Origin: Phytohabitans houttuyneae
GTDB lineage: Bacteria > Actinomycetota > Actinomycetes > Mycobacteriales > Micromonosporaceae
Assembly: GCF_011764425.1 (NCBI RefSeq)
Contig: NZ_BLPF01000002.1
Location: 124,001-188,000 of the forward strand
Direction of reading: 5' to 3'
Length of the DNA: 64,000 bases
The number at the start of each line of letters is the position of its first letter. Position 1 is the stretch's first letter. The translations under genes were made by a program, and so were the position numbers. Positions 1 through 64,000 of the stretch are shown piece after piece. The notes beneath the pieces are model-generated. The model was not told the DNA's origin. It saw only the letters and a program-made list of their open reading frames with translations, and made no database searches.

Positions 1-2
1 TG

Positions 3-1481
3 GCCGGCACGCACGCCGCGGGCGCTTTCGAGCCGCCGGGCGAGCTGCCCGCCGACCAGATAGCCGAAGCGCACGAGCTCGTCTACCGTCCACTGTCCAA
101 CCCGGACGGCCTGCCGCAGCAGCAGGTGGAGTACAAGCTTCGCCGCTTCGTCAACGACTACGTCGCACCGGCCAAGACAGCGGCCAAGCTGCACATCGCC
201 ATCGAGTCGTTCGAGCGGATGCGAGGGGAGATCGCTGCCCTCGGCGCGCGTACGCCGCACGAGCTGATGCGCTGCGTCGAGGTCTCGTTCATCCGCGACT
301 GCGCCGAGATGGCCGCCCGGGCGTCGCTGGTACGCGCGGAGAGCCGGTGGGGCCTCTACCACGACCGGTCCGACCTGCCGGAGCGCGACGACGCCGAATG
401 GTTCTGCCACCTCAACCTTCGCCGCGACGCGGCCGGCGAGATGGAGTTCCTGCGGCGGCCGGTGGCACCCTACGTGGTACCGGTCCCGGAGTTCGCGCAT
501 CCGCCGGCGTTCGAGCCACACGTGGTAGCGCAGCCAGCGCTCGTCCCGGTCGCCGCCGCCACCGCCGCGAGCGCGGCGAGCGCGTCACGGCCGGTCGAGA
601 CCGGGCGGCTGCTCTCGGTCCTGCGCCTGGCCGAGGAGCAGCCGAGCCTGGCCGACGTGACGCCCTACCTGTCCGACCCGGACCCCGGCGTGCGGCGCGC
701 CGCCGTCACCGTGCTGACCGAGTCCACGCCGGACGGCGCCGCGCGGGCGCTGATCGACGTGCTCGCCGACGCCTCCGCCAGCGTGCGCTCGGCCGCCGTC
801 GCCGCGTTGCGGGAGCTGGCCGACGTGCTGCCCGACGAGCTGGCGCCGGCGTTGCGCGCGCATCGGGCAAGCACCGACCCGGCGGTCCGTGCCGTCGTCC
901 TCGAACTGCTGCGGGTGACCGGCGCCGGCCTCGTGGACGACTTCGCCGCCGGCCTCGCCGACACCGACCCCGCCGTGCGCCTCACCGCGATCAGCGGGCT
1001 GGTCCGGCTCGACGCGGCGGACGCCCTCGCGCGCGCGGCCGCCGACCCGTCACGCGAGGTACGCGTCGGTGTGGCGCACGGGCTCGGGCGCATCGGATCG
1101 CCCGGCGGCGGTTCCGTCCTCGTGGAGCTGGCCCACGACCCCGACCCGCTCGTGCGCGCGGCCGCCCTCACCGCCGCCGGCGCGGTCGGCTGCGCGGGCG
1201 CGCTGGCCGAGGTGGCTGTGGCCGCGCTCGATGACCCGGCGTGGCAGGTCCGCGCGGGAGCCGCGGCCGGCCTGGCCGCGGCGGACCCCGCCGTCGCGGT
1301 GACAGCGCTGCTGCGGGCGGCCGCGGACCGCAACCACGACGTGCGGCGAGCGGCGGTAAAGGCACTGGCGCGATGGGCCGACAGGGTCGACGTGACGGCG
1401 GCGTTGCGCGCGGCCGCCAGCGACGACGGCGACGCGGATGTACGCGCGTACGCCCGGCGCGCACTGACCGTGCCGGCCTGA
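3..1481 (+). CDS. Flavoprotein (fumarate reductase/succinate dehydrogenase type) C-terminus fused to HEAT repeats, 5'-partial
   Basis: The frame is open to the left edge, so the gene starts outside the window. A GTG at 126 would be an internal start and has no clear ribosome site. The first ~150 visible codons look like the C-terminal helical domain of fumarate reductase/succinate dehydrogenase flavoproteins (SRWGLYHDRSDLPERDD, HELMRCVEVSFIRDCAEMAA). The FAD-binding part would lie upstream. After a Pro/Ala linker (roughly 480-600) come about nine HEAT-like units with the recurring D-P-x-V-R-x-A-A pattern up to the stop. HEAT repeats usually serve protein-protein contact, so this may be a flavoenzyme with a built-in scaffold. 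Family assignment is good; substrate unknown. Confidence 0.72.
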   Translation, partial: AGTHAAGAFEPPGELPADQIAEAHELVYRPLSNPDGLPQQQVEYKLRRFVNDYVAPAKTAAKLHIAIESFERMRGEIAALGARTPHELMRCVEVSFIRDCAEMAARASLVRAESRWGLYHDRSDLPERDDAEWFCHLNLRRDAAGEMEFLRRPVAPYVVPVPEFAHPPAFEPHVVAQPALVPVAAATAASAASASRPVETGRLLSVLRLAEEQPSLADVTPYLSDPDPGVRRAAVTVLTESTPDGAARALIDVLADASASVRSAAVAALRELADVLPDELAPALRAHRASTDPAVRAVVLELLRVTGAGLVDDFAAGLADTDPAVRLTAISGLVRLDAADALARAAADPSREVRVGVAHGLGRIGSPGGGSVLVELAHDPDPLVRAAALTAAGAVGCAGALAEVAVAALDDPAWQVRAGAAAGLAAADPAVAVTALLRAAADRNHDVRRAAVKALARWADRVDVTAALRAAASDDGDADVRAYARRALTVPA

Positions 1482-1584
1482 CAGCAAACCTCCGGGGACG
1501 GCCGTCTGGAGATTATCCAGATTGCTGAAATGCCGAGGTGGGCTCTGGTATCGGCGGAGAATTTGGGGTTGGGAGGTGGAAGCC

Positions 1585-2008
1585 ATGGGACAGGCACGCG
1601 ATGCCTTGGACAAGCTGACCAAGGCGGGCCGTGGAGGCGCACAGCGTCGATTTGGTGATGAGCATGTACTCCGACGACGCCGTGTTGTCGACGCCGGACG
1701 CCGGAGAGATCAAGGACCGGAACCAGATCGCCGCCTACTGGGGGCAGTTCATCGAGGGCTTCCCGGACGCCAGCTACCGATACCTGAGCAAGATCGAAGC
1801 GGGCGGTAAGGCCGTGGACGAGGGCTGGTTCGAAGGCACCAACACCGAGCCGGTCAAGCTGCCCTCGGGCGAGACGATGCCGCCGACGGGCAAGCACATC
1901 AAGATGCGGTCCTGCGATGTCGCGACCGTCGAGGACGGCAAGGTTGTCGAGCACCATCTCTACTTCGACGAGCTGGACTTCCAGCGCCAGATGGGGCTGA
2001 TTACCTGA
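1585..2008 (+). CDS. SnoaL-like/NTF2-fold protein, apparent +1 frameshift near the start
   Basis: An ATG at 1585 sits behind a good ribosome site (GGGAGGTGG at 1571) and encodes MGQARDALDKLTKA, a typical NTF2-like N-terminal helix. The rest of the domain (EAHSVDLVMSMYSDDAV and on to the stop at 2006-2008) is in the next frame. Removing one G from the GGG at 1626-1628 joins the two into one protein of about 140 residues, the usual family length. Read literally, the only in-frame start is GTG 1631, with no ribosome site and the first helix lost. SnoaL-like proteins are small ligand-binding or isomerase folds; no substrate can be named. The 3' end overlaps the convergent lipoprotein gene by 8 bases. 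Confidence 0.75.
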
Positions 2009-2642
2009 GCTTGGCGACGATGGTGTCCATCGAGGCGGTGAACGCATCGATCGCCTGGGTGCGATATTGCGGTTGCTTGTCGCCACCCACGTCGGTGGTG
2101 ATGTAGTCGAACCGCGCGATCACCACGATGTCGTCCGTCGTGGTCTCGAAGCGGAAGTTGTACTGGTAGCCGTGGATACCGTCCTTGCACGGCTCGCTCG
2201 CGCACGGTAGGTCGTGGGTCACGGGGTTCGCTTGATCGAGGGTGAGTAGCCTCTGCGCCGTCTCGCGGGTGTACTTCGGGTACCCCAGCTGCTGGAGCTG
2301 TGTCTCGGTGAGGATGCCGTAATTGAATTCGGCTCGGCCGAAGACAGGGGCCTTGGCAGCTACGTCGTAGTATTCGCCGTCCGGCTCGATATCGCAGATC
2401 GGTGCGTTGGTCGCCCATCCTGTTGGTTTGTTGAACTTGGCGGTGTACCGGACGGTCCCGTCGGCCGGCAGCTTCACCGTATCGTCCAGCGCGTCGCAGA
2501 CGGCGCCGAGGTCGGCTTCCCCGGCCTGGGCAGTGGACTCCGCCGCGGATGAGGGCGCTGACTTGCCATCGCCGGGGTCCGCTGGCGAGCCGCAGCCGGC
2601 CAGCAGAAGCACGACGGCGACGCCTGCCACAACTCGTGTCAT
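2001..2642 (-). CDS. Secreted lipoprotein of unknown function
   Basis: 213 residues. The start at 2642 overlaps the stop of the upstream gene (ATGA), indicating translational coupling. The N-terminus MTRVVAGVAVVLLLAGCGS is a lipoprotein signal peptide with an LAGC lipobox, followed by a Ser/Ala/Asp-rich linker. The mature part has five further cysteines (in the contexts AVCDAL, PICDIE and PCASEPCKDG), which could form disulfides outside the cell. The layout resembles actinobacterial DUF3558-type lipoproteins but I cannot assign it firmly. Coupling to the WXG-containing gene suggests the two work together at the cell surface. Confidence 0.8.
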   Translation of the reverse strand: MTRVVAGVAVVLLLAGCGSPADPGDGKSAPSSAAESTAQAGEADLGAVCDALDDTVKLPADGTVRYTAKFNKPTGWATNAPICDIEPDGEYYDVAAKAPVFGRAEFNYGILTETQLQQLGYPKYTRETAQRLLTLDQANPVTHDLPCASEPCKDGIHGYQYNFRFETTTDDIVVIARFDYITTDVGGDKQPQYRTQAIDAFTASMDTIVAKLR

Positions 2643-4315
2643 CCCCCGGTCGCCTCCGTCTCGTATTCCGGCCCGCCTTCGTCGGCGCCACCTGGGGTCG
2701 TGTCGGTGGCATAGGAGGGCGCACCCGGGATAGGCACCTCCCAGCCGCTGCGGTCGGTGTCCCGCGCCCAATCGTGGGCGTGGCCCGGAGCGGAACCCTC
2801 GTCCCAGTCCGCCATGGCGGTGCGGAAGGCGGCCGCGTGCTCGGCGTCTGTCGCCGCGTAGGACCGGGCCGCGTCCAGGATCTGCTCGCCCGCGACATAG
2901 AGGCGCCCGCACGCGGTCCGCAAATACTCCCGGTACTCCAAGACCAGGGCCTTGACCTTGGGGTCGGCGCTGCCTTCGGATCCGTCCTCGGTGGCCAACG
3001 AAGCGTCGGCCGCTTGGACGTCGCCGATCTTCGGAATGAGCTGGCCCTCGTAGATCTCGGCGCATTCGAAGCAGGTGTCGGCGAGTTCCAAGACGGTGGC
3101 GATGTTGACGTGGATTCCTTCCCGGCTGCCGCTGCCGGTGGCGGTGTTCTCGGTCAGGTCGTAAAACTCGAGGTTGAAGCTGTCAATCCCGAAGATGGTG
3201 TCGCGGAGGCTGTGGATGCCGTTGTTGTAGTCGTTCTCTCGGGAGAACAGGTCGTCGGACTGCTCGTCGAGGTTTTCCCAGAGGGTGGCCATCACCGCCT
3301 CGATCTCGTGGGCGTACTCGGTGTTCTTGGCTTCCGGTGCGAAATTCTGTCCGATGATGCCGATGAGTTGGACACTCGCACCAACGGCCCCGAGGACTGG
3401 GTTCCAGCTGCCCCCGATGCTGAGGGCCGTGCCCATGCCCTGGAACGTCTGCCACACCGGGTTGAGATCGGTGGTGACCACATGGGTCTCATCGAGCGCC
3501 TTGCTGGCGTCGCCGACGATTTTCAGCGAGCCGGAGCGCATCTCCTGGATGATGGTGCCTCTGGCGCTGTAGAGGTTGTGGATGCCCGCGGCGATCTGGG
3601 CCTGGTTACCTAGGGTCGGCGCGATCGAGGCGAAAAAGCCGTCCTTGAAGGTGTCGGCGGCCAGCCCAGTCCAGGCCAGGTACCAGTCCGCATCCTGGCC
3701 GTTCGCGCCGATGAGCTTGTCGACCTTGTTGATCAGGTCGGCGTTGCTCGACGGGTCGAAACTGAAGTCAGAGCCGCCGGCGGACCGCAGGCCCAGGGCA
3801 CCGCCGATCGCGAGGAGCGCCTGCTGCGCACCCTCGATCGCGCGCTGATCATGCGCGTCGAACTTCGGCAGCTTGCTGAGGATGGCGCTGCCTTCGCCGT
3901 AGGCCCAGTACTCGACACTCTGCATGATCGAATTCATGCCGCAGTCGACATTTTGCGGCACGGCCACTTCGTTGTTGTCGCGGTCGTACGTCATCGCCGG
4001 CGAGCTGCCCATCTCCGCGCTGGAGGTGCGCCCCGGGCAGGAGGGCACCTCGCCTTCCTGGTCGCCCTGTGCCCAGGCGATGACCTCACATGCGCCGTAG
4101 AGAATGTGGATCTGGTTGATCGGATCCCAGTAGTCCCAGAGATCTTCCCCGTATGGGGCGTGGAAGCGGTGGAACCCGGTCGTGAACGTGTGGCCCTCCC
4201 GGATAGCGGTGGCGACCTCTTCACGCCACCGTTTCGTCAGGGCCTCGCGGAATGCGTTCACCTCGGCTTCGAGGGTGGCGTAAAAGTTCGTGTCGTAGAT
4301 GATGTCGCCGGACAT
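2639..4315 (-). CDS. Large hypothetical protein with a WXG motif, possibly type VII-related
   Basis: 558 residues with start ATG at 4315 behind GGGGAG. No signal peptide and no clear membrane segment. The sequence is largely helical and acidic. It contains a W-x-G turn (WTGLAADTFKDGF) flanked by helices, reminiscent of WXG100/ESX-type substrates, and the C-terminus is rich in Gly, Glu and Thr. No enzymatic motif was recognised. It is translationally coupled to the downstream lipoprotein. A role as an ESX-type secreted or envelope protein is an inference from the WXG element and the lipoprotein partner. No ESX ATPase or EsxA/B pair is present in the window. Confidence 0.8.
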   Translation of the reverse strand: MSGDIIYDTNFYATLEAEVNAFREALTKRWREEVATAIREGHTFTTGFHRFHAPYGEDLWDYWDPINQIHILYGACEVIAWAQGDQEGEVPSCPGRTSSAEMGSSPAMTYDRDNNEVAVPQNVDCGMNSIMQSVEYWAYGEGSAILSKLPKFDAHDQRAIEGAQQALLAIGGALGLRSAGGSDFSFDPSSNADLINKVDKLIGANGQDADWYLAWTGLAADTFKDGFFASIAPTLGNQAQIAAGIHNLYSARGTIIQEMRSGSLKIVGDASKALDETHVVTTDLNPVWQTFQGMGTALSIGGSWNPVLGAVGASVQLIGIIGQNFAPEAKNTEYAHEIEAVMATLWENLDEQSDDLFSRENDYNNGIHSLRDTIFGIDSFNLEFYDLTENTATGSGSREGIHVNIATVLELADTCFECAEIYEGQLIPKIGDVQAADASLATEDGSEGSADPKVKALVLEYREYLRTACGRLYVAGEQILDAARSYAATDAEHAAAFRTAMADWDEGSAPGHAHDWARDTDRSGWEVPIPGAPSYATDTTPGGADEGGPEYETEATGG

Positions 4316-4447
4316 GTAGATCTCCCCGAGGGTTTCGGAGCCACTTCGAGCCAGGTAGCGACGCCTGCCGGCGGAGATCTTTTAGGTACGTCCGGAGAAG
4401 CGCACGCGACACTCTCACTGCACAGATACGCCGCGAGAGTAACGCAC

Positions 4448-4800
4448 TCACTCAAATATGCGCATGCCCGCATCCACTCGATAAGGCGTGTATGAGGTCC
4501 CCCCTTTCTCCGTGCGGACTGCGATCGAGTCCACGACCGCCCGGGGACCAGTCGATCTCGCTGACCACGCCGAGCCGGTGCAGGAACTGTTGATGTAGTC
4601 GTTCCCAGAGTCCGTCCGCGGTCCACTGCGTGAACCGGCGGTGCGCGGTGGACCGGGAGATCCCGAACATCTGCGCGGGAAGCTTCCACCACGAACAGCC
4701 CGCCTGGACCAGGTACACGATCGCCGCCAGCACCGCCCGGTCATCGGCCCGCCGCTTGCCGCCACCGAAGTCGAATGCTCGACTTCTGCCACGCTCGGCT
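4448..4800 (-). pseudogene. IS5-family transposase remnant
   Basis: The minus strand reads RAVLAAIVYLVQAGCSWW, KLPAQMFGISRSTAHRRF and WTADGLWERLHQQFL, typical of the N-terminal helix-turn-helix region of actinobacterial IS5-type transposases. After EIDWS the frame changes: RAVVDSIAVRTEKGG continues in the next frame, with one extra base in the G run at 4543-4546. The catalytic DDE domain beyond this point and the extreme N-terminus are missing, and no terminal inverted repeats were found. It is a dead fragment marking an old insertion between the WXG gene and the following hypothetical gene. Confidence 0.8.
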
Positions 4801-4856
4801 TCGGTGATGGGTCCTGGGGACGGTGATCAAGGCTGCCGGTACGGCATCATCTGCTG

Positions 4857-5594
4857 GTGCCTGTGGACCTTGCGATCGCGGTCGGTTCTGCCGTCGTTTC
4901 ACTCATCAGTGTGGTGATCTCGGGTATCTCGTCGCACCGCGTCGTCCTGCTTCAGGAGCGAATGCAGGGTAAGCGCGAGTTCCAGCGTTACAGCGAGCCC
5001 TTGCTCCGGTCTGCGGACTCGCTGCAGTCGCGACTGGCCAACATCATTGAGGGCGGCTTTCTGACTGCCTACCTGCACGCTGCCGACGGCTCCCGGCAGC
5101 GGTACGCGAAGGACAACACCGCGTACGTGCTGGCCGAGTTCCTGTGCTGGGTGGAGATCGCCCGGCGTGACCAGCGGTTCGTAGACATGGGCGGCGTCCG
5201 CGCCAACCGGCGGCTGTTCGAGTGCCTTGGCCGCATCGAGGGCACTCTGGCACGTGACGATCTACCCAAGCCCTTGTGTGTGTTTCGCGGCGAGCAACGC
5301 GCGATCGGCGAAATCATGATCGCATCACCTGCCCACGCCGATGGACATCTCCGTGAGCCGCTGGGGTACGCCGCCTTCTGTGAACGCCTGGATGAAGACC
5401 CCAAGTTCGCGTCCTGGCTCAGCCGGTTGCGCGACGAAATCAGCGACGTGCGCACCGAAGATCCTGACAATGAACGCCTCGTACGACTCCAACACCAACT
5501 CGTTGAACTGATCGAAATCCTCGACCCGAAGCAGCAGCGCCTCCGCCGTCGGCCGCGACGCCTGCACCGACCAGCACAAGGCCAGCCCGTCTGA
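4857..5594 (+). CDS. Hypothetical membrane-anchored protein
   Basis: 245 residues from GTG 4857 (GTG 4863 also possible); no strong ribosome site is visible. One N-terminal hydrophobic segment (about residues 5-25: IAVGSAVVSLISVVISGI) is followed by a soluble, mostly helical region with the sequence REFQRYSEPLLRSADSLQSR. The last ~20 residues are Arg-rich and out of character, so a frameshift near 5540 cannot be excluded. Similar N-anchored helical proteins are common and uncharacterised in Streptomyces and relatives. It lies directly after the IS remnant. Function unknown. Confidence 0.65.
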   Translation: MPVDLAIAVGSAVVSLISVVISGISSHRVVLLQERMQGKREFQRYSEPLLRSADSLQSRLANIIEGGFLTAYLHAADGSRQRYAKDNTAYVLAEFLCWVEIARRDQRFVDMGGVRANRRLFECLGRIEGTLARDDLPKPLCVFRGEQRAIGEIMIASPAHADGHLREPLGYAAFCERLDEDPKFASWLSRLRDEISDVRTEDPDNERLVRLQHQLVELIEILDPKQQRLRRRPRRLHRPAQGQPV

Positions 5595-5757
5595 CCTGAT
5601 GCCAAGGAGTGAGACCTGGCTCGCCGCGAGGGCAGAGATAGTGCCCGCGTACGGATGCCTGGCTGTGCAGTGACCCGGGGTCGGATTCGCGTCTTGCTGA
5701 ATTGATCGCACCGAATGCGCGATAGCCTGCGTGCGGGGATCGACCAGGGAGGGCGCG

Positions 5758-6327
5758 ATGACAATCGTTCGGCGTGGCGTTGTGGTGGTGGCCCTGACTG
5801 CGGTGGCGTTGGCGGGCCTGGCAGCGCCCGCGATGGCTGCCCCCGCGAGGGCTGAAGCCGCCGGGGTTACGCCACCGACCAGGACCGAGACCGACGTGCA
5901 GGTCGTGCACAGCGATCCCGCCGCGTGCGGGGACTACGGCGTCGAGTGGAACATCGACCTGCACTCGGTCAACCTGACGTTCTTCGACCAGACCGGGCGT
6001 CGCGTGAAGATGGTGCAGCACATCACGGAGGACAACACCGTCCGCAACACGGTCACCGGGCTCACCCTGCCGGACAGTCCCGTCGACTTCGTGCAGACGT
6101 CGATCTTCAATCCGGAGACGGGGCTGCGCACGCACATCGTCGTCGTGGGCACCTCCGTGAACGTGCGCCGCGGAAGCCAGCACCTGGTCGACCGCGGCCC
6201 GATCGTCATCGACGGCCAGACCGGCAAGATTCTCTTTGCCGCCGGACCGCACCCGATTCGCCGCCTCCTGGACGGCAGCTTCGACATCCGGCGGGCGCTG
6301 CCGGGGTTCTGCGACATCCTGCGCTAG
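5758..6327 (+). CDS. Secreted protein of unknown function
   Basis: 189 residues. I chose ATG 5758 because GGGAGGG lies just upstream and the protein then begins with a clean Sec signal peptide (MTIVRRGVVVVALTAVALAG, then APAMA-AP cleavage region). The mature part (about 155 residues) is beta-rich, with a cysteine near the start (AACGDYGVEW) and one near the end (GFCDIL) that may pair. No catalytic motif was recognised. It stands alone, with about 160 bases of non-coding sequence before it. Confidence 0.75.
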   Translation: MTIVRRGVVVVALTAVALAGLAAPAMAAPARAEAAGVTPPTRTETDVQVVHSDPAACGDYGVEWNIDLHSVNLTFFDQTGRRVKMVQHITEDNTVRNTVTGLTLPDSPVDFVQTSIFNPETGLRTHIVVVGTSVNVRRGSQHLVDRGPIVIDGQTGKILFAAGPHPIRRLLDGSFDIRRALPGFCDILR

Positions 6328-6376
6328 CGAACCCGCGGGCCGGGCACCGGCGCGACGCCGCACAACGATGCCGCGG

Positions 6377-6604
6377 TCAGCTCGCGCCAGCGGTGCGGCG
6401 CCCGGCCCGCCAGTTTGTGGCATACGGCTGCACGAACAGGTACAAGCCGCTGAACAGCAGCAGGGTCAGCGGCAGCAGCGGCACGTAGAACACCCAGGTG
6501 ATCGGCTCGGGCTGCACCGCCGCAACGACGCTGGCGATGACGGTCACCGTGAAGGTGATGGCCAGCCAGCGGTGAGCCTGCCGGATCCACTTGCTCCAGT
6601 TCAT
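6377..6604 (-). CDS. Small two-helix membrane protein
   Basis: 75 residues, start ATG at 6604 with GGGAGGT seven bases upstream. Two hydrophobic segments (about residues 14-30 and 36-56) are separated by QPEPIT, and the C-terminal tail is Arg/Ala-rich. The N-terminus W-I-R-Q-A-H-R-W resembles the first helix of PepSY-type membrane proteins, but there is no PepSY domain. Function unknown; small size and a good ribosome site support a real gene. Confidence 0.65.
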   Translation of the reverse strand: MNWSKWIRQAHRWLAITFTVTVIASVVAAVQPEPITWVFYVPLLPLTLLLFSGLYLFVQPYATNWRAGRRTAGAS

Positions 6605-6753
6605 CGGAACCTCCCACCAAAACCGAGCTCACAAAGGCGCTTTGCGTGACAACTCTGGCGGTCGGCCCGTGCCGAGCGCTTCTCGATTCGTGATCGGATG
6701 AGACCGGCTGCCGGTCGAACGGGAGCGCTGCCGACTCGCCGGCGCCCAACTCG

Positions 6754-6905
6754 TCAATGTGTTCGATGCTCCCAAGCGGGCTTCTGGGGCTCGTCGTTGT
6801 GCACGATGATGTCGACGTGATCGGTCGGGCGGACGGCTGCGAAGTAGAACTGCTGGGCGGGGATATAACGCTCGCGCCAGCGCCGGGTTCCGTGCTCCAT
6901 GTCTT
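6754..6905 (-). pseudogene. 3' remnant of a uridine kinase-like gene
   Basis: On the minus strand RWRERYIPAQQFYFAAVRP, then TDHVDIIVHNDEPQKPAW, closely resembles the C-terminal end of actinobacterial uridine kinase/P-loop kinases (a R-Y-x-P-x-Q-Q-x-Y pattern followed by H-A-D-I-V-x-x-N). The P-loop and the remainder of the enzyme are absent. Upstream on this strand the sequence runs straight into the phosphotransferase gene of the opposite strand. I read it as a truncated relic left by insertion or recombination; identity rests on memory of the family pattern. Confidence 0.45.
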
Positions 6906-6987
6906 GTCCCGTCCTGTTCTCCCGAAGGCTGCCGTGTCGAGCCGTCAAGACCGGCACCACCCACAACGAGGTGCGAAGATCCATATT

Positions 6988-7845
6988 GTGGAGGCGGAGT
7001 TCGTTTCGCGTGCGGTGGCTGCGGCGAGGGCAGTGGCCGGGCAGCTGTATCTGCGGGTCGACGACGCGGTCGTGCTCCAGAATTCGAACAAGCTCGCTCT
7101 ACGTCTCCTGCCCTGCGACGTCTTCGCCCGCGTAGCACCGATAGGGCAGGAGGTGGCCGCGCTTGAGGTCGAGCTCGCTCGGCGACTGGCCGCGACCGCG
7201 AGCCCTGTCGCAGCGCTTGCGCCCCACGTCGAGCCGCGAGTCTACGAGCGCGACGGCTTCGCCGTGACTTTGTGGACCTACTACGAGGTCGTGGCTCCCG
7301 GCCCGGAGTGGCCGGGCGCATACGCGGACGTTCTCCAGCGCCTGCACACCGGCATGCGAGGCGTCGAGACGACGACCCCGCACTTCCTCGACCGAGTCGC
7401 AGAGGCTGAGCTGCTGGTCACGCGGACAGACCAAACCCCCGCGCTGGCGCAGGCCGACCGGCATCTCCTGCTCCGCACGCTGCAAGACGCTCGTGAACGG
7501 ATCCGCCGCCGCGGCGCCGCCGAACAGCTGCTGCACGGAGAACCGCATCCCGGCAACCTCCTCAACACCCGTGACGGCCTGCTGTTCATCGACTTCGAGA
7601 CGTGCTGCCGTGGACCCGTTGAGTTTGATGTCGCCCACGTGCCGGAGCAGGTCAGCGCGCACTACCCGGACCTCGATCAAGCGCTGCTGGCGGAATGTCG
7701 ACGGCTCGTGCTGGCGATGGTCGCGGCCTGGCGCTGGGACATCCTCGATGAGTTTCCGGATGGGCACCGGCATGGGCGAAACATCCTTACGTTGCTCCGC
7801 CAAGGTCCGCCGTGGCCCACCCTCGGTACGCTCGCCGCCGAGTAG
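6988..7845 (+). CDS. Aminoglycoside phosphotransferase (APH/choline kinase-fold) family protein
   Basis: 285 residues from GTG 6988; the open frame extends upstream but that part overlaps the kinase remnant and looks non-coding. The family's catalytic loop is HGEPHPGNLL (about residue 183 on) and the metal-binding aspartate lies in FIDFETCCRGPVEFD (about 207-220). These are the Brenner and DFG-equivalent motifs of small-molecule kinases. The usual clear nucleotide loop is weak. It may phosphorylate an aminoglycoside, choline, homoserine or another alcohol; substrate cannot be told. The GNAT gene follows 23 bases downstream, a pairing often seen among modification or resistance genes. Confidence 0.8.
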   Translation: MEAEFVSRAVAAARAVAGQLYLRVDDAVVLQNSNKLALRLLPCDVFARVAPIGQEVAALEVELARRLAATASPVAALAPHVEPRVYERDGFAVTLWTYYEVVAPGPEWPGAYADVLQRLHTGMRGVETTTPHFLDRVAEAELLVTRTDQTPALAQADRHLLLRTLQDARERIRRRGAAEQLLHGEPHPGNLLNTRDGLLFIDFETCCRGPVEFDVAHVPEQVSAHYPDLDQALLAECRRLVLAMVAAWRWDILDEFPDGHRHGRNILTLLRQGPPWPTLGTLAAE

Positions 7846-7868
7846 CGGAAGAGGAATCGAGGCATGGG

Positions 7869-8366
7869 ATGGCCGACATGACCGGACCTCGCGACGTGAC
7901 GCCTGAGGTGCGTCTTCGGACCGTGGAGGATCTGGATCTCGACGTGTTCTTCGACCACCAGGCGGATCCGAAGGCGACCGAGATGGCGGCGTTCCCCGCT
8001 CGCGACGCGGATAAGTTCGCCGCGCACTGGGCGAAGATCCGCGCCGACGACACTGTGGTTGTGCGCACGATCGTGGCAGACGGCGTGGTGGCGGGCAATA
8101 TCGGCAGCTGGGAGCAAGACGGGCTGCGTCTGCTCGGTTACTGGCTCGGACGGGAGCATTGGGGTCGCGGTGTCGCGACTCAGGCGCTCACCCAGTTCGT
8201 GGATGAGGTGTCGACCCGGCCGCTGTACGCCCACGTTGTAGCGCACAACGCCGGCTCGATACGGGTCCTGGAAAAGTGTGGCTTTCGGCGGGATCACGAG
8301 CAGGAGGCGGAGGCGCCGGCACCCGACGACGGCATCGAGGAGCTCATCTTCGTGCTCAACGCATAG
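7869..8366 (+). CDS. GNAT family N-acetyltransferase (RimJ/RimL-like)
   Basis: 165 residues from ATG 7869 (GAGG just upstream; ATG 7878 is also possible). The acetyl-CoA pyrophosphate loop appears as GREHWGRGVATQAL (about residues 95-110, the R/Q-x-x-G-x-G/A motif). The C-terminal HVVAHNAGSIRVLEKCGF is the standard N-x-x-S-x-x-x-x-E-K-x-G-F signature of RimJ/RimL-like GNATs. It transfers an acetyl group to an amine of a small molecule or protein N-terminus; target unknown. It probably shares a transcript with the upstream phosphotransferase gene. Confidence 0.88.
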   Translation: MADMTGPRDVTPEVRLRTVEDLDLDVFFDHQADPKATEMAAFPARDADKFAAHWAKIRADDTVVVRTIVADGVVAGNIGSWEQDGLRLLGYWLGREHWGRGVATQALTQFVDEVSTRPLYAHVVAHNAGSIRVLEKCGFRRDHEQEAEAPAPDDGIEELIFVLNA

Positions 8367-8393
8367 GGGTACCCAAACGCCGGCTCTACGAAG

Positions 8394-8798
8394 TCATTCG
8401 TCGAGGGCTGCCGGTGGCTGGAGTACACAGAACTCGTTGTCGTCCGGATCGGCGAATACGTGCCAAGCCCAGCCGTGCTCCTGGATGGGTTCGGCGGTGA
8501 GGCGCCGAGCGCCCAACGCCGACACTCTGGCGGTCTCGGCATCCAGGTCGGGGACCCGCAGATCCAGGTGCATCCGGTTTTTGGTGACCTTGTGCTCCGG
8601 CACCCGCTGCAGCAGTAGCTCCACGCCGCTGCCGTCCGGAGGCAGCAATCGCCGGTAGCGGCTTGGCGAGCTGGGCTCGGCTTGGTATCCAAGCACGCCG
8701 CACCAGAAGGTCGCTGACCGATCCAGGTCGGCGCAATCCAGGACTACCGCGAGCACCACGTCATGCCGACCGCCGAAGCGGGCCGGCCCGCCAGTCAT
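8394..8798 (-). CDS. VOC/glyoxalase family protein
   Basis: 134 residues. The fold signature is seen in VVLDCADLDRSATFWCGVLG at the start, HLDLRVPDLDAETARVSALG in the middle and FADPDDNEFCVLQPP at the end (glyoxalase_6-like). The conserved His and Glu that would bind metal are present at the beta-strand ends (MHLDL, NEF). Its ATG overlaps the stop of the upstream MarR gene (ATGA), so the two are translationally coupled. Such proteins are dioxygenases, lyases or resistance binders; coupling to MarR hints at response to a small toxic ligand. Confidence 0.88.
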   Translation of the reverse strand: MTGGPARFGGRHDVVLAVVLDCADLDRSATFWCGVLGYQAEPSSPSRYRRLLPPDGSGVELLLQRVPEHKVTKNRMHLDLRVPDLDAETARVSALGARRLTAEPIQEHGWAWHVFADPDDNEFCVLQPPAALDE

Positions 8799-9256
8799 AT
8801 CAGCTGGGCGGGCTGGCTGCGCAGCGCGCGCACCAGCCCGGCGAACTCGGGCAGCTGCTCAGCGTCGTGCATCGCCTGCCGCAGCGCCTGGTCGTGGGTC
8901 GGTCGGGCCTTTTCCAGCAGCTGCAGGCCGGCCTCGGTCACCTCGGTGTAGATGCCCCGGCGGTCGTTTTCGCACAGGTAACGGCTCAGCAGGCCCTGCT
9001 CCTCCATCCGGGCGACCAGCCGAGTGGTGGCGCTCTGGCTGAGCACGACCGCGGCAGCCAGCTGCTGCATCCGCATGTGCCAGCGCTCCTGACGGGACAG
9101 CAGCTCGAGCACCGAGTACTCGACGACGCTCAACCCGATGGCGGCCTCCAGCGCACGTTCGAGCCGTTGCTCGATCCGGGCGTGCAAGCCGGCCAGCGCG
9201 CGCCAGCTCTGCGCGCACGCCACGGCGTCGTCGACGTCCTGCTCCCGTACCGCCAT
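8795..9256 (-). CDS. MarR family transcriptional regulator
   Basis: 153 residues from ATG at 9256. The winged helix-turn-helix spans the middle: SVVEYSVLELLSRQ, the recognition helix region VVLSQSATTRLVARMEEQGL, and the wing RYLCENDRRGIYTEVTEAG (the D-x-R-G motif of MarR). N- and C-terminal helices form the dimer interface. It is coupled to the VOC gene downstream and divergent from a short plus-strand gene. The intervening 100 bases hold a sigma-70-like promoter overlapping an inverted repeat, probably its operator. Confidence 0.9.
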   Translation of the reverse strand: MAVREQDVDDAVACAQSWRALAGLHARIEQRLERALEAAIGLSVVEYSVLELLSRQERWHMRMQQLAAAVVLSQSATTRLVARMEEQGLLSRYLCENDRRGIYTEVTEAGLQLLEKARPTHDQALRQAMHDAEQLPEFAGLVRALRSQPAQLI

Positions 9257-9293
9257 GCCGCCAGAGTACACCGCTTCAGCAGGTATACCGCGC

Positions 9294-9322
9294 TTGCAAT
9301 ATCCCGCGTCTGCAACTATGTT
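9294..9322 (+). promoter_or_regulatory. Sigma-70-like promoter overlapping a candidate MarR operator
   Basis: TTGCAA at 9294 and TATGTT at 9317 are separated by 17 bases, a good vegetative promoter firing to the right towards the ATG at 9357. The same region holds the inverted repeat TTGCA-N12-TGCAA (9294-9315), which covers the -35 element. A MarR dimer bound here would block RNA polymerase. Seen directly; function inferred from its position between the MarR gene and the divergent gene. Confidence 0.5.
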
Positions 9323-9356
9323 GGCCTGGCTCGCATCGCAGAAAGAGGATCGTCCG

Positions 9357-9572
9357 ATGCAGGAACTTCCCATGATTCCGCTGGTCAAAGGCGCGCACAC
9401 TCGGCTCACGCTCTCGGCCCTGCCGTGCAGCCCGACGGTGCCGGACCGACCACCCGGGCGGCTCCGGTTGCTCACCGCCGGGGTGCTGCACCGGCTCGCC
9501 ACGCGCCTCGACCGAGGACATTGGACGCGGGGCGAAGGCAGCACCGCACGTCCAGCGGTTTGTGCCCGCTGA
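9357..9572 (+). CDS. Short hypothetical protein, possibly a truncated gene
   Basis: 71 residues. ATG 9357 follows GAAAGAGGA at a good distance and a clear promoter, so initiation here is credible. The first ~20 residues (MQELPMIPLVKGAHTRLTLS) look like a normal protein, while the rest is Arg/Pro-rich and low in conservation signals. It may be the 5' stub of a gene whose remainder was lost, or a real small protein controlled by the divergent MarR regulator. It ends 39 bases before the gamma-glutamyltransferase stop, in convergent orientation. Confidence 0.4.
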   Translation: MQELPMIPLVKGAHTRLTLSALPCSPTVPDRPPGRLRLLTAGVLHRLATRLDRGHWTRGEGSTARPAVCAR

Positions 9573-9611
9573 CCTCGCACCTCCGCCCGCACTCGCAGGC
9601 GGCACCGCGGA

Positions 9612-11387
9612 TCAGCGCGGATGGACCACGGCGGCCGCCCCGCCGCCGCGGCGGGTGGGCTCGGCGGAGGCGATGAGACCGCCATACGGGGTGAGCTCGA
9701 TCGCGGTGGCCGCGCCGAGCTCGGCGACGTCCGGGGCGAACGTGTGGCCCAGCGGTGTCAGCGACGGGCCGTACGCGGTGCGGAAGGCGGGCTCGGCCTG
9801 GATGCCCGCGGAGTTGCGCTGGGAGGCGCGCGGCGCTGCCATCGCCTGGGGCAGTGACATGTCGAGGACCACGCGGTTGAGCAGCACCTGCAGCACGGTG
9901 GTGATGATGGTGGCGCCGCCCGGCGAGCCGAGGGCGAGGAACGGCTTGCCGTGCTTGAGCACGATTGTCGGCGACATCGAGCTGCGCGGCCGCTTGCCCG
10001 GGCCGGGGAGGTTGGGGTCGGGCGCCGTGCCCTGTGTACCGGTGAAGTTGAAGTCGGTCAGCTCGTTGTTGAGCAGGAAGCCACGGCCGGGGACGACCAT
10101 CGCGTTGCCGCCGGTCTGCTCGATGGTCAGCGTGTACTCCACGACGTTGCCCCACCGGTCGGCCACCGTCAGGTTGGTGGTGCTCTTGCCCTGGTCGGTG
10201 GGGCCGCCGACGGTCGAGGGGGTGCAGCCGGTCGCGTTGATGTCGCCCGGTGGCACCGGCTTGACCAGCGCCCGCGCCGGCGAGATCTGGCAGGCCCGCT
10301 GCGCGGCCCACGAGTCGGAGATCAGCTTGCGGAGCACGGCCCGCGGCGTGTCGGCTCCCACGTACCGGTTGCGGTCGGCGAAGGCCAGCGCCGAGGCTTC
10401 GAGGTACCAGTGCAACGCCTGGGTGACGTCTCCTCCCGACAGGCCCGCCCGCTCGATGATGTTCAGCGCCTCGCCGACCGCCGTGCCGCCGCTGGACGGC
10501 GTGGACATGCCGTAGACGGTCAGGTCGCGGAAGTCGGACCTCGTCGGCGCGGGGAGGTTCACGCGGTATCCGGCCAGGTCGTCGAGGGTGAGCCGGCCGG
10601 GCCGGATCGGGTACGGCCAGGTGCTGGTCGGCGTGGCGGAGACCGGTGGTTGCCGCACGGTGCGCACGATGTCGCGGGCGATCGGGCCGCGATAGAAGAC
10701 GCCGGTGCCCTCGCGAGCGATCAGGCGGTAGGTGTCGGCGAGGTCGGGGTTGCGCAGGACGGTGCCGACCGCGGGCGGCGCGCCGCCGGGCAGGTAGAGC
10801 TCACCGGTCGCGTCGAACTGCCCGAACGCCGCGGCGTTGTCGGTGACCTGCTGGCGGAAGGTCGCGTCGACCACGAAGCCCCGGTCGGCGACCGAGGCGG
10901 CCGGCCGCAGCAGGTTGCCCAGCGGCCGGCTGCCCCACATGCGGGCCGCGGACTGCCAGGTGGCGAGCGTGCCGGGCACACCCGTGGACAGGCCGCTGAC
11001 GCGGGCCTCGGCGAAGTCGTACGGCAGGCCGTCGGCGGGATCGATGAAGTAGGTCGACGTCATGCTGGCCGGGCCGGTCTCGCGCCCGTCGATGGTCGAG
11101 ACCGTACGCCGCTTGGCGTCGTAGTAGACGAAGAAACCGCCCCCGCCGATGCCCGCCGAGAACGGCTCGGTCACGCCGAGGGTGGCCGCGGCGGCGATGG
11201 CGGCGTCGACCGCGTTGCCGCCCCGGCGCAGCACGTCGAGCCCGACGGCGGTCGCGGTCGCGTCGACAGTGGAAATCGCGCCGCCGTAGCCGGACGCGGT
11301 CGGACCGAGCGCCGCGGCGGCCGACGCCGGCGCTGAGACGGACAGGGACGCCAGGGAAAGCACGGCAAGAACTGACACGAGCCGCAT
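9612..11387 (-). CDS. ggt: Gamma-glutamyltransferase, secreted
   Basis: 591 residues from ATG at 11387, which gives a signal peptide (MRLVSVLAVLSLASLSVSAP then ASA-A). The protein is an Ntn hydrolase that cleaves itself into two subunits and then transfers or hydrolyses gamma-glutamyl groups such as that of glutathione. Landmarks are GGNAVDAAIAAAATLGV and the oxyanion/start region GGGGFFVYYD, the self-cleavage nucleophile Thr403 in GKSTTNLTVADRWGN, and the small-subunit motif GSPGGATIITTV. Length matches the family (about 570-600). No helper gene is visible; it is convergent with the short hypothetical gene and divergent from the LVIVD protein gene. Confidence 0.92.
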   Translation of the reverse strand: MRLVSVLAVLSLASLSVSAPASAAAALGPTASGYGGAISTVDATATAVGLDVLRRGGNAVDAAIAAAATLGVTEPFSAGIGGGGFFVYYDAKRRTVSTIDGRETGPASMTSTYFIDPADGLPYDFAEARVSGLSTGVPGTLATWQSAARMWGSRPLGNLLRPAASVADRGFVVDATFRQQVTDNAAAFGQFDATGELYLPGGAPPAVGTVLRNPDLADTYRLIAREGTGVFYRGPIARDIVRTVRQPPVSATPTSTWPYPIRPGRLTLDDLAGYRVNLPAPTRSDFRDLTVYGMSTPSSGGTAVGEALNIIERAGLSGGDVTQALHWYLEASALAFADRNRYVGADTPRAVLRKLISDSWAAQRACQISPARALVKPVPPGDINATGCTPSTVGGPTDQGKSTTNLTVADRWGNVVEYTLTIEQTGGNAMVVPGRGFLLNNELTDFNFTGTQGTAPDPNLPGPGKRPRSSMSPTIVLKHGKPFLALGSPGGATIITTVLQVLLNRVVLDMSLPQAMAAPRASQRNSAGIQAEPAFRTAYGPSLTPLGHTFAPDVAELGAATAIELTPYGGLIASAEPTRRGGGAAAVVHPR

Positions 11388-11650
11388 CGAACGTCCGAAG
11401 CAGACGGATGACAAGGTCGACCACCTATCCCAGCTCGTGCGGCAATTCAAGGACGACGATAGCGGACCTGACGAAGATCGTCGCGTAAGGTCGCTATTGA
11501 GTGACGCGCCGTGAAGCCGTACCGTCGATCGATATAGCGACCACCTTCGATCGCGCTCGGGGTCGTGGAGCCGGACCGTCGACGATGCCGAGCGCGATCG
11601 CCTTGGGCGGGCACAGGGCGATCCCCGACGCCCGCGACGGGAGGTGCGCC

Positions 11651-12991
11651 ATGCGGCGTCGGCCTTTGTACCTCATGATCCCCTTGTCCGTCGTGGCGAT
11701 CCTGAGCGTCTCGCTCGGCGCCAGTGCCTCGGCTCCCATGGATCCGGACCGCACCGGACCGCGTGACCTGAAGTCGATGCCGTGGCTCAGCGCTGACGGC
11801 GGCCACGATCACGATCACGATCGCCCGGAAGACGTGGACCCGTTGTCCATACCGCAGGCGGCGGCCGCGCAGGCGTCCTGCAGCGGCGGGATGGCGGGCG
11901 GCTATCCATGCTCCAACGTGGACCTGCTGGGTAACCTTCCGCTGTCGGCGATAGGTGGCGGCAGCGGCTCCGCGGGCTGGGGGTGGACGGACGCGTCGAC
12001 CGGCAAGGAGTACGCGATCGTCGGCCGCACCACGGGCACGTCATTCGTCGACATCAGCGACCCCGTCAACCCTCGCTACCTGGGCAACCTGCCGAGCGCC
12101 ACGGGCACGTCAAGCTGGCGCGAGCTGAGTGTGCACAACAACCACGTCTACATCGTGTCGGACAACAACGGCGCGCACGGCATGCAGATCTTCAACCTGG
12201 CCCGGCTGCGCACCGTGACGACGCCGCAGACGTTCACCGCGGACGCCCGCAACACCTCGTTCAACAACGGGCACACGATCCATATCAACAATGCGACGGG
12301 GTACGCCTACGTCAACGGCTCGAACACCTGCAGCGGCGGCTCGCGCGTGTTCAACCTGGCCAACCCGACCAGTCCCAGCTTCGCCGGCTGTGTGAGCGGC
12401 GACGGTTACACCCACGACGCGCAGGCCGTGGTGTACCGCGGTCCGCACACCGCGTACCAGGGTCGCGAGATCCTCATGGCCAGCAACGAAGACACGCTGA
12501 CGGTCTGGGACGTGACCAACAAGGCCGCCCCGGTGCGGCTGGCCCGGCAGACCTACGCGGGGCGCGGCTACACGCACCAGGGCTGGTTCACCGAAAACCA
12601 CCGCTACTTCGTGCTCGACGACGAACTCGACGAGACCCGGCTCGGGCACCGCAGCAAGACCTACGTGTTCGACATGGCAAGCCTGACCGCCCCGGTGCTG
12701 GTTGGTACGTACCTGGGCCCGACAGCGGCCACCGACCACAACCAGTTCGTCAAGGGCAACTACAGCTACCAGGCGAACTATCGGGCCGGGCTGCGGATCC
12801 TGAGGCTCACCAACATCGCCAACCCGTCGACGATGACCGAGGCCGGATACTTCGACGTCGACCCGTCCAGCAATGCCGCGGGGTTCGCCGGTGCCTGGCA
12901 CGTCTATCCGTTCTACCCCAGCGGAAACGTGGCGATCTTCAGCATCCAGCGCGGCCTGTTCGTCGTGCGGCCGAACCTGCCCACGTCGTGA
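11651..12991 (+). CDS. Secreted choice-of-anchor B/LVIVD-repeat protein with a His-rich N-terminus
   Basis: 446 residues from ATG 11651 (GGGAGGTGCGCC upstream). A signal peptide (about 1-30) precedes a His/Asp cluster (GGHDHDHDRPEDVDP) and then repeated beta-propeller-type units with TSFVDISDPVNPRYLGNLP, TVWDVTNKAAPVRLAR and LRILRLTNIANPSTMTEAG. This is the LVIVD pattern typical of choice-of-anchor B family proteins. The His-rich stretch suggests metal binding. The stop overlaps the GTG of the next gene (GTGA), so the pair is co-translated; the partner also carries His motifs, pointing to a joint extracellular metal-related role (inference). Confidence 0.82.
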   Translation: MRRRPLYLMIPLSVVAILSVSLGASASAPMDPDRTGPRDLKSMPWLSADGGHDHDHDRPEDVDPLSIPQAAAAQASCSGGMAGGYPCSNVDLLGNLPLSAIGGGSGSAGWGWTDASTGKEYAIVGRTTGTSFVDISDPVNPRYLGNLPSATGTSSWRELSVHNNHVYIVSDNNGAHGMQIFNLARLRTVTTPQTFTADARNTSFNNGHTIHINNATGYAYVNGSNTCSGGSRVFNLANPTSPSFAGCVSGDGYTHDAQAVVYRGPHTAYQGREILMASNEDTLTVWDVTNKAAPVRLARQTYAGRGYTHQGWFTENHRYFVLDDELDETRLGHRSKTYVFDMASLTAPVLVGTYLGPTAATDHNQFVKGNYSYQANYRAGLRILRLTNIANPSTMTEAGYFDVDPSSNAAGFAGAWHVYPFYPSGNVAIFSIQRGLFVVRPNLPTS

Positions 12992-13860
12992 GCCGCCGGA
13001 TCCCCTGGATCCCGGTCGTCATGGTGGGTCTGTTCGTGGCGGCGGTGGTCTACGTCAACCCACTCGACGCCGGCCGGGAGCTCCCACCCCGGCCGGCAGC
13101 CGACCACGCCGAGCACAGCGGCGTGCCGGACGGCGGCGACGGGCTGTCCGACAACCACGACGGGTACGCGCTGTCGCCGGTCGTGCTGCCCGACCGGCGC
13201 GGCGACCGGCTGCCGCTGGCCTTCCGCCTCGTCAACCCCGACGGCGCGCCGGCCGTCCCGCACGAGCCGGTCCAGAGCGAACCGCTGCACCTGTACGTGC
13301 TGCGCGAGGATCTCAGCTTCTACCAGCACCTGCACCCGACCCGTACCGGTGACACGTGGACCGCCGCGGTCGACGTGCCGGACGGCGGCGTCTACCGGTT
13401 GTACGCCGAGTTCGTCCCGAAGGAACGCGCCGGCGGCGTGCCCATCGTGCTGGGTACGCCGTTCGTCATCGCCGGCGACACCCGCTACGTGCCGCTCCCC
13501 GCCCCCGCTCCGACAGTGCGCGTCGGCGGGTTCACGGTCAGCCGGCTCGAAGGCACGGCGGACCTTGCCGCGGGCCGGCCTGGCACCATGCGTTTCCAGG
13601 TGTCCGATGCCCGCGGTGCCCCGGTCACCGCGCTCGAGCCCTACCTCGGCGTGTACGGCCACGCCTCCGTGTTCGAATCGATGACGCAGCGCCTGACCCA
13701 CCTGCATCCCACGGTGCCGGCCGATACGCGGGCAACGTCCCGCGACGGAGTCCTGACCTTCCACACCCAGCTACCGCAGCGCGGCCGGCACCGCGTGTTT
13801 CTCCAGTTCAAGGTCATGGGCGAGGTACATCAGGCGGCGTTCACCGTGATAGCGACCTGA
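12988..13860 (+). CDS. Membrane-anchored extracytoplasmic protein with HLHP motifs
   Basis: 290 residues from GTG 12988. One N-terminal transmembrane segment (IPWIPVVMVGLFVAAVVYV) is followed by a linker rich in His, Asp and Gly, then two immunoglobulin-like beta domains. Paired motifs FYQHLHPTRTG (about residue 110) and RLTHLHPTVPA (about 235) look like copper-type ligand loops. Similar proteins occur beside copper-handling or LVIVD genes in actinomycetes. It overlaps the upstream gene by four bases and, at its 3' end, the convergent permease gene by 20 bases. Metal binding is inferred; no enzymatic motif was seen. Confidence 0.75.
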   Translation: MSRRIPWIPVVMVGLFVAAVVYVNPLDAGRELPPRPAADHAEHSGVPDGGDGLSDNHDGYALSPVVLPDRRGDRLPLAFRLVNPDGAPAVPHEPVQSEPLHLYVLREDLSFYQHLHPTRTGDTWTAAVDVPDGGVYRLYAEFVPKERAGGVPIVLGTPFVIAGDTRYVPLPAPAPTVRVGGFTVSRLEGTADLAAGRPGTMRFQVSDARGAPVTALEPYLGVYGHASVFESMTQRLTHLHPTVPADTRATSRDGVLTFHTQLPQRGRHRVFLQFKVMGEVHQAAFTVIAT

Positions 13861-14740
13861 GCTGTTGCCAGCGGCGCAGCATCCGCCACTGGAGGACGAC
13901 GGCCGCGACCGTCAGCAGCAGCATCACCATCGTGGCCGCTGAGGCGTAGCCGTAGCGCAGGTACTCGAAGGCGTTGCGGTACACGAACAGCGACAGGTAC
14001 GTGGTCGCGTACGGTGGCGGTCCGCCGTCGGTCACCACCAGCGCCGGTACGAAGGACATCTGGAAGCTCAGGATCGTGTCCCGCACCAGCAGCAGTCCCA
14101 GCACCGGCGCGATCAGTGGCAGCGTGATCCGGCGGAAGACGTCCCACGGCGTGGCGTCCTCGACGGCCGCGAGCTCGTAGACCTCCGGTGGCAGCACGAG
14201 CCGTGCGGCGAGCAGCACCAGGAAGGACTCGCCGACGGTGAACAGGCTCATGATGATGATCGCGGCGCGGGCGTCGGTCGGATCGGTCAGCCACTGCGGC
14301 GGCGTGCGGCCGAGCGCGGTCAGCCCGTTCTCCCCGCCGACCCGCAGCAGCTGGTTGATCGGGCCGTAGAGGGGGTTGAAGAGCCAGAGCCACAGCAGGC
14401 CGTACGCCACCTCCGGCACCGCGGTGGGCAGGGCGGCCGCGGTCCGCGCGGTGCCGACACCGCGGGCCCGCCGATGCAGCAGCAGGGCCAGGCCCAGGGC
14501 GATGACGAGCCGCAGCGGTACGGCCACCGCCGCGAAAACCAGCGAGTTGAGCAGCGCGGTACGGAAGATGCCGTCGCCGGAGAGCTCGGTGAAGTTGTCG
14601 GTACCGGTCCAGCGCGGCGGCTGCACGAGGTCGTACTCGGTGAACGCCAGCACCAGCGTCACGGCGGCCGGCAGCAGCACGAGCGCGACCAGACCGAGGG
14701 CGTACGGGGCGAGCATCAGGCCCAGCTGGCGGCGCCTCAT
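13841..14740 (-). CDS. Sugar ABC transporter permease (CUT1, MalF/UgpA-like)
   Basis: 299 residues, start ATG at 14740 overlapping the ATPase stop (ATGA). About six transmembrane segments begin with LGLMLAPYALGLVALVLLP. The cytoplasmic EAA-like loop that docks on the ATPase reads ELAAVEDATPWDVFRRITLP (about residues 200-220). With the ATPase, binding protein and second permease it forms a complete importer for an oligosaccharide or polyol, in the order propeller protein, permease, binding protein, ATPase, permease along the minus strand. Confidence 0.93.
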   Translation of the reverse strand: MRRRQLGLMLAPYALGLVALVLLPAAVTLVLAFTEYDLVQPPRWTGTDNFTELSGDGIFRTALLNSLVFAAVAVPLRLVIALGLALLLHRRARGVGTARTAAALPTAVPEVAYGLLWLWLFNPLYGPINQLLRVGGENGLTALGRTPPQWLTDPTDARAAIIIMSLFTVGESFLVLLAARLVLPPEVYELAAVEDATPWDVFRRITLPLIAPVLGLLLVRDTILSFQMSFVPALVVTDGGPPPYATTYLSLFVYRNAFEYLRYGYASAATMVMLLLTVAAVVLQWRMLRRWQQLRSLSR

Positions 14741-15738
14741 GCTCGCTTGCCGGTGGCGGCGTCGAAGACGTGGACGTCCGCTGCGCTGACCGTGACGGAC
14801 GTTTCGGCGCCGGCCGCGGGCCGCCGGGCCGACGGTACCCGGGCGATCGCCGTATGTTCGCCCAGCCGCAGGTACACGTGGGCGTCCTCGCCGACCACCT
14901 CGACCCGTTCGACATGTGCCGCCGTGCCGCCCTCGGAGCCCAGACCAACCGCGCCCGGACGGATCCCGATGAGCGTGCCGGCCGGGCCGAGGCCGGGCAG
15001 CGGCCCGTCCGCGGGGAGCAGGTTCATCGGCGGCGATCCGACGAAGCGGGCCACGAACGTCGTCGCCGGCGTGCTCCAGATCTCGTCCGGCGTACCGATC
15101 TGCTCGACGCGACCGTCCCGCAGCACCGCGATGCGGTCGCCGAGCACGAGCGCCTCGACCTGGTCGTGGGTGACGTGCAGCATGGCGCCGCCGACCCGGG
15201 CGTGCAGCGCCTTGAGCTCGGCCCGCATCTCGACCCGCAGCTCGGCATCCAGATTGGACAGTGGCTCGTCGAGCAGGAACACGTCCGGCTCGCGGACCAG
15301 CGCCCTGGCCAGCGCGACCCGCTGGCGCTCCCCGCCGGACAGCTGCCCGGGACGCCGGTCCAGCAAATGTCCACACCCGACGGTGGTGGCCGCCCGGCGG
15401 GCCCGCTCGGCCGCCTCCGCCTTCGGCACGTCCCGCACGATGAGGCCGAAGGCGATGTTCTCGGCGGCGCTCAGGTGTGGAAACAGTGCGTACGACTGGA
15501 AGACCATCGCCACGTTGCGCCGGCCGGGCCGCAGGCCGGTGACGTCCCGGTCGGCGATCGAGACGCGGCCGTCCGAGACCGGGGTGAGGCCGGCGACCGC
15601 TCGCAGCAGTGTGGACTTGCCGGCGCCGGACGGCCCGAGCACCACGAGCAGCTCGTCCCGCGCCACCGTGAGGTCGATCCCGTGCAGGACCTCGTGCCCG
15701 CCGTGCGCGACCCGCACGCCGCGCAGCGACAGCGTCAC
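14737..15738 (-). CDS. ABC transporter ATP-binding protein (MalK/UgpC-like)
   Basis: 333 residues. Walker A GPSGAGKST (about 34-42), Q-loop MVFQSYALFPHLS, signature LSGGERQRVALARALV and Walker B VFLLDEPLSNLDAELR are all intact, with the H-switch in HVTHDQVEAL. The last ~100 residues form the MalK-type OB/TOBE regulatory domain (LIGIRPGAVGLG). It powers the importer encoded by its neighbours; start and stop overlap both flanking genes by four bases, so the whole set is translated in a coupled way. Confidence 0.95.
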   Translation of the reverse strand: MTLSLRGVRVAHGGHEVLHGIDLTVARDELLVVLGPSGAGKSTLLRAVAGLTPVSDGRVSIADRDVTGLRPGRRNVAMVFQSYALFPHLSAAENIAFGLIVRDVPKAEAAERARRAATTVGCGHLLDRRPGQLSGGERQRVALARALVREPDVFLLDEPLSNLDAELRVEMRAELKALHARVGGAMLHVTHDQVEALVLGDRIAVLRDGRVEQIGTPDEIWSTPATTFVARFVGSPPMNLLPADGPLPGLGPAGTLIGIRPGAVGLGSEGGTAAHVERVEVVGEDAHVYLRLGEHTAIARVPSARRPAAGAETSVTVSAADVHVFDAATGKRA

Positions 15739-17054
15739 GGTGCCACACCGCGGGCGAAGATGGGACGGGTCTGTTCATCCAGCTGCCGGATCACGTCGTC
15801 GAGCCGGTCGCCGCGATACAGGGCGTTCTCCAGGATGCCTTCGGCGACGTCCTCGATCTCCGGCCACGTCGAGATTGTCGGCACCCGGCGGATGGTGGGC
15901 ACCGCGTCGAGGAAGACCTGCGCGTTGCGGGGCGGCTGGGCCGGGTCGAGGAACGCGGGGGAGCGGGACACCGCCATGTTGGACGGCACCGTCCGCCCGG
16001 TCGCCGCGATGATCCGTTGCCCCTCCGGCCCGATCGCGTACTCCATGAAGCGCCACGCCGCGTCCTTGGCCTTGGAACCGCTGGTCATGCAGTACGCGTC
16101 CGAATGCAGGATGCCCGCCTGCTGCTTTCCGTACATCGGCATCGGTGCCACGTCCCACTCGAAGTCCTTGATGGTGCGGAAGGTCGTGGTGACCCGCCGC
16201 GACGACAGCAGCATCGCCAGCCGCCCGTTGCTGAAGCGGGTCTCGTCGTCTTCCGCCTCGACCTCCTCGTCGGTCGGCACCACACCGTACGCCAGGCGCA
16301 GCGCCACGAAGTCGCGCAGCGCGTCCCGGGCCGGTGCGGCGTCGAACGTGAACCGCGTCGGTTCGCGCTCGTCGTCCACGATCTGCCCGCCGGCGGACCA
16401 GACCAGCGGCGCGACGCGGATAAGCGTCGGCTCGACGCCGAGGCCGTACACGGCGACCTTGGCGCTGCCGCCCTCGGCCTCGGTGCCGCGCACGATGGCG
16501 CCGCTGGCGTTACGGGTCAGCGCGGTGGCGGTGGTTATCAGGTCGTTCCAGGTCCAGCCGGCCTTGGGCTCGGCGATGCCGTGCTTCGCGAACATCGTGC
16601 GGTTGTAGTACACCGCGAGGCTGGATACGTTCTGCGGCAGGCACAGCTGCCGGCCCTGCCACTGGAACGCCTCGGTCACCTGCGGGTAGAGGTCGGCGAG
16701 CTTGACCACGGTGGACTTCGCCAGCCGGTCGTCGAGCGGCTCCACCGCGTTCTTCGCGGCGAACTGGCCGTAGAAGCGGTAGTTCATGAGGAACACGTCC
16801 GGGGGTGAGCCGCCCGCGATCGACGTGGAGAGCCGGGTGATCAGGTCGGCGCGGTCGCTGGCCTCGACCAGTTCCACCCGGGCACCGTTCGCGGCCTTGG
16901 CGTACGCGTCGACGAGCGTGCGGTACGCCTGCAGCTCCTCGGGCGCGCCGAAGACCAGCAGGCGGACGGTCGCCGGGGTGTCCGTGGTCTCCGCACCGCC
17001 GCACCCGGCCAGCAGGACGAGTGCGGCGAGCATCGCGGTGAGCTTTCGCATCAT
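15735..17054 (-). CDS. Extracellular sugar-binding lipoprotein (family 1 solute-binding protein)
   Basis: 439 residues from the first of two ATGs (17054). The N-terminus MMRKLTAMLAALVLLAGCGG is a lipoprotein signal with LAGC lipobox. The body has the family 1 pattern: early VRLLVFGAPEELQAYRTLVD, the central GSPPDVFLMNYRFYGQFAAK and the C-terminal AWRFMEYAIGPEGQRII. It captures the substrate outside the membrane and delivers it to the two permeases. It overlaps the upstream permease by four bases. Substrate class is probably a glycoside or oligosaccharide. Confidence 0.93.
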   Translation of the reverse strand: MMRKLTAMLAALVLLAGCGGAETTDTPATVRLLVFGAPEELQAYRTLVDAYAKAANGARVELVEASDRADLITRLSTSIAGGSPPDVFLMNYRFYGQFAAKNAVEPLDDRLAKSTVVKLADLYPQVTEAFQWQGRQLCLPQNVSSLAVYYNRTMFAKHGIAEPKAGWTWNDLITTATALTRNASGAIVRGTEAEGGSAKVAVYGLGVEPTLIRVAPLVWSAGGQIVDDEREPTRFTFDAAPARDALRDFVALRLAYGVVPTDEEVEAEDDETRFSNGRLAMLLSSRRVTTTFRTIKDFEWDVAPMPMYGKQQAGILHSDAYCMTSGSKAKDAAWRFMEYAIGPEGQRIIAATGRTVPSNMAVSRSPAFLDPAQPPRNAQVFLDAVPTIRRVPTISTWPEIEDVAEGILENALYRGDRLDDVIRQLDEQTRPIFARGVAP

Positions 17055-17863
17055 GTCTCCCGGTACTGGTGCAGATGGAAGTGGCGCAGGGCGTGCCGCT
17101 GTGCCAGCGCGAAGACCACCAGTGGCGGGATGGTGGTGAGCACCGCGCCGGCCAGGAAGACCGGAAAGTTTGTGGGATCCAGTGTGGACAGTGAGCGGAG
17201 CGCGAGTGGCAGGGTGAACAGGTCGCGGTCGTAGACGTACACGAGCGGGTCGAGGAAGTTGGACCACGTCAGTACGAACGTCAGCGCCGCGACCGCCGCG
17301 GTCACCGGACGCACCAGCGGCATCGCCACCCGCCACCAGGTGCGCAGCGGTGACAGGTCTTCCAGCCGGCAGGCGTCGTACAGGTCAGCCGGGATCGCCC
17401 GGAACGCCAGGTAGAACACGAGCGGGTAGAGCGGCGAGGTGGCCAGCAGCGCCGGCGCGATCAGCGGGGCCAGCGTGTCGGTCAGTCCCAGGGTCCGAAA
17501 CAGCGCGAAGCGCGGCACCAGCAGCGCGGTGGCCGGTGCCGCGAGCGCGGCCAGCGACGCGACCACGACGGCGTTTGTCAGCCACCGGGGCACCTGGGTC
17601 ATGGCGAACCCGGCCAGCGACGCCACGAGCACGCTGGCCGGCACGGCGATGACCGCCACGATCGTCGAGTTGAGGCCCGCGCGGAGCAGACCACCGAGGT
17701 CCACCGCCCGGGTGTACCCCTCGGTGGACAGCGGGTCGGGCACGAGCTGCGGACCGGGTGGGGGCGGTAGCCCCGGCTCGCGGAGTGACCCGGCCACCAG
17801 CATGAGCAGTGGTGGAAGGAACACCGCGATGACGGCTACCGCCCCGATGGTGCGAAGCCTCAT
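17051..17863 (-). CDS. Sugar ABC transporter permease (CUT1, MalG/UgpE-like)
   Basis: 270 residues with six predicted transmembrane segments, the first being IGAVAVIAVFLPPLLMLVAG. The EAA loop is seen in YDACRLEDLSPLRTWWRVAM (about residues 165-185), followed by PLVRPVTAAVAALTF. It begins ten bases after the stop of the large secreted propeller gene, which suggests one transcript for all five genes. It pairs with the other permease to form the membrane channel. Confidence 0.93.
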   Translation of the reverse strand: MRLRTIGAVAVIAVFLPPLLMLVAGSLREPGLPPPPGPQLVPDPLSTEGYTRAVDLGGLLRAGLNSTIVAVIAVPASVLVASLAGFAMTQVPRWLTNAVVVASLAALAAPATALLVPRFALFRTLGLTDTLAPLIAPALLATSPLYPLVFYLAFRAIPADLYDACRLEDLSPLRTWWRVAMPLVRPVTAAVAALTFVLTWSNFLDPLVYVYDRDLFTLPLALRSLSTLDPTNFPVFLAGAVLTTIPPLVVFALAQRHALRHFHLHQYRET

Positions 17864-17872
17864 CCCTTCTGG

Positions 17873-20686
17873 TCAGTCAAGGTTGAGCCGCCACGCGGAC
17901 AGGCCGTGGGTGGCCGCGTACAGGATCCGCTTGCCGGGCAGGATGGTGAGACCGGCGACCTCGACGTTGGGCATGCCGGGCGCCGCTCGGGTCCACGTGC
18001 TCGTGCCGGCCGCGTTGCGCAGCACGCCGAAGTCGGTCGAGGCGTACAGGTCTCCGGTGACGTCGTCGCGTACCAGGTCGGTGACCGGGATGTCGCCGAA
18101 GTCGTACGACCGGTCGACCCAGGTGGCCGTGCCGGCGGCCGGGTCGAAGGTGACCTCGAAGACATGTCCCGGCGTCGTCGTGGTGTTGACGTTGTACCCG
18201 CTGTACGAGACCCAGGCGTGGTTGCCGTTCTTCGGGTCGACGTAGATGCTGCTGACGAACCGGCCGGGCGCCGGCGCGTCGTCGTCGACCCGGGTCCAGG
18301 TCACCGCCGAGGCCGGCTCGGCGTCCACGTTCGAGGTAACGAAGACGCGGCCGGTCGTGGTGGCGGCCCAGGCGCTGGACGTGTTGAGCGTCGTGCGCTC
18401 GATCGCCGCGACCGCGCCGCCGGCCCGGTCACCCCAGAACGGGTCCACCAGCCGGTTGGGTCCCAGCTCCACCCAGTCACCACACGTCTCGTCGAACGTG
18501 CCGGTCCAGGTGTTGCAGATCCGGTTGGCCTCGGCCAGGGTGCGGTCGCCCAGCCCGAAGGTCTTGGTGCGGTACGCCGTACGGCCGGTGCCGGCGAACA
18601 TCGTGCCGCTCACCTTCGGGTCGCTGATCACCGGGGAGTAGAACTGCGAGCCCGCCTGGTTGGCGAGCGGGTCCGCCGTGTAGATCCAGTCGGCGGTGGC
18701 GCCGTTGTTGAAGTTGACCTCCGGCGTCGTGTCGTTGTACGTGTGGAACCGGAAGTTCTTCACCTTGACGTCGAAGCCCGACTGCCCACCGTCACCGATG
18801 ATGGTGTTCAGCCACAGCCGGCGGTTGCCGTAGTTTTCCCAGGTGCCGTTGTCTTGAGTGCCGCCCTGCAGCAGCTCGGGGTCGTGCGGGCTCACCGACA
18901 GGCTCATAAATTGCAATGTGGACAGTCCGGCGTTGATCCCGTCCAGCTTGGACGGTATCCGGGACAGCATCTGCCGGCACCGCACCAGCTGCGGCGCGGT
19001 CAGCTCGCGATCCGGGTCGTCGCACCAGGCGGACCGGTCGACGAACGTGCCGCTGGAGCGCATCACGCCGCCGTCGTTGGCCTCGAAGAACAGGAACGGG
19101 TTGCGCGGATGCGTGACGATGTCGTGCTGGTCCGGGTGCAGCCCGTTCGGATGGAGCTCGTCGGTGCCGTCGAAGGTCATGTCGGTGCCGGTCAGGCCCG
19201 CGTCGGTGGACAGCACCACGGCCCGCTTGTTGGCGATCGTCTCGCCGTACGCGTACGACCCGCCCGCGTACACGATGTCGGGATGCCCGTCCGGCGTGTG
19301 GACGAACACGTCGTACCAGCACTGACCGCCGCACAGGTTGTACCAGGCGTAGCCCGGGTCGGCCACGTTGGCGCTGGTCAGGTCGGTGAACACCGGCGTA
19401 CCCGCGGCGACGTCGTCGCTGCGCAGCAGCCGCGCGTACGGCGTGCCGGTGTTGCCCTCGTAGACGTACATGCGGGTCTTGCCGTCGCGCAGCCGGGTGA
19501 CGTCGAACGACGGGCGGGTCTGGATGATCGCCGGGTTGAGCGACTCCTTGATCTGCGTCCACGTCGCGCCGGCGTCCGAGGAGCGCCAGATGCCCCGCGC
19601 GTACGACGCGGCGTACACGATGTTGGAGTTGGCCGGGTCGAGCTCGACCTGGCGCACCCCGCGCGGGGAACAGATCGAGCCGTTGGCGAACTCGGTCGCG
19701 CTGCCGGTGCAGTCGGCGACGTTCACCGAGCCGTTGTGGATGAAGCTGAACGTGCGGCCGCCGTCGGTCGACTTGTACAGCCCCCACTTGGCCGCGCCCG
19801 GCGTGGGCCGGGTGACGCCGGTGCAGCAGACGCTGGACATGCCGGTCAGCGCGGTGGTCGTCGCGACGTACAGGGTGCGGGAGTCGCCCGGCTTGATGAC
19901 GATCTCACCGATGCCCTTGCCGCCCAGCTCCGCCTTGCCCAGCGGCCCGATCCAGGTGCGGCCGGCGTTTGTCGACTTGTACAGCCCGACGCCCGCACCG
20001 CAGCCGGAGCCGCAGATGTTGGCCTCGCCGGTGCCCAGCCAGACCGTGTTGCGGCTCGGGTCGTTCTTGTCGATCGTCACCGCGCCCGCGGTGTTGATGT
20101 CCAGCGGCCCGGCCAGGTACTTCCACTCCGGCTGCTTGCGCATGATGTCGTCGGTGCGCCAGACGCCACCCCCGGCCGGCGTGATGTACGCCCGGCAGAA
20201 GCCCGGCCAGCACCGGTCGCTCACCACGATCGAGGTGGTGCGCCCCCCAGCCACGTAGTCGTTGGGCACGTAGTTGAACGAGTTGCGCAGCGGGGTGTCC
20301 GGGTACAGGGCTTGGCTCGGCCCGACCGGCTGCCACGTGCCCTTCTTCGCCTTGCCGCGCGGGAAGCCGCGGCTCTGCGAGGTCGTAAATGCCCGCTTTG
20401 CCCCGTCGATCTCACTGACCGCGATCGCCGAGTCGGGGTAGGCCCGCTTGAGGTACTCAGCCGCGGCGGCCGAGCCAGGCCCTTCGAGCGCCATGCCGCT
20501 GTTGCCCGGCATGGCCTGGCGGCGCTTCTCCAGGTGCTTGGCGAGGGCGTCCGGCGCCTCCGCCTCGCCCACCACGGCGGCGGGCGCGGCCGGCGCGCCG
20601 GCGTAGTGAACAGCGACGAGACCGGCCGAAAGGGCCAGCACACTTACGGTGAGAGCTGCGAGAGACTGCCGACGTCTACGGGTCAT
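17873..20686 (-). CDS. Secreted sortilin/BNR-type beta-propeller protein
   Basis: 937 residues from ATG at 20686 with a signal peptide (about 1-32, ending near the AGAPAAPAA stretch). Many Asp-box-like repeats are visible, for example LYKSTNAGRTWIG, LYKSTDGGRTFSFIHNG and IWRSSDAGATWTQ, the S-x-D-x-G-x-T-W pattern of sialidase/sortilin propellers. Cysteine pairs (NICGSGCGAG, SSVCCTG) suggest disulfides outside the cell. No glycosidase catalytic set could be identified, so it may bind or cleave polysaccharide. Its place at the head of a sugar ABC operon suggests it feeds the transporter. Confidence 0.85.
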   Translation of the reverse strand: MTRRRRQSLAALTVSVLALSAGLVAVHYAGAPAAPAAVVGEAEAPDALAKHLEKRRQAMPGNSGMALEGPGSAAAAEYLKRAYPDSAIAVSEIDGAKRAFTTSQSRGFPRGKAKKGTWQPVGPSQALYPDTPLRNSFNYVPNDYVAGGRTTSIVVSDRCWPGFCRAYITPAGGGVWRTDDIMRKQPEWKYLAGPLDINTAGAVTIDKNDPSRNTVWLGTGEANICGSGCGAGVGLYKSTNAGRTWIGPLGKAELGGKGIGEIVIKPGDSRTLYVATTTALTGMSSVCCTGVTRPTPGAAKWGLYKSTDGGRTFSFIHNGSVNVADCTGSATEFANGSICSPRGVRQVELDPANSNIVYAASYARGIWRSSDAGATWTQIKESLNPAIIQTRPSFDVTRLRDGKTRMYVYEGNTGTPYARLLRSDDVAAGTPVFTDLTSANVADPGYAWYNLCGGQCWYDVFVHTPDGHPDIVYAGGSYAYGETIANKRAVVLSTDAGLTGTDMTFDGTDELHPNGLHPDQHDIVTHPRNPFLFFEANDGGVMRSSGTFVDRSAWCDDPDRELTAPQLVRCRQMLSRIPSKLDGINAGLSTLQFMSLSVSPHDPELLQGGTQDNGTWENYGNRRLWLNTIIGDGGQSGFDVKVKNFRFHTYNDTTPEVNFNNGATADWIYTADPLANQAGSQFYSPVISDPKVSGTMFAGTGRTAYRTKTFGLGDRTLAEANRICNTWTGTFDETCGDWVELGPNRLVDPFWGDRAGGAVAAIERTTLNTSSAWAATTTGRVFVTSNVDAEPASAVTWTRVDDDAPAPGRFVSSIYVDPKNGNHAWVSYSGYNVNTTTTPGHVFEVTFDPAAGTATWVDRSYDFGDIPVTDLVRDDVTGDLYASTDFGVLRNAAGTSTWTRAAPGMPNVEVAGLTILPGKRILYAATHGLSAWRLNLD

Positions 20687-20811
20687 CAGGGATCCCCTCC
20701 GCTACCGCTCGCAGCGAGCAGCAGAGATCGTCAGCCGTCGCTGGCATAGCTACCAGCAATGTCCCAGAGCCAGACCCGGGCATCAAGACCACCCGGTATA
20801 ACAATCGAGTC

Positions 20812-21220
20812 CTACCAATGACGTGTGCACCCCGCCAGCGGGTCCGTCAGCCCCGAGAGCGCCAGCACCTCCTCGACCCGGGTCCGCGGCAGCCGCGAGC
20901 CCGGCCAGGATCCGCTCATCCGGGCCGAGCGGCCCGGATGAGCGCCACACGAGTCGATCACCACGCCGGCGGTGCGCGCCTCGGGCGGGCGTTCCCGCAG
21001 TGGCGTGCCGCCGAGCAGCACACGGCCCGACGTCGGGCGCACCAGGCCCGGCCAGCATCGTGGTCTTACCGGCGCCGTTGGGCCCCAGGAACCCGGTGAC
21101 GACGCCAGGCAGGATGTCGAAGGAGACGTCGTCAACCGCGGTCAGCCGGCCGTATCGCTTGGTGAGCCGCTTCGCTGTGAGCACCGCGGAAGGCCCGGGT
21201 GGATGAAGTGGTTTCGCCAT
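20812..21220 (-). pseudogene. Degenerate ABC-2-type transporter ATPase fragment
   Basis: From ATG at 21220 the minus strand reads LTAKRLTKRYGRLTAVDDVS and a perfect Walker A (FLGPNGAGKTTML). Then the frame breaks: GLVRPTSGRVLLGGTPLRER and VVIDSCGAHPGRSAR are in another frame, DERILAGLAAAA returns to the first, and PRTRVEEVLALSGLTDPLAG is again in the second. One break is explained by an extra G in the GGG just after the Walker A region. The signature, Walker B and C-terminus are absent (about 135 of the usual 300 residues) and no permease gene follows. Several breaks plus truncation mean a true pseudogene. Confidence 0.78.
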
Positions 21221-21453
21221 GTCCGCAACGGTCCCGCTCGCGGGGGTCTCGGTCGTCCCCCCGCAGACCACACCTCATCTCCCACCCAGGTCGGAGAACC
21301 AACGATCCGCGAGATGCTCGCGCGCAGACGTTTTCCGAGGAATCGCTGCCTTTTGAGGGAGGGTTCCGATACGTGAACGTGAGAATTCGGCGGGGGACTG
21401 GTATAGGCGGTTGGTGAAGCTGTCCTGAAGCCCGGGTTCGGGATGCTAGGGGC

Positions 21454-21971
21454 GTGACGAGCAACGACGGCCTGTCTGGTCTTCGGCGGCGACGCGGGCT
21501 GCTGGACGCGATCGCGGAGATCTCGGAGCATCCGGTGACGCTCGCAGCGGGCGATCTCCAGGCCGAGTCCGCCAATACGCACTGGCTGGCGGCCAGCGCC
21601 GCAGAGCGGGCCGCCCTGTCGGTGGACGAGGTGGTGGCAGCGCTGCGGCGAGCCGCTCAGGCACTTCGCGAGCGGGTAGACGGGCCCGCCGTCCTCTATG
21701 TGTGGCACGACCGGCAGGCCGCCCAACTCCGCTGCTCGATCACCTCTCGACCGCCGGATGACCTCCCGTTCGGCAGCGACTACCGCAGGATCGACGACCT
21801 CGCGACGATCGTCAGCGCATTCCTCGACGCGGACCCGGCCCCAACGGTGCCGTGGGAGCTCGAACTCACGGTGGAAGCCCCCAAACCGAGGCAGACTCCC
21901 CGCTTCTGGTGTGGATCTTCCCGCTGTCCCTTGCGCATACTGGTGACGCAGAATCCCCTGCTCCGGAGTGA
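21454..21971 (+). CDS. Hypothetical protein with a probable 3' frameshift
   Basis: GTG 21454 opens a frame starting MTSNDGLSGLRRRRGLLDAI, mostly helical with an Asp/Arg-rich middle (YVWHDRQAAQLRCSITSRPP, PFGSDYRRIDDLATIVSAFL). After VPWELELTVEAP the literal frame becomes unlike a natural protein. Adding one C in the run at 21878-21882 leads instead to SPLLVWIFPLSLAHTGDAES and a stop at 21971, giving about 172 residues. I favour the corrected reading. No family recognised. The literal frame runs on to 22104. Confidence 0.5.
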
Positions 21972-22217
21972 TTCTTGGCTGGCGGAGGATAGAAATCGCG
22001 GACCTCGGCGCGATTGTCCACGCCTTCGACGGCATGCCGCCGGCCTCCACTACAACGCGGGCGGCGGCCACGACGGGCAACCTCATCACCCTTGGCACCG
22101 TTGAGCCCGGCGTGGACCACCTCGACCGTCTCAGCCGGGCCCCGTCGCCGTCATGGTGGAGGCGCCGTCTCACGTCCGGTGAGACACCGCTACACCGAGC
22201 CGAAAGGAACGCCTCCC

Positions 22218-23239
22218 ATGCGAGGAGCCATGTTGTACGCCCCGGCGACGTGCGCGTCGAGGAGCGTGAGGATCCCCGGATCGTCGAGCCGACCGATGCG
22301 GTCATCCGGCTGTCCGCCGCCTGCGTCTGCGGCTCAGATCTGTGGCCGTACCGCGGCATCGCGCAGGTCGACGGGCCGGCGCCGATGGGCCACGAGTACG
22401 TCGGCATCGTCGAGGAGGTCGGCGGCGACGTGCGTACCGTGCGGCCCGGGCAGTTCGTGGTCGGCTCGTTCTTCGCCTCCGACAACACCTGCGAGAACTG
22501 CCGCGCCGGCTACCAGAGCTCGTGCGTCCACCGGGTCGGGATCGGCGGGCTCGGCGCCCAGGCGCAGTACCTGCGGGTCCCCCTCGCCGACGGCACCCTC
22601 GTCGCCACGCCGGAGCCGCCGCCGGACGACCTGGTGCCGGGCCTGCTGGCCGCCTCCGACGTGCTGGGCACCGGCTGGTTCGCCGCCGTGGCCGCCGAGG
22701 TCGGCCCGGGCAGGACCGTCGCCGTCGTCGGTGACGGCGCGGTCGGCCTCCTCGGTGTCCTCGCCGCCAAGCACCTCGGCGCCGAGCGGATCATCGCCAT
22801 GAGCCGGCACGCCGACCGGCAGAAACTCGCCCTCGGCTACGGCGCGACCGACATCGTCACCGAGCGCGGCGACGACGGCGTCGGCCGGATCAAGGACCTC
22901 ACCGGCGGGCTCGGTGCCCACTGCGTCATCGAGGCCGTCGGCACCCAGGAGTCGATGATGCAGGCCATCCACTCGACCCGCCCCGGCGGACACGTCGGCT
23001 ACGTCGGCGTCGCCCACGACGTCGCCCTGCCCGGCCTGGAGCTGTTCTACTCCCACGTCCACCTGCACGGCGGCCCCGCCCCGGTGCGCCGCTTCCTGCC
23101 CGAGCTGATCGACCTCATCGTCGAGCGGCGGATCGACCCCGGCAAGGTGTTCGACCTGACCTTGCCGCTCGAACAGGCCGCCGAAGGGTACAAGGCCATG
23201 GACGAACGCCGCGCGATCAAGGTGCTGTTGCAGCCGTGA
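22218..23239 (+). CDS. Zinc-dependent alcohol dehydrogenase family protein (MDR), one-base frameshift near the start
   Basis: ATG 22218 (AAAGGA upstream) encodes MRGAMLYAP, the usual opening of these enzymes. The rest, from GDVRVEEREDP to the stop, lies in the next frame. One G appears to be missing after the C run at 22240-22243. The corrected protein is about 340 residues. Features: catalytic zinc region AACVCGSDLWPYRG and GHEYVGIVEEVG, structural zinc-type cysteines NTCENCRAGYQSSCVHR, and the NAD(P) loop VVGDGAVGLLGVLAA. It oxidises or reduces an alcohol/aldehyde with NAD(P). The next gene is a broken cupin, a common partner of such dehydrogenases. Confidence 0.85.
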
Positions 23240-23250
23240 AGGAGCAGAGC

Positions 23251-23537
23251 ATGATCACTCGAAGTGGATCACAGCCGGCCAGCCAGGGCCCCGCGGAGTC
23301 CTTCACCGGCGAGGTACGGATCCAGCCGCTGTTCGGTGCCGAGGACAGCGCGCCGTACACGGGCCGGTCGAGGAGTTCCGCGCCGGCGACGTGGTGTGGT
23401 GCCCACCGGGTGTCAAGCACTGGCACGGCGCCGGCCCCGACGGCCCTATGACGCACCTCGCGCTCACAAACGTCCGCGACGGGCAGGTCGTCGAATGGCT
23501 CGAGCACGTCACCGACGAGGAGTACGACGCGCTCTGA
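23251..23537 (+). pseudogene. Cupin-domain protein with the core deleted
   Basis: ATG 23251 follows AAGGAG and encodes MITRSGSQPASQGPAESF, then GEVRIQPLFGAEDSAPYTG, the standard start of cupin/carboxymuconolactone-type proteins. Directly after this, in a different frame, comes VEEFRAGDVVWCPPGVKHWH and THLALTNVRDGQVVEWLEHV, the second half of the same family. The intervening ~35 residues with the first metal-binding motif are missing and the junction (about 23362) is out of frame. The first half therefore ends at a stop at 23449-23451. The product cannot bind metal normally; a pseudogene by internal deletion. Confidence 0.8.
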
Positions 23538-23566
23538 GCCCGTGGCGCGGCGGCGAGCCGACACCG

Positions 23567-23692
23567 TCAGGCGAAGTCGGCGGCCGTCATGCCGGCCGGA
23601 TGGCCGGCCGGCCATTGCACGAGCTCGATCCTGTGGCCGTCGGGATCGGTCAGCCACGACGACACCTGCCGCACGCCGCGGACCTGTGACAT
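23567..23692 (-). pseudogene. C-terminal fragment of a VOC/glyoxalase gene
   Basis: Only about 41 codons remain on the minus strand. They read VRQVSSWLTDPDGHRIELVQ and then WPAGHPAGMTAADFA before TGA. The D-P-D-G-H-R-I-E-L pattern is the conserved last strand of VOC proteins, with its metal-binding Glu. An ATG at 23692 opens the frame but nothing of the first three beta-alpha modules is present upstream. A remnant; it neighbours the gutted cupin, so the region seems to have suffered several deletions. Confidence 0.65.
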
Positions 23693-23799
23693 TCGATCCT
23701 GGCTGAAAGACCTGGCGTGCCCTCCTCGGCGACCCGATCCTGGACCAAACCCCTCAGGCGCCTGGGGTGACGTTCACCCACGTGAAGCGAAGGGGATCG

Positions 23800-24024
23800 A
23801 TGTCAACGGCACTGTCACAGATTGGCGACCGGCTGCTCAGCCGGCTGCTGCCCAAGCAACAGGCCGGGGCGTGCGACTACTGCCAAGGGCCCTGTGCCAG
23901 CAAGTACGTGGTCGTCTGCTCGGGCGGCAGGCTGGAGTTGCTCTACTGCCACCACCGGTACTCGTGTCAATGCGGCTGCGTTCCCTACTCCTGCACCTAC
24001 CAAGGTGATCTCGGAGCTTGCTGA
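23800..24024 (+). CDS. Ten-cysteine small peptide, candidate exported disulfide-rich product
   Basis: 74 residues from ATG 23800 with AGGGG seven bases upstream. Residues 1-24 (MSTALSQIGDRLLSRLLPKQ, then QAGA) form a basic amphipathic helix without a hydrophobic Sec core, like a leader peptide. Residues 25-74 contain ten cysteines (25, 28, 32, 40, 50, 56, 58, 60, 65, 74) and six tyrosines but no tryptophan. The density fits five disulfides. The AGA just before Cys25 is a possible signal peptidase site. The next four genes encode MauE-like, thioredoxin-like, ABC exporter and S26 peptidase proteins, so I infer this peptide is their substrate. It could be a toxin, structural peptide or redox carrier; no family was recognised. 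Confidence 0.75.
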   Translation: MSTALSQIGDRLLSRLLPKQQAGACDYCQGPCASKYVVVCSGGRLELLYCHHRYSCQCGCVPYSCTYQGDLGAC

Positions 24025-24079
24025 TTCCACAATGGTCGGCCGGCGCCCGCGGTGCCGGCCGGCCGCTCGGGAGGCCCAC

Positions 24080-24613
24080 GTGACGTATCTCCAGCTGGCG
24101 AGCCGAGGCGTGCTCGGCTTCGTCATGGCGCTCGCGGTCGTCGGCAAGCTGAGCGGGCGGCGCCCGTGGCGGGACTTCCAGGCTTCGCTGGGCGGCTTCG
24201 GGTGGATGCCGCGCCCCTGGTGGCCGGCCGTCGCCGCGCTTGTCGTTCTGGCCGAGGCCACCGTGGTGGGGCTTGTCCTGCACCCCGCGACGGCCACCGC
24301 CGGCCTGCTGTTCGGCGGCCTGCTGGTGCTGGCGGTGTCGGTGGCCGTGCTTGGCGCGCGCCGCGCGGGCCGCGAGGTTCGCTGTCACTGCTTCGGCGGC
24401 GATGCCGGCCCGATCGGCAAGGCCCACCTGGCCCGCAACGTGGTGCTGCTGCTCGTGTGCGGCACCGGAGCCGCGTCGTCGGCCGTGACGACCGCGACGC
24501 CCGGCCCGGCGACCGGCGGGCTCCTGCTCGGCCTCGCCGGTGTGGCCGCCGTCGCGCTTTCGTACCCGGCGGAGCTGTCGTTCGTCATCGCGCCGCCGGC
24601 AAGACGTTCCTGA
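24080..24613 (+). CDS. MauE/DoxX-like integral membrane protein
   Basis: 177 residues from GTG 24080, with GGGAGG just upstream. Four hydrophobic segments (about 8-24, 50-68, 74-92, 140-165) and the motif EVRCHCFGGDAGPIGKAHLARN, which contains the C-x-C-F-G signature of MauE-type proteins (Cys102 and Cys104). In methylamine utilisation, MauE and MauD are needed for making or stabilising the disulfide-rich small subunit of methylamine dehydrogenase. Here no dehydrogenase gene is near. Its probable job is to pass oxidising or reducing equivalents across the membrane for the ten-cysteine peptide. Confidence 0.85.
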   Translation: MTYLQLASRGVLGFVMALAVVGKLSGRRPWRDFQASLGGFGWMPRPWWPAVAALVVLAEATVVGLVLHPATATAGLLFGGLLVLAVSVAVLGARRAGREVRCHCFGGDAGPIGKAHLARNVVLLLVCGTGAASSAVTTATPGPATGGLLLGLAGVAAVALSYPAELSFVIAPPARRS

Positions 24614-24632
24614 CACGAAGGACGGGATTGCT

Positions 24633-25178
24633 ATGACCTGGTTGGTTCTCGCCGGACTGCTGACGGTGCTCATCCTGACCCTGTTGAACCTCAGCCTGAC
24701 CGCCGCGTTGATCCGGTACGTGCGCGAGCGCGACGCGGCCGACACGCACCACCGCCCGCCCGCCTTCGCGACCGGCCAGCGGGTCGGCTCGTTCCAGGCG
24801 TGGACCGTGGCCGGTGACGCGGTGTCCGAACAGGACCTGGACGGCGGGGACAGCCTGGTGGCGTTCGTCTCGGCGGGCTGCCCACCGTGCCAGGACGTGC
24901 TCGCGCAGCTCGAGACCGGCGTGCCGCTGCCGGAGCGCCGGCTGTTCGTGTTCGTCTTCGGTGACGACGCCGACGCTGCCTCGGTGGCCGCGCGGCTGCC
25001 TCGGGCGGTCGTGGCCCGCACCGAGGTCGCGGGGCAGGTCGGCGACGCGTTCGGCGGCGTCGAGGGATACCCGCGGCTGATGCTGGTCTCCGACGCGGTT
25101 GTCACGGCGGTCGGGCTGACGCTGGAGCAGGTGGTGCAGGCCGCCGCGCTCCCGGTCCCCACCGGGAGCCATGCGTGA
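24633..25178 (+). CDS. Membrane-anchored thioredoxin-like protein (MauD/TlpA-like)
   Basis: 181 residues from ATG 24633. An N-terminal transmembrane helix (WLVLAGLLTVLILTLLNLSL) precedes a thioredoxin fold outside the membrane. The active site is SAGCPPCQDVLAQLE with Cys83 and Cys86, followed by the cis-Pro region VEGYPRLMLVSD. The CPPC active site is common in MauD/TlpA relatives. It lies 19 bases after the MauE-like gene and its stop overlaps the ABC transporter GTG, so these genes are co-translated. It likely forms or shuffles disulfides in the peptide. Reductase activity is the alternative. Confidence 0.87.
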   Translation: MTWLVLAGLLTVLILTLLNLSLTAALIRYVRERDAADTHHRPPAFATGQRVGSFQAWTVAGDAVSEQDLDGGDSLVAFVSAGCPPCQDVLAQLETGVPLPERRLFVFVFGDDADAASVAARLPRAVVARTEVAGQVGDAFGGVEGYPRLMLVSDAVVTAVGLTLEQVVQAAALPVPTGSHA

Positions 25179-27081
25179 CCATCCTCTACACCCAGCCGGC
25201 CGAGGATCCGTCGGTGATGCCGCTGCGCCAGCGGTGGCAGGCCGCGATGCTGGCCCTCTCCCTCGGGCTGCGGGCCGCGCCGGGTGGGTACGCCACCATG
25301 GCGGCGCTTGCCGTGCTGTCCGGGGAGCCGCCCCGCTCGGGGCGTGGCTGATGAAGCTGCTCATCGACCGCCTCGTCGCCGGCCCCCAGGGCGCCGCGCC
25401 GATCCTGCTGCTGGCGCTGGGCGCCGCCCTCGCCGGTGGCGCCGCGGTGGTGATCGGCGAACTGTCCATGTACGTCGGCGCCCGGGTCCAGCGCGCGGTC
25501 ACGCTGCACGTGCAGTCGGGGCTGAGCCGGCGGGTGAACCGGCTTGTCGGCCTGCGCCACTTCGAGGATCCGTCCTATCAGGACCGGATGCGCCTGGCCG
25601 CACAGGCGGCCGACACCACGCCGAACGAGACGGCGATGTTCGCCCTGGAAGGGCTGCGGCAGGGCATAGCGGTCACCGGCTTCGTGGGCACGCTGATCGC
25701 GATCTGGCCACCCATCGGCCTGCTTCTGCTCGCCGCCGCCGTCCCGGCCTACCTCGGGCAGCGGGCCACCGCCCACCGCCACGCCGCGGCCGCCCAGGCC
25801 ATGTCGCCGGTCCAGCGCCGGCAGTACTACTACCGCTCGCTGATGACCGAGCGCCGCGCCGCCAAGGAGGTGCGCCTGTTCGGACTCGGTGACTTCTTCC
25901 ACGGGCGGATGATGGCCACGCTCACCCGCGGCACCAATGTGGAACTCGCCGTGCAGCGCCGGGCGGCGCTGATCCAGAGTGGAATCGCGGTGTTGAACGC
26001 CGTCGTGGGCGGCATCGGCGTCGGCGTGGTCGCGTGGCGGGCGGCGCGCGGCTCGGCGACCGTCGGCGACGTGACCCTGTTCGTGGCCGCCGTCGCGGCA
26101 CTGCAGGGCGCGCTCGGCGGGCTGCTGTCCAGCCTTGGCCGGGTGCAGGCCGGCGTGCTCCTGATGCGCCACTACACCGCGGTCATGGACGGGACGGACG
26201 ACCTGGTGGACGGCACCAACCCCGTGCCGCCGCTGCGCCACTGCGTCGAGCTGCGGGACGTCTGGTTCCGCTACTCGCCGGCGGGGCCGTGGGTGCTGCG
26301 GGGCGTCAACCTGACCATCCCGGTAGGACAGTCGGTGGGGCTGGTCGGCCTCAACGGTGCCGGCAAGACCACCCTGGTCAAGATCCTGTGCCGGCTGTAC
26401 GCGCCGGAGCGCGGCGTCATCCTGTGGGACGGTGTGGACATCGCGACGTTCGAGGCGGCCCAGCTGCGACGGCGGATCTCGGCGACCTTCCAGGATTTCG
26501 TCACGTACGACATGACGGTGCGGGAGAACATCGGCATCGGCGATCTGTCCAAGATGGACGACGCGGACCGGGTCCGCCGCGCCGCCACCGCCTGCGGCCT
26601 GTCCGGGGCCGTCGACGAGCTGCCGGAGGGGTACGAGACGATGGTGAGCCTCAGCTTCTTCGGCGCCAGCGAAAACCGCGGTGTGATGCTGTCCGGCGGG
26701 CAGCTGCAGCGGCTCGCGATCGCCCGGTCGGTACTGCGCGACGGTGCCGACCTGCTGATCCTCGACGAGCCCAGCTCGGGCCTGGACGCGATGGCCGAGC
26801 ACCACCTGCACGCCACGCTCAGCGCCCGCCGGGCGGGCGGCACGAGCCTGCTCGTCTCGCACCGGCTGGGGGCGCTGCGCGACGCCGACCTCCTCGTGGT
26901 GCTGAGCGAGGGCGAGGTCGCGGAACGCGGCACGCACGACGAGCTGATGGCGGCGGAGGGCGTGTACGCGACCCTGTTCAGCCTGCAGGCCACGTCCTAT
27001 CAGGACGATCGCGTCACCCAGCGGGTGGATGACGTGGTGGGCCTGGCGCACGCCGGCGGGATCATCCGGCTGGACTCGTGA
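25175..27081 (+). CDS. ABC transporter, fused permease and ATPase (exporter type), one-base frameshift near the start
   Basis: GTG 25175 overlaps the upstream stop and encodes VTILYTQPAEDPSVMPLRQR, TMAALAVLSG. The remainder, from AAPLGAWLMKLLIDRLVAG, is one frame over. One extra G in the run at 25322-25325 repairs it, giving about 635 residues. The transmembrane domain holds five to six helices. The nucleotide domain shows Walker A LVGLNGAGKTTL, signature MLSGGQLQRLAIARS, Walker B DLLILDEPSSGLDA and H-loop LVSHRLGAL. There is no C39 peptidase domain, so leader removal must come from elsewhere, probably the S26 peptidase next door. It probably exports the cysteine-rich peptide. Confidence 0.88.
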
Positions 27082-27091
27082 GGAGAGCGCC

Positions 27092-27544
27092 GTGGCCGGT
27101 CTTGTGACGCTCCTGATCATCGGCTGCGCGGTGGCGTTGGCGGCCGGGTACGCGCGGACGAAGCTGATCCTGGTCGTGGTCGACGGGGACAGCATGCGGC
27201 CGCTGATCGCCGCGGGTACCCGCGTGCTGGTCCGCCGCACCCGACGGTGCCGCGGGGGCGACATCGTGCTGCTGCGCCCGTGGCGCTTCGGCCCGCCGAT
27301 GGTGAAGCAGGTCGTGGCGGTCGCGGGTGACCCGGTGCCGGCCGAGTTCCGGCCGGTGACGGCGGCCGCCACCGTGCCGGACGGGATGCTGCTGATCCGC
27401 GGGACGGCCCCGGACAGCATGGACTCCCGGCAGCTCGGGCCGCTGGCCACCGGCGATGTCGTCGGGGTCGTCCTCGGTCGGCGGCCGCCCATCCCGGCCC
27501 CGGCCGCGCCCGGCGGAGCGCCACGATTGACCGGCGGGGTTTGA
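27092..27544 (+). CDS. S26 family signal peptidase
   Basis: 150 residues from GTG 27092, AGGAGAG nine bases upstream. One N-terminal membrane anchor (LVTLLIIGCAVALAAGYA) is followed by catalytic Ser34 in VVDGDSMRPLI, the general base Lys72 in PPMVKQVVAVAGDPV, and the conserved block GTAPDSMDSRQLGPL. The protein is shorter than housekeeping LepB enzymes, as in dedicated peptidases. It begins ten bases after the exporter gene. I infer that it removes the leader of the ten-cysteine peptide, perhaps at the AGA before Cys25. Confidence 0.9.
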   Translation: MAGLVTLLIIGCAVALAAGYARTKLILVVVDGDSMRPLIAAGTRVLVRRTRRCRGGDIVLLRPWRFGPPMVKQVVAVAGDPVPAEFRPVTAAATVPDGMLLIRGTAPDSMDSRQLGPLATGDVVGVVLGRRPPIPAPAAPGGAPRLTGGV

Positions 27545-27631
27545 ACTTGTCGCGCGGAGGTGGCAGCGGGGGTCGGGGTTTCGGCGAGCGCCCCAGCGCG
27601 AGCCGCCGACCGCCGCGGTCTCCGGCGGGAG

Positions 27632-27647
27632 CAGCGGTCCGCCGCTG
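27632..27647. terminator. Hairpin between convergent genes, possible terminator
   Basis: CAGCGG and CCGCTG are six-base arms around a TCCG loop, lying between the stop of the signal peptidase gene and that of the GntR gene, which converge here. There is no U-rich tract, so a terminator role is only suggested by its place. Confidence 0.28.
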
Positions 27648-27672
27648 ACGCGGACCCGGGAACTCCGCTTGG

Positions 27673-28371
27673 CTAACGGGAGCGGCGGCGGGGCTTGCTG
27701 TTGGGCGGGCCGTCTTCGGAGAGGGCGGCGACCGAGTCGAGGTGGGCCTCCATGGCGGCCGCCGCCGCCGGGCCGTCGCCGGCCTCAATCGCGTCGAGGA
27801 TGGCCTGGTGCTCGATGTCGGCGCGGTGGGCGCGTCCCTCGATCTTCGTGAGGGTGAGCGCCTGGTCCTGCAGCACCTGCCGCAGGTCGCCGACCAGCAG
27901 CTCGAAGAGCGGGTTGCGCGTGGCGGCCGCGATGCCGATATGAATGTCGGCGTCGATCTCGATCCGCTTGCTCGCCTCGGGCGTGGCGCCGAACCGCTGC
28001 ACCAGCTGGCGAAGCTTCTTCAGGTCGGCCGCGGTGCGCCGCTCGGCCGCCAGCCGGGCCGACGGGACCTCGAGCGCGCGCCGGATCTCGCCGAGCTGCG
28101 CCGGCAGGTAGCGACCCATCAGCAGCTGTGAGCTGAGGTGGGTGGAGGCGACGAACGTGCCCTTGCCCGCGTGCGAGCGGGTCAGGCCGAGCGCGTTGAG
28201 GCTGTAGAGCGCCTCGCGGATGACCGATCGGCTCACCGAGAACGACTGAGCGAGCTCGGCCTCCGAAGGCAGGCGGTCGTTGACCGCGTAGTGGCCATTT
28301 TCGATCAGCTCGATGAGCTGCGCCCGGACGACCTCCGATGCGCGCCGCTGCTGTACTGGCCTGATGGTCAC
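27673..28371 (-). CDS. GntR family (FadR/FCD subfamily) transcriptional regulator
   Basis: 232 residues from GTG at 28371; a longer frame from 28419 has no support. The N-terminal winged helix reads RLPSEAELAQSFSVSRSVIR and LGLTRSHAGKGTFV, typical of GntR. The helical FCD ligand domain follows, with DADIHIGIAAATRNPL (the D-x-x-x-H metal/ligand motif) and a second His in HRADIEHQAILDAIEAGD. The gene ends in an Arg/Lys tail. A site TTGTCTGACAG lies 22 bases upstream, and four related sites precede the divergent and downstream catabolic genes. It is probably the local repressor, responding to a carboxylate or sugar acid. Confidence 0.92.
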   Translation of the reverse strand: MTIRPVQQRRASEVVRAQLIELIENGHYAVNDRLPSEAELAQSFSVSRSVIREALYSLNALGLTRSHAGKGTFVASTHLSSQLLMGRYLPAQLGEIRRALEVPSARLAAERRTAADLKKLRQLVQRFGATPEASKRIEIDADIHIGIAAATRNPLFELLVGDLRQVLQDQALTLTKIEGRAHRADIEHQAILDAIEAGDGPAAAAAMEAHLDSVAALSEDGPPNSKPRRRSR

Positions 28372-28392
28372 GCCAGAACCGTACCGGTCTGG

Positions 28393-28403
28393 TTGTCTGA
28401 CAG
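28393..28403. promoter_or_regulatory. Candidate FadR-type operator 1 (autoregulatory)
   Basis: TTGTCTGACAG, close to the TTGTCnGACAA consensus of FCD-type GntR regulators, directly before the GTG of the regulator gene. Occupation would repress its own transcription. Recognised by comparing five similar sites in this island. Confidence 0.6.
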
Positions 28404-28437
28404 CAATATCCCGCTCCACTCAGCGCACCCCAAATGG

Positions 28438-29532
28438 TTACATTCCAATATGGTAATTCGACCACGGCGTCGTGCACGGATTGCCCGGTGCCACGTGCAG
28501 GGCCGCCTCTTCGACATCGATTATGATGCCCGCGACTGTACAGGTCCGCTCGGCCTCCGGCATGTTCGCGTTGGGGTGCTGGCATACGCTATTCGGCTCG
28601 TATGTGTGGTCCGCGAGTGCGGCTTTGAGCGTTTCGATCGTGTGTTCGCGCCGGCCGCGCAGTTGGCCGTCGATCGCCCGTAGGCGGTCGACGGTGTGCT
28701 TCTTGCGCGCGAGGTAGACGTCCCGCTCGGTGAGCTCGGCGGTCAGGAAGTGGTTGGCGTGTGTCAGCACACCGCCGGTCGGTGACAGTCGCCGATACCC
28801 GCCGGCCACCGGTGTGGTCTCGATGTCGGTGCAGAAGCCGCTGCGGTCGAAGACCAGGTAGTTGGCGGAGATGGCCCGGTCCGTCTCGGCGATCCGGTCG
28901 GCCGCGTGCTTGCCGGAGTCGCTGTCCAGCACCGACCGCAGCAGTACGTGGTAGGGCACCGCCGTCTTGCCCTCGGAGTGGCTGCTGATCAACGTGTTGG
29001 TGCACAGCCCGACGCCGGCCGAGTTGAAGCCCACCTTGGCCAGCAGGCCGGCCTCCACGACGGTCACGAAGTCCGGGCCGTCGTCTCGCCGCACCTCCAG
29101 CACCACCGAAGTCTGCCGGGCGTGTGAGATCCAGTCCCAGTTCTGCCCCGCGATGTACGTGCGGGTGCGTGTCGCCTCCGGCGTGAGGCAGAAGGCGGTG
29201 CACTCCAACGGCTCGATCGCGCTGCCGCTGCCGAACATCAGCTCGCTGCGGGTGTTGAGTGCGAGGACGTCCTCGATCTGGAGGTTGGCGCCCTCGGCGA
29301 TGCCGGCCAGCTCGTCGGCGATCGCGGGGGAGAAGTCGGCGATCACCGGCAGGAAGCCGCGCGCCCGGCGCTGCACCTCGGGCCAGGACCAGCCCTGGTA
29401 GTGGTCGAAGACCCGCGCGTAGCCGACCATCGAGCTCTCGATCTCGCGTCGCGCCACGGCTCCGTAGGCCCGGCCCCGCTCGCGTGGCGGCCCGCTGACG
29501 CGGTAGTGCGGGAACGAGTGCGATGAGGTCAC
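28438..29532 (-). CDS. C45 family Ntn acyltransferase/amidase (isopenicillin N acyltransferase-like)
   Basis: 364 residues from GTG at 29532, with GAGAGGA upstream; a longer frame lacks a start signal. The family nucleophile is Cys111 in IEPLECTAFCLTPEA, which becomes the new N-terminus after self-cleavage. Other marks are NWDW (IAGQNWDWISHARQ), GFNSAGVGLCTNTL and the later GGVLTHANHFL. Members cleave or make amide bonds between acyl groups and amines. In this sugar-catabolic island it may remove an N-acyl group from the substrate. Transcribed alone, divergently from the SDR operon; two operator-like sites lie in between. Confidence 0.87.
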   Translation of the reverse strand: MTSSHSFPHYRVSGPPRERGRAYGAVARREIESSMVGYARVFDHYQGWSWPEVQRRARGFLPVIADFSPAIADELAGIAEGANLQIEDVLALNTRSELMFGSGSAIEPLECTAFCLTPEATRTRTYIAGQNWDWISHARQTSVVLEVRRDDGPDFVTVVEAGLLAKVGFNSAGVGLCTNTLISSHSEGKTAVPYHVLLRSVLDSDSGKHAADRIAETDRAISANYLVFDRSGFCTDIETTPVAGGYRRLSPTGGVLTHANHFLTAELTERDVYLARKKHTVDRLRAIDGQLRGRREHTIETLKAALADHTYEPNSVCQHPNANMPEAERTCTVAGIIIDVEEAALHVAPGNPCTTPWSNYHIGM

Positions 29533-29566
29533 GGAGGTCCTCTCTGCAGAATGCCAGGCCGTCAGG

Positions 29567-29577
29567 TTGTCAGACAG
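29567..29577. promoter_or_regulatory. Candidate FadR-type operator 2
   Basis: TTGTCAGACAG, almost the same as operator 1, lies 35 bases before the C45 gene start in the divergent intergenic region. It would control the leftward transcript. Confidence 0.6.
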
Positions 29578-29622
29578 GTACACGGCCGGATACGTTGCGA
29601 GTTCCGGGCAATCTAAGCACGA

Positions 29623-29639
29623 TGTCTGGCAGCCAGACA
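29623..29639. promoter_or_regulatory. Candidate FadR-type operator 3 (perfect inverted repeat)
   Basis: TGTCTGG-CAG-CCAGACA, a perfect 7-base inverted repeat, lies 37 bases before the ATG of the rightward SDR gene. Its half-site TGTCTG/CAGACA is shared with operators 1 and 2, so the same regulator is likely. Confidence 0.6.
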
Positions 29640-29675
29640 ACCGGTCAAGTGCTGATACGGAAACGGAGACGACGC

Positions 29676-30422
29676 ATGCCGACAGCCCTGGTGGCGGGCG
29701 GAGCAACGGGCATCGGTCGCGCGGTCGCGCGCCGGCTGCTGGGCGCCGGGTGGCACGTCCACGTCAGCGACATCGCCGACGGCACGGCGCGGGAAGCGCT
29801 GGGCGACCAGCCCGCCGAGCGGTACTCGGTCTCGCGCGTCGACCTCTCCGCCGCGGCCGGCGCCGCCGACGCGGTGTCCGCCGCGCTGGAGCTGACCGGT
29901 GAGCTGACCGCCGTCGTGGTCTGCGTGGGCCTGCTGGTCGAGCGCGAGCTCGCCGACTTCACGGTCGAGGAGTGGGACCGCACCATGGCGCTCAACCTGC
30001 GCGCGCCCTTCCTGATCACTCAGTCAGCCGCCCCGCACCTGATCGCGTCGGGTGCCGGGCGAGTGGTGCTGACCGGTTCCACGGCGGCGTTCCGCGGCGG
30101 GGGCGGGTCGTTCGCCTACGCGGCGTCGAAGGGCGGGCTCGTCGCGCTGGTGCGCTCGCTCGCGGTGGCGCTCGGTCCGTCCGGCGTATCGGTCAACTGC
30201 GTGTGCCCCGGCTGGATCGACACGCCGTTCAACGACCCGTACTGGGAGCGGGTCGGCATCGAGCGCGCACAGGCCGAGCGAGACCTCGTCGCACGGATCC
30301 CGCGCGGCGCGCTCGGGCAGCCGGACGACGTCGCCGGCCTGATGGCGTTTCTCGCGTCGCGGGACGCGGGCTACATCACCGGGCAGTCCTTCGTCGTCGA
30401 CGGCGGGCTGCTGGCCTCGTGA
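29676..30422 (+). CDS. Short-chain dehydrogenase/reductase (SDR)
   Basis: 248 residues from ATG 29676 (CGGAGA upstream). Classical SDR marks: nucleotide loop GGATGIG near residue 8, the VVVCVG strand, catalytic Ser in LTGSTAAF and Tyr148/Lys152 in FAYAASKGG, and the C-terminal GYITGQSFVVDGG. It oxidises or reduces a secondary alcohol with NAD(P). It is the first gene of the rightward catabolic operon, preceded by an inverted-repeat operator. Confidence 0.93.
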   Translation: MPTALVAGGATGIGRAVARRLLGAGWHVHVSDIADGTAREALGDQPAERYSVSRVDLSAAAGAADAVSAALELTGELTAVVVCVGLLVERELADFTVEEWDRTMALNLRAPFLITQSAAPHLIASGAGRVVLTGSTAAFRGGGGSFAYAASKGGLVALVRSLAVALGPSGVSVNCVCPGWIDTPFNDPYWERVGIERAQAERDLVARIPRGALGQPDDVAGLMAFLASRDAGYITGQSFVVDGGLLAS

Positions 30423-30439
30423 GCACGGGAGGTTTCCCC

Positions 30440-30862
30440 ATGACCAGACAGATCACGACAATCGACTGCCAGACCGCGCAGCGCGTTGCCGCGGCGGTCG
30501 TCGCGGAGGCCACCGGCCGCCGGGTCGCCGTGGCGGTCGTGGTGACCGATCCGGCCGGCGAGCCGATCGCGGTCGTACGGATGGACGGCGCCAACGCTGT
30601 CGCGCTGCGCCTCGCCACCGACAAGGCGTACACGGCGGTGGCCTTCGGCGCGCCCAGCCACCACTGGGCGGAGGCGACCGCACCCGGCGGGGTCGACTGG
30701 GGGATGGCCAACGCCGCCGGTGGCCGGATTCTCGTGCTTCCCGGCGGGCTGCCGATCCGGGCCGGCGGTCAGGTGGTCGGCGCGGTCGGCGTGAGCGGCG
30801 CGGCACCGCCCGTCGACCTCGCGTGTGCCGAAGCCGGCTGCGCCGCACTGGAGGCCGCATGA
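30440..30862 (+). CDS. GlcG/HbpS family protein
   Basis: 140 residues from ATG 30440, GGGAGG ahead of it. The family (Pfam GlcG/HbpS-like, former DUF336) is seen in VTDPAGEPIAVVRMDGA, ATDKAYTAVAFGAPSH and the C-terminal LPGGLPIRAGGQVVGAVGVS. Members bind small ligands, including heme or corrinoids, and often sit in sugar-acid or glycol operons without a known reaction. It follows the SDR gene by 17 bases. Exact role here unknown. Confidence 0.9.
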   Translation: MTRQITTIDCQTAQRVAAAVVAEATGRRVAVAVVVTDPAGEPIAVVRMDGANAVALRLATDKAYTAVAFGAPSHHWAEATAPGGVDWGMANAAGGRILVLPGGLPIRAGGQVVGAVGVSGAAPPVDLACAEAGCAALEAA

Positions 30863-30893
30863 TCCCTTGCGCCCCGGCGCGCCGGCTCGATAA

Positions 30894-30906
30894 CTTGTCA
30901 GGCAAG
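30894..30906. promoter_or_regulatory. Candidate FadR-type operator 4
   Basis: CTTGTCAGGCAAG, a 13-base imperfect palindrome, sits 37 bases before the next gene's ATG. It suggests a second controlled promoter inside the island, in front of the DJ-1-like gene. Confidence 0.55.
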
Positions 30907-30943
30907 TGGACAACCGGACTTCCAAGCCGCTGAGGAGTAGCGC

Positions 30944-31363
30944 ATGTCGCTGAGCGGAAGGACCATCGCCGTGCTGGCCGGTGAGGGATATCAGGAACTC
31001 GAGCTGTGGTACCCGGTGCTGCGGGCGCGCGAGGCGGGGGCCGACGTCGCGGTCGTGACGTCCGAGCCCGCGGGGGTCACCAGCCACCTCGGCTACCCGC
31101 TGATCCCGGTCGGCCAGGACACCGACCCGGACCGGTTCGACGCGGTCGTCGTCGCGGGCACGGTGACCGGCGTCCCGGCGCTGTCCGAGGCGCAGACGAA
31201 AGTATTGCGGGCGGCCGAGGCGGGGTCCAAACCCATCTACACCCTCGGCACCGCGGGCCAGGTGGAGGCGGCCGGCGCGCAGCGGTTTGCGTCCGCGGAC
31301 GCACTGCCTGAGCTGATGAGGGCCCTGGTTTCCGATCTGTCCCCGAGTGGGGTGAGCGCATGA
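30944..31363 (+). CDS. DJ-1/PfpI-like protein lacking the catalytic cysteine
   Basis: 139 residues from ATG 30944 (GAGGAG upstream). It shares TIAVLAGEGYQELELWYPVL and FDAVVVAGTVTGVP with the full DJ-1-like protein encoded two genes later. Where that partner has AAICHAG, this one has IYTLGTAGQ, so the nucleophile is missing, and it is about 80 residues shorter. It may be a non-catalytic partner, a binding protein, or a decaying duplicate. Its stop overlaps the start of the lactonase gene (ATGA). Confidence 0.8.
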   Translation: MSLSGRTIAVLAGEGYQELELWYPVLRAREAGADVAVVTSEPAGVTSHLGYPLIPVGQDTDPDRFDAVVVAGTVTGVPALSEAQTKVLRAAEAGSKPIYTLGTAGQVEAAGAQRFASADALPELMRALVSDLSPSGVSA

Positions 31364-32424
31364 AGGTGCTGCGCACAGTGCTCGGCGACGTCCCGGCCGA
31401 GTCGTCCGGGCTGATGCTGTCGCACGAGCACCTGCTCTACGGGTACCCGGGCGCCGAGCTCGACCCCCGCGCGGCCCTGGACTACGACGCGGCGGTGGAC
31501 TTCGTCGCCAAGCAGGTCCGCAAGGGTAAGCAGGACCACGGCTACGGCACGATCGTGGACATGACGCCGCCGGAGGTCGGGCGGTACCCGAAGTTCATGG
31601 CCGACGTCGCCGTGAAGACCGGCATGAACGTCATCGCCATCACCGGCTTCTTCCCTGAGCGGATGGGCATCCCGTACTACTGGCGGCGGCAGACGGTGGA
31701 GGAGCTGACCGAGTTCTTCGTCAGCGACCTCACCGAGGGCATGGTCTTCGCCTGGCACAAGACGCCGTACCGGGCCGGCGCGATCAAGATTGCCACGGGG
31801 CAGGAGAGCGTCACGCCGAAGCCGAGCCCGCTCGGCCCCAACGGCCGGCACATCCACGAGGTCGAAGACCGGGTGATCCGCGCGGCAGCCCACGCGGCGA
31901 AACAGGTCGGCTGTGCCATCAACACGCATATCGACCCAATGGACTTCGACGTGACAAACCCGCTGCGCGAGCAGCTGGAGATCCTCCTTGAGGAGGGGCT
32001 GGACCCGGGTAAGGTGATCTTGGGGCACGCGTTCGTCCCGCCGCAGCTCGGCGCGATGAAGGAAGTGCTCGACATGGGCGCCAACGTTCAGCTCGACCAC
32101 GTCGGCATCCCGTGGCGGATCAGCAGTGCGGAGGAGCTGGACGAGGCGATGGCCGTCGCGCTTGTCGAGCTGCTCGACGCCGGGTACGGCGACCGGATCA
32201 CCATGTCGTTCGACCGGTGGTTCATGAACCCCCGCGCGGGCGTCACCGAGCAGGATCCGCAGCTGCTCAACGAGAAGGTCGACCTGAGCTACATGTTCAC
32301 CAGCTGGGTGCCGCGGCTGAAGTCCAAGGGCGTCACGGACGAGCAGCTCCGGAAGATCATGGTCGACAACCCGCGCCGGATCTTCTCCATCGAGGTACCC
32401 GACCCCGCGCCCGCCGCCGCATAG
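31360..32424 (+). CDS. Phosphotriesterase-like lactonase/amidohydrolase family protein
   Basis: 354 residues. The two-metal site of the phosphotriesterase family is visible: His22 and His24 in MLSHEHLLYG, bridging Lys143 in AIKIATGQES, a His in CAINTHIDPMDF, a second His in VILGHAFVPP and the last Asp in TMSFDRWFMN. Such proteins hydrolyse lactones, carboxyl esters or, rarely, phosphotriesters; in catabolic operons sugar lactones are the usual substrate. The ATG overlaps the upstream stop, so translation is coupled. Confidence 0.9.
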   Translation: MKVLRTVLGDVPAESSGLMLSHEHLLYGYPGAELDPRAALDYDAAVDFVAKQVRKGKQDHGYGTIVDMTPPEVGRYPKFMADVAVKTGMNVIAITGFFPERMGIPYYWRRQTVEELTEFFVSDLTEGMVFAWHKTPYRAGAIKIATGQESVTPKPSPLGPNGRHIHEVEDRVIRAAAHAAKQVGCAINTHIDPMDFDVTNPLREQLEILLEEGLDPGKVILGHAFVPPQLGAMKEVLDMGANVQLDHVGIPWRISSAEELDEAMAVALVELLDAGYGDRITMSFDRWFMNPRAGVTEQDPQLLNEKVDLSYMFTSWVPRLKSKGVTDEQLRKIMVDNPRRIFSIEVPDPAPAAA

Positions 32425-32441
32425 CAGAGAGCAGGTTGACC

Positions 32442-33095
32442 GTGGACGTTTCGCAGGCCCGCGTGGCCGTCCTGTGTGAAAACCAGTACCAGGAGCTGGA
32501 GCTGTGGTATCCGGTGCTCCGGCTGCGTGAGGCCGGCGCGACCGTCGTGATCGTCGGGCCGGTGCGCGGCGAGGTGTACGCCAGCAAGCTCGGCTACCCC
32601 GCGGTCGCGGAGGTGGCGATCGACGAGGTCACGCCGGACCACTTCGACGCCGTCGTGGTGCCGGGCGGGTTCTCGCCGGAGTACCTGCGGCGCAACAAGG
32701 CGATGGTCGATTTCATCAAGGCGAGCGTGGCCGAGGACAAGCCGGTAGCGGCGATCTGCCACGCCGGCTGGCTACTCGCCACCGCCGACGTCGTCAAGGG
32801 TCGCCGGGCCACGTCGGTGGCGACAATCCGCGACGACGTACGGCACGCCGGCGCGATCTGGCTCGACGAGCCCGTCGTGCGCGACGGCAAGCTGCTCACC
32901 GCGCAGCTGCCCAACGACCTGCCCGCGTTTCTGGCCGGTGTGCTCGACTTCATCGACGAGGCCGAGCAGGTCGAGCGGCCGCCGCTGCCCGAACACGAGA
33001 CGAGCTCGGCGGTCTACGACCGCGTCGCCGTGCTGAAGAACCGCGCCGCCGGACCGGGCTCGGCCAACTACCGCGCATACGCCGAGCTCGCCTGA
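32442..33095 (+). CDS. DJ-1/PfpI family protein
   Basis: 217 residues from GTG 32442 (AGCAGG six bases upstream; TTG 32436 is an alternative). The nucleophile elbow is AAICHAGWLL with Cys106; the upstream acidic residue sits in CENQYQELELWYPVL. The C-terminus carries an extra ~40 residues (from about EHETSSAVYDRVAVL). Family members act as glyoxalase-like deglycases, amidases or proteases. It pairs with the shorter, cysteine-less paralogue on the other side of the lactonase gene. Confidence 0.9.
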   Translation: MDVSQARVAVLCENQYQELELWYPVLRLREAGATVVIVGPVRGEVYASKLGYPAVAEVAIDEVTPDHFDAVVVPGGFSPEYLRRNKAMVDFIKASVAEDKPVAAICHAGWLLATADVVKGRRATSVATIRDDVRHAGAIWLDEPVVRDGKLLTAQLPNDLPAFLAGVLDFIDEAEQVERPPLPEHETSSAVYDRVAVLKNRAAGPGSANYRAYAELA

Positions 33096-33096
33096 G

Positions 33097-34053
33097 ATGC
33101 ACATCGACCTGCCCCTCGCTGAGCTGCGTACGTTCCATTACGACGAGCCCGAGCCGGCCGACTTCGACGACTTCTGGCGCCGCACGCTGGCCGAGCAGGA
33201 GGCGCACCCGCTGGACCCGGTGATCACTAAGGTCGAGTCCGAGCTCAGCACCGTCGACGTGTACGACATCGAGTTCGGTGGCTACGACGGGGCGCGGGTC
33301 AAGGGTTGGCTGATCCGGCCGGCCGGTGCCAGCGGGCCGTTGCCGGCGGTCGTGGAGTACATCGGCTACGGCGGCGGCCGCGGGCTGCCGATCGAGTCCC
33401 TGGCGTACGCGTCGGCCGGCTTCGCCCACTTCGTCATGGACACCCGTGGCCAGGGCAGCACGTGGCGGACCGGGGAGACGCCGGACCCGGTGGAGACTCC
33501 GCCGGCGCAGCCCGGCCACCTGACGCGGGGCATCCTCGACCCGGAGCGGTACTACTACCGGCGGCTGTACATCGACGCGTACAGGTTCGTCGACGTCGCC
33601 AAGGGCGTGGAAGGGGTCGACCGCGACCGGGTCGTCGCTACCGGGCGAAGCCAGGGCGGCGCGCTGTCGGTCGCGGTCGGCGGCCTCCGCGACGACCTCG
33701 CCTGGCTCGCGCCTCAGGTCACGTTCCTGTCCGCGTTCCGACGGGCGCTGCGGGTCACCGAGCAGGGGCCGCTCGGCGAGCTGAAGCGCTGGCTCGCCAT
33801 CCACCGCACCAAGGCGGCACAGGCGTTCGACACGCTGGGCTACTTCGACGCGGTGTACTTCGCCCGGCGCGGGCGCGCTCCGGCCTCGTTCTGCGTCGGG
33901 CTCGCCGACCTCATCGCGCCGCCGTCCAGCGTGTTCGCCGGACACAACGACTACGCCGGCGAGAAGCGGATGACGGTGTGGGAGTTCAACGGTCACGAGG
34001 GCGGCGGCCCCGAGGACCAGCTGCGCGTCATCCGCGAGGTGCGCGCGCTATGA
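33097..34053 (+). CDS. AXE1-family esterase (acetylxylan esterase/cephalosporin C deacetylase-like)
   Basis: 318 residues from ATG 33097, one base after the previous stop. An alpha/beta hydrolase with nucleophile Ser185 in ATGRSQGGALS, an N-terminal PADFDDFWRRTLAEQ and the AXE1-specific MDTRGQGSTWRTGETPD. The Asp/His of the triad lie in FCVGLADLIAPPS and FNGHEGGG. It removes acetyl groups from small O-acetylated sugars. In this island it would deacetylate the imported compound. Confidence 0.92.
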   Translation: MHIDLPLAELRTFHYDEPEPADFDDFWRRTLAEQEAHPLDPVITKVESELSTVDVYDIEFGGYDGARVKGWLIRPAGASGPLPAVVEYIGYGGGRGLPIESLAYASAGFAHFVMDTRGQGSTWRTGETPDPVETPPAQPGHLTRGILDPERYYYRRLYIDAYRFVDVAKGVEGVDRDRVVATGRSQGGALSVAVGGLRDDLAWLAPQVTFLSAFRRALRVTEQGPLGELKRWLAIHRTKAAQAFDTLGYFDAVYFARRGRAPASFCVGLADLIAPPSSVFAGHNDYAGEKRMTVWEFNGHEGGGPEDQLRVIREVRAL

Positions 34054-35030
34054 CAGCCTTTCCGCCAGGGCCGGTCGACCTGCACCAGCACGTCATCCCG
34101 CGCGGCTACGTCGAGCGGCTGACCGCGATCGGCGTACAGGCACAGCCCGGGATCCCGTTTCCCACCTGGGATCGGGCCCGGGCGCTGGCCGCGCTGGACG
34201 ACCTCGGCATCGCGGTCGCGGTCGTCTCCACCGCCTCACCCGGGTACTACTTCGGCGACCAGGACTTCGCGACCGCCCTGGTGCGGGACACCAACGACGA
34301 GCTGGCCGAGCTGACGAGAGATCCGCGGTTTCTCGCGTTCGCCGCGGTGCCGCTGCCTTCGGCCGACGCCGCGGTCGCGGAGGTGCGGCGGCTCGCCGGC
34401 GTACCGGGATTCGCGGGCGTCAGCCTGCTCACCAACTACGCCGGCCGCTACCCGGGCGATCCGTCCTTCGACCCGCTGCTGGCCGAGCTCGACGCGCTGA
34501 ACGCGATCGTGCACATCCACCCGACACTGCCGCCGTGGTGGCCCGAGGGTGCCATCGACCTTCGCCCGTCGTTGCTGGAGTACGTCTTCGACACGAGCCG
34601 GGCACTGACCAACCTGATGCTTTCCGGCGCTGTCGACAGGTACCCGGGGATCTCCTGGGTCTTCTCGCACTGCGGCGGTGTGCTGCCCTACATCTCGCGC
34701 CGGCTGGAGATCGCCGAGCCGCTGCCGGAGCTGGCCCAGGTCAAAGGCGTCGTCGCGACGATGGCGCGGCTGGGCTACGACTCGGCGCTGTCGGCCAGCG
34801 GATCGGGGCTCGGCGGCCTGCTCGGCGTCGTGCCCGCCGACCAGGTGGTGCTGGGTACCGACTACCCGTTCGTCGACGAGGAGACGGTCCGCGAGGAGTT
34901 CCGGCGGCTGGACACCTTCGCGCAGGTCGGTGGCGTGGCCGGACTCGGCGCCAACTCACGTGCGCTGATCGGGCTCGACAGCCGCTCAGAAATCACGATC
35001 CAGCGAAACGGAAAGGGACCGACACGGTGA
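34050..35030 (+). CDS. ACMSD-type amidohydrolase
   Basis: 326 residues from ATG 34050 (ATGA overlap with the esterase). A metal-dependent TIM-barrel: first metal site VDLHQHVIPRGY (H-x-H), then AIVHIHPTLPPWW, WVFSHCGGVLPYISRR and the late Asp in VLGTDYPFVDEE. This is the pattern of the 2-amino-3-carboxymuconate-6-semialdehyde decarboxylase group, which includes decarboxylases and hydrolases. Here a decarboxylase or hydrolase of a sugar-derived acid is plausible; substrate unknown. Confidence 0.9.
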   Translation: MTAFPPGPVDLHQHVIPRGYVERLTAIGVQAQPGIPFPTWDRARALAALDDLGIAVAVVSTASPGYYFGDQDFATALVRDTNDELAELTRDPRFLAFAAVPLPSADAAVAEVRRLAGVPGFAGVSLLTNYAGRYPGDPSFDPLLAELDALNAIVHIHPTLPPWWPEGAIDLRPSLLEYVFDTSRALTNLMLSGAVDRYPGISWVFSHCGGVLPYISRRLEIAEPLPELAQVKGVVATMARLGYDSALSASGSGLGGLLGVVPADQVVLGTDYPFVDEETVREEFRRLDTFAQVGGVAGLGANSRALIGLDSRSEITIQRNGKGPTR

Positions 35031-36037
35031 GAACGGCGCGGTTGTACGGAGCGGGTGACCTGCGGGTCGAGCAGGTACCCGATCCCACCCCCAAAGCCGG
35101 CGAGGCCGTGGTGCGGATCCACGCGTCCGGCGTCTGCCCGAGCGACATCCGCAGCTACACCGGCGTGAAGGCCACGAAGGCGCCGTGGACGCCGGGCCAC
35201 GAGATCGCCGGCGTCATCGAGGCGCTCGGCGACGACGCACCCGCGCCGTGGGCGGTCGGCGACCGGGTCGCGGTCGACTGGCGCGGGGTGTGCGGCACCT
35301 GCCGGCAGTGCCAGCGCGGCGCCGCCAACTTCTGCGAGAACGTGGTCTCCTACCCGATCGCCGGCTTCGCCGACTTCACCGCGATGCCGCTGCGGCAGCT
35401 GCGCCGGCTGCCGGACGAGGTCTCGTTCGAGGCGGCGAGCTTCGGCGAGCCGCTCGCCTGCGTGCTCAACGCCCACCGCGCCATCCCGGTCGAGCTCGGC
35501 GCCGACGTGCTGGTGGTCGGCGCCGGCCCGATCGGGCTGCTGCACACCCAGGTCGCGGCCAGCCGGGGCGCGCGGGTGATCGTGCTGGACCGGCTCGCCG
35601 CGCGGCTGGAGGTCGCGCGTGCGTGCGGCGCGCACGACGTCGTGGTGGCCGGCGACGAGGACGGTGGCGCCGCCGAGGTCCGCGCGCTCACCGATGGCTA
35701 CGGGCCGGACGCGGTCATCGTGACGGTCGGCATCCCCGAGGTGATCCAGACGGCGCTGGCCATGGCGGGCAAGAACGCGACGGTCAACCTGTTCGCCGGC
35801 ACCCATCCCAAGGGCAGCATCGCGGTGAACCCCGACATCCCGCACTACGACCAGGTGTCGATCAACGGGAGCCACGACTTCATACCGCACGACTTCAGCA
35901 CCGCGCTGCGGCTGCTGCGCTTCGGCCTGGTCGACGTCGCACCGCTCATCAGCCACCGGTTCGACCTCGCCGACATCACCAAGGCGTTCGAGACGACCCG
36001 GACACAGACCGGCCTCAAGTCGATCATCGTCGCCTGA
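35027..36037 (+). CDS. Zinc-dependent alcohol dehydrogenase (sorbitol/threonine dehydrogenase-like), copy 1
   Basis: 336 residues from GTG 35027, overlapping the previous stop (GTGA), with AAAGGGA upstream. The catalytic zinc ligands are in ASGVCPSDIRSY (Cys) and PGHEIAGVIE (His-Glu), the structural zinc in CGTCRQCQRGAANFC and the NAD loop in VVGAGPIGLLH. The usual C-G-S-D is C-P-S-D here. It likely oxidises a polyol or sugar alcohol in the pathway. Confidence 0.93.
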   Translation: MRTARLYGAGDLRVEQVPDPTPKAGEAVVRIHASGVCPSDIRSYTGVKATKAPWTPGHEIAGVIEALGDDAPAPWAVGDRVAVDWRGVCGTCRQCQRGAANFCENVVSYPIAGFADFTAMPLRQLRRLPDEVSFEAASFGEPLACVLNAHRAIPVELGADVLVVGAGPIGLLHTQVAASRGARVIVLDRLAARLEVARACGAHDVVVAGDEDGGAAEVRALTDGYGPDAVIVTVGIPEVIQTALAMAGKNATVNLFAGTHPKGSIAVNPDIPHYDQVSINGSHDFIPHDFSTALRLLRFGLVDVAPLISHRFDLADITKAFETTRTQTGLKSIIVA

Positions 36038-36052
36038 ACAGGGGAGAACCGC

Positions 36053-36841
36053 ATGACATTGACCGATCACACGCTGGCGTGGCCTCGGCGCCGGATGCAC
36101 CACGTCTTCGCACCCGACGGCCGGGCCGTGGTCGCGGCGCTGGACGCCGGCCTCAAGTACGGCGTCAAGCCCGGCCTGGGCGACGCCCGGGCGGCGGTGC
36201 GCCGGATCGTCGACGGCGGCATCGACGCCGTGCTGGCCGGCATCGGATTCGCCCGCGCGACCGCCGGCGAGCTCGGTGGGCGCGGTCTGATCCTCGCCCT
36301 CGACAGCGAGATCCCGTCCGCCGGCTACGGCGTCGAGCAAGCGGTGCGGTACGGCGCCGACGCGCTGGAGCTGAAGGTCTTCCCGGGCAACCCGGAGCGG
36401 ACCGTGCTCGGCGAGCTGCGCGAGCTGGCCGCCGAGGCCGACCGGTGGGGGATGCCGCTGATGGCCGAGCCGATCCCGGTCAGCTTCGCCGCTACCGAGG
36501 CGCACACCGTCGCCAACGTCGCCGACGGCGCGCGGATCGCGGCCGAGGCCGGCGCCGACTTCGTCAAGGCGCAGTTCGTCGGGACGGTCGAGGAGTTCGC
36601 CGGCGTGGTGGGCACCTGCCCGGTACCGCTGCTCGCGCTCGGCGGCCCGGTCAAGCCCACGCCGCGCGACGCGCTGCAGCTGGCGCACGACGCGATCGCG
36701 GCCGGCGCGCACGGCGTCGTCTACGGCCGCAACATCGTCGAGGCCGAGCGGCCGGACCTGATGGTCGAGGCGCTCGTGGAGATCGTGCACGGGGGTGCCT
36801 CGGTGGACGCGGCGGCGAAACACCTCAACGCGCCACTGTGA
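36053..36841 (+). CDS. Class I aldolase, DeoC/FbaB/LsrF-like
   Basis: 262 residues from ATG 36053. A TIM barrel with Schiff-base lysine Lys172 in AGADFVKAQFVG, catalytic residues in LDAGLKYGVKPGL and a C-terminal phosphate-binding strand/loop LLALGGPVKPTP and AHGVVYGRNIVE. The class covers fructose-bisphosphate, tagatose and AI-2 (LsrF) aldolases. With the FGGY kinase two genes on, it would cleave a phosphorylated keto sugar into C2/C3 units. Confidence 0.88.
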   Translation: MTLTDHTLAWPRRRMHHVFAPDGRAVVAALDAGLKYGVKPGLGDARAAVRRIVDGGIDAVLAGIGFARATAGELGGRGLILALDSEIPSAGYGVEQAVRYGADALELKVFPGNPERTVLGELRELAAEADRWGMPLMAEPIPVSFAATEAHTVANVADGARIAAEAGADFVKAQFVGTVEEFAGVVGTCPVPLLALGGPVKPTPRDALQLAHDAIAAGAHGVVYGRNIVEAERPDLMVEALVEIVHGGASVDAAAKHLNAPL

Positions 36842-37908
36842 GCGAGCGAGTTGCCACCATGGTGGCCGCCGTTTTCCATGGCGGCAGCGACGTGCGGCTC
36901 ACCCGGGTACCGGTGCCGGCTGTGGCGGCCGACGAGGTGCTCGTCGAGGTCGCGGCGGCCGGTATCTGCGGCAGCGACCTGCTCGCGTACCGCGGCCTCG
37001 GCCCGTGGCAGCACGACCCGGCGCACCCGGACGGCGACGGCCACGAGCTGAGCGGACGGGTCGCCGCGGTGGGGGAGCGGGTCACCGGGTTCGCCGTGGG
37101 CGACCGGGTCGCGGTCGAGCCGATCCACCTGCTCAGCTGCGGTACCTGCGCGCTGTGCCGGGCCGGCCGCGGCTACCTGTGCGCCGAGCGGGGGATGCGG
37201 CACGGGAAACACGTGCACAGCAAGGGTTTCGCCGAGTACGACGTGGCACCGGCCGGCCAGCTTTACCCGCTGCCGGACCACGTGGGGCTGGCCGAGGCCG
37301 CGCTGCTGGACTGCTACGCGTGCGGCGTGCACGCGCTGCACCTGGTGAGCCTGCCGCCGGGCGCGCCCGTGGCGGTGCTCGGCAGCGGGGCGATCGGGCA
37401 GACGCTGGGCCAGGTCGCCCAGGCGGCCGGGCATCCGGTGACCCTGCTCGGCCACCGCGCCGCGACGCTCGACGTGGCCCTGCGCGCGGGCGCCGCCGGT
37501 ACCGTCTGGGACACCTCGACCGCCACCGGCCGCAAGGATCGCGACGCGGCCGCCGGTGCCTTTCCGGTGGTCTTCGACGCTGCCGGCAGCGTCGACTCGC
37601 TCGAAGAGTCGCTACGGCTCGTCGCGCCCGGCGGCGATGTCGTGGTGGTCGGCGTCCACCCGGCGGCGCCGAGCTTCGACCCGTTCCTGGCGTACCGGCG
37701 CGAGGCCACCGTCCGCTGGTCGAACAGCTACGGCGCCTGCGTGGGCGGCGTGCCCGACTTCCGGCGCGCGCTCGACCTGCTCGCCGCGGGCGACGTCGCC
37801 GCGGGCGCGCTGATCACCCATCGCCTTCCGCTGGCCCGGCTGCCCGACGGCTTCCGTACGCTCGCCGACCGCGACGCCGGGGCGGTCAAGGTGATGATCA
37901 CGGGATGA
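36838..37908 (+). CDS. Zinc-dependent alcohol dehydrogenase, copy 2
   Basis: 356 residues from GTG 36838 (GTGA overlap); ATG 36859 is an alternative. Zinc and cofactor motifs are complete: AAGICGSDLLAYRG, DGHELSGRVAAVG, SCGTCALCRAGRGYLC and VAVLGSGAIGQTLGQVA. It differs clearly from copy 1, so the two oxidise different positions or intermediates. It is coupled to the aldolase before it and the FGGY kinase after it. Confidence 0.93.
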   Translation: MSERVATMVAAVFHGGSDVRLTRVPVPAVAADEVLVEVAAAGICGSDLLAYRGLGPWQHDPAHPDGDGHELSGRVAAVGERVTGFAVGDRVAVEPIHLLSCGTCALCRAGRGYLCAERGMRHGKHVHSKGFAEYDVAPAGQLYPLPDHVGLAEAALLDCYACGVHALHLVSLPPGAPVAVLGSGAIGQTLGQVAQAAGHPVTLLGHRAATLDVALRAGAAGTVWDTSTATGRKDRDAAAGAFPVVFDAAGSVDSLEESLRLVAPGGDVVVVGVHPAAPSFDPFLAYRREATVRWSNSYGACVGGVPDFRRALDLLAAGDVAAGALITHRLPLARLPDGFRTLADRDAGAVKVMITG

Positions 37909-39191
37909 CGCCCCTGGCGCTCGTCATCGACCTGGGCACCAGTGCGGTCAAGGTGGCACTGGTCGACGGTCGTGGCCGGGTGCGGGCACGCTCGCGCACT
38001 CCGACGCTTGGGCCGCGGGAGTGGTGGCACAGCGTCAGCGCGGCCGTCCGGGCGCTGGGCGACCTTTCCGAGGTACACGTCGTCGCGGTCACCAGCTTCA
38101 TGCACACCCTCGTCCCGGTGCTCGCCGGCGGCGGTATGGGAGCGGTGCTCCTGCCCGGCGACAAGCGTGGCGTCGCCCGCGAGCCGGAGTTCGACGCGGG
38201 GTCGCCGGGCGGCAGCGCCGCACTGGCCCGGTTGGCCGCCTGGGCGGAACTGGGCGAGGGGCGGTTGCGCGCCGCGGTCCCGGTCAAGGACTACCTGCGG
38301 TACCGGCTCACCGGAGCGCTCGCCAGCGACCCGTACGACGCCGGCGGTGCCGGGCTCCGCTCGCCCGCCGCGGCCGCGCTGCTGAAACGGCTCGGCGTGG
38401 AACCTGTTCCGCTGCTGGCACCGGACGAGGTCGCCGGCACGGTGACGCCGGGGGCCGCGGACCGGACCGGTCTGTCGGTCGGCACGCCCGTGGTCACCGG
38501 CAGCGGTGACTGGCTCGCCGTGTGCCTGGGCGCCCAGGCGGCCTTTCCCGGGCGCGGTGTGCTCTACGCCGGGACCTCGGCGGCGTACGGCGGTTTCGCC
38601 GACCGGTCGGCACTTGCCGCACCGCGTGAGGTCGACTGCCTCGCCGTCGCGGTCGGCAGCGGCGCGCTGCTGGATTGGGCCGCGGGCGTGTTCGGCCCGC
38701 CGTCCGGTGCGGTCGCCGACCTGCTCGCGCTCGCCGCGGCGGCACCACCCGGCGCCCACGGCGTGCGGTTCGTGCCGCGCGCGCTGCGCGCCGCCGGCAG
38801 CCGCGAGGCGGTGGTCGGGCAGGGCGACCTGACCGGGCTGTCGCTGGCGGCGGAGCGTGCCGACGCGGCGCGTGCGGTCGTCGACGGCATCGCGGTCTGG
38901 GTGGGCGACCGGGTCGGCCGGATCCTCGACGCCAGCCCGGTGGACCAGGTGCTGCTTTGCGGCGGTGGCGGCGATGCCACCTTCGCCCAGCTGCTGTCTG
39001 ACGCGCTCGGGCGGCCGCTGAGCGTCGCCGCCGAGACCGATCTGGGACTGATCGGGTTGGCGCGCCTCGGTTTCGCCGGTATCGGCCTGCCGATGGACCA
39101 CGACCCGGGCGTGGAGGCGACGCTCGTGGAGCCCGATCCGGTACGCCACACCGCCTTCGCGGAGCTTCGCGCCGAGCTGGCCGGATCGTAA
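37905..39191 (+). CDS. FGGY family carbohydrate kinase
   Basis: 428 residues from ATG 37905 (ATGA overlap). The ATPase-fold motifs are LVIDLGTSAVKVALVD at the start, GSGDWLAVCLGA in the middle, VLYAGTSAAYGGF, and the adenosine loop LLCGGGGDATFAQLLSDALG. It is a little shorter than xylulokinase or glycerol kinase (about 490), mainly in the first domain. It phosphorylates the sugar or polyol before the aldolase acts. Confidence 0.9.
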   Translation: MTPLALVIDLGTSAVKVALVDGRGRVRARSRTPTLGPREWWHSVSAAVRALGDLSEVHVVAVTSFMHTLVPVLAGGGMGAVLLPGDKRGVAREPEFDAGSPGGSAALARLAAWAELGEGRLRAAVPVKDYLRYRLTGALASDPYDAGGAGLRSPAAAALLKRLGVEPVPLLAPDEVAGTVTPGAADRTGLSVGTPVVTGSGDWLAVCLGAQAAFPGRGVLYAGTSAAYGGFADRSALAAPREVDCLAVAVGSGALLDWAAGVFGPPSGAVADLLALAAAAPPGAHGVRFVPRALRAAGSREAVVGQGDLTGLSLAAERADAARAVVDGIAVWVGDRVGRILDASPVDQVLLCGGGGDATFAQLLSDALGRPLSVAAETDLGLIGLARLGFAGIGLPMDHDPGVEATLVEPDPVRHTAFAELRAELAGS

Positions 39192-39250
39192 TGGACAATC
39201 TCCGGCCCAGGCCCTTGCGCAACCCTGCGAGCAAGGCCAGGATGAGGGAA

Positions 39251-39263
39251 CTTGTCAGGCAGG
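39251..39263. promoter_or_regulatory. Candidate FadR-type operator 5
   Basis: CTTGTCAGGCAGG, the same core as operator 4, 75 bases before the ATG of the sugar-binding protein. It is followed by AGGCAGGCAAG, so a second overlapping half-site may exist. It points to a promoter for the transport block. Confidence 0.5.
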
Positions 39264-39337
39264 CAGGCAAGCAGATAGCAGACCGGCTCCAACTACATAG
39301 GCAAGAGACCGCGACGGCGAAGTTAGGGAGGAAACCC

Positions 39338-40614
39338 ATGGCTCGCTGGAAGTTGGGCATAGCGGCGGCGATGGTCGGCGTGATGGGTGCGGTCGCCGGA
39401 TGCTCCGGGGATTCCGGATCGTCCGGGGAGAGCACGCTCGATGTCTGGTTCAACGACCCTGGCACCGAGCTACAGCCGGTAATCCAGAAGGTAATGACCG
39501 ACTTTGAGGCAACGCATAGCAACGTCAAGATCAACCTGCGGTTCGTCGGCGGCGCCGACACCCACCAGAACTACCTGACCGCCGTGGCCGGCGGCGCCCC
39601 GCCGTGCGTTGCCCAGCTGGGTAACACCTGGACGCCGGAGTTCTCCAGCATGGGCGCGCTGGAAGAGGCCGACATCAAGCTCGACGAGGCCAAGTCGCGG
39701 TTCGTCGGGTCCATGGTGGACAGTGCGACGATGGACGGCAAGGTCTACGGGTACCCGTACAACGTGGGCAACCGGGCCTTCGTCTACCGCAAGGACCTGC
39801 TGGACAAGAGCGGCGTGCAGGTGCCGAAGACGTGGGACGAGGTCGCCGTCGCCGCCAAGAAGCTCAACGACGACAACAAGAAGGACGGGATCGCGGGCTT
39901 CGGCATCATGGGCGGCGAGATCTGGCAGTACGTGCCGCTGGTCTGGAACTGGGGCGGCGAGATCGCGGTCAAGGAAGGCGACTCGTGGAAGGCCACGATG
40001 AACTCGCCGGAGGCCAAGGCGGCCTTCGACTGGTACGCCAAGCTGCTGACCGCCGACAAGCTGTCGCCGCCCGACTCGGCCAACTGGGTCGCCGCCGACG
40101 GCACCAAGGCGTTCGCGCTCGGCAAGGTGGCGATGGGCATCTACGCCAGCTTCCAGCTCAAGTCGATGCTCGCCCAGTCGCCCGACCTGAAGGACAAGGT
40201 CGGCGTCGTCGAGCTGCCCACCGGACCGGGCGGCAACAACGACACGTTCGCCGGCGGCAGCAACCTGGTGGTGTTCAAGGACTGCAAGTACACAGATGAC
40301 GCGCGGGCGCTGGTGCGGCACATGGCCGAGCCGGCCAACGTCACCGGCTACACCCGGGCATCGGCATGCTTCCGGCGTCGCTGGCCGGCATCCAGGAGGA
40401 GCAGACCTCGGGCTCGTTCGCGGACCCGCTGTTCAAGCCGTTCGGCGACCAGGCCAAGCACACCCGCTACGTACCGGCGGACCCGAGCTGGGGCAAGGTC
40501 GAGGGTAGCGGCGCGCTCGTCAACGCCATGCAGGCCCTGATGGGTGGCAAGTCCGACCTCAACTCCACGATGGACAAGCTCAACTCCGAGATCACGGAGG
40601 CGTTCAGCAAGTGA
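39338..40614 (+). CDS. Extracellular sugar-binding lipoprotein (family 1), one-base frameshift in the last third
   Basis: ATG 39338 with AGGGAGG upstream. The N-terminus MARWKLGIAAAMVGVMGAVAG, then C-S-G-D, is a lipoprotein signal. The sequence is standard to MAEPANVTGYT, after which the literal frame turns into Arg-rich nonsense, while GIGMLPASLAGIQEEQTSGS through SEITEAFSK continues one frame over. One missing G in the run at 40356-40358 explains it; the restored protein has about 425 residues. It binds the substrate for the two permeases that follow, whose first GTG overlaps its stop. Confidence 0.9.
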
Positions 40615-41513
40615 CCGTGGATGCGGCGGCCCGGCGCCGGGCGCAGCTCAAGATAATCCCGTGGCTGCTGATGGCCCCCACGATGGTGGGCATCGCACTG
40701 GTCATCGGATACCCCTTCGTGCGAACCGTTTGGCTGTCGCTGCACGAGGGACGAGGGCTGCGCACCGGCGAGTGGGTCGGACTGCACAACTACATCGAGA
40801 TGGTCACCGACGGTCAGACGCAGGCGGCGTTCGTCCGCACAGTCGTGCTGACCGCGGTGACCGTCATCGGCTCGATGGTCGCCGCTCTGCTCATCGCGCT
40901 GGTGCTCAACTCCGGCCTGCCCGGCATGAAGCTGCTGACCATCCTGGTGGTGCTGCCGTGGGCCATGCCCCGGGTCTCCGCGGCGATCCTGTGGAAGTGG
41001 GCCTTCGACTCGCAGTACGGGGTGGTGAACTGGCTGCTCAGTAGCCTCGGGCTGAGCATGTTCGACGGGTACGGCTGGTTCAACAGCGGCAACTCGGCAC
41101 TCGTCGTCGTCGCGGTCGCCATCATCTGGGCGAAGATCCCGTTTCTGACGATCGCGATGCTCGCCGCGCTGAAGTCGGTCCCGCCTGACATCGTCGAAGC
41201 CGCCCGGCTGGACGGGGCATCGGCCTTCAAGGTGCTGCTGCGGATCAAGGTGCCGGTGATGCGGCCAGTGATCATCGTGCTCTTCGTGCTCGCCACGATC
41301 CAGGCGTTCCAAGCGTTCGACCACATCTACGTGATGACGGTGCCGCCCGGCGGCCCCAACCACTCCACCGAGATCCTGTCGCTGCTGACCTACCTGGAGG
41401 CGTTCGCCTTCCTCGACGGCGGCATGGGCTCGGCGCTGGCGATGCTGACCTTCGCGGTGCTGGCGATCGTCACGGCCCTGTACGTGCGGCTGCAGCGGGA
41501 GGAGACGGCATGA
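40611..41513 (+). CDS. Sugar ABC transporter permease (CUT1), copy A
   Basis: 300 residues from GTG 40611. Six transmembrane segments begin with IIPWLLMAPTMVGIALVIG. The EAA loop reads DIVEAARLDGASAFKVLLRI (about residues 190-210), a near-perfect E-A-A-x-x-D-G-A. It overlaps the binding protein stop and the next permease start by four bases each. No ATPase gene is present in this island, so an ATPase shared among CUT1 systems (MsiK-like in streptomycetes) is presumably used. Confidence 0.95.
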   Translation: MTVDAAARRRAQLKIIPWLLMAPTMVGIALVIGYPFVRTVWLSLHEGRGLRTGEWVGLHNYIEMVTDGQTQAAFVRTVVLTAVTVIGSMVAALLIALVLNSGLPGMKLLTILVVLPWAMPRVSAAILWKWAFDSQYGVVNWLLSSLGLSMFDGYGWFNSGNSALVVVAVAIIWAKIPFLTIAMLAALKSVPPDIVEAARLDGASAFKVLLRIKVPVMRPVIIVLFVLATIQAFQAFDHIYVMTVPPGGPNHSTEILSLLTYLEAFAFLDGGMGSALAMLTFAVLAIVTALYVRLQREETA

Positions 41514-42364
41514 CCGATCCCGGCCGTCGCGCCCAGCTCACCAAGCGTTACGTGGGGCGTTTCTTCCTCAGCCTCGCGGCCATCGGGATCGGGCTGTTCA
41601 GCATCTTCCCCTTCTACTGGATGTTTCTGACCTCGATCAAACCCGAGTCGGAGATCTTCACGGTCACGCCGAAGTTCTGGACCGGCGACCCGACGCTGTC
41701 CCGGTACACCACCCTGCTCAAGGGGGCGATCGGCCACCAACTGCTCAACTCGGTGATCATCGCGGGCGGCGCGACGATCTGCTCGATCGTCCTCGGGACG
41801 ATGTGCGCCTACGCGCTGTCCCGGTTTGCCGTCCGGGCGAAGTCGGTCATCGCCGTCTCACTGCTCGTGGTGCAGATGCTGCCGGCGATCGTCGTCGTCA
41901 TCCCGCTTTTCCAGGCGTACCGGACGATGGGGCTGCTCAACTCGTACACCGGTGTGATCATCGCGCACACCGCGCTGGCGCTGGCGCTGTCGGTGTGGCT
42001 GATCCGGGGCTTCCTCGCCGGCATCCCCATGGAGCTGGACGAGGCGGCGCTGGTCGACGGCGCCAACCGATTTCAGGCACTGGTTTACATCATCTTCCCG
42101 CTGGCGCTGCCCGGCGTGGCGGTGAGCGCGATCTTCGCGTTCATCACCTCGTGGAACGAGCTGCTGCTGGCCATGACGTTCCTCCAGCAGGAGTCCATGA
42201 AGACCCTGCCCGGTGCGCTGCAGCAGTTCACCAGCCAGAACGGCACCGACTGGGGCGGCACCATGACCGCGAGCACGATCTTCGCGCTCCCGGTGATGGT
42301 CTTCTTCGTGCTCATCCGCAAGTACCTGGCAAGCGGTGCGGCCGTCGGGGCGGTCAAGGGATGA
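41510..42364 (+). CDS. Sugar ABC transporter permease (CUT1), copy B
   Basis: 284 residues from ATG 41510. Six transmembrane segments and the EAA loop ELDEAALVDGANRFQALVYI (about 180-200). The C-terminus ALPVMVFFVLIRKYLASGAA is typical of MalG-type permeases. Completes the importer with the binding protein and copy A. Confidence 0.95.
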   Translation: MTDPGRRAQLTKRYVGRFFLSLAAIGIGLFSIFPFYWMFLTSIKPESEIFTVTPKFWTGDPTLSRYTTLLKGAIGHQLLNSVIIAGGATICSIVLGTMCAYALSRFAVRAKSVIAVSLLVVQMLPAIVVVIPLFQAYRTMGLLNSYTGVIIAHTALALALSVWLIRGFLAGIPMELDEAALVDGANRFQALVYIIFPLALPGVAVSAIFAFITSWNELLLAMTFLQQESMKTLPGALQQFTSQNGTDWGGTMTASTIFALPVMVFFVLIRKYLASGAAVGAVKG

Positions 42365-42373
42365 GGGTCGCCC

Positions 42374-43303
42374 GTGCGTTTCGTTGATGGGCGGGCGCGG
42401 CAGCTCGAACAGCTCGGCGACATCGCCAGCCGCCTGCCCGCCCGGCTCGACGCGCTCACCGGGCCGTGGCGGGCTGCCACCGGCTGGATCTGTACCGGGA
42501 TCGGCGCTAGCGCGGCGGTGGCGGACGCGACCGCGGACCGCCTGCGCCGCAACGGGATCGCCGCGGTGAGCCTGCCGCCGGGCGACGTTCCGGCCTTCGC
42601 GGCCGGCACCGGCTGGCCGGTGCTGCTGGTGTCGCAGAGCGGCCGCAGTGCCGAACTCGTCGCCACGGCCCAGGCGATCCCGGGCGGCCGCGGGCTCGCG
42701 CTGACAAACGCCGTCGCGCCGCCACTCGCGGCCGCGGCGGGCGAAGCGGTCGACGCGGGCGGGCTGGCCGACAGCCGCGCCTCGACGGTCGGTTTCACCG
42801 CGCTGCTCGTGGCCGGCCACGTGTTCGCCGACTGGTGCGCCGGCGTCGCCACGGACCTTCCCGCCCCGGTCGGAAAGCCGCTCCCGGCCACAGACGCCGC
42901 CAGCTTGTCCTTCGTGGACGTCGTCGCCGACCCGGACCTGCTCCCGGCCGCCGAGTACGGCGCGCTGATCATCCGCGAGGTCGGCCGGATCCGCGCCGAG
43001 GCGCTGGAGACCCGCCGCTACCTGCACGGCCCGATGGAGTCCGCGCCAGGCGGCCTCACCGTGCTCGCCGGCGGCGAACGGCTGGACCGCGTCGCCGCCC
43101 AGCTCGCCGCCGGGCCCGCGCCGGCACCCGTGCTGCGGTGGGCCGTGGCAGGCGACCCCCTCGCCGGCCAGCTGCTGGTCGCGCAGGGCCTGCAGGAAAT
43201 CGCCGCACGGGTCGCGGCATACCGGGGCATCGAACCCGACGAGTTCGTCTACGACCAGGAGGACACCAAGCTGTCCACAATCGACGAGAGGAAGTCGAGC
43301 TAG
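42374..43303 (+). CDS. SIS-domain protein (sugar isomerase/glucosamine-phosphate type)
   Basis: 309 residues from GTG 42374, ten bases after the permease stop, with a weak ribosome site. Two SIS domains are apparent; the first has TGIGASAAVADATADRLRR and the Ser-rich phosphosugar loop VLLVSQSGRSAELVATAQ, the second ends with LLVAQGLQEIAARVAAYRGI. SIS proteins isomerise aldose/ketose phosphates or amino sugars, or sense them. It could deaminate or isomerise the substrate here. Confidence 0.87.
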   Translation: MRFVDGRARQLEQLGDIASRLPARLDALTGPWRAATGWICTGIGASAAVADATADRLRRNGIAAVSLPPGDVPAFAAGTGWPVLLVSQSGRSAELVATAQAIPGGRGLALTNAVAPPLAAAAGEAVDAGGLADSRASTVGFTALLVAGHVFADWCAGVATDLPAPVGKPLPATDAASLSFVDVVADPDLLPAAEYGALIIREVGRIRAEALETRRYLHGPMESAPGGLTVLAGGERLDRVAAQLAAGPAPAPVLRWAVAGDPLAGQLLVAQGLQEIAARVAAYRGIEPDEFVYDQEDTKLSTIDERKSS

Positions 43304-44467
43304 ATGGAGCCCATGAAGATCGCGGTCCTCGGTGCGGGAAACATCGCGATCCAGCCGAACGGCGTCCTGCCCAACCTGCACCACATCCCGGACAAGGCGG
43401 TCGTCACGGCGGTCGCCGACCCGGTCGAGGAGAAGGCCAAGGACGCCGCGGCGAAGTTCGGCATCCCGAAGGCGTTCACCAGCCTCGACGACATGCTCGA
43501 CTACGGCGACTTCGACGCGGTGGTCAACCTGACGCCGATCCCGGTACACGGTGAGACGTCGCTGAAGATCCTGAAGGCGGGCAAGCACCTGACCACCGAG
43601 AAGCCTGTCGCGGTCACCATCGACGAGGCCGACGCGCTCGCCGAGGCGGCCGACGCACAGGGGCTCACCGTGGTCTGCGCGCCGCCGAACATGCTGTACC
43701 CCACCCGTCGCGAGGCTCGCCGCATCCTCGCCGCGAACACCATCGGTCAGGTCGCCTTCGTCCGGCACCGCAGCTCCGGCCCCGGTCCCGCCGCCGGTGC
43801 CTGGCCGAGCGACCCGAGCTGGTTTTACCAGAAGGGCTCCGGCCCGATGTTCGACATCGGCGTCTACAGCATGCACGAGGTGCTCGGCATCCTGAACCGG
43901 CCGGCCAAGCGGGTCTTCGGCTTCTTCGGCATCACCGAGGCCACCCGCACCGTCCCGTCCGGTCCGGTGGCCGGCTTGACGTTCCCGGTCACCGCCAACG
44001 ACAACAACCTCGTCCTGCTCGACTTCGGCGACTCCCTGTTCTGCGTCATCGACGGCACGTACAACGTATGGGCCGCCAAGTCGCCGCGGATGGAGATCTT
44101 CGGCCGGGAGGGAGTGCTCAACATGTGGCGCAACCTCAACGAGACCGAGGGCCAGCAGCTCGAGCTCTACCGGGTCGACCACGAGCACGGCACCCGCGGT
44201 TGGTTCGATGTGGACATCCGCGACCTGACGTTCGCGCAGCAGCACGTCAACAACCTCAAGCGCGCGCTGATCGTCGAGCACCTGGTCGACGTGGTCCGGG
44301 GCACCCGGCCCAACGAGCTCACCCTCGACATCGCCCGGCACGGCCTGGAGATCATGCTCGCCGCCGAGGAGGCCAGCACGACCGGACAGGCGGTGGAGCT
44401 GACGACCACGTTCACCCCGGCCGAGTTCGACAAGACCGTGCGCGACGGTGCGCTGATCCATGGCTGA
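43304..44467 (+). CDS. Gfo/Idh/MocA family oxidoreductase, copy 1
   Basis: 387 residues from ATG 43304 (GAGAGGAAG upstream; ATG 43313 possible). The Rossmann start is IAVLGAGNIAIQPNGV and the catalytic E-K-P lies in LTTEKPVAVTID. The C-terminal half has the active-site sheet with YQKGSGPMFDIGVYSMHEVL (G-x-x-x-D-I-G...H). It oxidises a sugar or cyclitol hydroxyl with NAD(P). Its end overlaps copy 2 by eight bases. Confidence 0.93.
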   Translation: MEPMKIAVLGAGNIAIQPNGVLPNLHHIPDKAVVTAVADPVEEKAKDAAAKFGIPKAFTSLDDMLDYGDFDAVVNLTPIPVHGETSLKILKAGKHLTTEKPVAVTIDEADALAEAADAQGLTVVCAPPNMLYPTRREARRILAANTIGQVAFVRHRSSGPGPAAGAWPSDPSWFYQKGSGPMFDIGVYSMHEVLGILNRPAKRVFGFFGITEATRTVPSGPVAGLTFPVTANDNNLVLLDFGDSLFCVIDGTYNVWAAKSPRMEIFGREGVLNMWRNLNETEGQQLELYRVDHEHGTRGWFDVDIRDLTFAQQHVNNLKRALIVEHLVDVVRGTRPNELTLDIARHGLEIMLAAEEASTTGQAVELTTTFTPAEFDKTVRDGALIHG

Positions 44468-45527
44468 GCCACGCCCGATCCGGATCGGCGTGGTGGGGCT
44501 GACCAGCGACCACGTGTGGGCGCTCATCGCCGCGCTGCGGGCACAGCCCGCGGTCGAGGTCGTCGCCGTCGCGGAGCCGAAGGAGGCTCTGCGGCGGCGC
44601 GCAGCCGGCGCCGTGCCCGGTCTAGCCGAGCACCAGGAGCCGGGGTCCATGATGGACGCTGAGCGGCTGGACGCCGTGCTGGTCTGCGCCGAAAACGCCG
44701 CCAAGCCGGCCATCGCGGTCGCCGCGCTGGACCGCGGCGTCGCCGTGTACCAGGACAAGCCGCTGGCCGCCACCGGCGCGCAAGCGGCCGTCATCGCCGC
44801 CGCGGTCGAGCGCACCGGAGGGCTGCTGATGTGCGCCTTCCACACCGCGTTCGACCCGCTCGTCGACGAGGTCGGGCAGCTCGTCCGGGACGGCGTGGTC
44901 GGCACCGTGCAGTTCGCGCGCGGTCTTGCCGGTCACGCCGGCCTCAAGGCAACCGGAGTCTCCGACGACTTCACCGAGTGGCTGACCGACCGCTCCCGCG
45001 GCGGCGGCGGGTCGTTTGTGGACCAGGCCGGCTACCTGCTGACGACGCTGGTCGGCTACCTCGGCCCGGTCGACCAGATCAGTGGCTTCGCCGCGACGGT
45101 CAACCCGGAGATCCCGGCCGGCATCGAAGACAACACGGCGGCGATCGTGCGCCACGCCAGCGGCGCGCTGGCCGCGATCGACACCCGGTGGGGGCAGATC
45201 GGGCCGGCACCGCTGAAGTACTCCTTCCACGGCACCGCCGGCACGCTCAGCGTGTACGCCGACCGGTACGAGCTGGTCACGTCCGCCGAACAAGGGCCGG
45301 CCGGCTGGGAGCCCGCCGCCGCGCCGCCCGGCCTGACCGGATGGCGCGCCGCGGTGACCCCGCGGACCGGCTACGACGCCGAGGCCGCGCACTTCCTCGC
45401 GGCACTGCGCGACGGGACGCCCCTGCGGGCGACGGTCACCGCCGCATCGGCACTGCACGTGCAGCGCGCGATCGACGCCTACTACGAGTCGGTCGCGACC
45501 GGACGAGCCGTGACCGTCGCGTCGTGA
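44460..45527 (+). CDS. Gfo/Idh/MocA family oxidoreductase, copy 2
   Basis: 355 residues from ATG 44460. The nucleotide loop is IGVVGLTSDHVWALIAAL, with G-L-T-S in place of the usual G-x-G-x-x-G, and the catalytic Lys is in VYQDKPLAATGAQ (D-K-P). The substrate domain carries GGGGSFVDQAGYLLTTLVGY. The altered nucleotide loop suggests a divergent specificity. It is the last gene of the island. Confidence 0.88.
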   Translation: MAEPRPIRIGVVGLTSDHVWALIAALRAQPAVEVVAVAEPKEALRRRAAGAVPGLAEHQEPGSMMDAERLDAVLVCAENAAKPAIAVAALDRGVAVYQDKPLAATGAQAAVIAAAVERTGGLLMCAFHTAFDPLVDEVGQLVRDGVVGTVQFARGLAGHAGLKATGVSDDFTEWLTDRSRGGGGSFVDQAGYLLTTLVGYLGPVDQISGFAATVNPEIPAGIEDNTAAIVRHASGALAAIDTRWGQIGPAPLKYSFHGTAGTLSVYADRYELVTSAEQGPAGWEPAAAPPGLTGWRAAVTPRTGYDAEAAHFLAALRDGTPLRATVTAASALHVQRAIDAYYESVATGRAVTVAS

Positions 45528-45602
45528 AAGGTCTGCTTCTGGCCCCCTTATCTTGACAGTTGTCGATGTGTTGTGGACCCTCGGGGCATGGAGGGTCGAG
45601 GC

Positions 45603-46736
45603 ATGCGGCAGGTACGTCGGGTTTGGGCGGCTTCGCTGGCCGTCGTGGCGATTCCGGCGGTGGTGGCGGGCACGGCCCTCGTGACGATGCCCGCCGCGGC
45701 CGGTGTCGCACCGCCGGCGTTGCTGAGCACCTGCCCGCCGCCGTCAAGCGGGGTGCAGTGCTCGCTGCCGGTGACACCTTCCTCGTCGTCGCCGACCGCC
45801 ACCCCGCCGCCCAGCGCGCCGGCGGGCCTGGTTGGCACCTACGTCCCGACCGGTTCGGTCACCTTGACCTGGACCGCCTCGACGAGCGGATGCTGCTCCA
45901 TCGTGGGCTACACGATCATCTACAACCGGGCGTTCACCGACATCGTCTGGCAGCTCGACGTCGGCAACGTCACCACAGCGACCATCTCGGGCCTGTCGCG
46001 GGATTCGGAGTACCGGTTCTCGGTCATCGCCAGCGACGACCGCGGCCGCCGGTCCACCGCGTCGAACGTCGCCGCGGTGATGACGCCGGCCACCGACACC
46101 GGCCCGGACACCATCACCCCGCAGGCCCCGGGCGGCCTGGCGCTGAGCGTGGTGACGGCGTCGAGCGCGGTGCTGACCTGGGCGCCGTCGACCGACAACG
46201 TGGGCGTCATCGACTACCAGGTCTTCTCGTTCGACGGCCTGTTCGGCTCCGCGCTTCTGGCCACAGTGACTGGCACCAGACACATGGTGCCGCTGTCACC
46301 GGGATACAACAGCTTCTACGTAAGGGCACGGGACGCCGCGGGCAACCGCTCCGCCGCCGGCGGTCCGATCATCCACGAGCGCCCCGATACGCCGACGACG
46401 CCGCCCCCGAGCACGTGCAGGGTCACGTACACCACGCAGTCGCAGTGGGCCACCGGCTTCGTGGCCACGGTGACCGTCCACAATGCTGGGATCGCGCCGG
46501 TCGGCGGGTGGACGGTCCGCTTCACGTTCCCGGGCAACCAGCGGATCACGAGCGCCTGGAACGGTACGTTCGTCCAGGACGGCGCCGCCGTGACGGTGTC
46601 GAACGCGGGCTGGAACCAGCTCATCCCGCCCGGCGGCAGTACCTCGTTCGGAATGTACGGCTCATCGACGGCAAGCCAGCCGCCACCCACGAGCTTCACC
46701 CTGAACGGCGCACCCTGCGTCACTGCTGGTGCGTAG
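45603..46736 (+). CDS. Secreted protein with two fibronectin type III domains and a CBM2
   Basis: 377 residues from ATG 45603 (GGAGGG upstream; the frame extends further without need). A signal peptide (about 1-35) is followed by a Pro/Ser linker, Fn3 domain 1 (PTGSVTLTWTAS, VGYTIIYNRA), Fn3 domain 2 (ASSAVLTWAPSTDNVGVIDY) and a C-terminal cellulose-binding family 2 module (STCRVTYTTQSQWATGFVA, GWTVRFTFPGNQRITSAWNG, GAPCVTAGA) with its two end cysteines. No catalytic domain, so it is a binding or scaffold protein on plant polysaccharide. Confidence 0.92.
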   Translation: MRQVRRVWAASLAVVAIPAVVAGTALVTMPAAAGVAPPALLSTCPPPSSGVQCSLPVTPSSSSPTATPPPSAPAGLVGTYVPTGSVTLTWTASTSGCCSIVGYTIIYNRAFTDIVWQLDVGNVTTATISGLSRDSEYRFSVIASDDRGRRSTASNVAAVMTPATDTGPDTITPQAPGGLALSVVTASSAVLTWAPSTDNVGVIDYQVFSFDGLFGSALLATVTGTRHMVPLSPGYNSFYVRARDAAGNRSAAGGPIIHERPDTPTTPPPSTCRVTYTTQSQWATGFVATVTVHNAGIAPVGGWTVRFTFPGNQRITSAWNGTFVQDGAAVTVSNAGWNQLIPPGGSTSFGMYGSSTASQPPPTSFTLNGAPCVTAGA

Positions 46737-46751
46737 ACGCTTCCGGCTGGT

Positions 46752-47723
46752 CTACGCAAGCTTCAGCACGGTGGTACCCCGCTTGCCCTGGCGGTCGAGA
46801 TGGCGGTACGCGTCGGCGACGCGCGTCAACGGGACGGTCTGGTCGACCACGGGGACGATCCGGCCGGCCTCGACGAGTTCCTTCACCAGGGCCAGGTCCT
46901 TCACCTTCGCCTCGACCGGTCGCAGCCCGGTGAAGGCGATGACCGCTCGCCGGCTGCCGGCCACCGCGGTCCATGGCGCCTGCACCATGATGGCCGGCGA
47001 TGGCACCGTGGTCAGGTACCGGCCACCGGGCTTGAGCAGGCGCCGGCAACGGCCGTAGGAGCTGGCGCCGGCCACGTCGAAGATGACGTCATAGGTGCGG
47101 CCCTCCTTGGTGAAGTCCGTGCGGGTGTAGTCGATGACCCGGTCAGCGCCGAGACGGGCGACGAGCTCGGCGCCGGCGCCGCTGCACACGGCCGTGACGC
47201 CGGCGCCGAAGTGCCGGGCGAGCTGCACCGCGTGGACCCCGACGCTACCGGACGCGCCGTTGATGAGGATGGACTGTCCGCTGTGGAGCTTCGCGTGGTC
47301 GCGGAGAAACACCAACGCGGTGCCGTCGACCAGTGTCGCCGCCTCGGCGTAGTCGAGGCCGGTGGGCAGCGCCGCCAGCGCCGCGTCCTCTTTGACGCAG
47401 ACGTATTCCGCGTGGGCTCCGAGGCCGAGGTCGGTGGCACCGAAAACCTTGTCCCCGACGGTGTATCGGGTGACCGCCTCGCCTGTCGCCGAGACCTCGC
47501 CGGCGAACTCCGTGCCCAGCACGGACTTTTTCGGCCGGCGCAAGCCGGTGACGAGACGGGCGAAGCGAGGCGTACCCGATCGGAAGGCGCGGTCGGCCGC
47601 GGTGACGGTCGCCGCGTGCACCCGGACAAGTATCTGGTTCGGGCCGGGCTCCGGAGTGTCCACATCGGCCTCCTGCACGACCTCGGGCAGGCCGTAGGCG
47701 GCGCACACAGCGGCTTTCATCAT
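46752..47723 (-). CDS. NAD(P)-dependent quinone oxidoreductase-like (zinc-free MDR)
   Basis: 323 residues from ATG at 47723 (TGAGGAGACA upstream; a second ATG follows). The nucleotide region is ILINGASGSVGVHAVQLARH, typical of quinone oxidoreductases, and the zinc-binding cysteines of alcohol dehydrogenases are absent. It reduces quinones or enones with NADPH. A direct/inverted repeat (47818-47857) upstream overlaps a plausible promoter. Confidence 0.93.
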   Translation of the reverse strand: MMKAAVCAAYGLPEVVQEADVDTPEPGPNQILVRVHAATVTAADRAFRSGTPRFARLVTGLRRPKKSVLGTEFAGEVSATGEAVTRYTVGDKVFGATDLGLGAHAEYVCVKEDAALAALPTGLDYAEAATLVDGTALVFLRDHAKLHSGQSILINGASGSVGVHAVQLARHFGAGVTAVCSGAGAELVARLGADRVIDYTRTDFTKEGRTYDVIFDVAGASSYGRCRRLLKPGGRYLTTVPSPAIMVQAPWTAVAGSRRAVIAFTGLRPVEAKVKDLALVKELVEAGRIVPVVDQTVPLTRVADAYRHLDRQGKRGTTVLKLA

Positions 47724-47817
47724 TGTCTCCTCAGGACACGGCGTCCCGTGGCCGCCGAGCGGAGTCCGTGCCCCGGCACGATCAGCAGGTCCGATCCGTC
47801 TGCGATGTTAAAGAAAC

Positions 47818-47857
47818 TTGACACCATGAAGGTATGGCAACTTCGACACCATGTCAA
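47818..47857 (-). promoter_or_regulatory. Promoter/operator region of the quinone oxidoreductase
   Basis: GACACCATG occurs twice, at 47820 and 47845, and the region is bounded by TTGACA and TGTCAA as an inverted repeat. On the minus strand TTGACA followed after 17 bases by TACCTT gives a good promoter for the gene starting at 47723. The spacing of 25 bases between repeats suggests a bound dimeric regulator. No cognate regulator gene is adjacent. Confidence 0.45.
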
Positions 47858-47928
47858 GGACTCTTTACATCGCGAGGGTGGCCGAGGATGACCAACGGGT
47901 GGTCATCCTCGGAGCGGATGATGTGGAG

Positions 47929-49911
47929 CTATCGAGGCTGGACAGGACCGTTTCGGGGACAGGGGCCCGACCCCGAGCAGGGTATCGGTGGCTGCGGAGG
48001 GTTGCCGAGGACGGCGGGTTCCGGCTGGTCGGTGTAGACGCCGACGGCGTGATCGCCGAGCACGACGACGTCCAGGACGCACGCGTCCAGCCAGCCCTGC
48101 GCGGTCCCGCGGGCGTTGCACAGGTCTTGTGCGCGTTGGCGAATTTGGGAAGGAAGGTGGCCGGCGTAGAAGGGCGACGACGGGTTGGCCGCGGCGACGG
48201 TCGTGCAGGGTTGCAGCAGGGAGGCGGACGGGCTGACCCGCCAGCTGTTGCCGAACACGCCGTAGAGGAGGTTGAACGGGACCGGGACGGTGAACTGGCG
48301 GCCGTCCTTGGCTTCGAGGCGGGTGGGGTCGTTGTCGGGGTTGCCCAGCAGCCCCCGCACGGCCGCTGACCGGTCGGCGATACCCACCTTCACATCGGTG
48401 TGGCTGCCGTAGCCGGTGATGCGGACGCCGTTTCCGGACGGGTCGCTGACGGTGTAGGAGTTGTCGACGCGTTCGATGTTCACGCCGGTGGGCAGCCGCA
48501 GTGACGCACCGGAAGCCAGGCCGGTGGTGGTGCCGTTCACCACCAGGCGCGAACCGTCGCACACGGTCACCCGGCTGCCGCTCATCCGTACGCCGACCGA
48601 CCGGTTGACGGAGGCGTTCGCCCAGCTCGGCGTGTTCGCCTTGCGGGTCTGCACCTCGAACATCGTGCCGACCTGCGCCTCGATGAAGTCGCCCGTGGCC
48701 TGGAAGTCGTAGGCGAGACCGGCGGACGTGTACTGGTGGGTGTCGCCGATGATCGCGGCCACGTCACAGCCGTTCAGCGCGATGCCACCGGTGGAGCCTT
48801 GATGCACGAGAATGGCCGGCGCCGTCCCGGTCGCGGCGGGCTTGGAGGCGACGAAGTTGAGGTTGTTGGCCTCGTCGGAGAAGCCGCCGTTGACGCATCG
48901 GGGCTTGCTGAGGCCACCGTAGTTGATCTGCGTGCGGACGTGCATGTCCGCATCGTGGTAGTCAGCGTGACCGGGGTTGTCGGGGTTGTCGGGGTTGAAG
49001 ATGGCATCGGATCCGTTTCCGTAGCCGAACACGTTGAACTCGGCCTGCCTCCATTCCTGACCGGGGTTCACCGTGCTGCCGGCGGTTACCCTGAGCAGCT
49101 TGGTCTCCGGCGGCGTGCCCTGGGTGTCGTACCGGAACATGGCCGAGTCAAGTATCGGGTTTCCATTTTCGATGCCGATCAGCTCGAAGGTTTCCATAGC
49201 GGTGATCGGCATGTTGGCGGCGGGTACAGCCGCGGTGTTCTGGTAGCAGGAAATCGCCGTTACGTCGCCGGGGAACGGGTAGTGCTCGTCCCAGCCGTCA
49301 GGACATTCGGCGTTGTAGTTTCGCAACCAGTACTGGATGTAGACATACGCCTGCGCGCCGTCGTTGGCGAGCACGAACTGTTGCCATCCCTGGCATCCCG
49401 GATGTGTCTGGCACGATTCGGCCGTGGTGGGAAAGTAGTTGGTGTTGAGCTGGAGTGTGTAGGCGTTGCGCACCGGCTCTCCGGCGCGCGTGATGGGCGA
49501 GCTGACACCGACCACCTCGGTGACGTTTTCGAACGAGCCGGATGCTCGGGTGATGGGTCCGCAGCCGTTCGGCGGGCACCCGATGCCTGTACGCGGCCGC
49601 TCCGCCACGACGTGGGACTCGCGGCCCACCGTCAGCGGTGTCGGGCCGGGTTTCGGTGCCATCGGAGTCCTCGGCGCGACCACGCAGGCGATCTCTTGCC
49701 ACGTCACGGTGGGATAGGTGGCGGTGAAGCATCCAGGTCGGGACTGATTCACGATGTTGGTCATTGTTGCCTGCCAGGACAGAACACTCGCCGGTGCGGC
49801 GAGTGCGCTTTCCGCCAAGCCGGCCTGCGCGCCTGACGACAGTAGTAGGGTCATTACCGTCGCGCTTGCCGCCATAAGTTTCGTCCGGCGTTTTCGCGGT
49901 GACGGTCTCAT
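47929..49911 (-). CDS. Large secreted protein with a von Willebrand factor type D domain
   Basis: 660 residues from ATG at 49911 (GGAAAGGGG upstream). Signal peptide at about 1-40 (LMAASATVMTLLLSSGAQAG). The N-terminal ~350 residues are cysteine-rich and unclassified (RTGIGCPPNGCGP, TYPTVTWQEIACVV). The last ~230 contain a VWD domain: IGDTHQYTSAGLAYDFQATG, GVRMSGSRVTVCDG and the hallmark AAVRGLLGNPDNDPTR. VWD domains mediate extracellular assembly or adhesion. No cell-wall anchor is visible. Confidence 0.85.
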   Translation of the reverse strand: MRPSPRKRRTKLMAASATVMTLLLSSGAQAGLAESALAAPASVLSWQATMTNIVNQSRPGCFTATYPTVTWQEIACVVAPRTPMAPKPGPTPLTVGRESHVVAERPRTGIGCPPNGCGPITRASGSFENVTEVVGVSSPITRAGEPVRNAYTLQLNTNYFPTTAESCQTHPGCQGWQQFVLANDGAQAYVYIQYWLRNYNAECPDGWDEHYPFPGDVTAISCYQNTAAVPAANMPITAMETFELIGIENGNPILDSAMFRYDTQGTPPETKLLRVTAGSTVNPGQEWRQAEFNVFGYGNGSDAIFNPDNPDNPGHADYHDADMHVRTQINYGGLSKPRCVNGGFSDEANNLNFVASKPAATGTAPAILVHQGSTGGIALNGCDVAAIIGDTHQYTSAGLAYDFQATGDFIEAQVGTMFEVQTRKANTPSWANASVNRSVGVRMSGSRVTVCDGSRLVVNGTTTGLASGASLRLPTGVNIERVDNSYTVSDPSGNGVRITGYGSHTDVKVGIADRSAAVRGLLGNPDNDPTRLEAKDGRQFTVPVPFNLLYGVFGNSWRVSPSASLLQPCTTVAAANPSSPFYAGHLPSQIRQRAQDLCNARGTAQGWLDACVLDVVVLGDHAVGVYTDQPEPAVLGNPPQPPIPCSGSGPCPRNGPVQPR

Positions 49912-49983
49912 CGCAGCCCCTTTCCTCCAGCCTCGACCGGATCAGACAGGCATCGATCGTCACCTATCAAATCTGGTGCGTCA

Positions 49984-50001
49984 CGAGTAGTTGGCTACTC
50001 G
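49984..50001. promoter_or_regulatory. Inverted repeat in a divergent intergenic region
   Basis: CGAGTAG-TTGG-CTACTCG has perfect seven-base arms and lies between the VWD-protein and LuxR-regulator genes, which are transcribed apart. It could be an operator or a hairpin in a leader. Only the symmetry and place support it. Confidence 0.4.
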
Positions 50002-50095
50002 ACTTCGCCGGTCTGGCCTCTCGTGCGAGGCCTTTCACCTGAAACATCCATATTTGACGATGTAGCCCGCAGTCGCTGGTATTGACGACGCGTCC

Positions 50096-52753
50096 TTGCT
50101 GTGGTTCGGTTCGGCGTCCCACAATTACGAGGTGGTTGGTGGTTGGCCGCTGATCGGCCGATCAGAGGAGTTGCAGGTTATCGATGCCGTCCTCGGCCGG
50201 GAGAATGGTCTACGCGGCGTGGTGCTGGCCGGGGCGGCCGGAGTGGGAAAGACACGCCTGGCCCGCGAGGCCCTGGAGGGTGCCCGGCGTCGCGGGATGA
50301 CGGGCCGCTGGGTTACCGGTTCGGTGTCCGCCCGTACGTTGCCGCTGGGGGCGTTCGCGGCGGTGCTGCCGTGGGTGGGATCCGATCCGATGCGCGCGCT
50401 CGGCCAAGCGGCCGACGCGCTGCTCGCCGGTGCCGGTCAGGCGGGTGCGCTGGTGGTGGTCGACGACGGGCATCTGCTCGACGAGGTGTCGGCGACGCTG
50501 GTCCACCAGTTGGCGGCCGGTACGGCGGCGACGGTGGTGGTGACCGTTCGCACCGGCGAGCCGGTCCCGGACGCGGTGACGGCGGTGTGGAAGGACGCGC
50601 ATCTGGACCGGCTGGAGGTCGTGCCGCTGTCCCAGCCCCAGACCGCGGAACTGCTTGAGGCCGCACTGGGTGGGCCGGTCGACACCGCGGCGGTGGCGCG
50701 GATGTGGCGGCTGTCCCGCGGCAACCCGTTGTACCTGCGCGAACTCGTCGCCGGCGAGCGGGCCGCCGGCCAGCTCGCGCAGCGGGACGGACTGTGGCGC
50801 TGGGCGGGCGAGCCGGCACTGTCCGCGAAGCTGGTGGAGCTTGTCGAGGCGCGGATGGGCCGGCTGCCGGAGCCCGTGCGTGACGTGGTCGACCTCCTCG
50901 CCTTCGCCGGCGACCTCGAGGTGGACGTGCTGGGCCGGCTCGTCGACGCCGCGGCGCTGGAGGGAGCCGAGACGTCGGCACTGATCACAGTGGACACCGA
51001 CCGAGGGCAGCTGTCGGCGAGCCTGACCCATCCGTTGTACGGCGAGGCGCGCCGGGCCCGCACCGGGGCGTTCCGAGCCCGGCAGCTTCGCCGCCGGATC
51101 GTGGGAGCACTGCTGGAGACCGGACCCCGCGGCGCGGACGACGAGCTGCGCTGCGCCGCATTGATGGTCGACTCCGATTTCGCCGTCGAACCCGGACTGC
51201 TGATGCGGGCGGCGAACCGCGCGGCCCAGCTGCTCGACCTGCCCCTCGCCATCCGCCTGGGACGAGTGGCTTTCGCGCACGGCGGCGGATTCGCGGCCAA
51301 GGCGATCGTCGCGCAAGGCCTCAGCATGCAGGGCCGGGGCGCCGAGGCGGAAGTCGAGCTGCGGCTGCTGTCCGGGCTGGCCGACACGGACGCCCTGCGC
51401 GCCTGGGCCGCCGCGGTACGGGCCGGCAACCTCTTCTTCACCCTGAACCATCCGACCCACGCGGAGCAGGTGCTCGGCGAGGCCATGACAGCGATATCCG
51501 ACCAGCCGGCTCGGGAGATCCTGTGGGCGCTGCACGCGGTGTTCGAAGGCTTGCTCGCACGGCCCGGCGAGGCGGCGCGGGCCGCCGGCGTGGTGCTCGA
51601 CGCGCCCCGGCCGCAACCGAACGCCGAGTTCCTGGCCAGCTGGGGGCTGGTCGCCGCGCTGGGAGTAACCGGCCGCGCCGACAACGTCGGGCCGGTGGCC
51701 GCGCGCGGGTTCCGTGCCGGGGTGTCCTTCGACACCGCGGTGCTGTGGTTCAACCTCGCCGAAGCCGAGCTCATGGCGCTGCGACTGGCCGGATACCTGC
51801 CCCAGGCCGAGGCGCTCGCCGCCCGCTGCCGCCAGCAGGCGGCCGACATTCCTGGCGTGCCGCAGCTCATGGCCGCCGCCTTGACCGGACACGCCGAGCT
51901 GGCCCGGGGACGACTGCGCGACGCGGTGCGCTGGATGCGGGAGGCGCTGACCGGGTTTACCGCCATCGACCCGGGCGGGCGAGTCTTCGACGGCCTGCTC
52001 TGGCTGACCCAGGCGTGGGCCATGGCCGGCAACGCCGACGCCGCGGCGCAGACGCTTGAACGCCTCGCCGCCAACCACCATACGGGCTTCAGGTACCGGG
52101 AGACGGACGTCATTCTCGCGCGGGCGTGGGTGGCGGCGGCCCAGGGCGCCCTCAGCCAGGCCATCGCGCTGACCCGGGAGGCGGCCGCGGCGGCGGCGCA
52201 CCTGCCGGCCTGCGAGGTGTTGGCCCTGCAGACCGCGGTCCGCTTCGGTGACCGGACCACGGCGGGCCGGCTCGCCGTGCTCGCTGCCGAGGTCGACGGT
52301 CCCCGAGCCCAGCTCGCCGCCGCTCACGCCGCCGCCCTCGCCGCCGACGACGGCCACGCCTTGCGGGCGGTGTCGACGCGGCTCGAACAGACCGGTGACT
52401 GGATGGCCGCCGCCGACGCCGCCGCCCAGGCCGCCGCCGCGCACGCCCGCGCCAAGAAGGCCGACCTGGCACGCATGGACGGTGGCCGGGCACACCTACT
52501 GGCGCACCGATGTCAGGGCGCCCGCACCCCCGCCATCCTCAGCGCCGCCCGCCCGCTGCCGATCACCACCCGGGAACGGGAGATCATCACGTTGGCCAGC
52601 CGCGGCCTGACCAACCGCGACATCGCCCGCCGGCTCGGCCTGTCCGTGCGCACCGTGGAGGGACACCTGTACCGCGTCGGCGCCAAGCTCGGCATCACCC
52701 GCCGCGCCGACCTCGCCGACCTCCTGAGCGACGACGGACCCCAGCCTCTCTGA
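50096..52753 (+). CDS. LAL-type LuxR family transcriptional regulator
   Basis: 885 residues from TTG 50096; GTG 50132 is an equally possible start. An N-terminal AAA/STAND ATPase carries Walker A VLAGAAGVGKTRLAREAL and Walker B LVVVDDGHLLDE. The long middle is helical (TPR-like). The C-terminal HTH reads LTNRDIARRLGLSVRTVEGH and LYRVGAKLGITRRADLADLL. LAL proteins are activators responding to small ligands, often controlling secondary metabolism or sugar use. No target can be named; it is divergent from the VWD gene. Confidence 0.93.
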   Translation: MLWFGSASHNYEVVGGWPLIGRSEELQVIDAVLGRENGLRGVVLAGAAGVGKTRLAREALEGARRRGMTGRWVTGSVSARTLPLGAFAAVLPWVGSDPMRALGQAADALLAGAGQAGALVVVDDGHLLDEVSATLVHQLAAGTAATVVVTVRTGEPVPDAVTAVWKDAHLDRLEVVPLSQPQTAELLEAALGGPVDTAAVARMWRLSRGNPLYLRELVAGERAAGQLAQRDGLWRWAGEPALSAKLVELVEARMGRLPEPVRDVVDLLAFAGDLEVDVLGRLVDAAALEGAETSALITVDTDRGQLSASLTHPLYGEARRARTGAFRARQLRRRIVGALLETGPRGADDELRCAALMVDSDFAVEPGLLMRAANRAAQLLDLPLAIRLGRVAFAHGGGFAAKAIVAQGLSMQGRGAEAEVELRLLSGLADTDALRAWAAAVRAGNLFFTLNHPTHAEQVLGEAMTAISDQPAREILWALHAVFEGLLARPGEAARAAGVVLDAPRPQPNAEFLASWGLVAALGVTGRADNVGPVAARGFRAGVSFDTAVLWFNLAEAELMALRLAGYLPQAEALAARCRQQAADIPGVPQLMAAALTGHAELARGRLRDAVRWMREALTGFTAIDPGGRVFDGLLWLTQAWAMAGNADAAAQTLERLAANHHTGFRYRETDVILARAWVAAAQGALSQAIALTREAAAAAAHLPACEVLALQTAVRFGDRTTAGRLAVLAAEVDGPRAQLAAAHAAALAADDGHALRAVSTRLEQTGDWMAAADAAAQAAAAHARAKKADLARMDGGRAHLLAHRCQGARTPAILSAARPLPITTREREIITLASRGLTNRDIARRLGLSVRTVEGHLYRVGAKLGITRRADLADLLSDDGPQPL

Positions 52754-52871
52754 GTGAATATCGGAGCCGGACGCTGGCAACGTGGCGACTCTGGAGGTAG
52801 GGAAGCGGCCGGCTGCCAGGACGCCGCCCGGCCCTTGTGGGGGCGGGCGGCGACCGGGTCGGGCGGGTTGG

Positions 52872-53981
52872 TTATGGCGCGACCGGGATGGCGGTCGCGA
52901 CATCGAACCAGGTGGTGTCGTTGTCGACCGAGGCGAGCGTGATCCCGTTGAGTACCTTGATCATCTCGCTCTTGGAGAGGGCGCCGCCCTCGGTGGCGAT
53001 CTGGATGTTCACCTTGCCGTCCGGCGTCCAGGCGTTGCAGAGGGTGGCCGAGCACCTGGGGGAGGCCGGAGGGCGCTGCCCGCTTTTCAGCTGCTGGTTG
53101 GAGTTGGCGTTGGGTACCACGAAGATCTCGAAGCTGCCGCGCAGGCCGGGACCGGCGCTCTGCGGCCACGGCTTGGTCAGGCCGGTCGGTCGGGGTGCCG
53201 GCTTGGCGAAAATCGCACCGCCGAAGTCGCCGTCCTCGGCGGCGGCGACGCCGTCCATGCCGGCCATGGCGTGCGAGCCGAGCACCACCGGTTTGAACCC
53301 GGCCGGCACGTAGCTCATCTTGAACGGCAGTTTGACCGGGGCCGGGTCGGCAGGGGCCAGGCCGAGCGCGATCTTCTCCAGGTCGGCCGGCGAGGGATCG
53401 TCCACTTTGCTGGAGTACGTCTCGAGGGTGGCCCAGGCGCCGTCCAGGTACTGCCAGGCCAGCACCTTGTGGAAGCGGATGTCGGTGAGTTCCTGCAGCA
53501 GGGCGGGGCGTCCGCCGACCGTGAGCCGCCGGGCGTTTCGCAGCCCGTCGGGGTTGAAGGCGCCCGGCCGGTAGATCACCAGGTAGGCCGACAGGCCGTT
53601 GTCGCTGTCCTCGTACACCGGAGCGATCTGGTAGGCCGTGGATGCGACGAGCGGCGCCTTCACCTGGAACCGGCCCACGTCGTAGCCCGTGAACGTGAAT
53701 GTGAACGGGTCGTCGGGCACCTGCAGTGGCCCCGGCCCAGCGGCCTGTACCGCCTTCGGCGGTGCGCCGACGACCTGCGGCGACGCGGCGGGCTGGGCGA
53801 GGTGCGGCACCGCGACCGCGACACCGACCGCGATGGCGGCCAGCGCGGCGGCACCGCCGGAGGCCATGATCCCCCGCCGGCGGCGTCGCCTGCGCACCGC
53901 GGCCCGGACGATGTCATCGGCGCTGTGTCGCAACGGCGGCGCCTCGGACGTCGCCAGGTCGACAACGTCATATACCCGCAT
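52872..53981 (-). CDS. Membrane-anchored partner of a SigE-family sigma factor (CU044_5270-like)
   Basis: 369 residues from ATG at 53981, overlapping the end of the sigma factor gene by 14 bases. A cytoplasmic N-terminus with a basic run (RRRRRRRG) is followed by one transmembrane segment (MASGGAAALAAIAVGVAVAV) and a large extracytoplasmic domain (GRFQVKAPLVAS, FKPVVLGSHAMAGMDG). Such proteins lie directly after SigE-family sigma factors in actinomycetes and probably act as an anti-sigma or signal-sensing partner. The zinc anti-sigma motif is absent. Confidence 0.85.
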   Translation of the reverse strand: MRVYDVVDLATSEAPPLRHSADDIVRAAVRRRRRRRGIMASGGAAALAAIAVGVAVAVPHLAQPAASPQVVGAPPKAVQAAGPGPLQVPDDPFTFTFTGYDVGRFQVKAPLVASTAYQIAPVYEDSDNGLSAYLVIYRPGAFNPDGLRNARRLTVGGRPALLQELTDIRFHKVLAWQYLDGAWATLETYSSKVDDPSPADLEKIALGLAPADPAPVKLPFKMSYVPAGFKPVVLGSHAMAGMDGVAAAEDGDFGGAIFAKPAPRPTGLTKPWPQSAGPGLRGSFEIFVVPNANSNQQLKSGQRPPASPRCSATLCNAWTPDGKVNIQIATEGGALSKSEMIKVLNGITLASVDNDTTWFDVATAIPVAP

Positions 53982-54536
53982 TGATCCACTCTCCTGTGCT
54001 GGTTGTCGTGTTGGTGGCAGATCGGCGGTCGGGGGGTTCGTCGAGCTCGATCCGGTCCGTGCCGAGGAGCGCCCGCAGCTTCGCCAGGCCGTGCTGCGTC
54101 TGGCTCTTCACGGTGCCCGACCCGCAGCCGAGGATTTCGGCGGTCTCGTCCACGCTCAGCCCTGGAAGTAGCGCAGAAAGAGAACGGCACGCTGGCGGGG
54201 CGGCACCGTCATGAGGGCTCCCCGCACCCTGAGGCGTTCGTCGGTGGACTCGGCCGGATCGGCCTGCGCAACGTCGGGCAGCACGTCGCCGGCCGGTCGC
54301 TCCCGCCGCCACCACGGCCGGCGGGTCTCGTCGATGGCGGCGCGGAACACCATGGTCTGCGCGTACAGGTCAGGTCGCTCGAGCCGGCCCCAGCGCGGGT
54401 AGAGCTTGGCCAGGGTGTTGGCGACGGCGTCCTCGGCGGCGTACCAGTCACCGCACGTCACGTACGCCAGGTTGCGCAGTGACGCCATGCGTGCGGCTAC
54501 GAACTCGCGGAACCCGTCGTGATCGTCCTGCTGCAA
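53968..54536 (-). CDS. SigE-family ECF RNA polymerase sigma factor, one-base frameshift between regions 2 and 4
   Basis: TTG at 54536 is the preferred start, with GGAGGGA upstream, giving LLQQDDHDGFREFVAARMAS. Region 2 is RNLAYVTCGDWYAAEDAVAN, TLAKLYPRWGRL. The frame stops after RQRAVLFLRYFQG. Region 4 (LSVDETAEILGCGSGTVKSQ, HGLAKLRALLG) continues in the next frame if one G is added to the run at 54160-54162. The corrected protein has about 190 residues, normal for SigE-family ECF factors. As read, it would lack -35 recognition. Its target regulon probably includes its membrane partner. Confidence 0.85.
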
Positions 54537-54737
54537 CAGGCAGCTCCCTCCGTCGAGGTGGAACGGACGCGGCCCTCCGCGGGGTTGCATCACCGCGGCA
54601 ACTATTTCGCCGCACCGGGCAGCCGGTACACCGCGTGCCCCGCTCGGGATGACGGGTAAGCGGGGAAGCAATCGATAGGATGCTCTGGTGACCCTACGTG
54701 GGCGACCTGTCGCGCGGCGCCCGCCGGAGGCTTACAC

Positions 54738-57274
54738 ATGAGGCGGCGGCGCCGGGCCCGGCCGGTGCTCATCGGTGTGCTCGCCGCGGCCGGCGTGTTC
54801 GCCGGCCTCGCTACCGGGCTCTCCCTTCCCAGCGGTGGTCCCCACCCGATCCAGCTCACCCTCGCCGTCGCCGCGTCGCTGCTGTCGGGGTGGCTCACCG
54901 CGGTCCAGATCGGAGGCGGCTCGGACGAGCGGCCGGCGGCGCCCGACCGGCCCGTCGCCAGTTCCCCGCTCAGCCAGCTGCCACCCGACCTCGGCGACTT
55001 CGCCGACCGCGAGGCATATCTCGCGACGCTCCTCGAACGGCTCGAATCCAGGTCTGATGACCGTATCGCCATCGCGACCGTGGCCGGCAAGGCCGGCGTC
55101 GGAAAGACGGCGTTGGCCATCCGGGTCGCGCACCAGGTGGCGCGGCGCTTTCCCGGCGGACAGCTCTATGTCAACCTGCGCGGCGTCGAGGAACAGGCGG
55201 TCACGCCGGAGGACGCACTCGCCGGATTCCTGCGCGACCTCGGCGTGCCCGGCCCGGTGATCCCGGAGGACCTCCAGGAGCGCGCCCGCATGTACCGCGC
55301 CCGGCTCGCCGGCCGGCGCGTGCTCGTCGTGCTCGACAACGCCGCCGACGAGGTGCAGATCCGTCCGCTGGTGCCCAGCAGCCCGGGCAGCGCGGTACTG
55401 GTGACGAGCCGGCGGCCGCTGGCCGGGCTGGAGGGCGCGCAGCCGCTGGTGCTCGACGTCATGGACCATCAGGCGGCGCACACGCTGTTCTCATCCGTTG
55501 TCGGTGCGCAGCGCGTCGCGGCGGACCCCGAAGCCGCGAGCCGGATCGTCGACCTGTGCGGCGGCCTGCCGCTCGCGGTCCGGATCGCCGGCGCGCGGCT
55601 GGCGACCAAGCCGCATTGGACACTGTCCGGATTCGTACGCCGGCTCAGCGACGAAGGGGAACGGCTGGCCGAGCTGCGCGCCGGAGACCTGGAGGTACGC
55701 GCGAGCTTCGCGCTGAGCTACCACGACCTCGAGCCGAGGCAACATCTGGCGTTTCAGGCACTCGGCTTGTCCAACGCACCCGACTTCGCGCCGTGGACGC
55801 TGGCCGCGCTGCTCGACTGCACCGCGCGGGAGGCTGCCGACCTGCTGGAAGGGCTGGCCGACGCGCAGTTGGTCGAGGCGGGGGCGACGACGAGCCTCGG
55901 TATCGCTTCCACGACCTGCTCCGCGTCTTCGCGCGGGAACGGCTGCGCGAGGAAATGCCGGCGACCGATCAGGCCGCGGCGGTGCGCCGGCTCATCGAGG
56001 CGTACCTCGCACGCGCCGAGGCGGGCGCCGCCGTCCTGCGCTACGACGAGCGGGCGCCCGCGGTCGACGAGCCACTGGGCTGGTTCAACACCGAGTGGGC
56101 CGGCCTCATCGCCGCCGTCGAGCAGGCGTCGGCCCAGGGCCTCGACGAGGCGACCTGGCGGCTGGCCGCGGCCATGACGCCGTACTGCGAGATCCGGGCA
56201 CGGCTGCGCGATTGGGGCCACGTCCAACAGATCGCGTTGGAGGCGGCGCGCCGGTCAGACGACGCACGGGGCGCCGCGGTCGTCCAGCAGCACCTCGGCC
56301 GCCTGTCCCGCTACCGGGGACGGTTCGACGAGGCCGAGGCGCTGCTGTACCAGTCGCTGGCGGGCTTCGAGGCGCTCGGCGACGTTCCCGGGCGGGCCGT
56401 TGTCCTGCACCACCTCGGCGCCGTCGCGGTCAACCAGGGCCGGCCGGAGCTGGCGGAGACCCGGATGCGCGAGGCACTCGGGCTGTTCCGGGATCTGGGC
56501 CAGCGCCACGGCGAGGCGCAGACCTTGCGGTGGCTGGCGCACATCTGCGGCAACCGGGGCGAGTTCGAGTCCGCGATCCGGTTCTTCCAGGAGGCGCTCC
56601 CGCTGTTCGCGTCGCTCGGCGACCGCCACGGCGAGGCGCAGACCTTGCGGTGGCTCGGCGACGTGTACGGCGACAGCGGGCGGTACGACGAGGCGATCGA
56701 GTGCTTCGACCGCTGCCTGCCGGTGCTCCGCGACGTCGACGACCCGCTCGGCGAGGCGTGGGCGTTGCTCGACCTCGGCGACGTGCACCGGGAGCGCGGC
56801 GATCTCGACACGGCCATGCGATGTTTCAAGGCGGCGCAGGAGAGTTTCGTCCGGTACCAGTCGACGGCGGGCGAGGCCGCGATCCTGCTCTGCCTGGCAG
56901 ACGTCCACCGCGAGCGCGGCGAGTTCGCCGCCGCGACCGCTGAGCTCGACCGCGCGCGTGCCGCCTACCGGGACATGGGCGACCCGGTCGGCGAGGCATG
57001 GGCGTTGCTGTGCTTCGGCGACCTCCACCTGGCGCAGGGCCGCCACGGCGCCGCGGTCGACGTTCTTGAGCAGGCGGTACCGCTCTTTCGCGCCGCCGAC
57101 AAACGACTGCACGAGGGACGGGCACTGCGCAGCCTCGCGGCCGCCTTCGCCGGCGTCGGCGAGCACGAACGGTCCGGATCGGCGCTTGCGGAGGCGTTGG
57201 CGCTGTTCGACGGTATCGGCGCACCGGAAGCCGCCGCCGTGCGGCGCGAGATGGAGGCCCAGGCCACCGAGTAG
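54738..57274 (+). CDS. NB-ARC/TPR regulatory protein with an N-terminal membrane anchor, one-base frameshift
   Basis: ATG 54738 (GGAGG upstream). Two transmembrane segments (about 10-27, 36-55) precede an NB-ARC ATPase: Walker A IATVAGKAGVGKTALAIRVA, Walker B VLVVLDNAAD, GLPL motif LCGGLPLAVRIAGA and the winged-helix region RHDL-like. After LADAQLVEA the frame shifts; RYRFHDLLRVFARERLREEM and a long array of about eight TPRs follow in another frame, ending at 57274. One G missing from the run at 55880-55884 explains it; about 845 residues in all. It resembles AfsR-type proteins without a DNA-binding domain, so it is probably a signal-transducing scaffold. Confidence 0.88.
56504..56655 (+). 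repeat. Direct DNA repeat inside the TPR array
   Basis: An identical 32-base stretch occurs at 56504-56535 and 56624-56655, exactly 120 bases (40 codons) apart. It encodes RHGEAQTLRWL in two adjacent TPR units. DNA-level identity suggests a recent duplication of one repeat unit. Confidence 0.7.
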
Positions 57275-57287
57275 CGCGGTGGCGCGG

Positions 57288-58277
57288 TCAGGCCCAGCCC
57301 TGGTGGGCGGCGTACCAGCCGAGCTGCATCCGGTTGTCGACGACGGCGAGGTCCATCAGGCGGCGCAGGTGGCGTTGCAGCGTCCGCAGCGACAGGTTCA
57401 GCTGTGTGGCGACCGCCTGGTCGGTCAGGCCGGCGACCAGCAGCGCGAGGATCTTGCGGTCCAGCGGGGTGATGCCGTCGGGCTGCCGCTCGGTCAGGTC
57501 GTCGGCCGCCGCCGGGTCGGTGCCAGCGATCGACAGGTCGAGCGGGTGCGCGTGCTGCCACGTGCTTTCGAACAGCGCGTCCAGCGCGGCGAGCAGTCCG
57601 CTGCGGTGCAGCAGGACCGCGCCGGGCTCGCCGTACGGTTCGGCCGCCAGCGGTACCAGGCCGATGTCGGCGTCGGCAAGCACCAGCTTCATCGGCAGTT
57701 CTTTGACGACGCGCACCTTCACCCCGTTGTGCAACGACGCCACCGTCTCGTGGAAGGTCCGGGGTTCGGCCAGGGCCGACCGTTCGATGACGACGCGGAC
57801 CTCCACACCCCGGTCGATGGCGGCGTCTTCGCCCGTGTTCTCGCCGGGCGGCACGGCGATGAACGGCGCGGTCACGAAGTTGCGCAGTTGCGTCCGGGCG
57901 GCGTGCTGGAGCTGGAGGAAACGATGGCGGATGGCGTCGATCCCGGTGATGACCTCGATCAGTTCGCTGATGGAGCGGCCGACCATCGCCGCCCGGTGCT
58001 CCTCGGCGAAGGCGGCCAGCCCCAGTTCGGCCGTCCGCAGCGCGTCACGCCGCTCGCTGATCATGGCGCCGAGCGCCACGGCGGGTGGGGCCGCGGTGAA
58101 ACCGTTGCCCGCGCGGACCACCAGACCGTGCGCCACGAGGCGCGACAGCGCCGCCGAGACCTCGGATCCGGACTGCGCCAGCGCTTGGGCGAGCTCGGCC
58201 GCGGCGGTGCCCGGGCGGCTGAGCAGCGCGCGGTACACCGTCTCCTCGTCGGGCGTGAGCCCCAGCGCGCCGAGCAT
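57288..58277 (-). CDS. TrmB/LuxR-type transcriptional regulator
   Basis: 329 residues from ATG at 58277 (GAGGGGCGG upstream). The N-terminus is a TrmB-like winged helix (LGLTPDEETVYRALLSRPGT, LVAHGLVVRAGNGF). The middle holds a sensor-like region with VKVRVVKELPMKLVLADADI. The C-terminus is a LuxR-type HTH (ITPLDRKILALLVAGLTDQA, LNLSLRTLQRHLRRLMDLA). Such architecture is frequent in actinomycetes and may sense carbohydrate or lipid ligands. It is on the same strand, 104 bases after the S8 protease gene, so co-regulation is possible. Confidence 0.87.
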   Translation of the reverse strand: MLGALGLTPDEETVYRALLSRPGTAAAELAQALAQSGSEVSAALSRLVAHGLVVRAGNGFTAAPPAVALGAMISERRDALRTAELGLAAFAEEHRAAMVGRSISELIEVITGIDAIRHRFLQLQHAARTQLRNFVTAPFIAVPPGENTGEDAAIDRGVEVRVVIERSALAEPRTFHETVASLHNGVKVRVVKELPMKLVLADADIGLVPLAAEPYGEPGAVLLHRSGLLAALDALFESTWQHAHPLDLSIAGTDPAAADDLTERQPDGITPLDRKILALLVAGLTDQAVATQLNLSLRTLQRHLRRLMDLAVVDNRMQLGWYAAHQGWA

Positions 58278-58381
58278 CGGCAGCCGCCCCTCGCCCTGGT
58301 GACCAGGGCATCTGGTACGTACGTGTGTTGATCCATAACGTGCCAGATTTTGGTGCTCCACGGGAGGGGGCGGCGAGATCT

Positions 58382-61300
58382 TTACCGGATGCCGTAGGCC
58401 CGGATGACCTCCTGCTTGATGGCGAACCCGGCGTCGGTGGCGCCGGCAGCCCGCACCGACAGGAAGCCGCCCGGCTTCTTGGCCAGCTTGAGCGTGCCGT
58501 CCCACCAGCCGCCGGCCGTCTTGCGCAGGCTCACCCGTTGCCAGGTCGCGCCGTCGTCGTATGACACGTCGAGGGTGACCGAGGTGACGTTGCCGGTGCT
58601 GGGGCCACCACCCGCCTGCGGGATCGCCTTGAGGCGGATCTGCTGGCTGGTGCCGGCCTTCACGTCACCGCGCAGGTCAGTGGCGAGGCGATACTCCATC
58701 TGCAGCAACGCGAAGGGCTCGAAGTCGTCCGACGCGGCGGTGCCGGAGACGAAGTCCCACTCCGTGTGCGTACGGGTGGACAGCCGCCACTGTTCGGCGG
58801 GGCGTGAGGCGTCCAGCACCAGGCGGTACGGCAGGGTGCCCGGCGGAACGGTAACCCACTGCATGTCGGATGCCCACTCGTTCTCGTGCACCAGGGTGTC
58901 GCCCTGGAACAGCTTCATGTTGGTCGGCACCGAGCCCCAGTCCAGGTTGCCCCCGTGCTCCAACCCGTCACCCGACGGAGTCCACGCCTGCACGTTGATG
59001 GTCATGTAGTCCTGGTAGCGGCTGTTCTGCACCGCGAACGCCCGGTTGAACGCCGGCCGGATGGCGGGTGCGAACCAGTCCAGGCGCGTGGTGCTGCGCT
59101 TGGCGTACGTGTTGCGGTTGGCCGTGTCCACCCATTCGCCCTGGTTGTGCACCTCGTGCCAGGCCACGCCCGGCGTGACCCATTCGGTACGGGTACCGGG
59201 GTACCACTCCCGCTCCGGGAAACCGTACGACGGGTGAACGTCATGTCGTACCGGTAACCGCCGCCCTCGGTGTCGCGAACGCTGAAGTAGCGCGCGTCGA
59301 TCCGAGCCAGGTCCCGCTGGCTCGGCCGGTAGGCGAGTGGCCGATCCGGGACGTGTCCAGAGTAGACACGAGTCAGGTCGTAGACGTAGGTCGCGTACGG
59401 CACCTGCGTGGCGTGCAGCTTCAGCCGGCCGCTCTTGGCCAGGCGGATCAACGATGCTCCGGCGTCGCGGTGCACCGTGGCCACCGGGATGGGCGACTCG
59501 CCGACGTACTCGTTGAGCACGCCGGCCCCGTCGTTGACGACCAGCAGCAGCGCCACTCCGGCCGCCACCGCGGCCGCCGTGCGCTCCGCCGGAGCGACGG
59601 TGGCGCTGCGCGTCACCACCGCGACCTTGCCGGCGGCGTCCAGACCGTCGTACTCGCCGGCCGCCCCGGTGCCCGCGTAGACCGCGGCCAACGTGTCCGA
59701 CCCCGCGGTGAGTGTGCCGCCCGGCTGCGCCGTGGCCTCCACCTCCGGCAGGCCGAATGCCTTCAGGCTCAGCGACGGCTCACCCTCGCGCCACCGGGTC
59801 GCCAATGTGAACGAGCCGAGGCGCGGCCGCTCGGTCGGCGAGATGTACATGTCGTCGTACCGCACCGGCACCAGGTAGGCGGCCCGGTAGCTGTCGCCGC
59901 CGGCGTAGTCGACCTGGAAGTCGATCTTGCGTTGCCGGCTCTCGGCGCGCTGTGGCGCGGTGGTGTCCAGCAGTCGTGCCCGGCGTGCGTCCAGCACCAC
60001 CTCGGCCGACGAGGTGAGCACTGTCTCCGGATCGACCAGCACGGCGAGGCCGAGCGAGTCCGAGCGCTCACCCTGGACGTCCAGGGCGGTCTCCACCGTG
60101 TACGTGCCGGACGGCAGTCGCAGCGTCGCCTCACCGTCCACGGTGTACAGCCAGGAGTCCCACTCGTTCTCCTTGTCCACCACCACGGTCGCGCGAGCCG
60201 GCTTGCCGTCCCTGCCGATCAGCTTGACTTTCAGGTCGTACCGCTCGTCCTCCTTGAGCATGCCGAGGGAGGTACGGGTGACCGCGGTCCCGGTGGTGGC
60301 GTCGGTGCCGACCAGATATCCGGTGAACTGGCCGGTGGCGGCGCCGGTCGGATCGCCGGTGACGTGGACGTCGGCGCTCCCGCCCGCCGGTACGGTCACC
60401 GTCGAGGCGTCCACAGTGAACGGTCCGGTGCCGGTGAGCGCCAAGTCGAGCCTCACGTCGGAGGCGCCGGAGTTGGTGAAGGTCACCGGCTTGGTCACCG
60501 GGGCGTCGGTCGGCTCGTGCGGCCAGTCGTGGTTGCCGAAGAAGGCTGACCCGGTGGCCCGTACCGTGTTGCGGACGGCCGCCGCGACGTCGAGCCGGCC
60601 GGTGCCCACCTCGTAGGGCGAGTACGTGTCGGCCAGGCCCTTCGCGCTGCTGACCAGCGCCTCCTTGAGCTGCTGGCCGGACCAGTCGGGGTGCCGCTGG
60701 GCCAGGATCGCGGCGGCGCCCGACACGTGCGGGGTCGCCATGGAGGTGCCGTCGATGCTGCGGTACATGCCGGTGTCGCCGGTCATCTGCTGCGAACGGG
60801 CCGCCGTGATGGCCACACCCGGCGCGGTGAGATCGGGCTTGAGCGCGCCGCTGCGGGCCAGCGGGCCGGTGCTGGAGAAGTAGGCGAGCACGTCCTGCTT
60901 GTCCACCGCGCCGACGGTCAACGCGCTGGCCGCCGCGGCGGGCGCGCCGATGGTCTGCGGGCCGGAGTTGCCGGCGGCGACGACGAAGAGCGTGCCGTAC
61001 TGCGCGGACAGGGTGTCCACCGCGACAGACATCGGGTCGCTGCCGTCGGTGAGAATGTCGTCGCCGAGGCTCATGTTCACGATGTCGGCGCCCGACTCGG
61101 CCGCCCACTGCATGCCGGCCAGTACCCAGGAATCCGCGCCGGAGCCGTCGTCGCCGAGCACCTTGCCGACGACGAGGTCGGCACCGGGCGCGACTCCCTT
61201 GTAGCTGCCGCCGGAGGCCGCGCCAGTGCCCACGATCGTCGAGGCGACGTGGGTGCCGTGCCCGTTCACGTCCGAGGTGTCCTGGTCCGGCACGAAGCTG

Positions 61301-62069
61301 ACCTTGTCGTCGATCTGGTCGGCCAGGTCCGGGTGGGTGGCGTCGATGCCGCTGTCGAGCACCGCGACCTTGACGCCGTGGCCGTCGTACCCGGCCGCCC
61401 AGGCCTGCGGCGCGCCGACCTGCGGCACGCTTTCGGCGAGGCTCACCTTCACCCGGCCGTCCAGCCACAGCTTGGCCACGTCGCCCTGCAGCGTGGTGCT
61501 GCCCGGCCGGGTGATGGTGTTCCAGAAGGTGTGGGCCTGCGTCTTGTCCGCCGTCAACGCGGCGCCCCCGACGCTGGCCAGCGGCCGGACCAGCTTGCTG
61601 CCCCGCGGGGCGACCGGGCTGGCCGCACGCGCGCGGCCGGGCACGTACCTGGCGATGAGGGGACGGCCGCCGCCTTCGCGTCGTCGTACCCCATCTCGAT
61701 GAGATCGGTGACGTTGAACAACCGCCGGTCCAGCTTGTCGCCGCTCAGCAGCGGCAGCGCCTCGTCGGGCAGGACGAACAGGTCCCCGCCGTTCTTCTGG
61801 ATGCGCACCCCGCCGGTCGCGTTGTCCGGCCGGTCCACCTCGGCGGTCTGCTCGCCGCCGGCGAGGGTCCGTACGGTCACGACGTCGCCGGTGACCAGGG
61901 TGACCCGGTGGATGGCGGTCGCCGCCGCCCCGGCAGGCGTGGCCGCCCGCGGCGCGGCCAGCGCTGCGGACTGCGGCACGGCAAGCCCTGCCGCCAGTAA
62001 CGGCACCACTGCCGCTATCGAGAGCTGCTTCCGGGACCGGGAAGCGAAGTGCGATACGCGAGACGACAT
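58382..62069 (-). CDS. Secreted S8 (subtilisin-like) serine peptidase, two one-base frameshifts
   Basis: ATG at 62069 starts a signal peptide (SIAAVVPLLAAGLAVPQSAA) and propeptide. The first frame ends at about 61660 (one C missing, minus-strand run at 61659-61662). The second frame carries the catalytic domain: Asp in VKVAVLDSGIDATHPDL, His in DVNGHGTHVASTIVG, Asn of the oxyanion hole in VVAAGNSGPQT and Ser in SIDGTSMATPHVSGAAAIL. It also has a PA-like domain (KVAVVTRSATVAPAERTAAA). A second missing C at 59217-59219 moves to the last frame, WHEVHNQGEWVDTANRN to AIKQEVIRAYGIR. The corrected protein has about 1,230 residues. It degrades extracellular protein. Confidence 0.9.
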
Positions 62070-62158
62070 GCCAACGGTCTACCTGGCCGTGAGATCCCAG
62101 TGAAGAGCTTCACTTGGCGGGGTTGCGCCATGACGAAGACCCGCCACCGGGCCACGGC

Positions 62159-62553
62159 TCACGACGCCTCGGGAATGCGGACAATCGCCTTGCCGACCGT
62201 GGCGGTGCCGGGCCGCAGCAGTCCGAACATGACCTCCGGCACCCGCTCGATGCCCTCCACGACGGTGTGCCGCTGGCTGATCCGGCCGTCGCGTATCCAG
62301 GCGGCCATCTCGGCGCGGAAGGCCGGCATCTGGTCGTAGTGGTCGGTGACCAGGAAGCCGCGGGCGGCCGGTCGTCCAGCCGGCCGCGCATGTAGGGGTC
62401 CACGGACAGGTGGGTGTTGCGCACCACCACCTGCCCCGGTGCCGGCTCCGGCACCTCGGTCTCGACCAGCGCGAAATCGTCCGAAGACGCGCGTGCCTCC
62501 GGCCGGCGTACCAGCTGCCACTCCCGGGCTCGTCTCCCGCTTCCAGCTGTCAT
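62159..62553 (-). pseudogene. CurA-like NADP-dependent oxidoreductase with the centre deleted
   Basis: ATG at 62553 starts EWQLVRRPEARASSDDFALV and VRNTHLSVDPYMRGRL, the start of CurA/leukotriene B4 dehydrogenase-like MDR proteins. Right after RLDD the sequence jumps to the family's C-terminus in another frame: FLVTDHYDQMPAFRAEMAAW and GTATVGKAIVRIPE. About 200 residues, including the NADP-binding domain, are missing. It is a non-functional remnant. It is divergent from a MarR gene whose operators lie between them, so it was probably the target of that regulator. Confidence 0.83.
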
Positions 62554-62577
62554 CGCGAATCCACTCCTCGACAGATA

Positions 62578-62592
62578 CTTGATTGAATCAAG
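62578..62592. promoter_or_regulatory. MarR operator-like palindrome 1
   Basis: CTTGATTGAATCAAG, a perfect 15-base palindrome around a central G, lies before the gutted oxidoreductase gene. It shares CTTGAT...ATCAAG with palindrome 2. Confidence 0.7.
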
Positions 62593-62611
62593 CATGATGC
62601 TGGCACAGAAG

Positions 62612-62626
62612 CTTGATGGGATCAAG
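62612..62626. promoter_or_regulatory. MarR operator-like palindrome 2
   Basis: CTTGAT-GGG-ATCAAG, 34 bases centre-to-centre from palindrome 1 (about three helical turns) and 20 bases before the MarR ATG. The pair would let two dimers bind on one face of the DNA and control both divergent genes. Confidence 0.7.
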
Positions 62627-62645
62627 TTTTTGGTAGAGTGTTCGC

Positions 62646-63080
62646 ATGCAGGTCCCGCCCGGGCCCGTCACCGCGTCGACCGACGCCGAGCGGGCCATGT
62701 TCGATTTCGTCGACGCGTACGACCGCGCCTACGAGACCGCCGCGATCAACCACGGGCTGAGCGTGGCGCAGGCGTGCGTGCTCGGCCGCCTGGCCAGGCC
62801 GCGCGGGATGAGCGAGCTCGCCGACGAGCTGGGCTGCGACGCGTCCAACATCACGCAGATCATCGCCCGGCTCGAGGCGCGCGACCTGGTCCGGCGCGAG
62901 ACGAGCCCGCACGACCGCCGCTCCCGCCTCATCATCCGCACCGCGGGCGGCAGCGACCTCTACGCGGAGTTCGAGGAGTCGTTCGAGTTCGCCCGCTCGG
63001 CCATCGCCAACCTCGACGCCACGGAGCGGGACCAGCTGGCCGCCTTGCTCCGCAAGGCCCTCGGCGCGCCTCCCGCCTGA
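62646..63080 (+). CDS. MarR family transcriptional regulator
   Basis: 144 residues from ATG 62646. The winged helix is clear: GMSELADELGCDASNITQII (recognition helix) and RLEARDLVRRETSPHDRRSR with the D-x-R-S wing. It probably represses itself and the divergent oxidoreductase through the two CTTGAT-ATCAAG palindromes just upstream. With the oxidoreductase destroyed, only self-control would remain. Confidence 0.92.
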   Translation: MQVPPGPVTASTDAERAMFDFVDAYDRAYETAAINHGLSVAQACVLGRLARPRGMSELADELGCDASNITQIIARLEARDLVRRETSPHDRRSRLIIRTAGGSDLYAEFEESFEFARSAIANLDATERDQLAALLRKALGAPPA

Positions 63081-63146
63081 GGCGATCGGCTCAGGCTCCG
63101 CTGGCGATCGGCTCAGGTTCCGTAGGCGGTGGGCTCAGGTTCCGTT
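63081..63146 (+). repeat. Three tandem imperfect 22-base repeats
   Basis: Units at 63081, 63103 and 63125 share the pattern GGCG-TCGGCTCAGG-TCCG with a few changes. They fill the gap after the MarR stop. Two full helical turns per unit would place any bound protein on one side of the DNA, but a function is unknown. Confidence 0.7.
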
Positions 63147-63248
63147 GGCGGTCGCGAAGTGGGCACGACCGTGACAGCGGCGTCTCGCGGCGGCTCCTAG
63201 CGTGGCCGCATCGGCGGACGACGGAGCCGCCGGGGAGGGGCGGCACGA

Positions 63249-64000
63249 ATGTCATCAACGATGTGTGCCCGCCGCCTGATGGGCGGGCTGGTTGTGGTGA
63301 GTGTGACGGTCGGAGCTACCGGCGTGGTGGCTGTCCCAGCGGCAGCGGCGTCGCCGGAGCCTGTGTTCGTGCACACCTGGCGCGGCGACAGGGCGGGGGA
63401 GCGGTTCGGGTTCGCGGTCAGTGAGCTGTCGGACATCGATGGCGACGGCGCCCGCGAGGCGATCATCGGCGCACCGTTCCACCAGGACGCGGCCGGAACA
63501 GCGGCTGGGCACACCGACGTGGTCTCCGGCCGGACGGGGGCGCTGCTGTACCGGTTCGAGGGTGCGGCGGAGGACCGGCACGGGTACGCGATGGCGGACG
63601 CCGGTGATGTGAACGCGGACGGTGTCGCGGATGTCGTGGTAGGAGCCACCGGCGTCTCGGCGCTGGCCTGCACGGCGGTCCCCCGTACCGGTCGGGTCTA
63701 CGTGTACTCCGGCGCGGACGGGGCGATGCTTCTGCGGATCGACGGTGAGACGCCGGGCGACCAGTTCGGTGCGGCGGTCGCCGCGGCCGGTGACGTCGAC
63801 CGCGACGGCCGTGCCGACATGCTTGTCGGTGCACCCTGCCACGACGGCGCAAACGGCGCGGACGCGGGTCGGGCGTATGTCGTATCGGGGCGGACCGGCG
63901 CGATGCTGCGCGTACACGACGGCAGAGCGGCCGGCGACGGACTTGGCTGGGGAACCGGTGCCGTGGGCGATGTGACCGGCGACCGGCGTGCGGACTACGT
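63249..64000 (+). CDS. Secreted FG-GAP/integrin-alpha-like repeat protein, 3'-partial
   Basis: ATG 63249 (GGGAGGGG upstream) starts a frame open to the right edge, 250 codons so far. A signal peptide (MGGLVVVSVTVGATGVVAVP, cleaved near AAA-A) precedes FG-GAP repeats with calcium-binding loops: VSELSDIDGDGAREAIIGAP, DAGDVNADGVADVVVGA, AAGDVDRDGRADMLVGAP and VGDVTGDRRADY. These form a calcium-stabilised beta-propeller, a binding platform in secreted or adhesion proteins. Any catalytic domain would be beyond the window. Confidence 0.9.
   Translation, partial: MSSTMCARRLMGGLVVVSVTVGATGVVAVPAAAASPEPVFVHTWRGDRAGERFGFAVSELSDIDGDGAREAIIGAPFHQDAAGTAAGHTDVVSGRTGALLYRFEGAAEDRHGYAMADAGDVNADGVADVVVGATGVSALACTAVPRTGRVYVYSGADGAMLLRIDGETPGDQFGAAVAAAGDVDRDGRADMLVGAPCHDGANGADAGRAYVVSGRTGAMLRVHDGRAAGDGLGWGTGAVGDVTGDRRADY

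What the first reader, a model, noticed from the sequence alone, without database searches (positions are those of the whole stretch)
23800..27544. Ten-cysteine peptide with its own oxidation, export and cleavage machinery
Seen: a 74-residue peptide with 10 cysteines in its last 50 residues is followed by MauE-like, MauD/TlpA-like (CPPC), ABC exporter and S26 signal peptidase genes with gaps of 55, 19, -4 and 10 bases. Known: MauE and MauD support the disulfide-rich small subunit of methylamine dehydrogenase. Inference: here that machinery has been reused for a peptide without tryptophan (so no TTQ cofactor) and without a dehydrogenase. The peptide's leader has no Sec core, so export would go through the ABC protein and cleavage through the dedicated S26 enzyme. 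I know of no described system with this set.
Basis: partly seen in the sequence, partly recalled or inferred. Interest (0 to 1): 0.88.

Follow-up and report, generated by a model that had tools for sequence, protein, structure and literature searches.

The report
Disulfide-rich peptide maturation and export cassette
A small bacterial gene set that appears to make, fold with sulphur bridges, export and trim a short cysteine-rich peptide turns out to be one example of a large, barely described family whose peptides share one address tag but carry very different cores.

Summary
In detail: a 74-aa precursor (10 Cys, all in the last 50 residues) is followed by MauE-like, membrane thioredoxin (CPPC), ABC exporter and S26 peptidase genes at the stated spacings. 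One correction: the ABC gene is frameshifted near 25,315-25,335 as assembled. The set is a conserved cassette. An ABC-based scan of named genomes kept 80 loci; 59 score >=600 bits: MauD-like in 56, peptide in 54, S26 in 52, MauE in 46, all five in 43. In the 21 lower-scoring loci the counts are 0, 0, 0 and 1. Of 187 distinct precursors collected, 185 have an even Cys number and 181 an A-x-A at the leader end. Leaders are alike and lack a Sec core; cores outside Cys are barely more alike than shuffled sequence. Likely mechanism: leader-directed ABC export, MauE/thioredoxin oxidation, S26 cleavage after A-x-A. Some genomes carry 18-55 peptide genes but one or two such exporters. The 37 peptides scanned match no Pfam or NCBIfam model. 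Prior art: decRiPPter (PMC7794033) flagged three mauE-bearing candidate RiPP families in Streptomyces. What the peptides do is unknown; a secreted antagonistic peptide is my best guess.

The parts
23800..23871 (+). Leader of the precursor, 24 residues, MSTALSQIGDRLLSRLLPKQQAGA: charged, no Cys, ends in A-G-A
   Evidence: highest 10-residue mean hydropathy 0.60; leader columns A22 and A24 invariant in 37 of 37 rows of A3
23872..24024 (+). Core of the precursor, 50 residues with 10 Cys (stop codon included)
   Evidence: no Pfam or NCBIfam match
24080..24613 (+). MauE-like membrane protein (PF07291) with C-x-C-F motif (RCHCFG)
   Evidence: 8.1e-22, 78.3 bits; C.CF in 73 of 76 family stretches
24633..25178 (+). 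Membrane-anchored thioredoxin-fold protein (MauD/TlpA/ResA-like) with CPPC
   Evidence: AlphaFold2 pLDDT 90, N-terminal helix plus thioredoxin fold; Foldseek best hit ResA 1su9, E 5.7e-9; profile hits thioredoxin-family chains, ResA among them
25175..27081 (+). ABC exporter (fused permease and ATPase), no C39 peptidase domain found; one frameshift near 25,315-25,335 as assembled
   Evidence: subfamily alignment A4
27092..27544 (+). S26 signal-peptidase-like protease, one N-terminal hydrophobic stretch, GDSM (Ser) and MVKQ (Lys) motifs kept
   Evidence: G.SM in 101 of 104 family stretches

Best explanation
A dedicated maturation line for a disulfide-rich peptide. The precursor is made with a conserved, charged leader that probably forms an amphipathic helix. 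The leader addresses it to the cassette's own ABC exporter rather than to Sec. On the outer face of the membrane the anchored thioredoxin-fold protein (CPPC) makes or reshuffles the disulfides and is re-oxidised by the MauE-like membrane protein, a DsbA/DsbB-like pair. The S26 protease then cuts after A-x-A and frees a core with five disulfides. The leader is the constant part and the core is free to vary, so one machine could serve many cores. Shown by sequence: the gene set, its conservation, A-x-A, Cys parity and the constant leader. Inferred: order of steps, direction of redox flow, use of the leader by the ABC protein, and the role of the product (most likely a secreted antagonistic peptide, about 0.5).
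For: ABC-defined loci carry MauD-like 56/59, peptide 54/59, S26 52/59, MauE 46/59, all five 43/59, against 0, 0, 0 and 1 of 21 lower-scoring ABC loci (maps). Even Cys number in 185 of 187 distinct precursors; A-x-A in 181 of 187, before the first Cys in 180 of those 181. Leaders without the A-x-A triplet are 0.235 identical in register against 0.094 when shuffled; cores outside Cys 0.255 against 0.246. Thioredoxin fold with N-terminal helix. Ser motif of S26 in 101 of 104 stretches and C.CF of MauE in 73 of 76. In this same genome another MauE gene overlaps a DsbA-like thioredoxin gene by 4 bases. Synonymous changes outweigh amino-acid changes in leader and core (pN/pS 0.26 and 0.33 over 14 overlapping close pairs), so these are real genes. 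A BTAD/SARP-type regulator lies within 3.5 kb in 43 of 87 system loci (domains checked in one).
Against: No expression, mass or activity data. MauE was not found near 13 of 59 ABC-defined loci, so another oxidant may serve there. The ABC gene of the window is frameshifted as assembled, so this copy may be dead. Two loci (L128, L176) have the ABC subfamily without any partner found, so it is not exclusive to this system. The structure model of the peptide is uninformative (pLDDT 50). Close pairs give no sign of positive selection on the core, which an arms race might leave. No immunity gene was recognised.
Confidence: 0.78

Rival explanations
1. The peptide is a metal-binding or redox buffer protein: its cysteines coordinate metal, and MauE plus the thioredoxin keep them reduced or loaded.
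For: Cys content of cores is 17.1%; thioredoxin-fold proteins of the TlpA/ResA/CcmG kind, which the model resembles, are often reductants (recalled).
Against: Cys number is even in 185 of 187 while spacing is highly variable, which fits disulfides better than a fixed metal site; core His is only 1.7%. No metal-uptake gene was recognised among the recurring neighbours, though only one member of each cluster was checked by Pfam.
Confidence: 0.1
2. The cassette makes a RiPP with a further, non-disulfide modification (thioether or other crosslinks), and the redox pair only protects or reduces cysteines.
For: The decRiPPter authors proposed a role of MauE/MauD genes in modifying RiPP precursors; one ABC-only locus has a Cys-rich ORF with a lanthipeptide-like leader (L176; likeness recalled).
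Against: Among neighbours shared by 6 or more of the 87 system loci, most clusters are the regulator or other frames over it; the three that are not are a stand-alone ABC ATPase (10 loci), a protein kinase (7) and a short-chain dehydrogenase (6), each checked in one member. No known RiPP crosslinking enzyme recurs.
Confidence: 0.1
3. The window copy is a decayed remnant: export is lost through the ABC frameshift and the peptide is not made. This concerns the copy, not the family, and does not exclude the best explanation.
For: Frame break in ABC; a broken cupin-like remnant lies just upstream (23236-23537, likeness recalled); the six flanking ORFs scanned gave metabolic or regulatory families or nothing.
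Against: The other four genes are intact with motifs kept; the break lies in a G/C-rich run, where assembly errors are common (recalled).
Confidence: 0.35
4. Reused methylamine dehydrogenase maturation set acting on a MauA-like subunit.
For: MauE family membership and a MauD-like thioredoxin.
Against: The window peptide has no Trp, is shorter than PF02975's 113 positions, and PF02975 gave no match in 35 genomes, though the control did not ring.
Confidence: 0.02

Closest known systems
decRiPPter mauE-bearing candidate RiPP families in Streptomyces (PMC7794033; passages read, supplement not seen)
   Same: mauE, in one family also mauD, next to a predicted precursor with at least 8 Cys; no other mau genes found by the authors; one named strain is S. 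viridosporus T7A, and I find the cassette in S. viridosporus NRRL 2414 (L149)
   Different: A prediction resting on Streptomyces genomes. The passages I saw name no signal peptidase (term count 0 in the main text), shared leader, A-x-A, Cys parity, orphan peptides or spread beyond Streptomyces. Identity with their families is untested.
Sublancin/glycocin-type disulfide bacteriocins of Bacillus (recalled)
   Same: Leader peptide, dedicated ABC exporter, dedicated thiol-disulfide oxidoreductases beside the precursor
   Different: There the leader is of double-Gly type, cut by a C39 domain of the exporter, and the core is glycosylated. Here the leader ends in A-x-A, no C39 domain was found on the exporter and a separate S26 protease is present.
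MauE/MauD of methylamine dehydrogenase maturation
   Same: MauE family protein plus thioredoxin-fold partner for a disulfide-rich product
   Different: No dehydrogenase subunit seen in the cassette and no TTQ tryptophans in the window peptide; the product is a small peptide with a short non-Sec leader
DsbA/DsbB (VKOR)-type oxidative folding pairs (recalled)
   Same: Thioredoxin-fold oxidant plus membrane re-oxidase; a MauE and DsbA-like gene pair exists elsewhere in this genome
   Different: Here the pair sits in a cassette with one kind of substrate

Membership tests
RiPP-like, leader-directed peptide system | Constant leader, variable core | tested here: met
   leader without A-x-A 0.235 in register against 0.094 shuffled; core outside Cys 0.255 against 0.246. 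Caveat: members were collected with a model that includes the leader. The leader figure 0.320 counted the anchoring alanines and is replaced by this one.
RiPP-like, leader-directed peptide system | Dedicated modification, export and leader-cleavage genes beside the precursor | tested here: met
   MauD-like 56/59, peptide 54/59, S26 52/59, MauE 46/59; all five 43/59
RiPP-like, leader-directed peptide system | Leader removed and core modified in the product | not testable with these tools
   No mass data
Double-Gly class II bacteriocin / C39 exporter | GG (GA/GS) leader end and C39 peptidase domain on the ABC protein | tested here: not met
   A-x-A in 181 of 187; Pfam shows only ABC_tran and weak ATPase hits in the two exporters scanned, of which L059 was scanned without its N-terminus
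Sec-exported secreted peptide | Hydrophobic core in the signal peptide | tested here: not met
   Highest 10-residue mean hydropathy 0.60 in the window leader; median 1.05 and maximum 2.38 over 113 leaders, so a few leaders are fairly hydrophobic; no signal-peptide predictor was run
MauE family (PF07291) | Score above the curated cut-off | tested here: met
   78.3 bits against 27
Methylamine dehydrogenase cluster | MauA-type small subunit (PF02975) in the genome | tested here: inconclusive
   0 of 35 genomes, but nothing rang in the 14 controls
Methylamine dehydrogenase cluster | Tryptophans for TTQ in the peptide | tested here: not met
   No Trp in the window peptide
Signal peptidase S26 | Catalytic Ser and Lys motifs | tested here: met
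   GDSM and MVKQ in the window; G.SM in 101 of 104 stretches, [VI]K[RQ] in 96 of 104, the four exceptions printed reading LKR
TlpA/ResA/MauD-type membrane thioredoxin | Thioredoxin fold with N-terminal membrane helix and CxxC | tested here: met
   both Cys invariant in 42 rows
decRiPPter mauE candidate families | Same precursor family | not tested

The most novel reading that the evidence does not exclude
A bacterial counterpart of a venom-style arsenal: one constant leader addresses a hypervariable set of disulfide-rich mini-proteins to a shared export, oxidation and S26 cleavage machine. Some Micromonosporaceae spend 18-55 scattered peptide genes on one or two exporters of this type (G012: at least 55 peptide genes, one ABC), while another (G102) multiplies the exporter (19 copies), often with its own peptide beside it.
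Probability: 0.5. Interest if true: 0.85.

Novelty: new variant of a known kind. Interest (0 to 1): 0.72.

Why it matters
It would add an export and folding route for ribosomal peptides with two to six disulfides in bacteria: a non-Sec leader, ABC export, a MauE/thioredoxin oxidase pair and S26 cleavage. Such folds are hard to make in bacteria, so a natural leader-addressed machine that tolerates unrelated cores would be a tool as well as a source of new peptides. It gives a testable role to MauE and MauD outside methylamine metabolism, and it puts a large set of unannotated short genes in Actinomycetota, including well-studied Streptomyces clavuligerus, into one frame.

Tried and rejected
Peptide identity through Pfam, NCBIfam, PADLOC and PDB sequences: nothing (single hits at E about 0.04 were taken as chance). 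Structure of the peptide: AlphaFold2 gave pLDDT 50 and was discarded. Viral contig search with A1 did not run because no stretch was conserved enough. Positive selection on cores: not seen, pN/pS 0.33 over 14 close pairs that overlap in membership and were required to be at least 70% identical and of equal length. My first leader/core comparison was unfair to the core, since the leader was anchored on the two alanines; redone with proper shuffles, and the contrast stands. Immunity gene: none recognised. Of 14 neighbour clusters shared by 6 or more loci, 11 lie in most of their loci over a BTAD regulator ORF; the others are a stand-alone ABC ATPase (10 loci, a possible self-protection gene, not followed), a protein kinase (7) and a short-chain dehydrogenase (6) (one member each). 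Missing peptides at five ABC loci (L128, L145, L154, L165, L176): a looser ORF filter found no convincing precursor; L176 has a Cys-rich ORF with another kind of leader. Spread in Nostocales beyond Komarekiella: 1 of 243 genomes at E <= 1e-150 with 5 candidates scored per genome. MauA search: no match in 35 genomes, control silent, so not counted as absence. Alignment A2 held one wrong-strand row (L012) and a near-duplicate and was not used for results. The control for the regulator count (0 of 21) is weak: by the titles, 11 of the 21 are from Actinomycetota; among 16 peptide loci without machinery 4 have the regulator within 3.5 kb. A second paper, PMC13192320, was opened by passages; its 'maue' is part of an author's name.
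Full report
OBSERVATION. The precursor is 74 residues with 10 Cys, all in the last 50. MauE is supported by Pfam, and S26 by Pfam and NCBIfam. The thioredoxin-like protein scores only weakly in Pfam (best E 0.057), but its family profile matches thioredoxin-family chains, ResA among the best, and an AlphaFold2 model (pLDDT 90) has an N-terminal helix plus a thioredoxin fold with ResA as best hit. One correction: the ABC gene is broken by a frameshift near 25,315-25,335 as assembled. The relative L059 reads through in one frame.

FROM ONE OPERON TO A FAMILY. A search of 61 genomes with the peptide alone found matches in 5, own genome included. Of 9 such loci examined, two had thioredoxin, ABC and S26 genes alongside. 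An alignment of ten peptides matched 103 of 300 genomes of the window's family. That family is Micromonosporaceae: the ABC of L058 (G070, family f1) and that of the named Rhizocola hellebori locus L157 lie at distance 0 in the tree, and both contigs are 128,009 bases long. At class level 26 of 394 genomes matched, some of them weakly.

INDEPENDENT TEST. I mapped 47 loci picked by peptide score plus the window, some after I had seen their near neighbours: 31 of the 48 have ABC and thioredoxin, one has ABC and S26 only, 16 have none. The cleaner test starts from the exporter. Their scores fall into two groups: 59 at 606-842 bits and 21 at 473 or less. In the upper group MauD-like was found in 56, peptide in 54, S26 in 52, MauE in 46, all five in 43. 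In the lower group these were 0, 0, 0 and 1. Genera include Streptomyces, Nonomuraea, Actinomadura, Amycolatopsis, Lentzea, Nocardiopsis, Microbispora and Micromonospora. One cyanobacterium, Komarekiella atlantica (L164), has all five with cyanobacterial G+C (0.39-0.45). In the class 19 of 296 genomes have such an ABC at E <= 1e-180, with 4 candidates scored per genome. Among 72,556 plasmid records 29 match the ABC at E <= 1e-90, 26 of them Streptomyces. The S. clavuligerus record opened has two small precursors, MauE/DoxX, a hypothetical protein at the thioredoxin position, ABC and S26 in a row. Exceptions: L128 and L176 carry the ABC subfamily without partners.

PRECURSORS. Of 187 distinct precursors collected have an even number of Cys (4 to 12) and 181 have A-x-A at the end of the leader. 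Start codons were set by rule in a script. The two with odd numbers lie in tandem groups (L162, L237). Six lack A-x-A by the script's rule: L140 and L106 have V-S-A, three short-leader variants L111, L113 and L115 come from one genus, and in L225 the start codon was probably set too far upstream. The A-x-A lies before the first Cys in 180 of 181. The hydropathy is too low for a Sec core in the window leader and in the median leader; no signal-peptide predictor was run. With the A-x-A triplet left out, leaders are 0.235 identical in register against 0.094 when shuffled. Cores, Cys set aside, are 0.255 against 0.246. The model used to collect them contains the leader, so part of this contrast is built in. 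Close pairs show an excess of synonymous change in both parts (pN/pS 0.26 and 0.33, 14 pairs), so these are real genes, and there is no sign of positive selection at that range.

ARSENALS. With 150 candidates scored per genome, peptide matches number 55 in G012, 32 in G031, 28 in G109, 22 in G102, 18 in G009 and 1 in the window genome. ABC copies of the cassette type (688 bits or more) number 1, 2, 1, 19, 1 and 1 in the same order. In 20 further G012 stretches that I chose from the list, 27 precursors were read, 26 with even Cys and 27 with A-x-A. In G109, G009 and G093 the single ABC has S26, MauD and MauE beside it; in G012 only S26 was found near it. So either one machine serves many scattered peptides, or some of these peptides are idle or served otherwise. 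This is inference.

REGULATION AND SPREAD. A BTAD/SARP-type regulator lies within 3.5 kb in 43 of 87 system loci (domains checked in one), as is common in actinobacterial secondary-metabolite clusters (recalled). None was found by the same model in the 16 kb of the window searched (18001-34000). Of six flanking window ORFs scanned, five matched: an alcohol dehydrogenase, a GntR regulator, an acyltransferase-type protein, a short-chain dehydrogenase and a phosphotriesterase. The ABC tree mixes genera (57 label changes, least possible 39, shuffled mean 72.5), which fits some horizontal spread, but paralogues and doubled labels also raise that number.

MECHANISM. See best explanation. The redox pairing is supported by analogy in the same genome: a second MauE gene overlaps a DsbA-like gene by 4 bases. 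The direction of the pathway is not shown.

PRIOR ART. Nine full-text searches gave one paper that I judged relevant from the listings, PMC7794033, of which I read passages. It names three mauE-bearing candidate RiPP families in Streptomyces, one also with mauD, each with a precursor of at least 8 Cys, and proposes a role in precursor modification; the passages seen report no experiment on them. I could not compare sequences. The library holds only open-licence papers, so other reports may exist. No Pfam or NCBIfam model matched the 37 peptides scanned beyond one chance-level hit each.

VERDICT. A real, conserved and, as far as these searches show, mostly undescribed cassette. I rate it a new variant of a known kind, because leader-directed disulfide peptides with dedicated oxidases are known and MauE-bearing RiPP candidates were flagged before. 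The scale, the A-x-A/S26 route and the scattered arsenals are the new part.

Noticed in passing
L001:755-1965 (G000:C4): A second MauE gene (103.4 bits) overlaps a DsbA-like thioredoxin gene by 4 bases, a hint that MauE proteins serve as redox partners of thioredoxin-fold oxidants more widely.
   Followed up: partly
window 23236-23537: Remnant of a cupin-like gene, broken into two frames, just upstream of the peptide gene (likeness recalled, no family search made).
   Followed up: no
L128 and L176, ABC at about 7000-8700: ABC exporters of the same subfamily (787 and 761 bits) without MauD, S26 or the peptide found; L176 has a Cys-rich ORF at 6128-6367 (-) with a different, lanthipeptide-like leader (likeness recalled).
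   Followed up: partly
L111, L113, L115: Precursor variants from one genus (g106) with a shortened leader and no A-x-A; two of these three genomes also show a divergent ABC (656-660 bits).
   Followed up: no
G102 (loci L215-L229): A 14.1 Mb genome (contamination estimate 10) with 19 cassette-type ABC genes; 14 of the 15 regions fetched show a peptide near the ABC, though some lack MauD or S26 within reach.
   Followed up: partly
L164:4600-8700: All five genes in the cyanobacterium Komarekiella atlantica, the only such ABC found in 243 genomes of its order at the threshold used.
   Followed up: partly
L265:3009-7234: Cassette on a Streptomyces clavuligerus megaplasmid with two tandem 6-Cys precursors annotated as hypothetical proteins; a good laboratory test case.
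   Followed up: partly
L076:5033-5878 (-) and 9 other loci: A stand-alone ABC ATPase recurs near 10 of 87 system loci; it could be a self-protection transporter.
   Followed up: no
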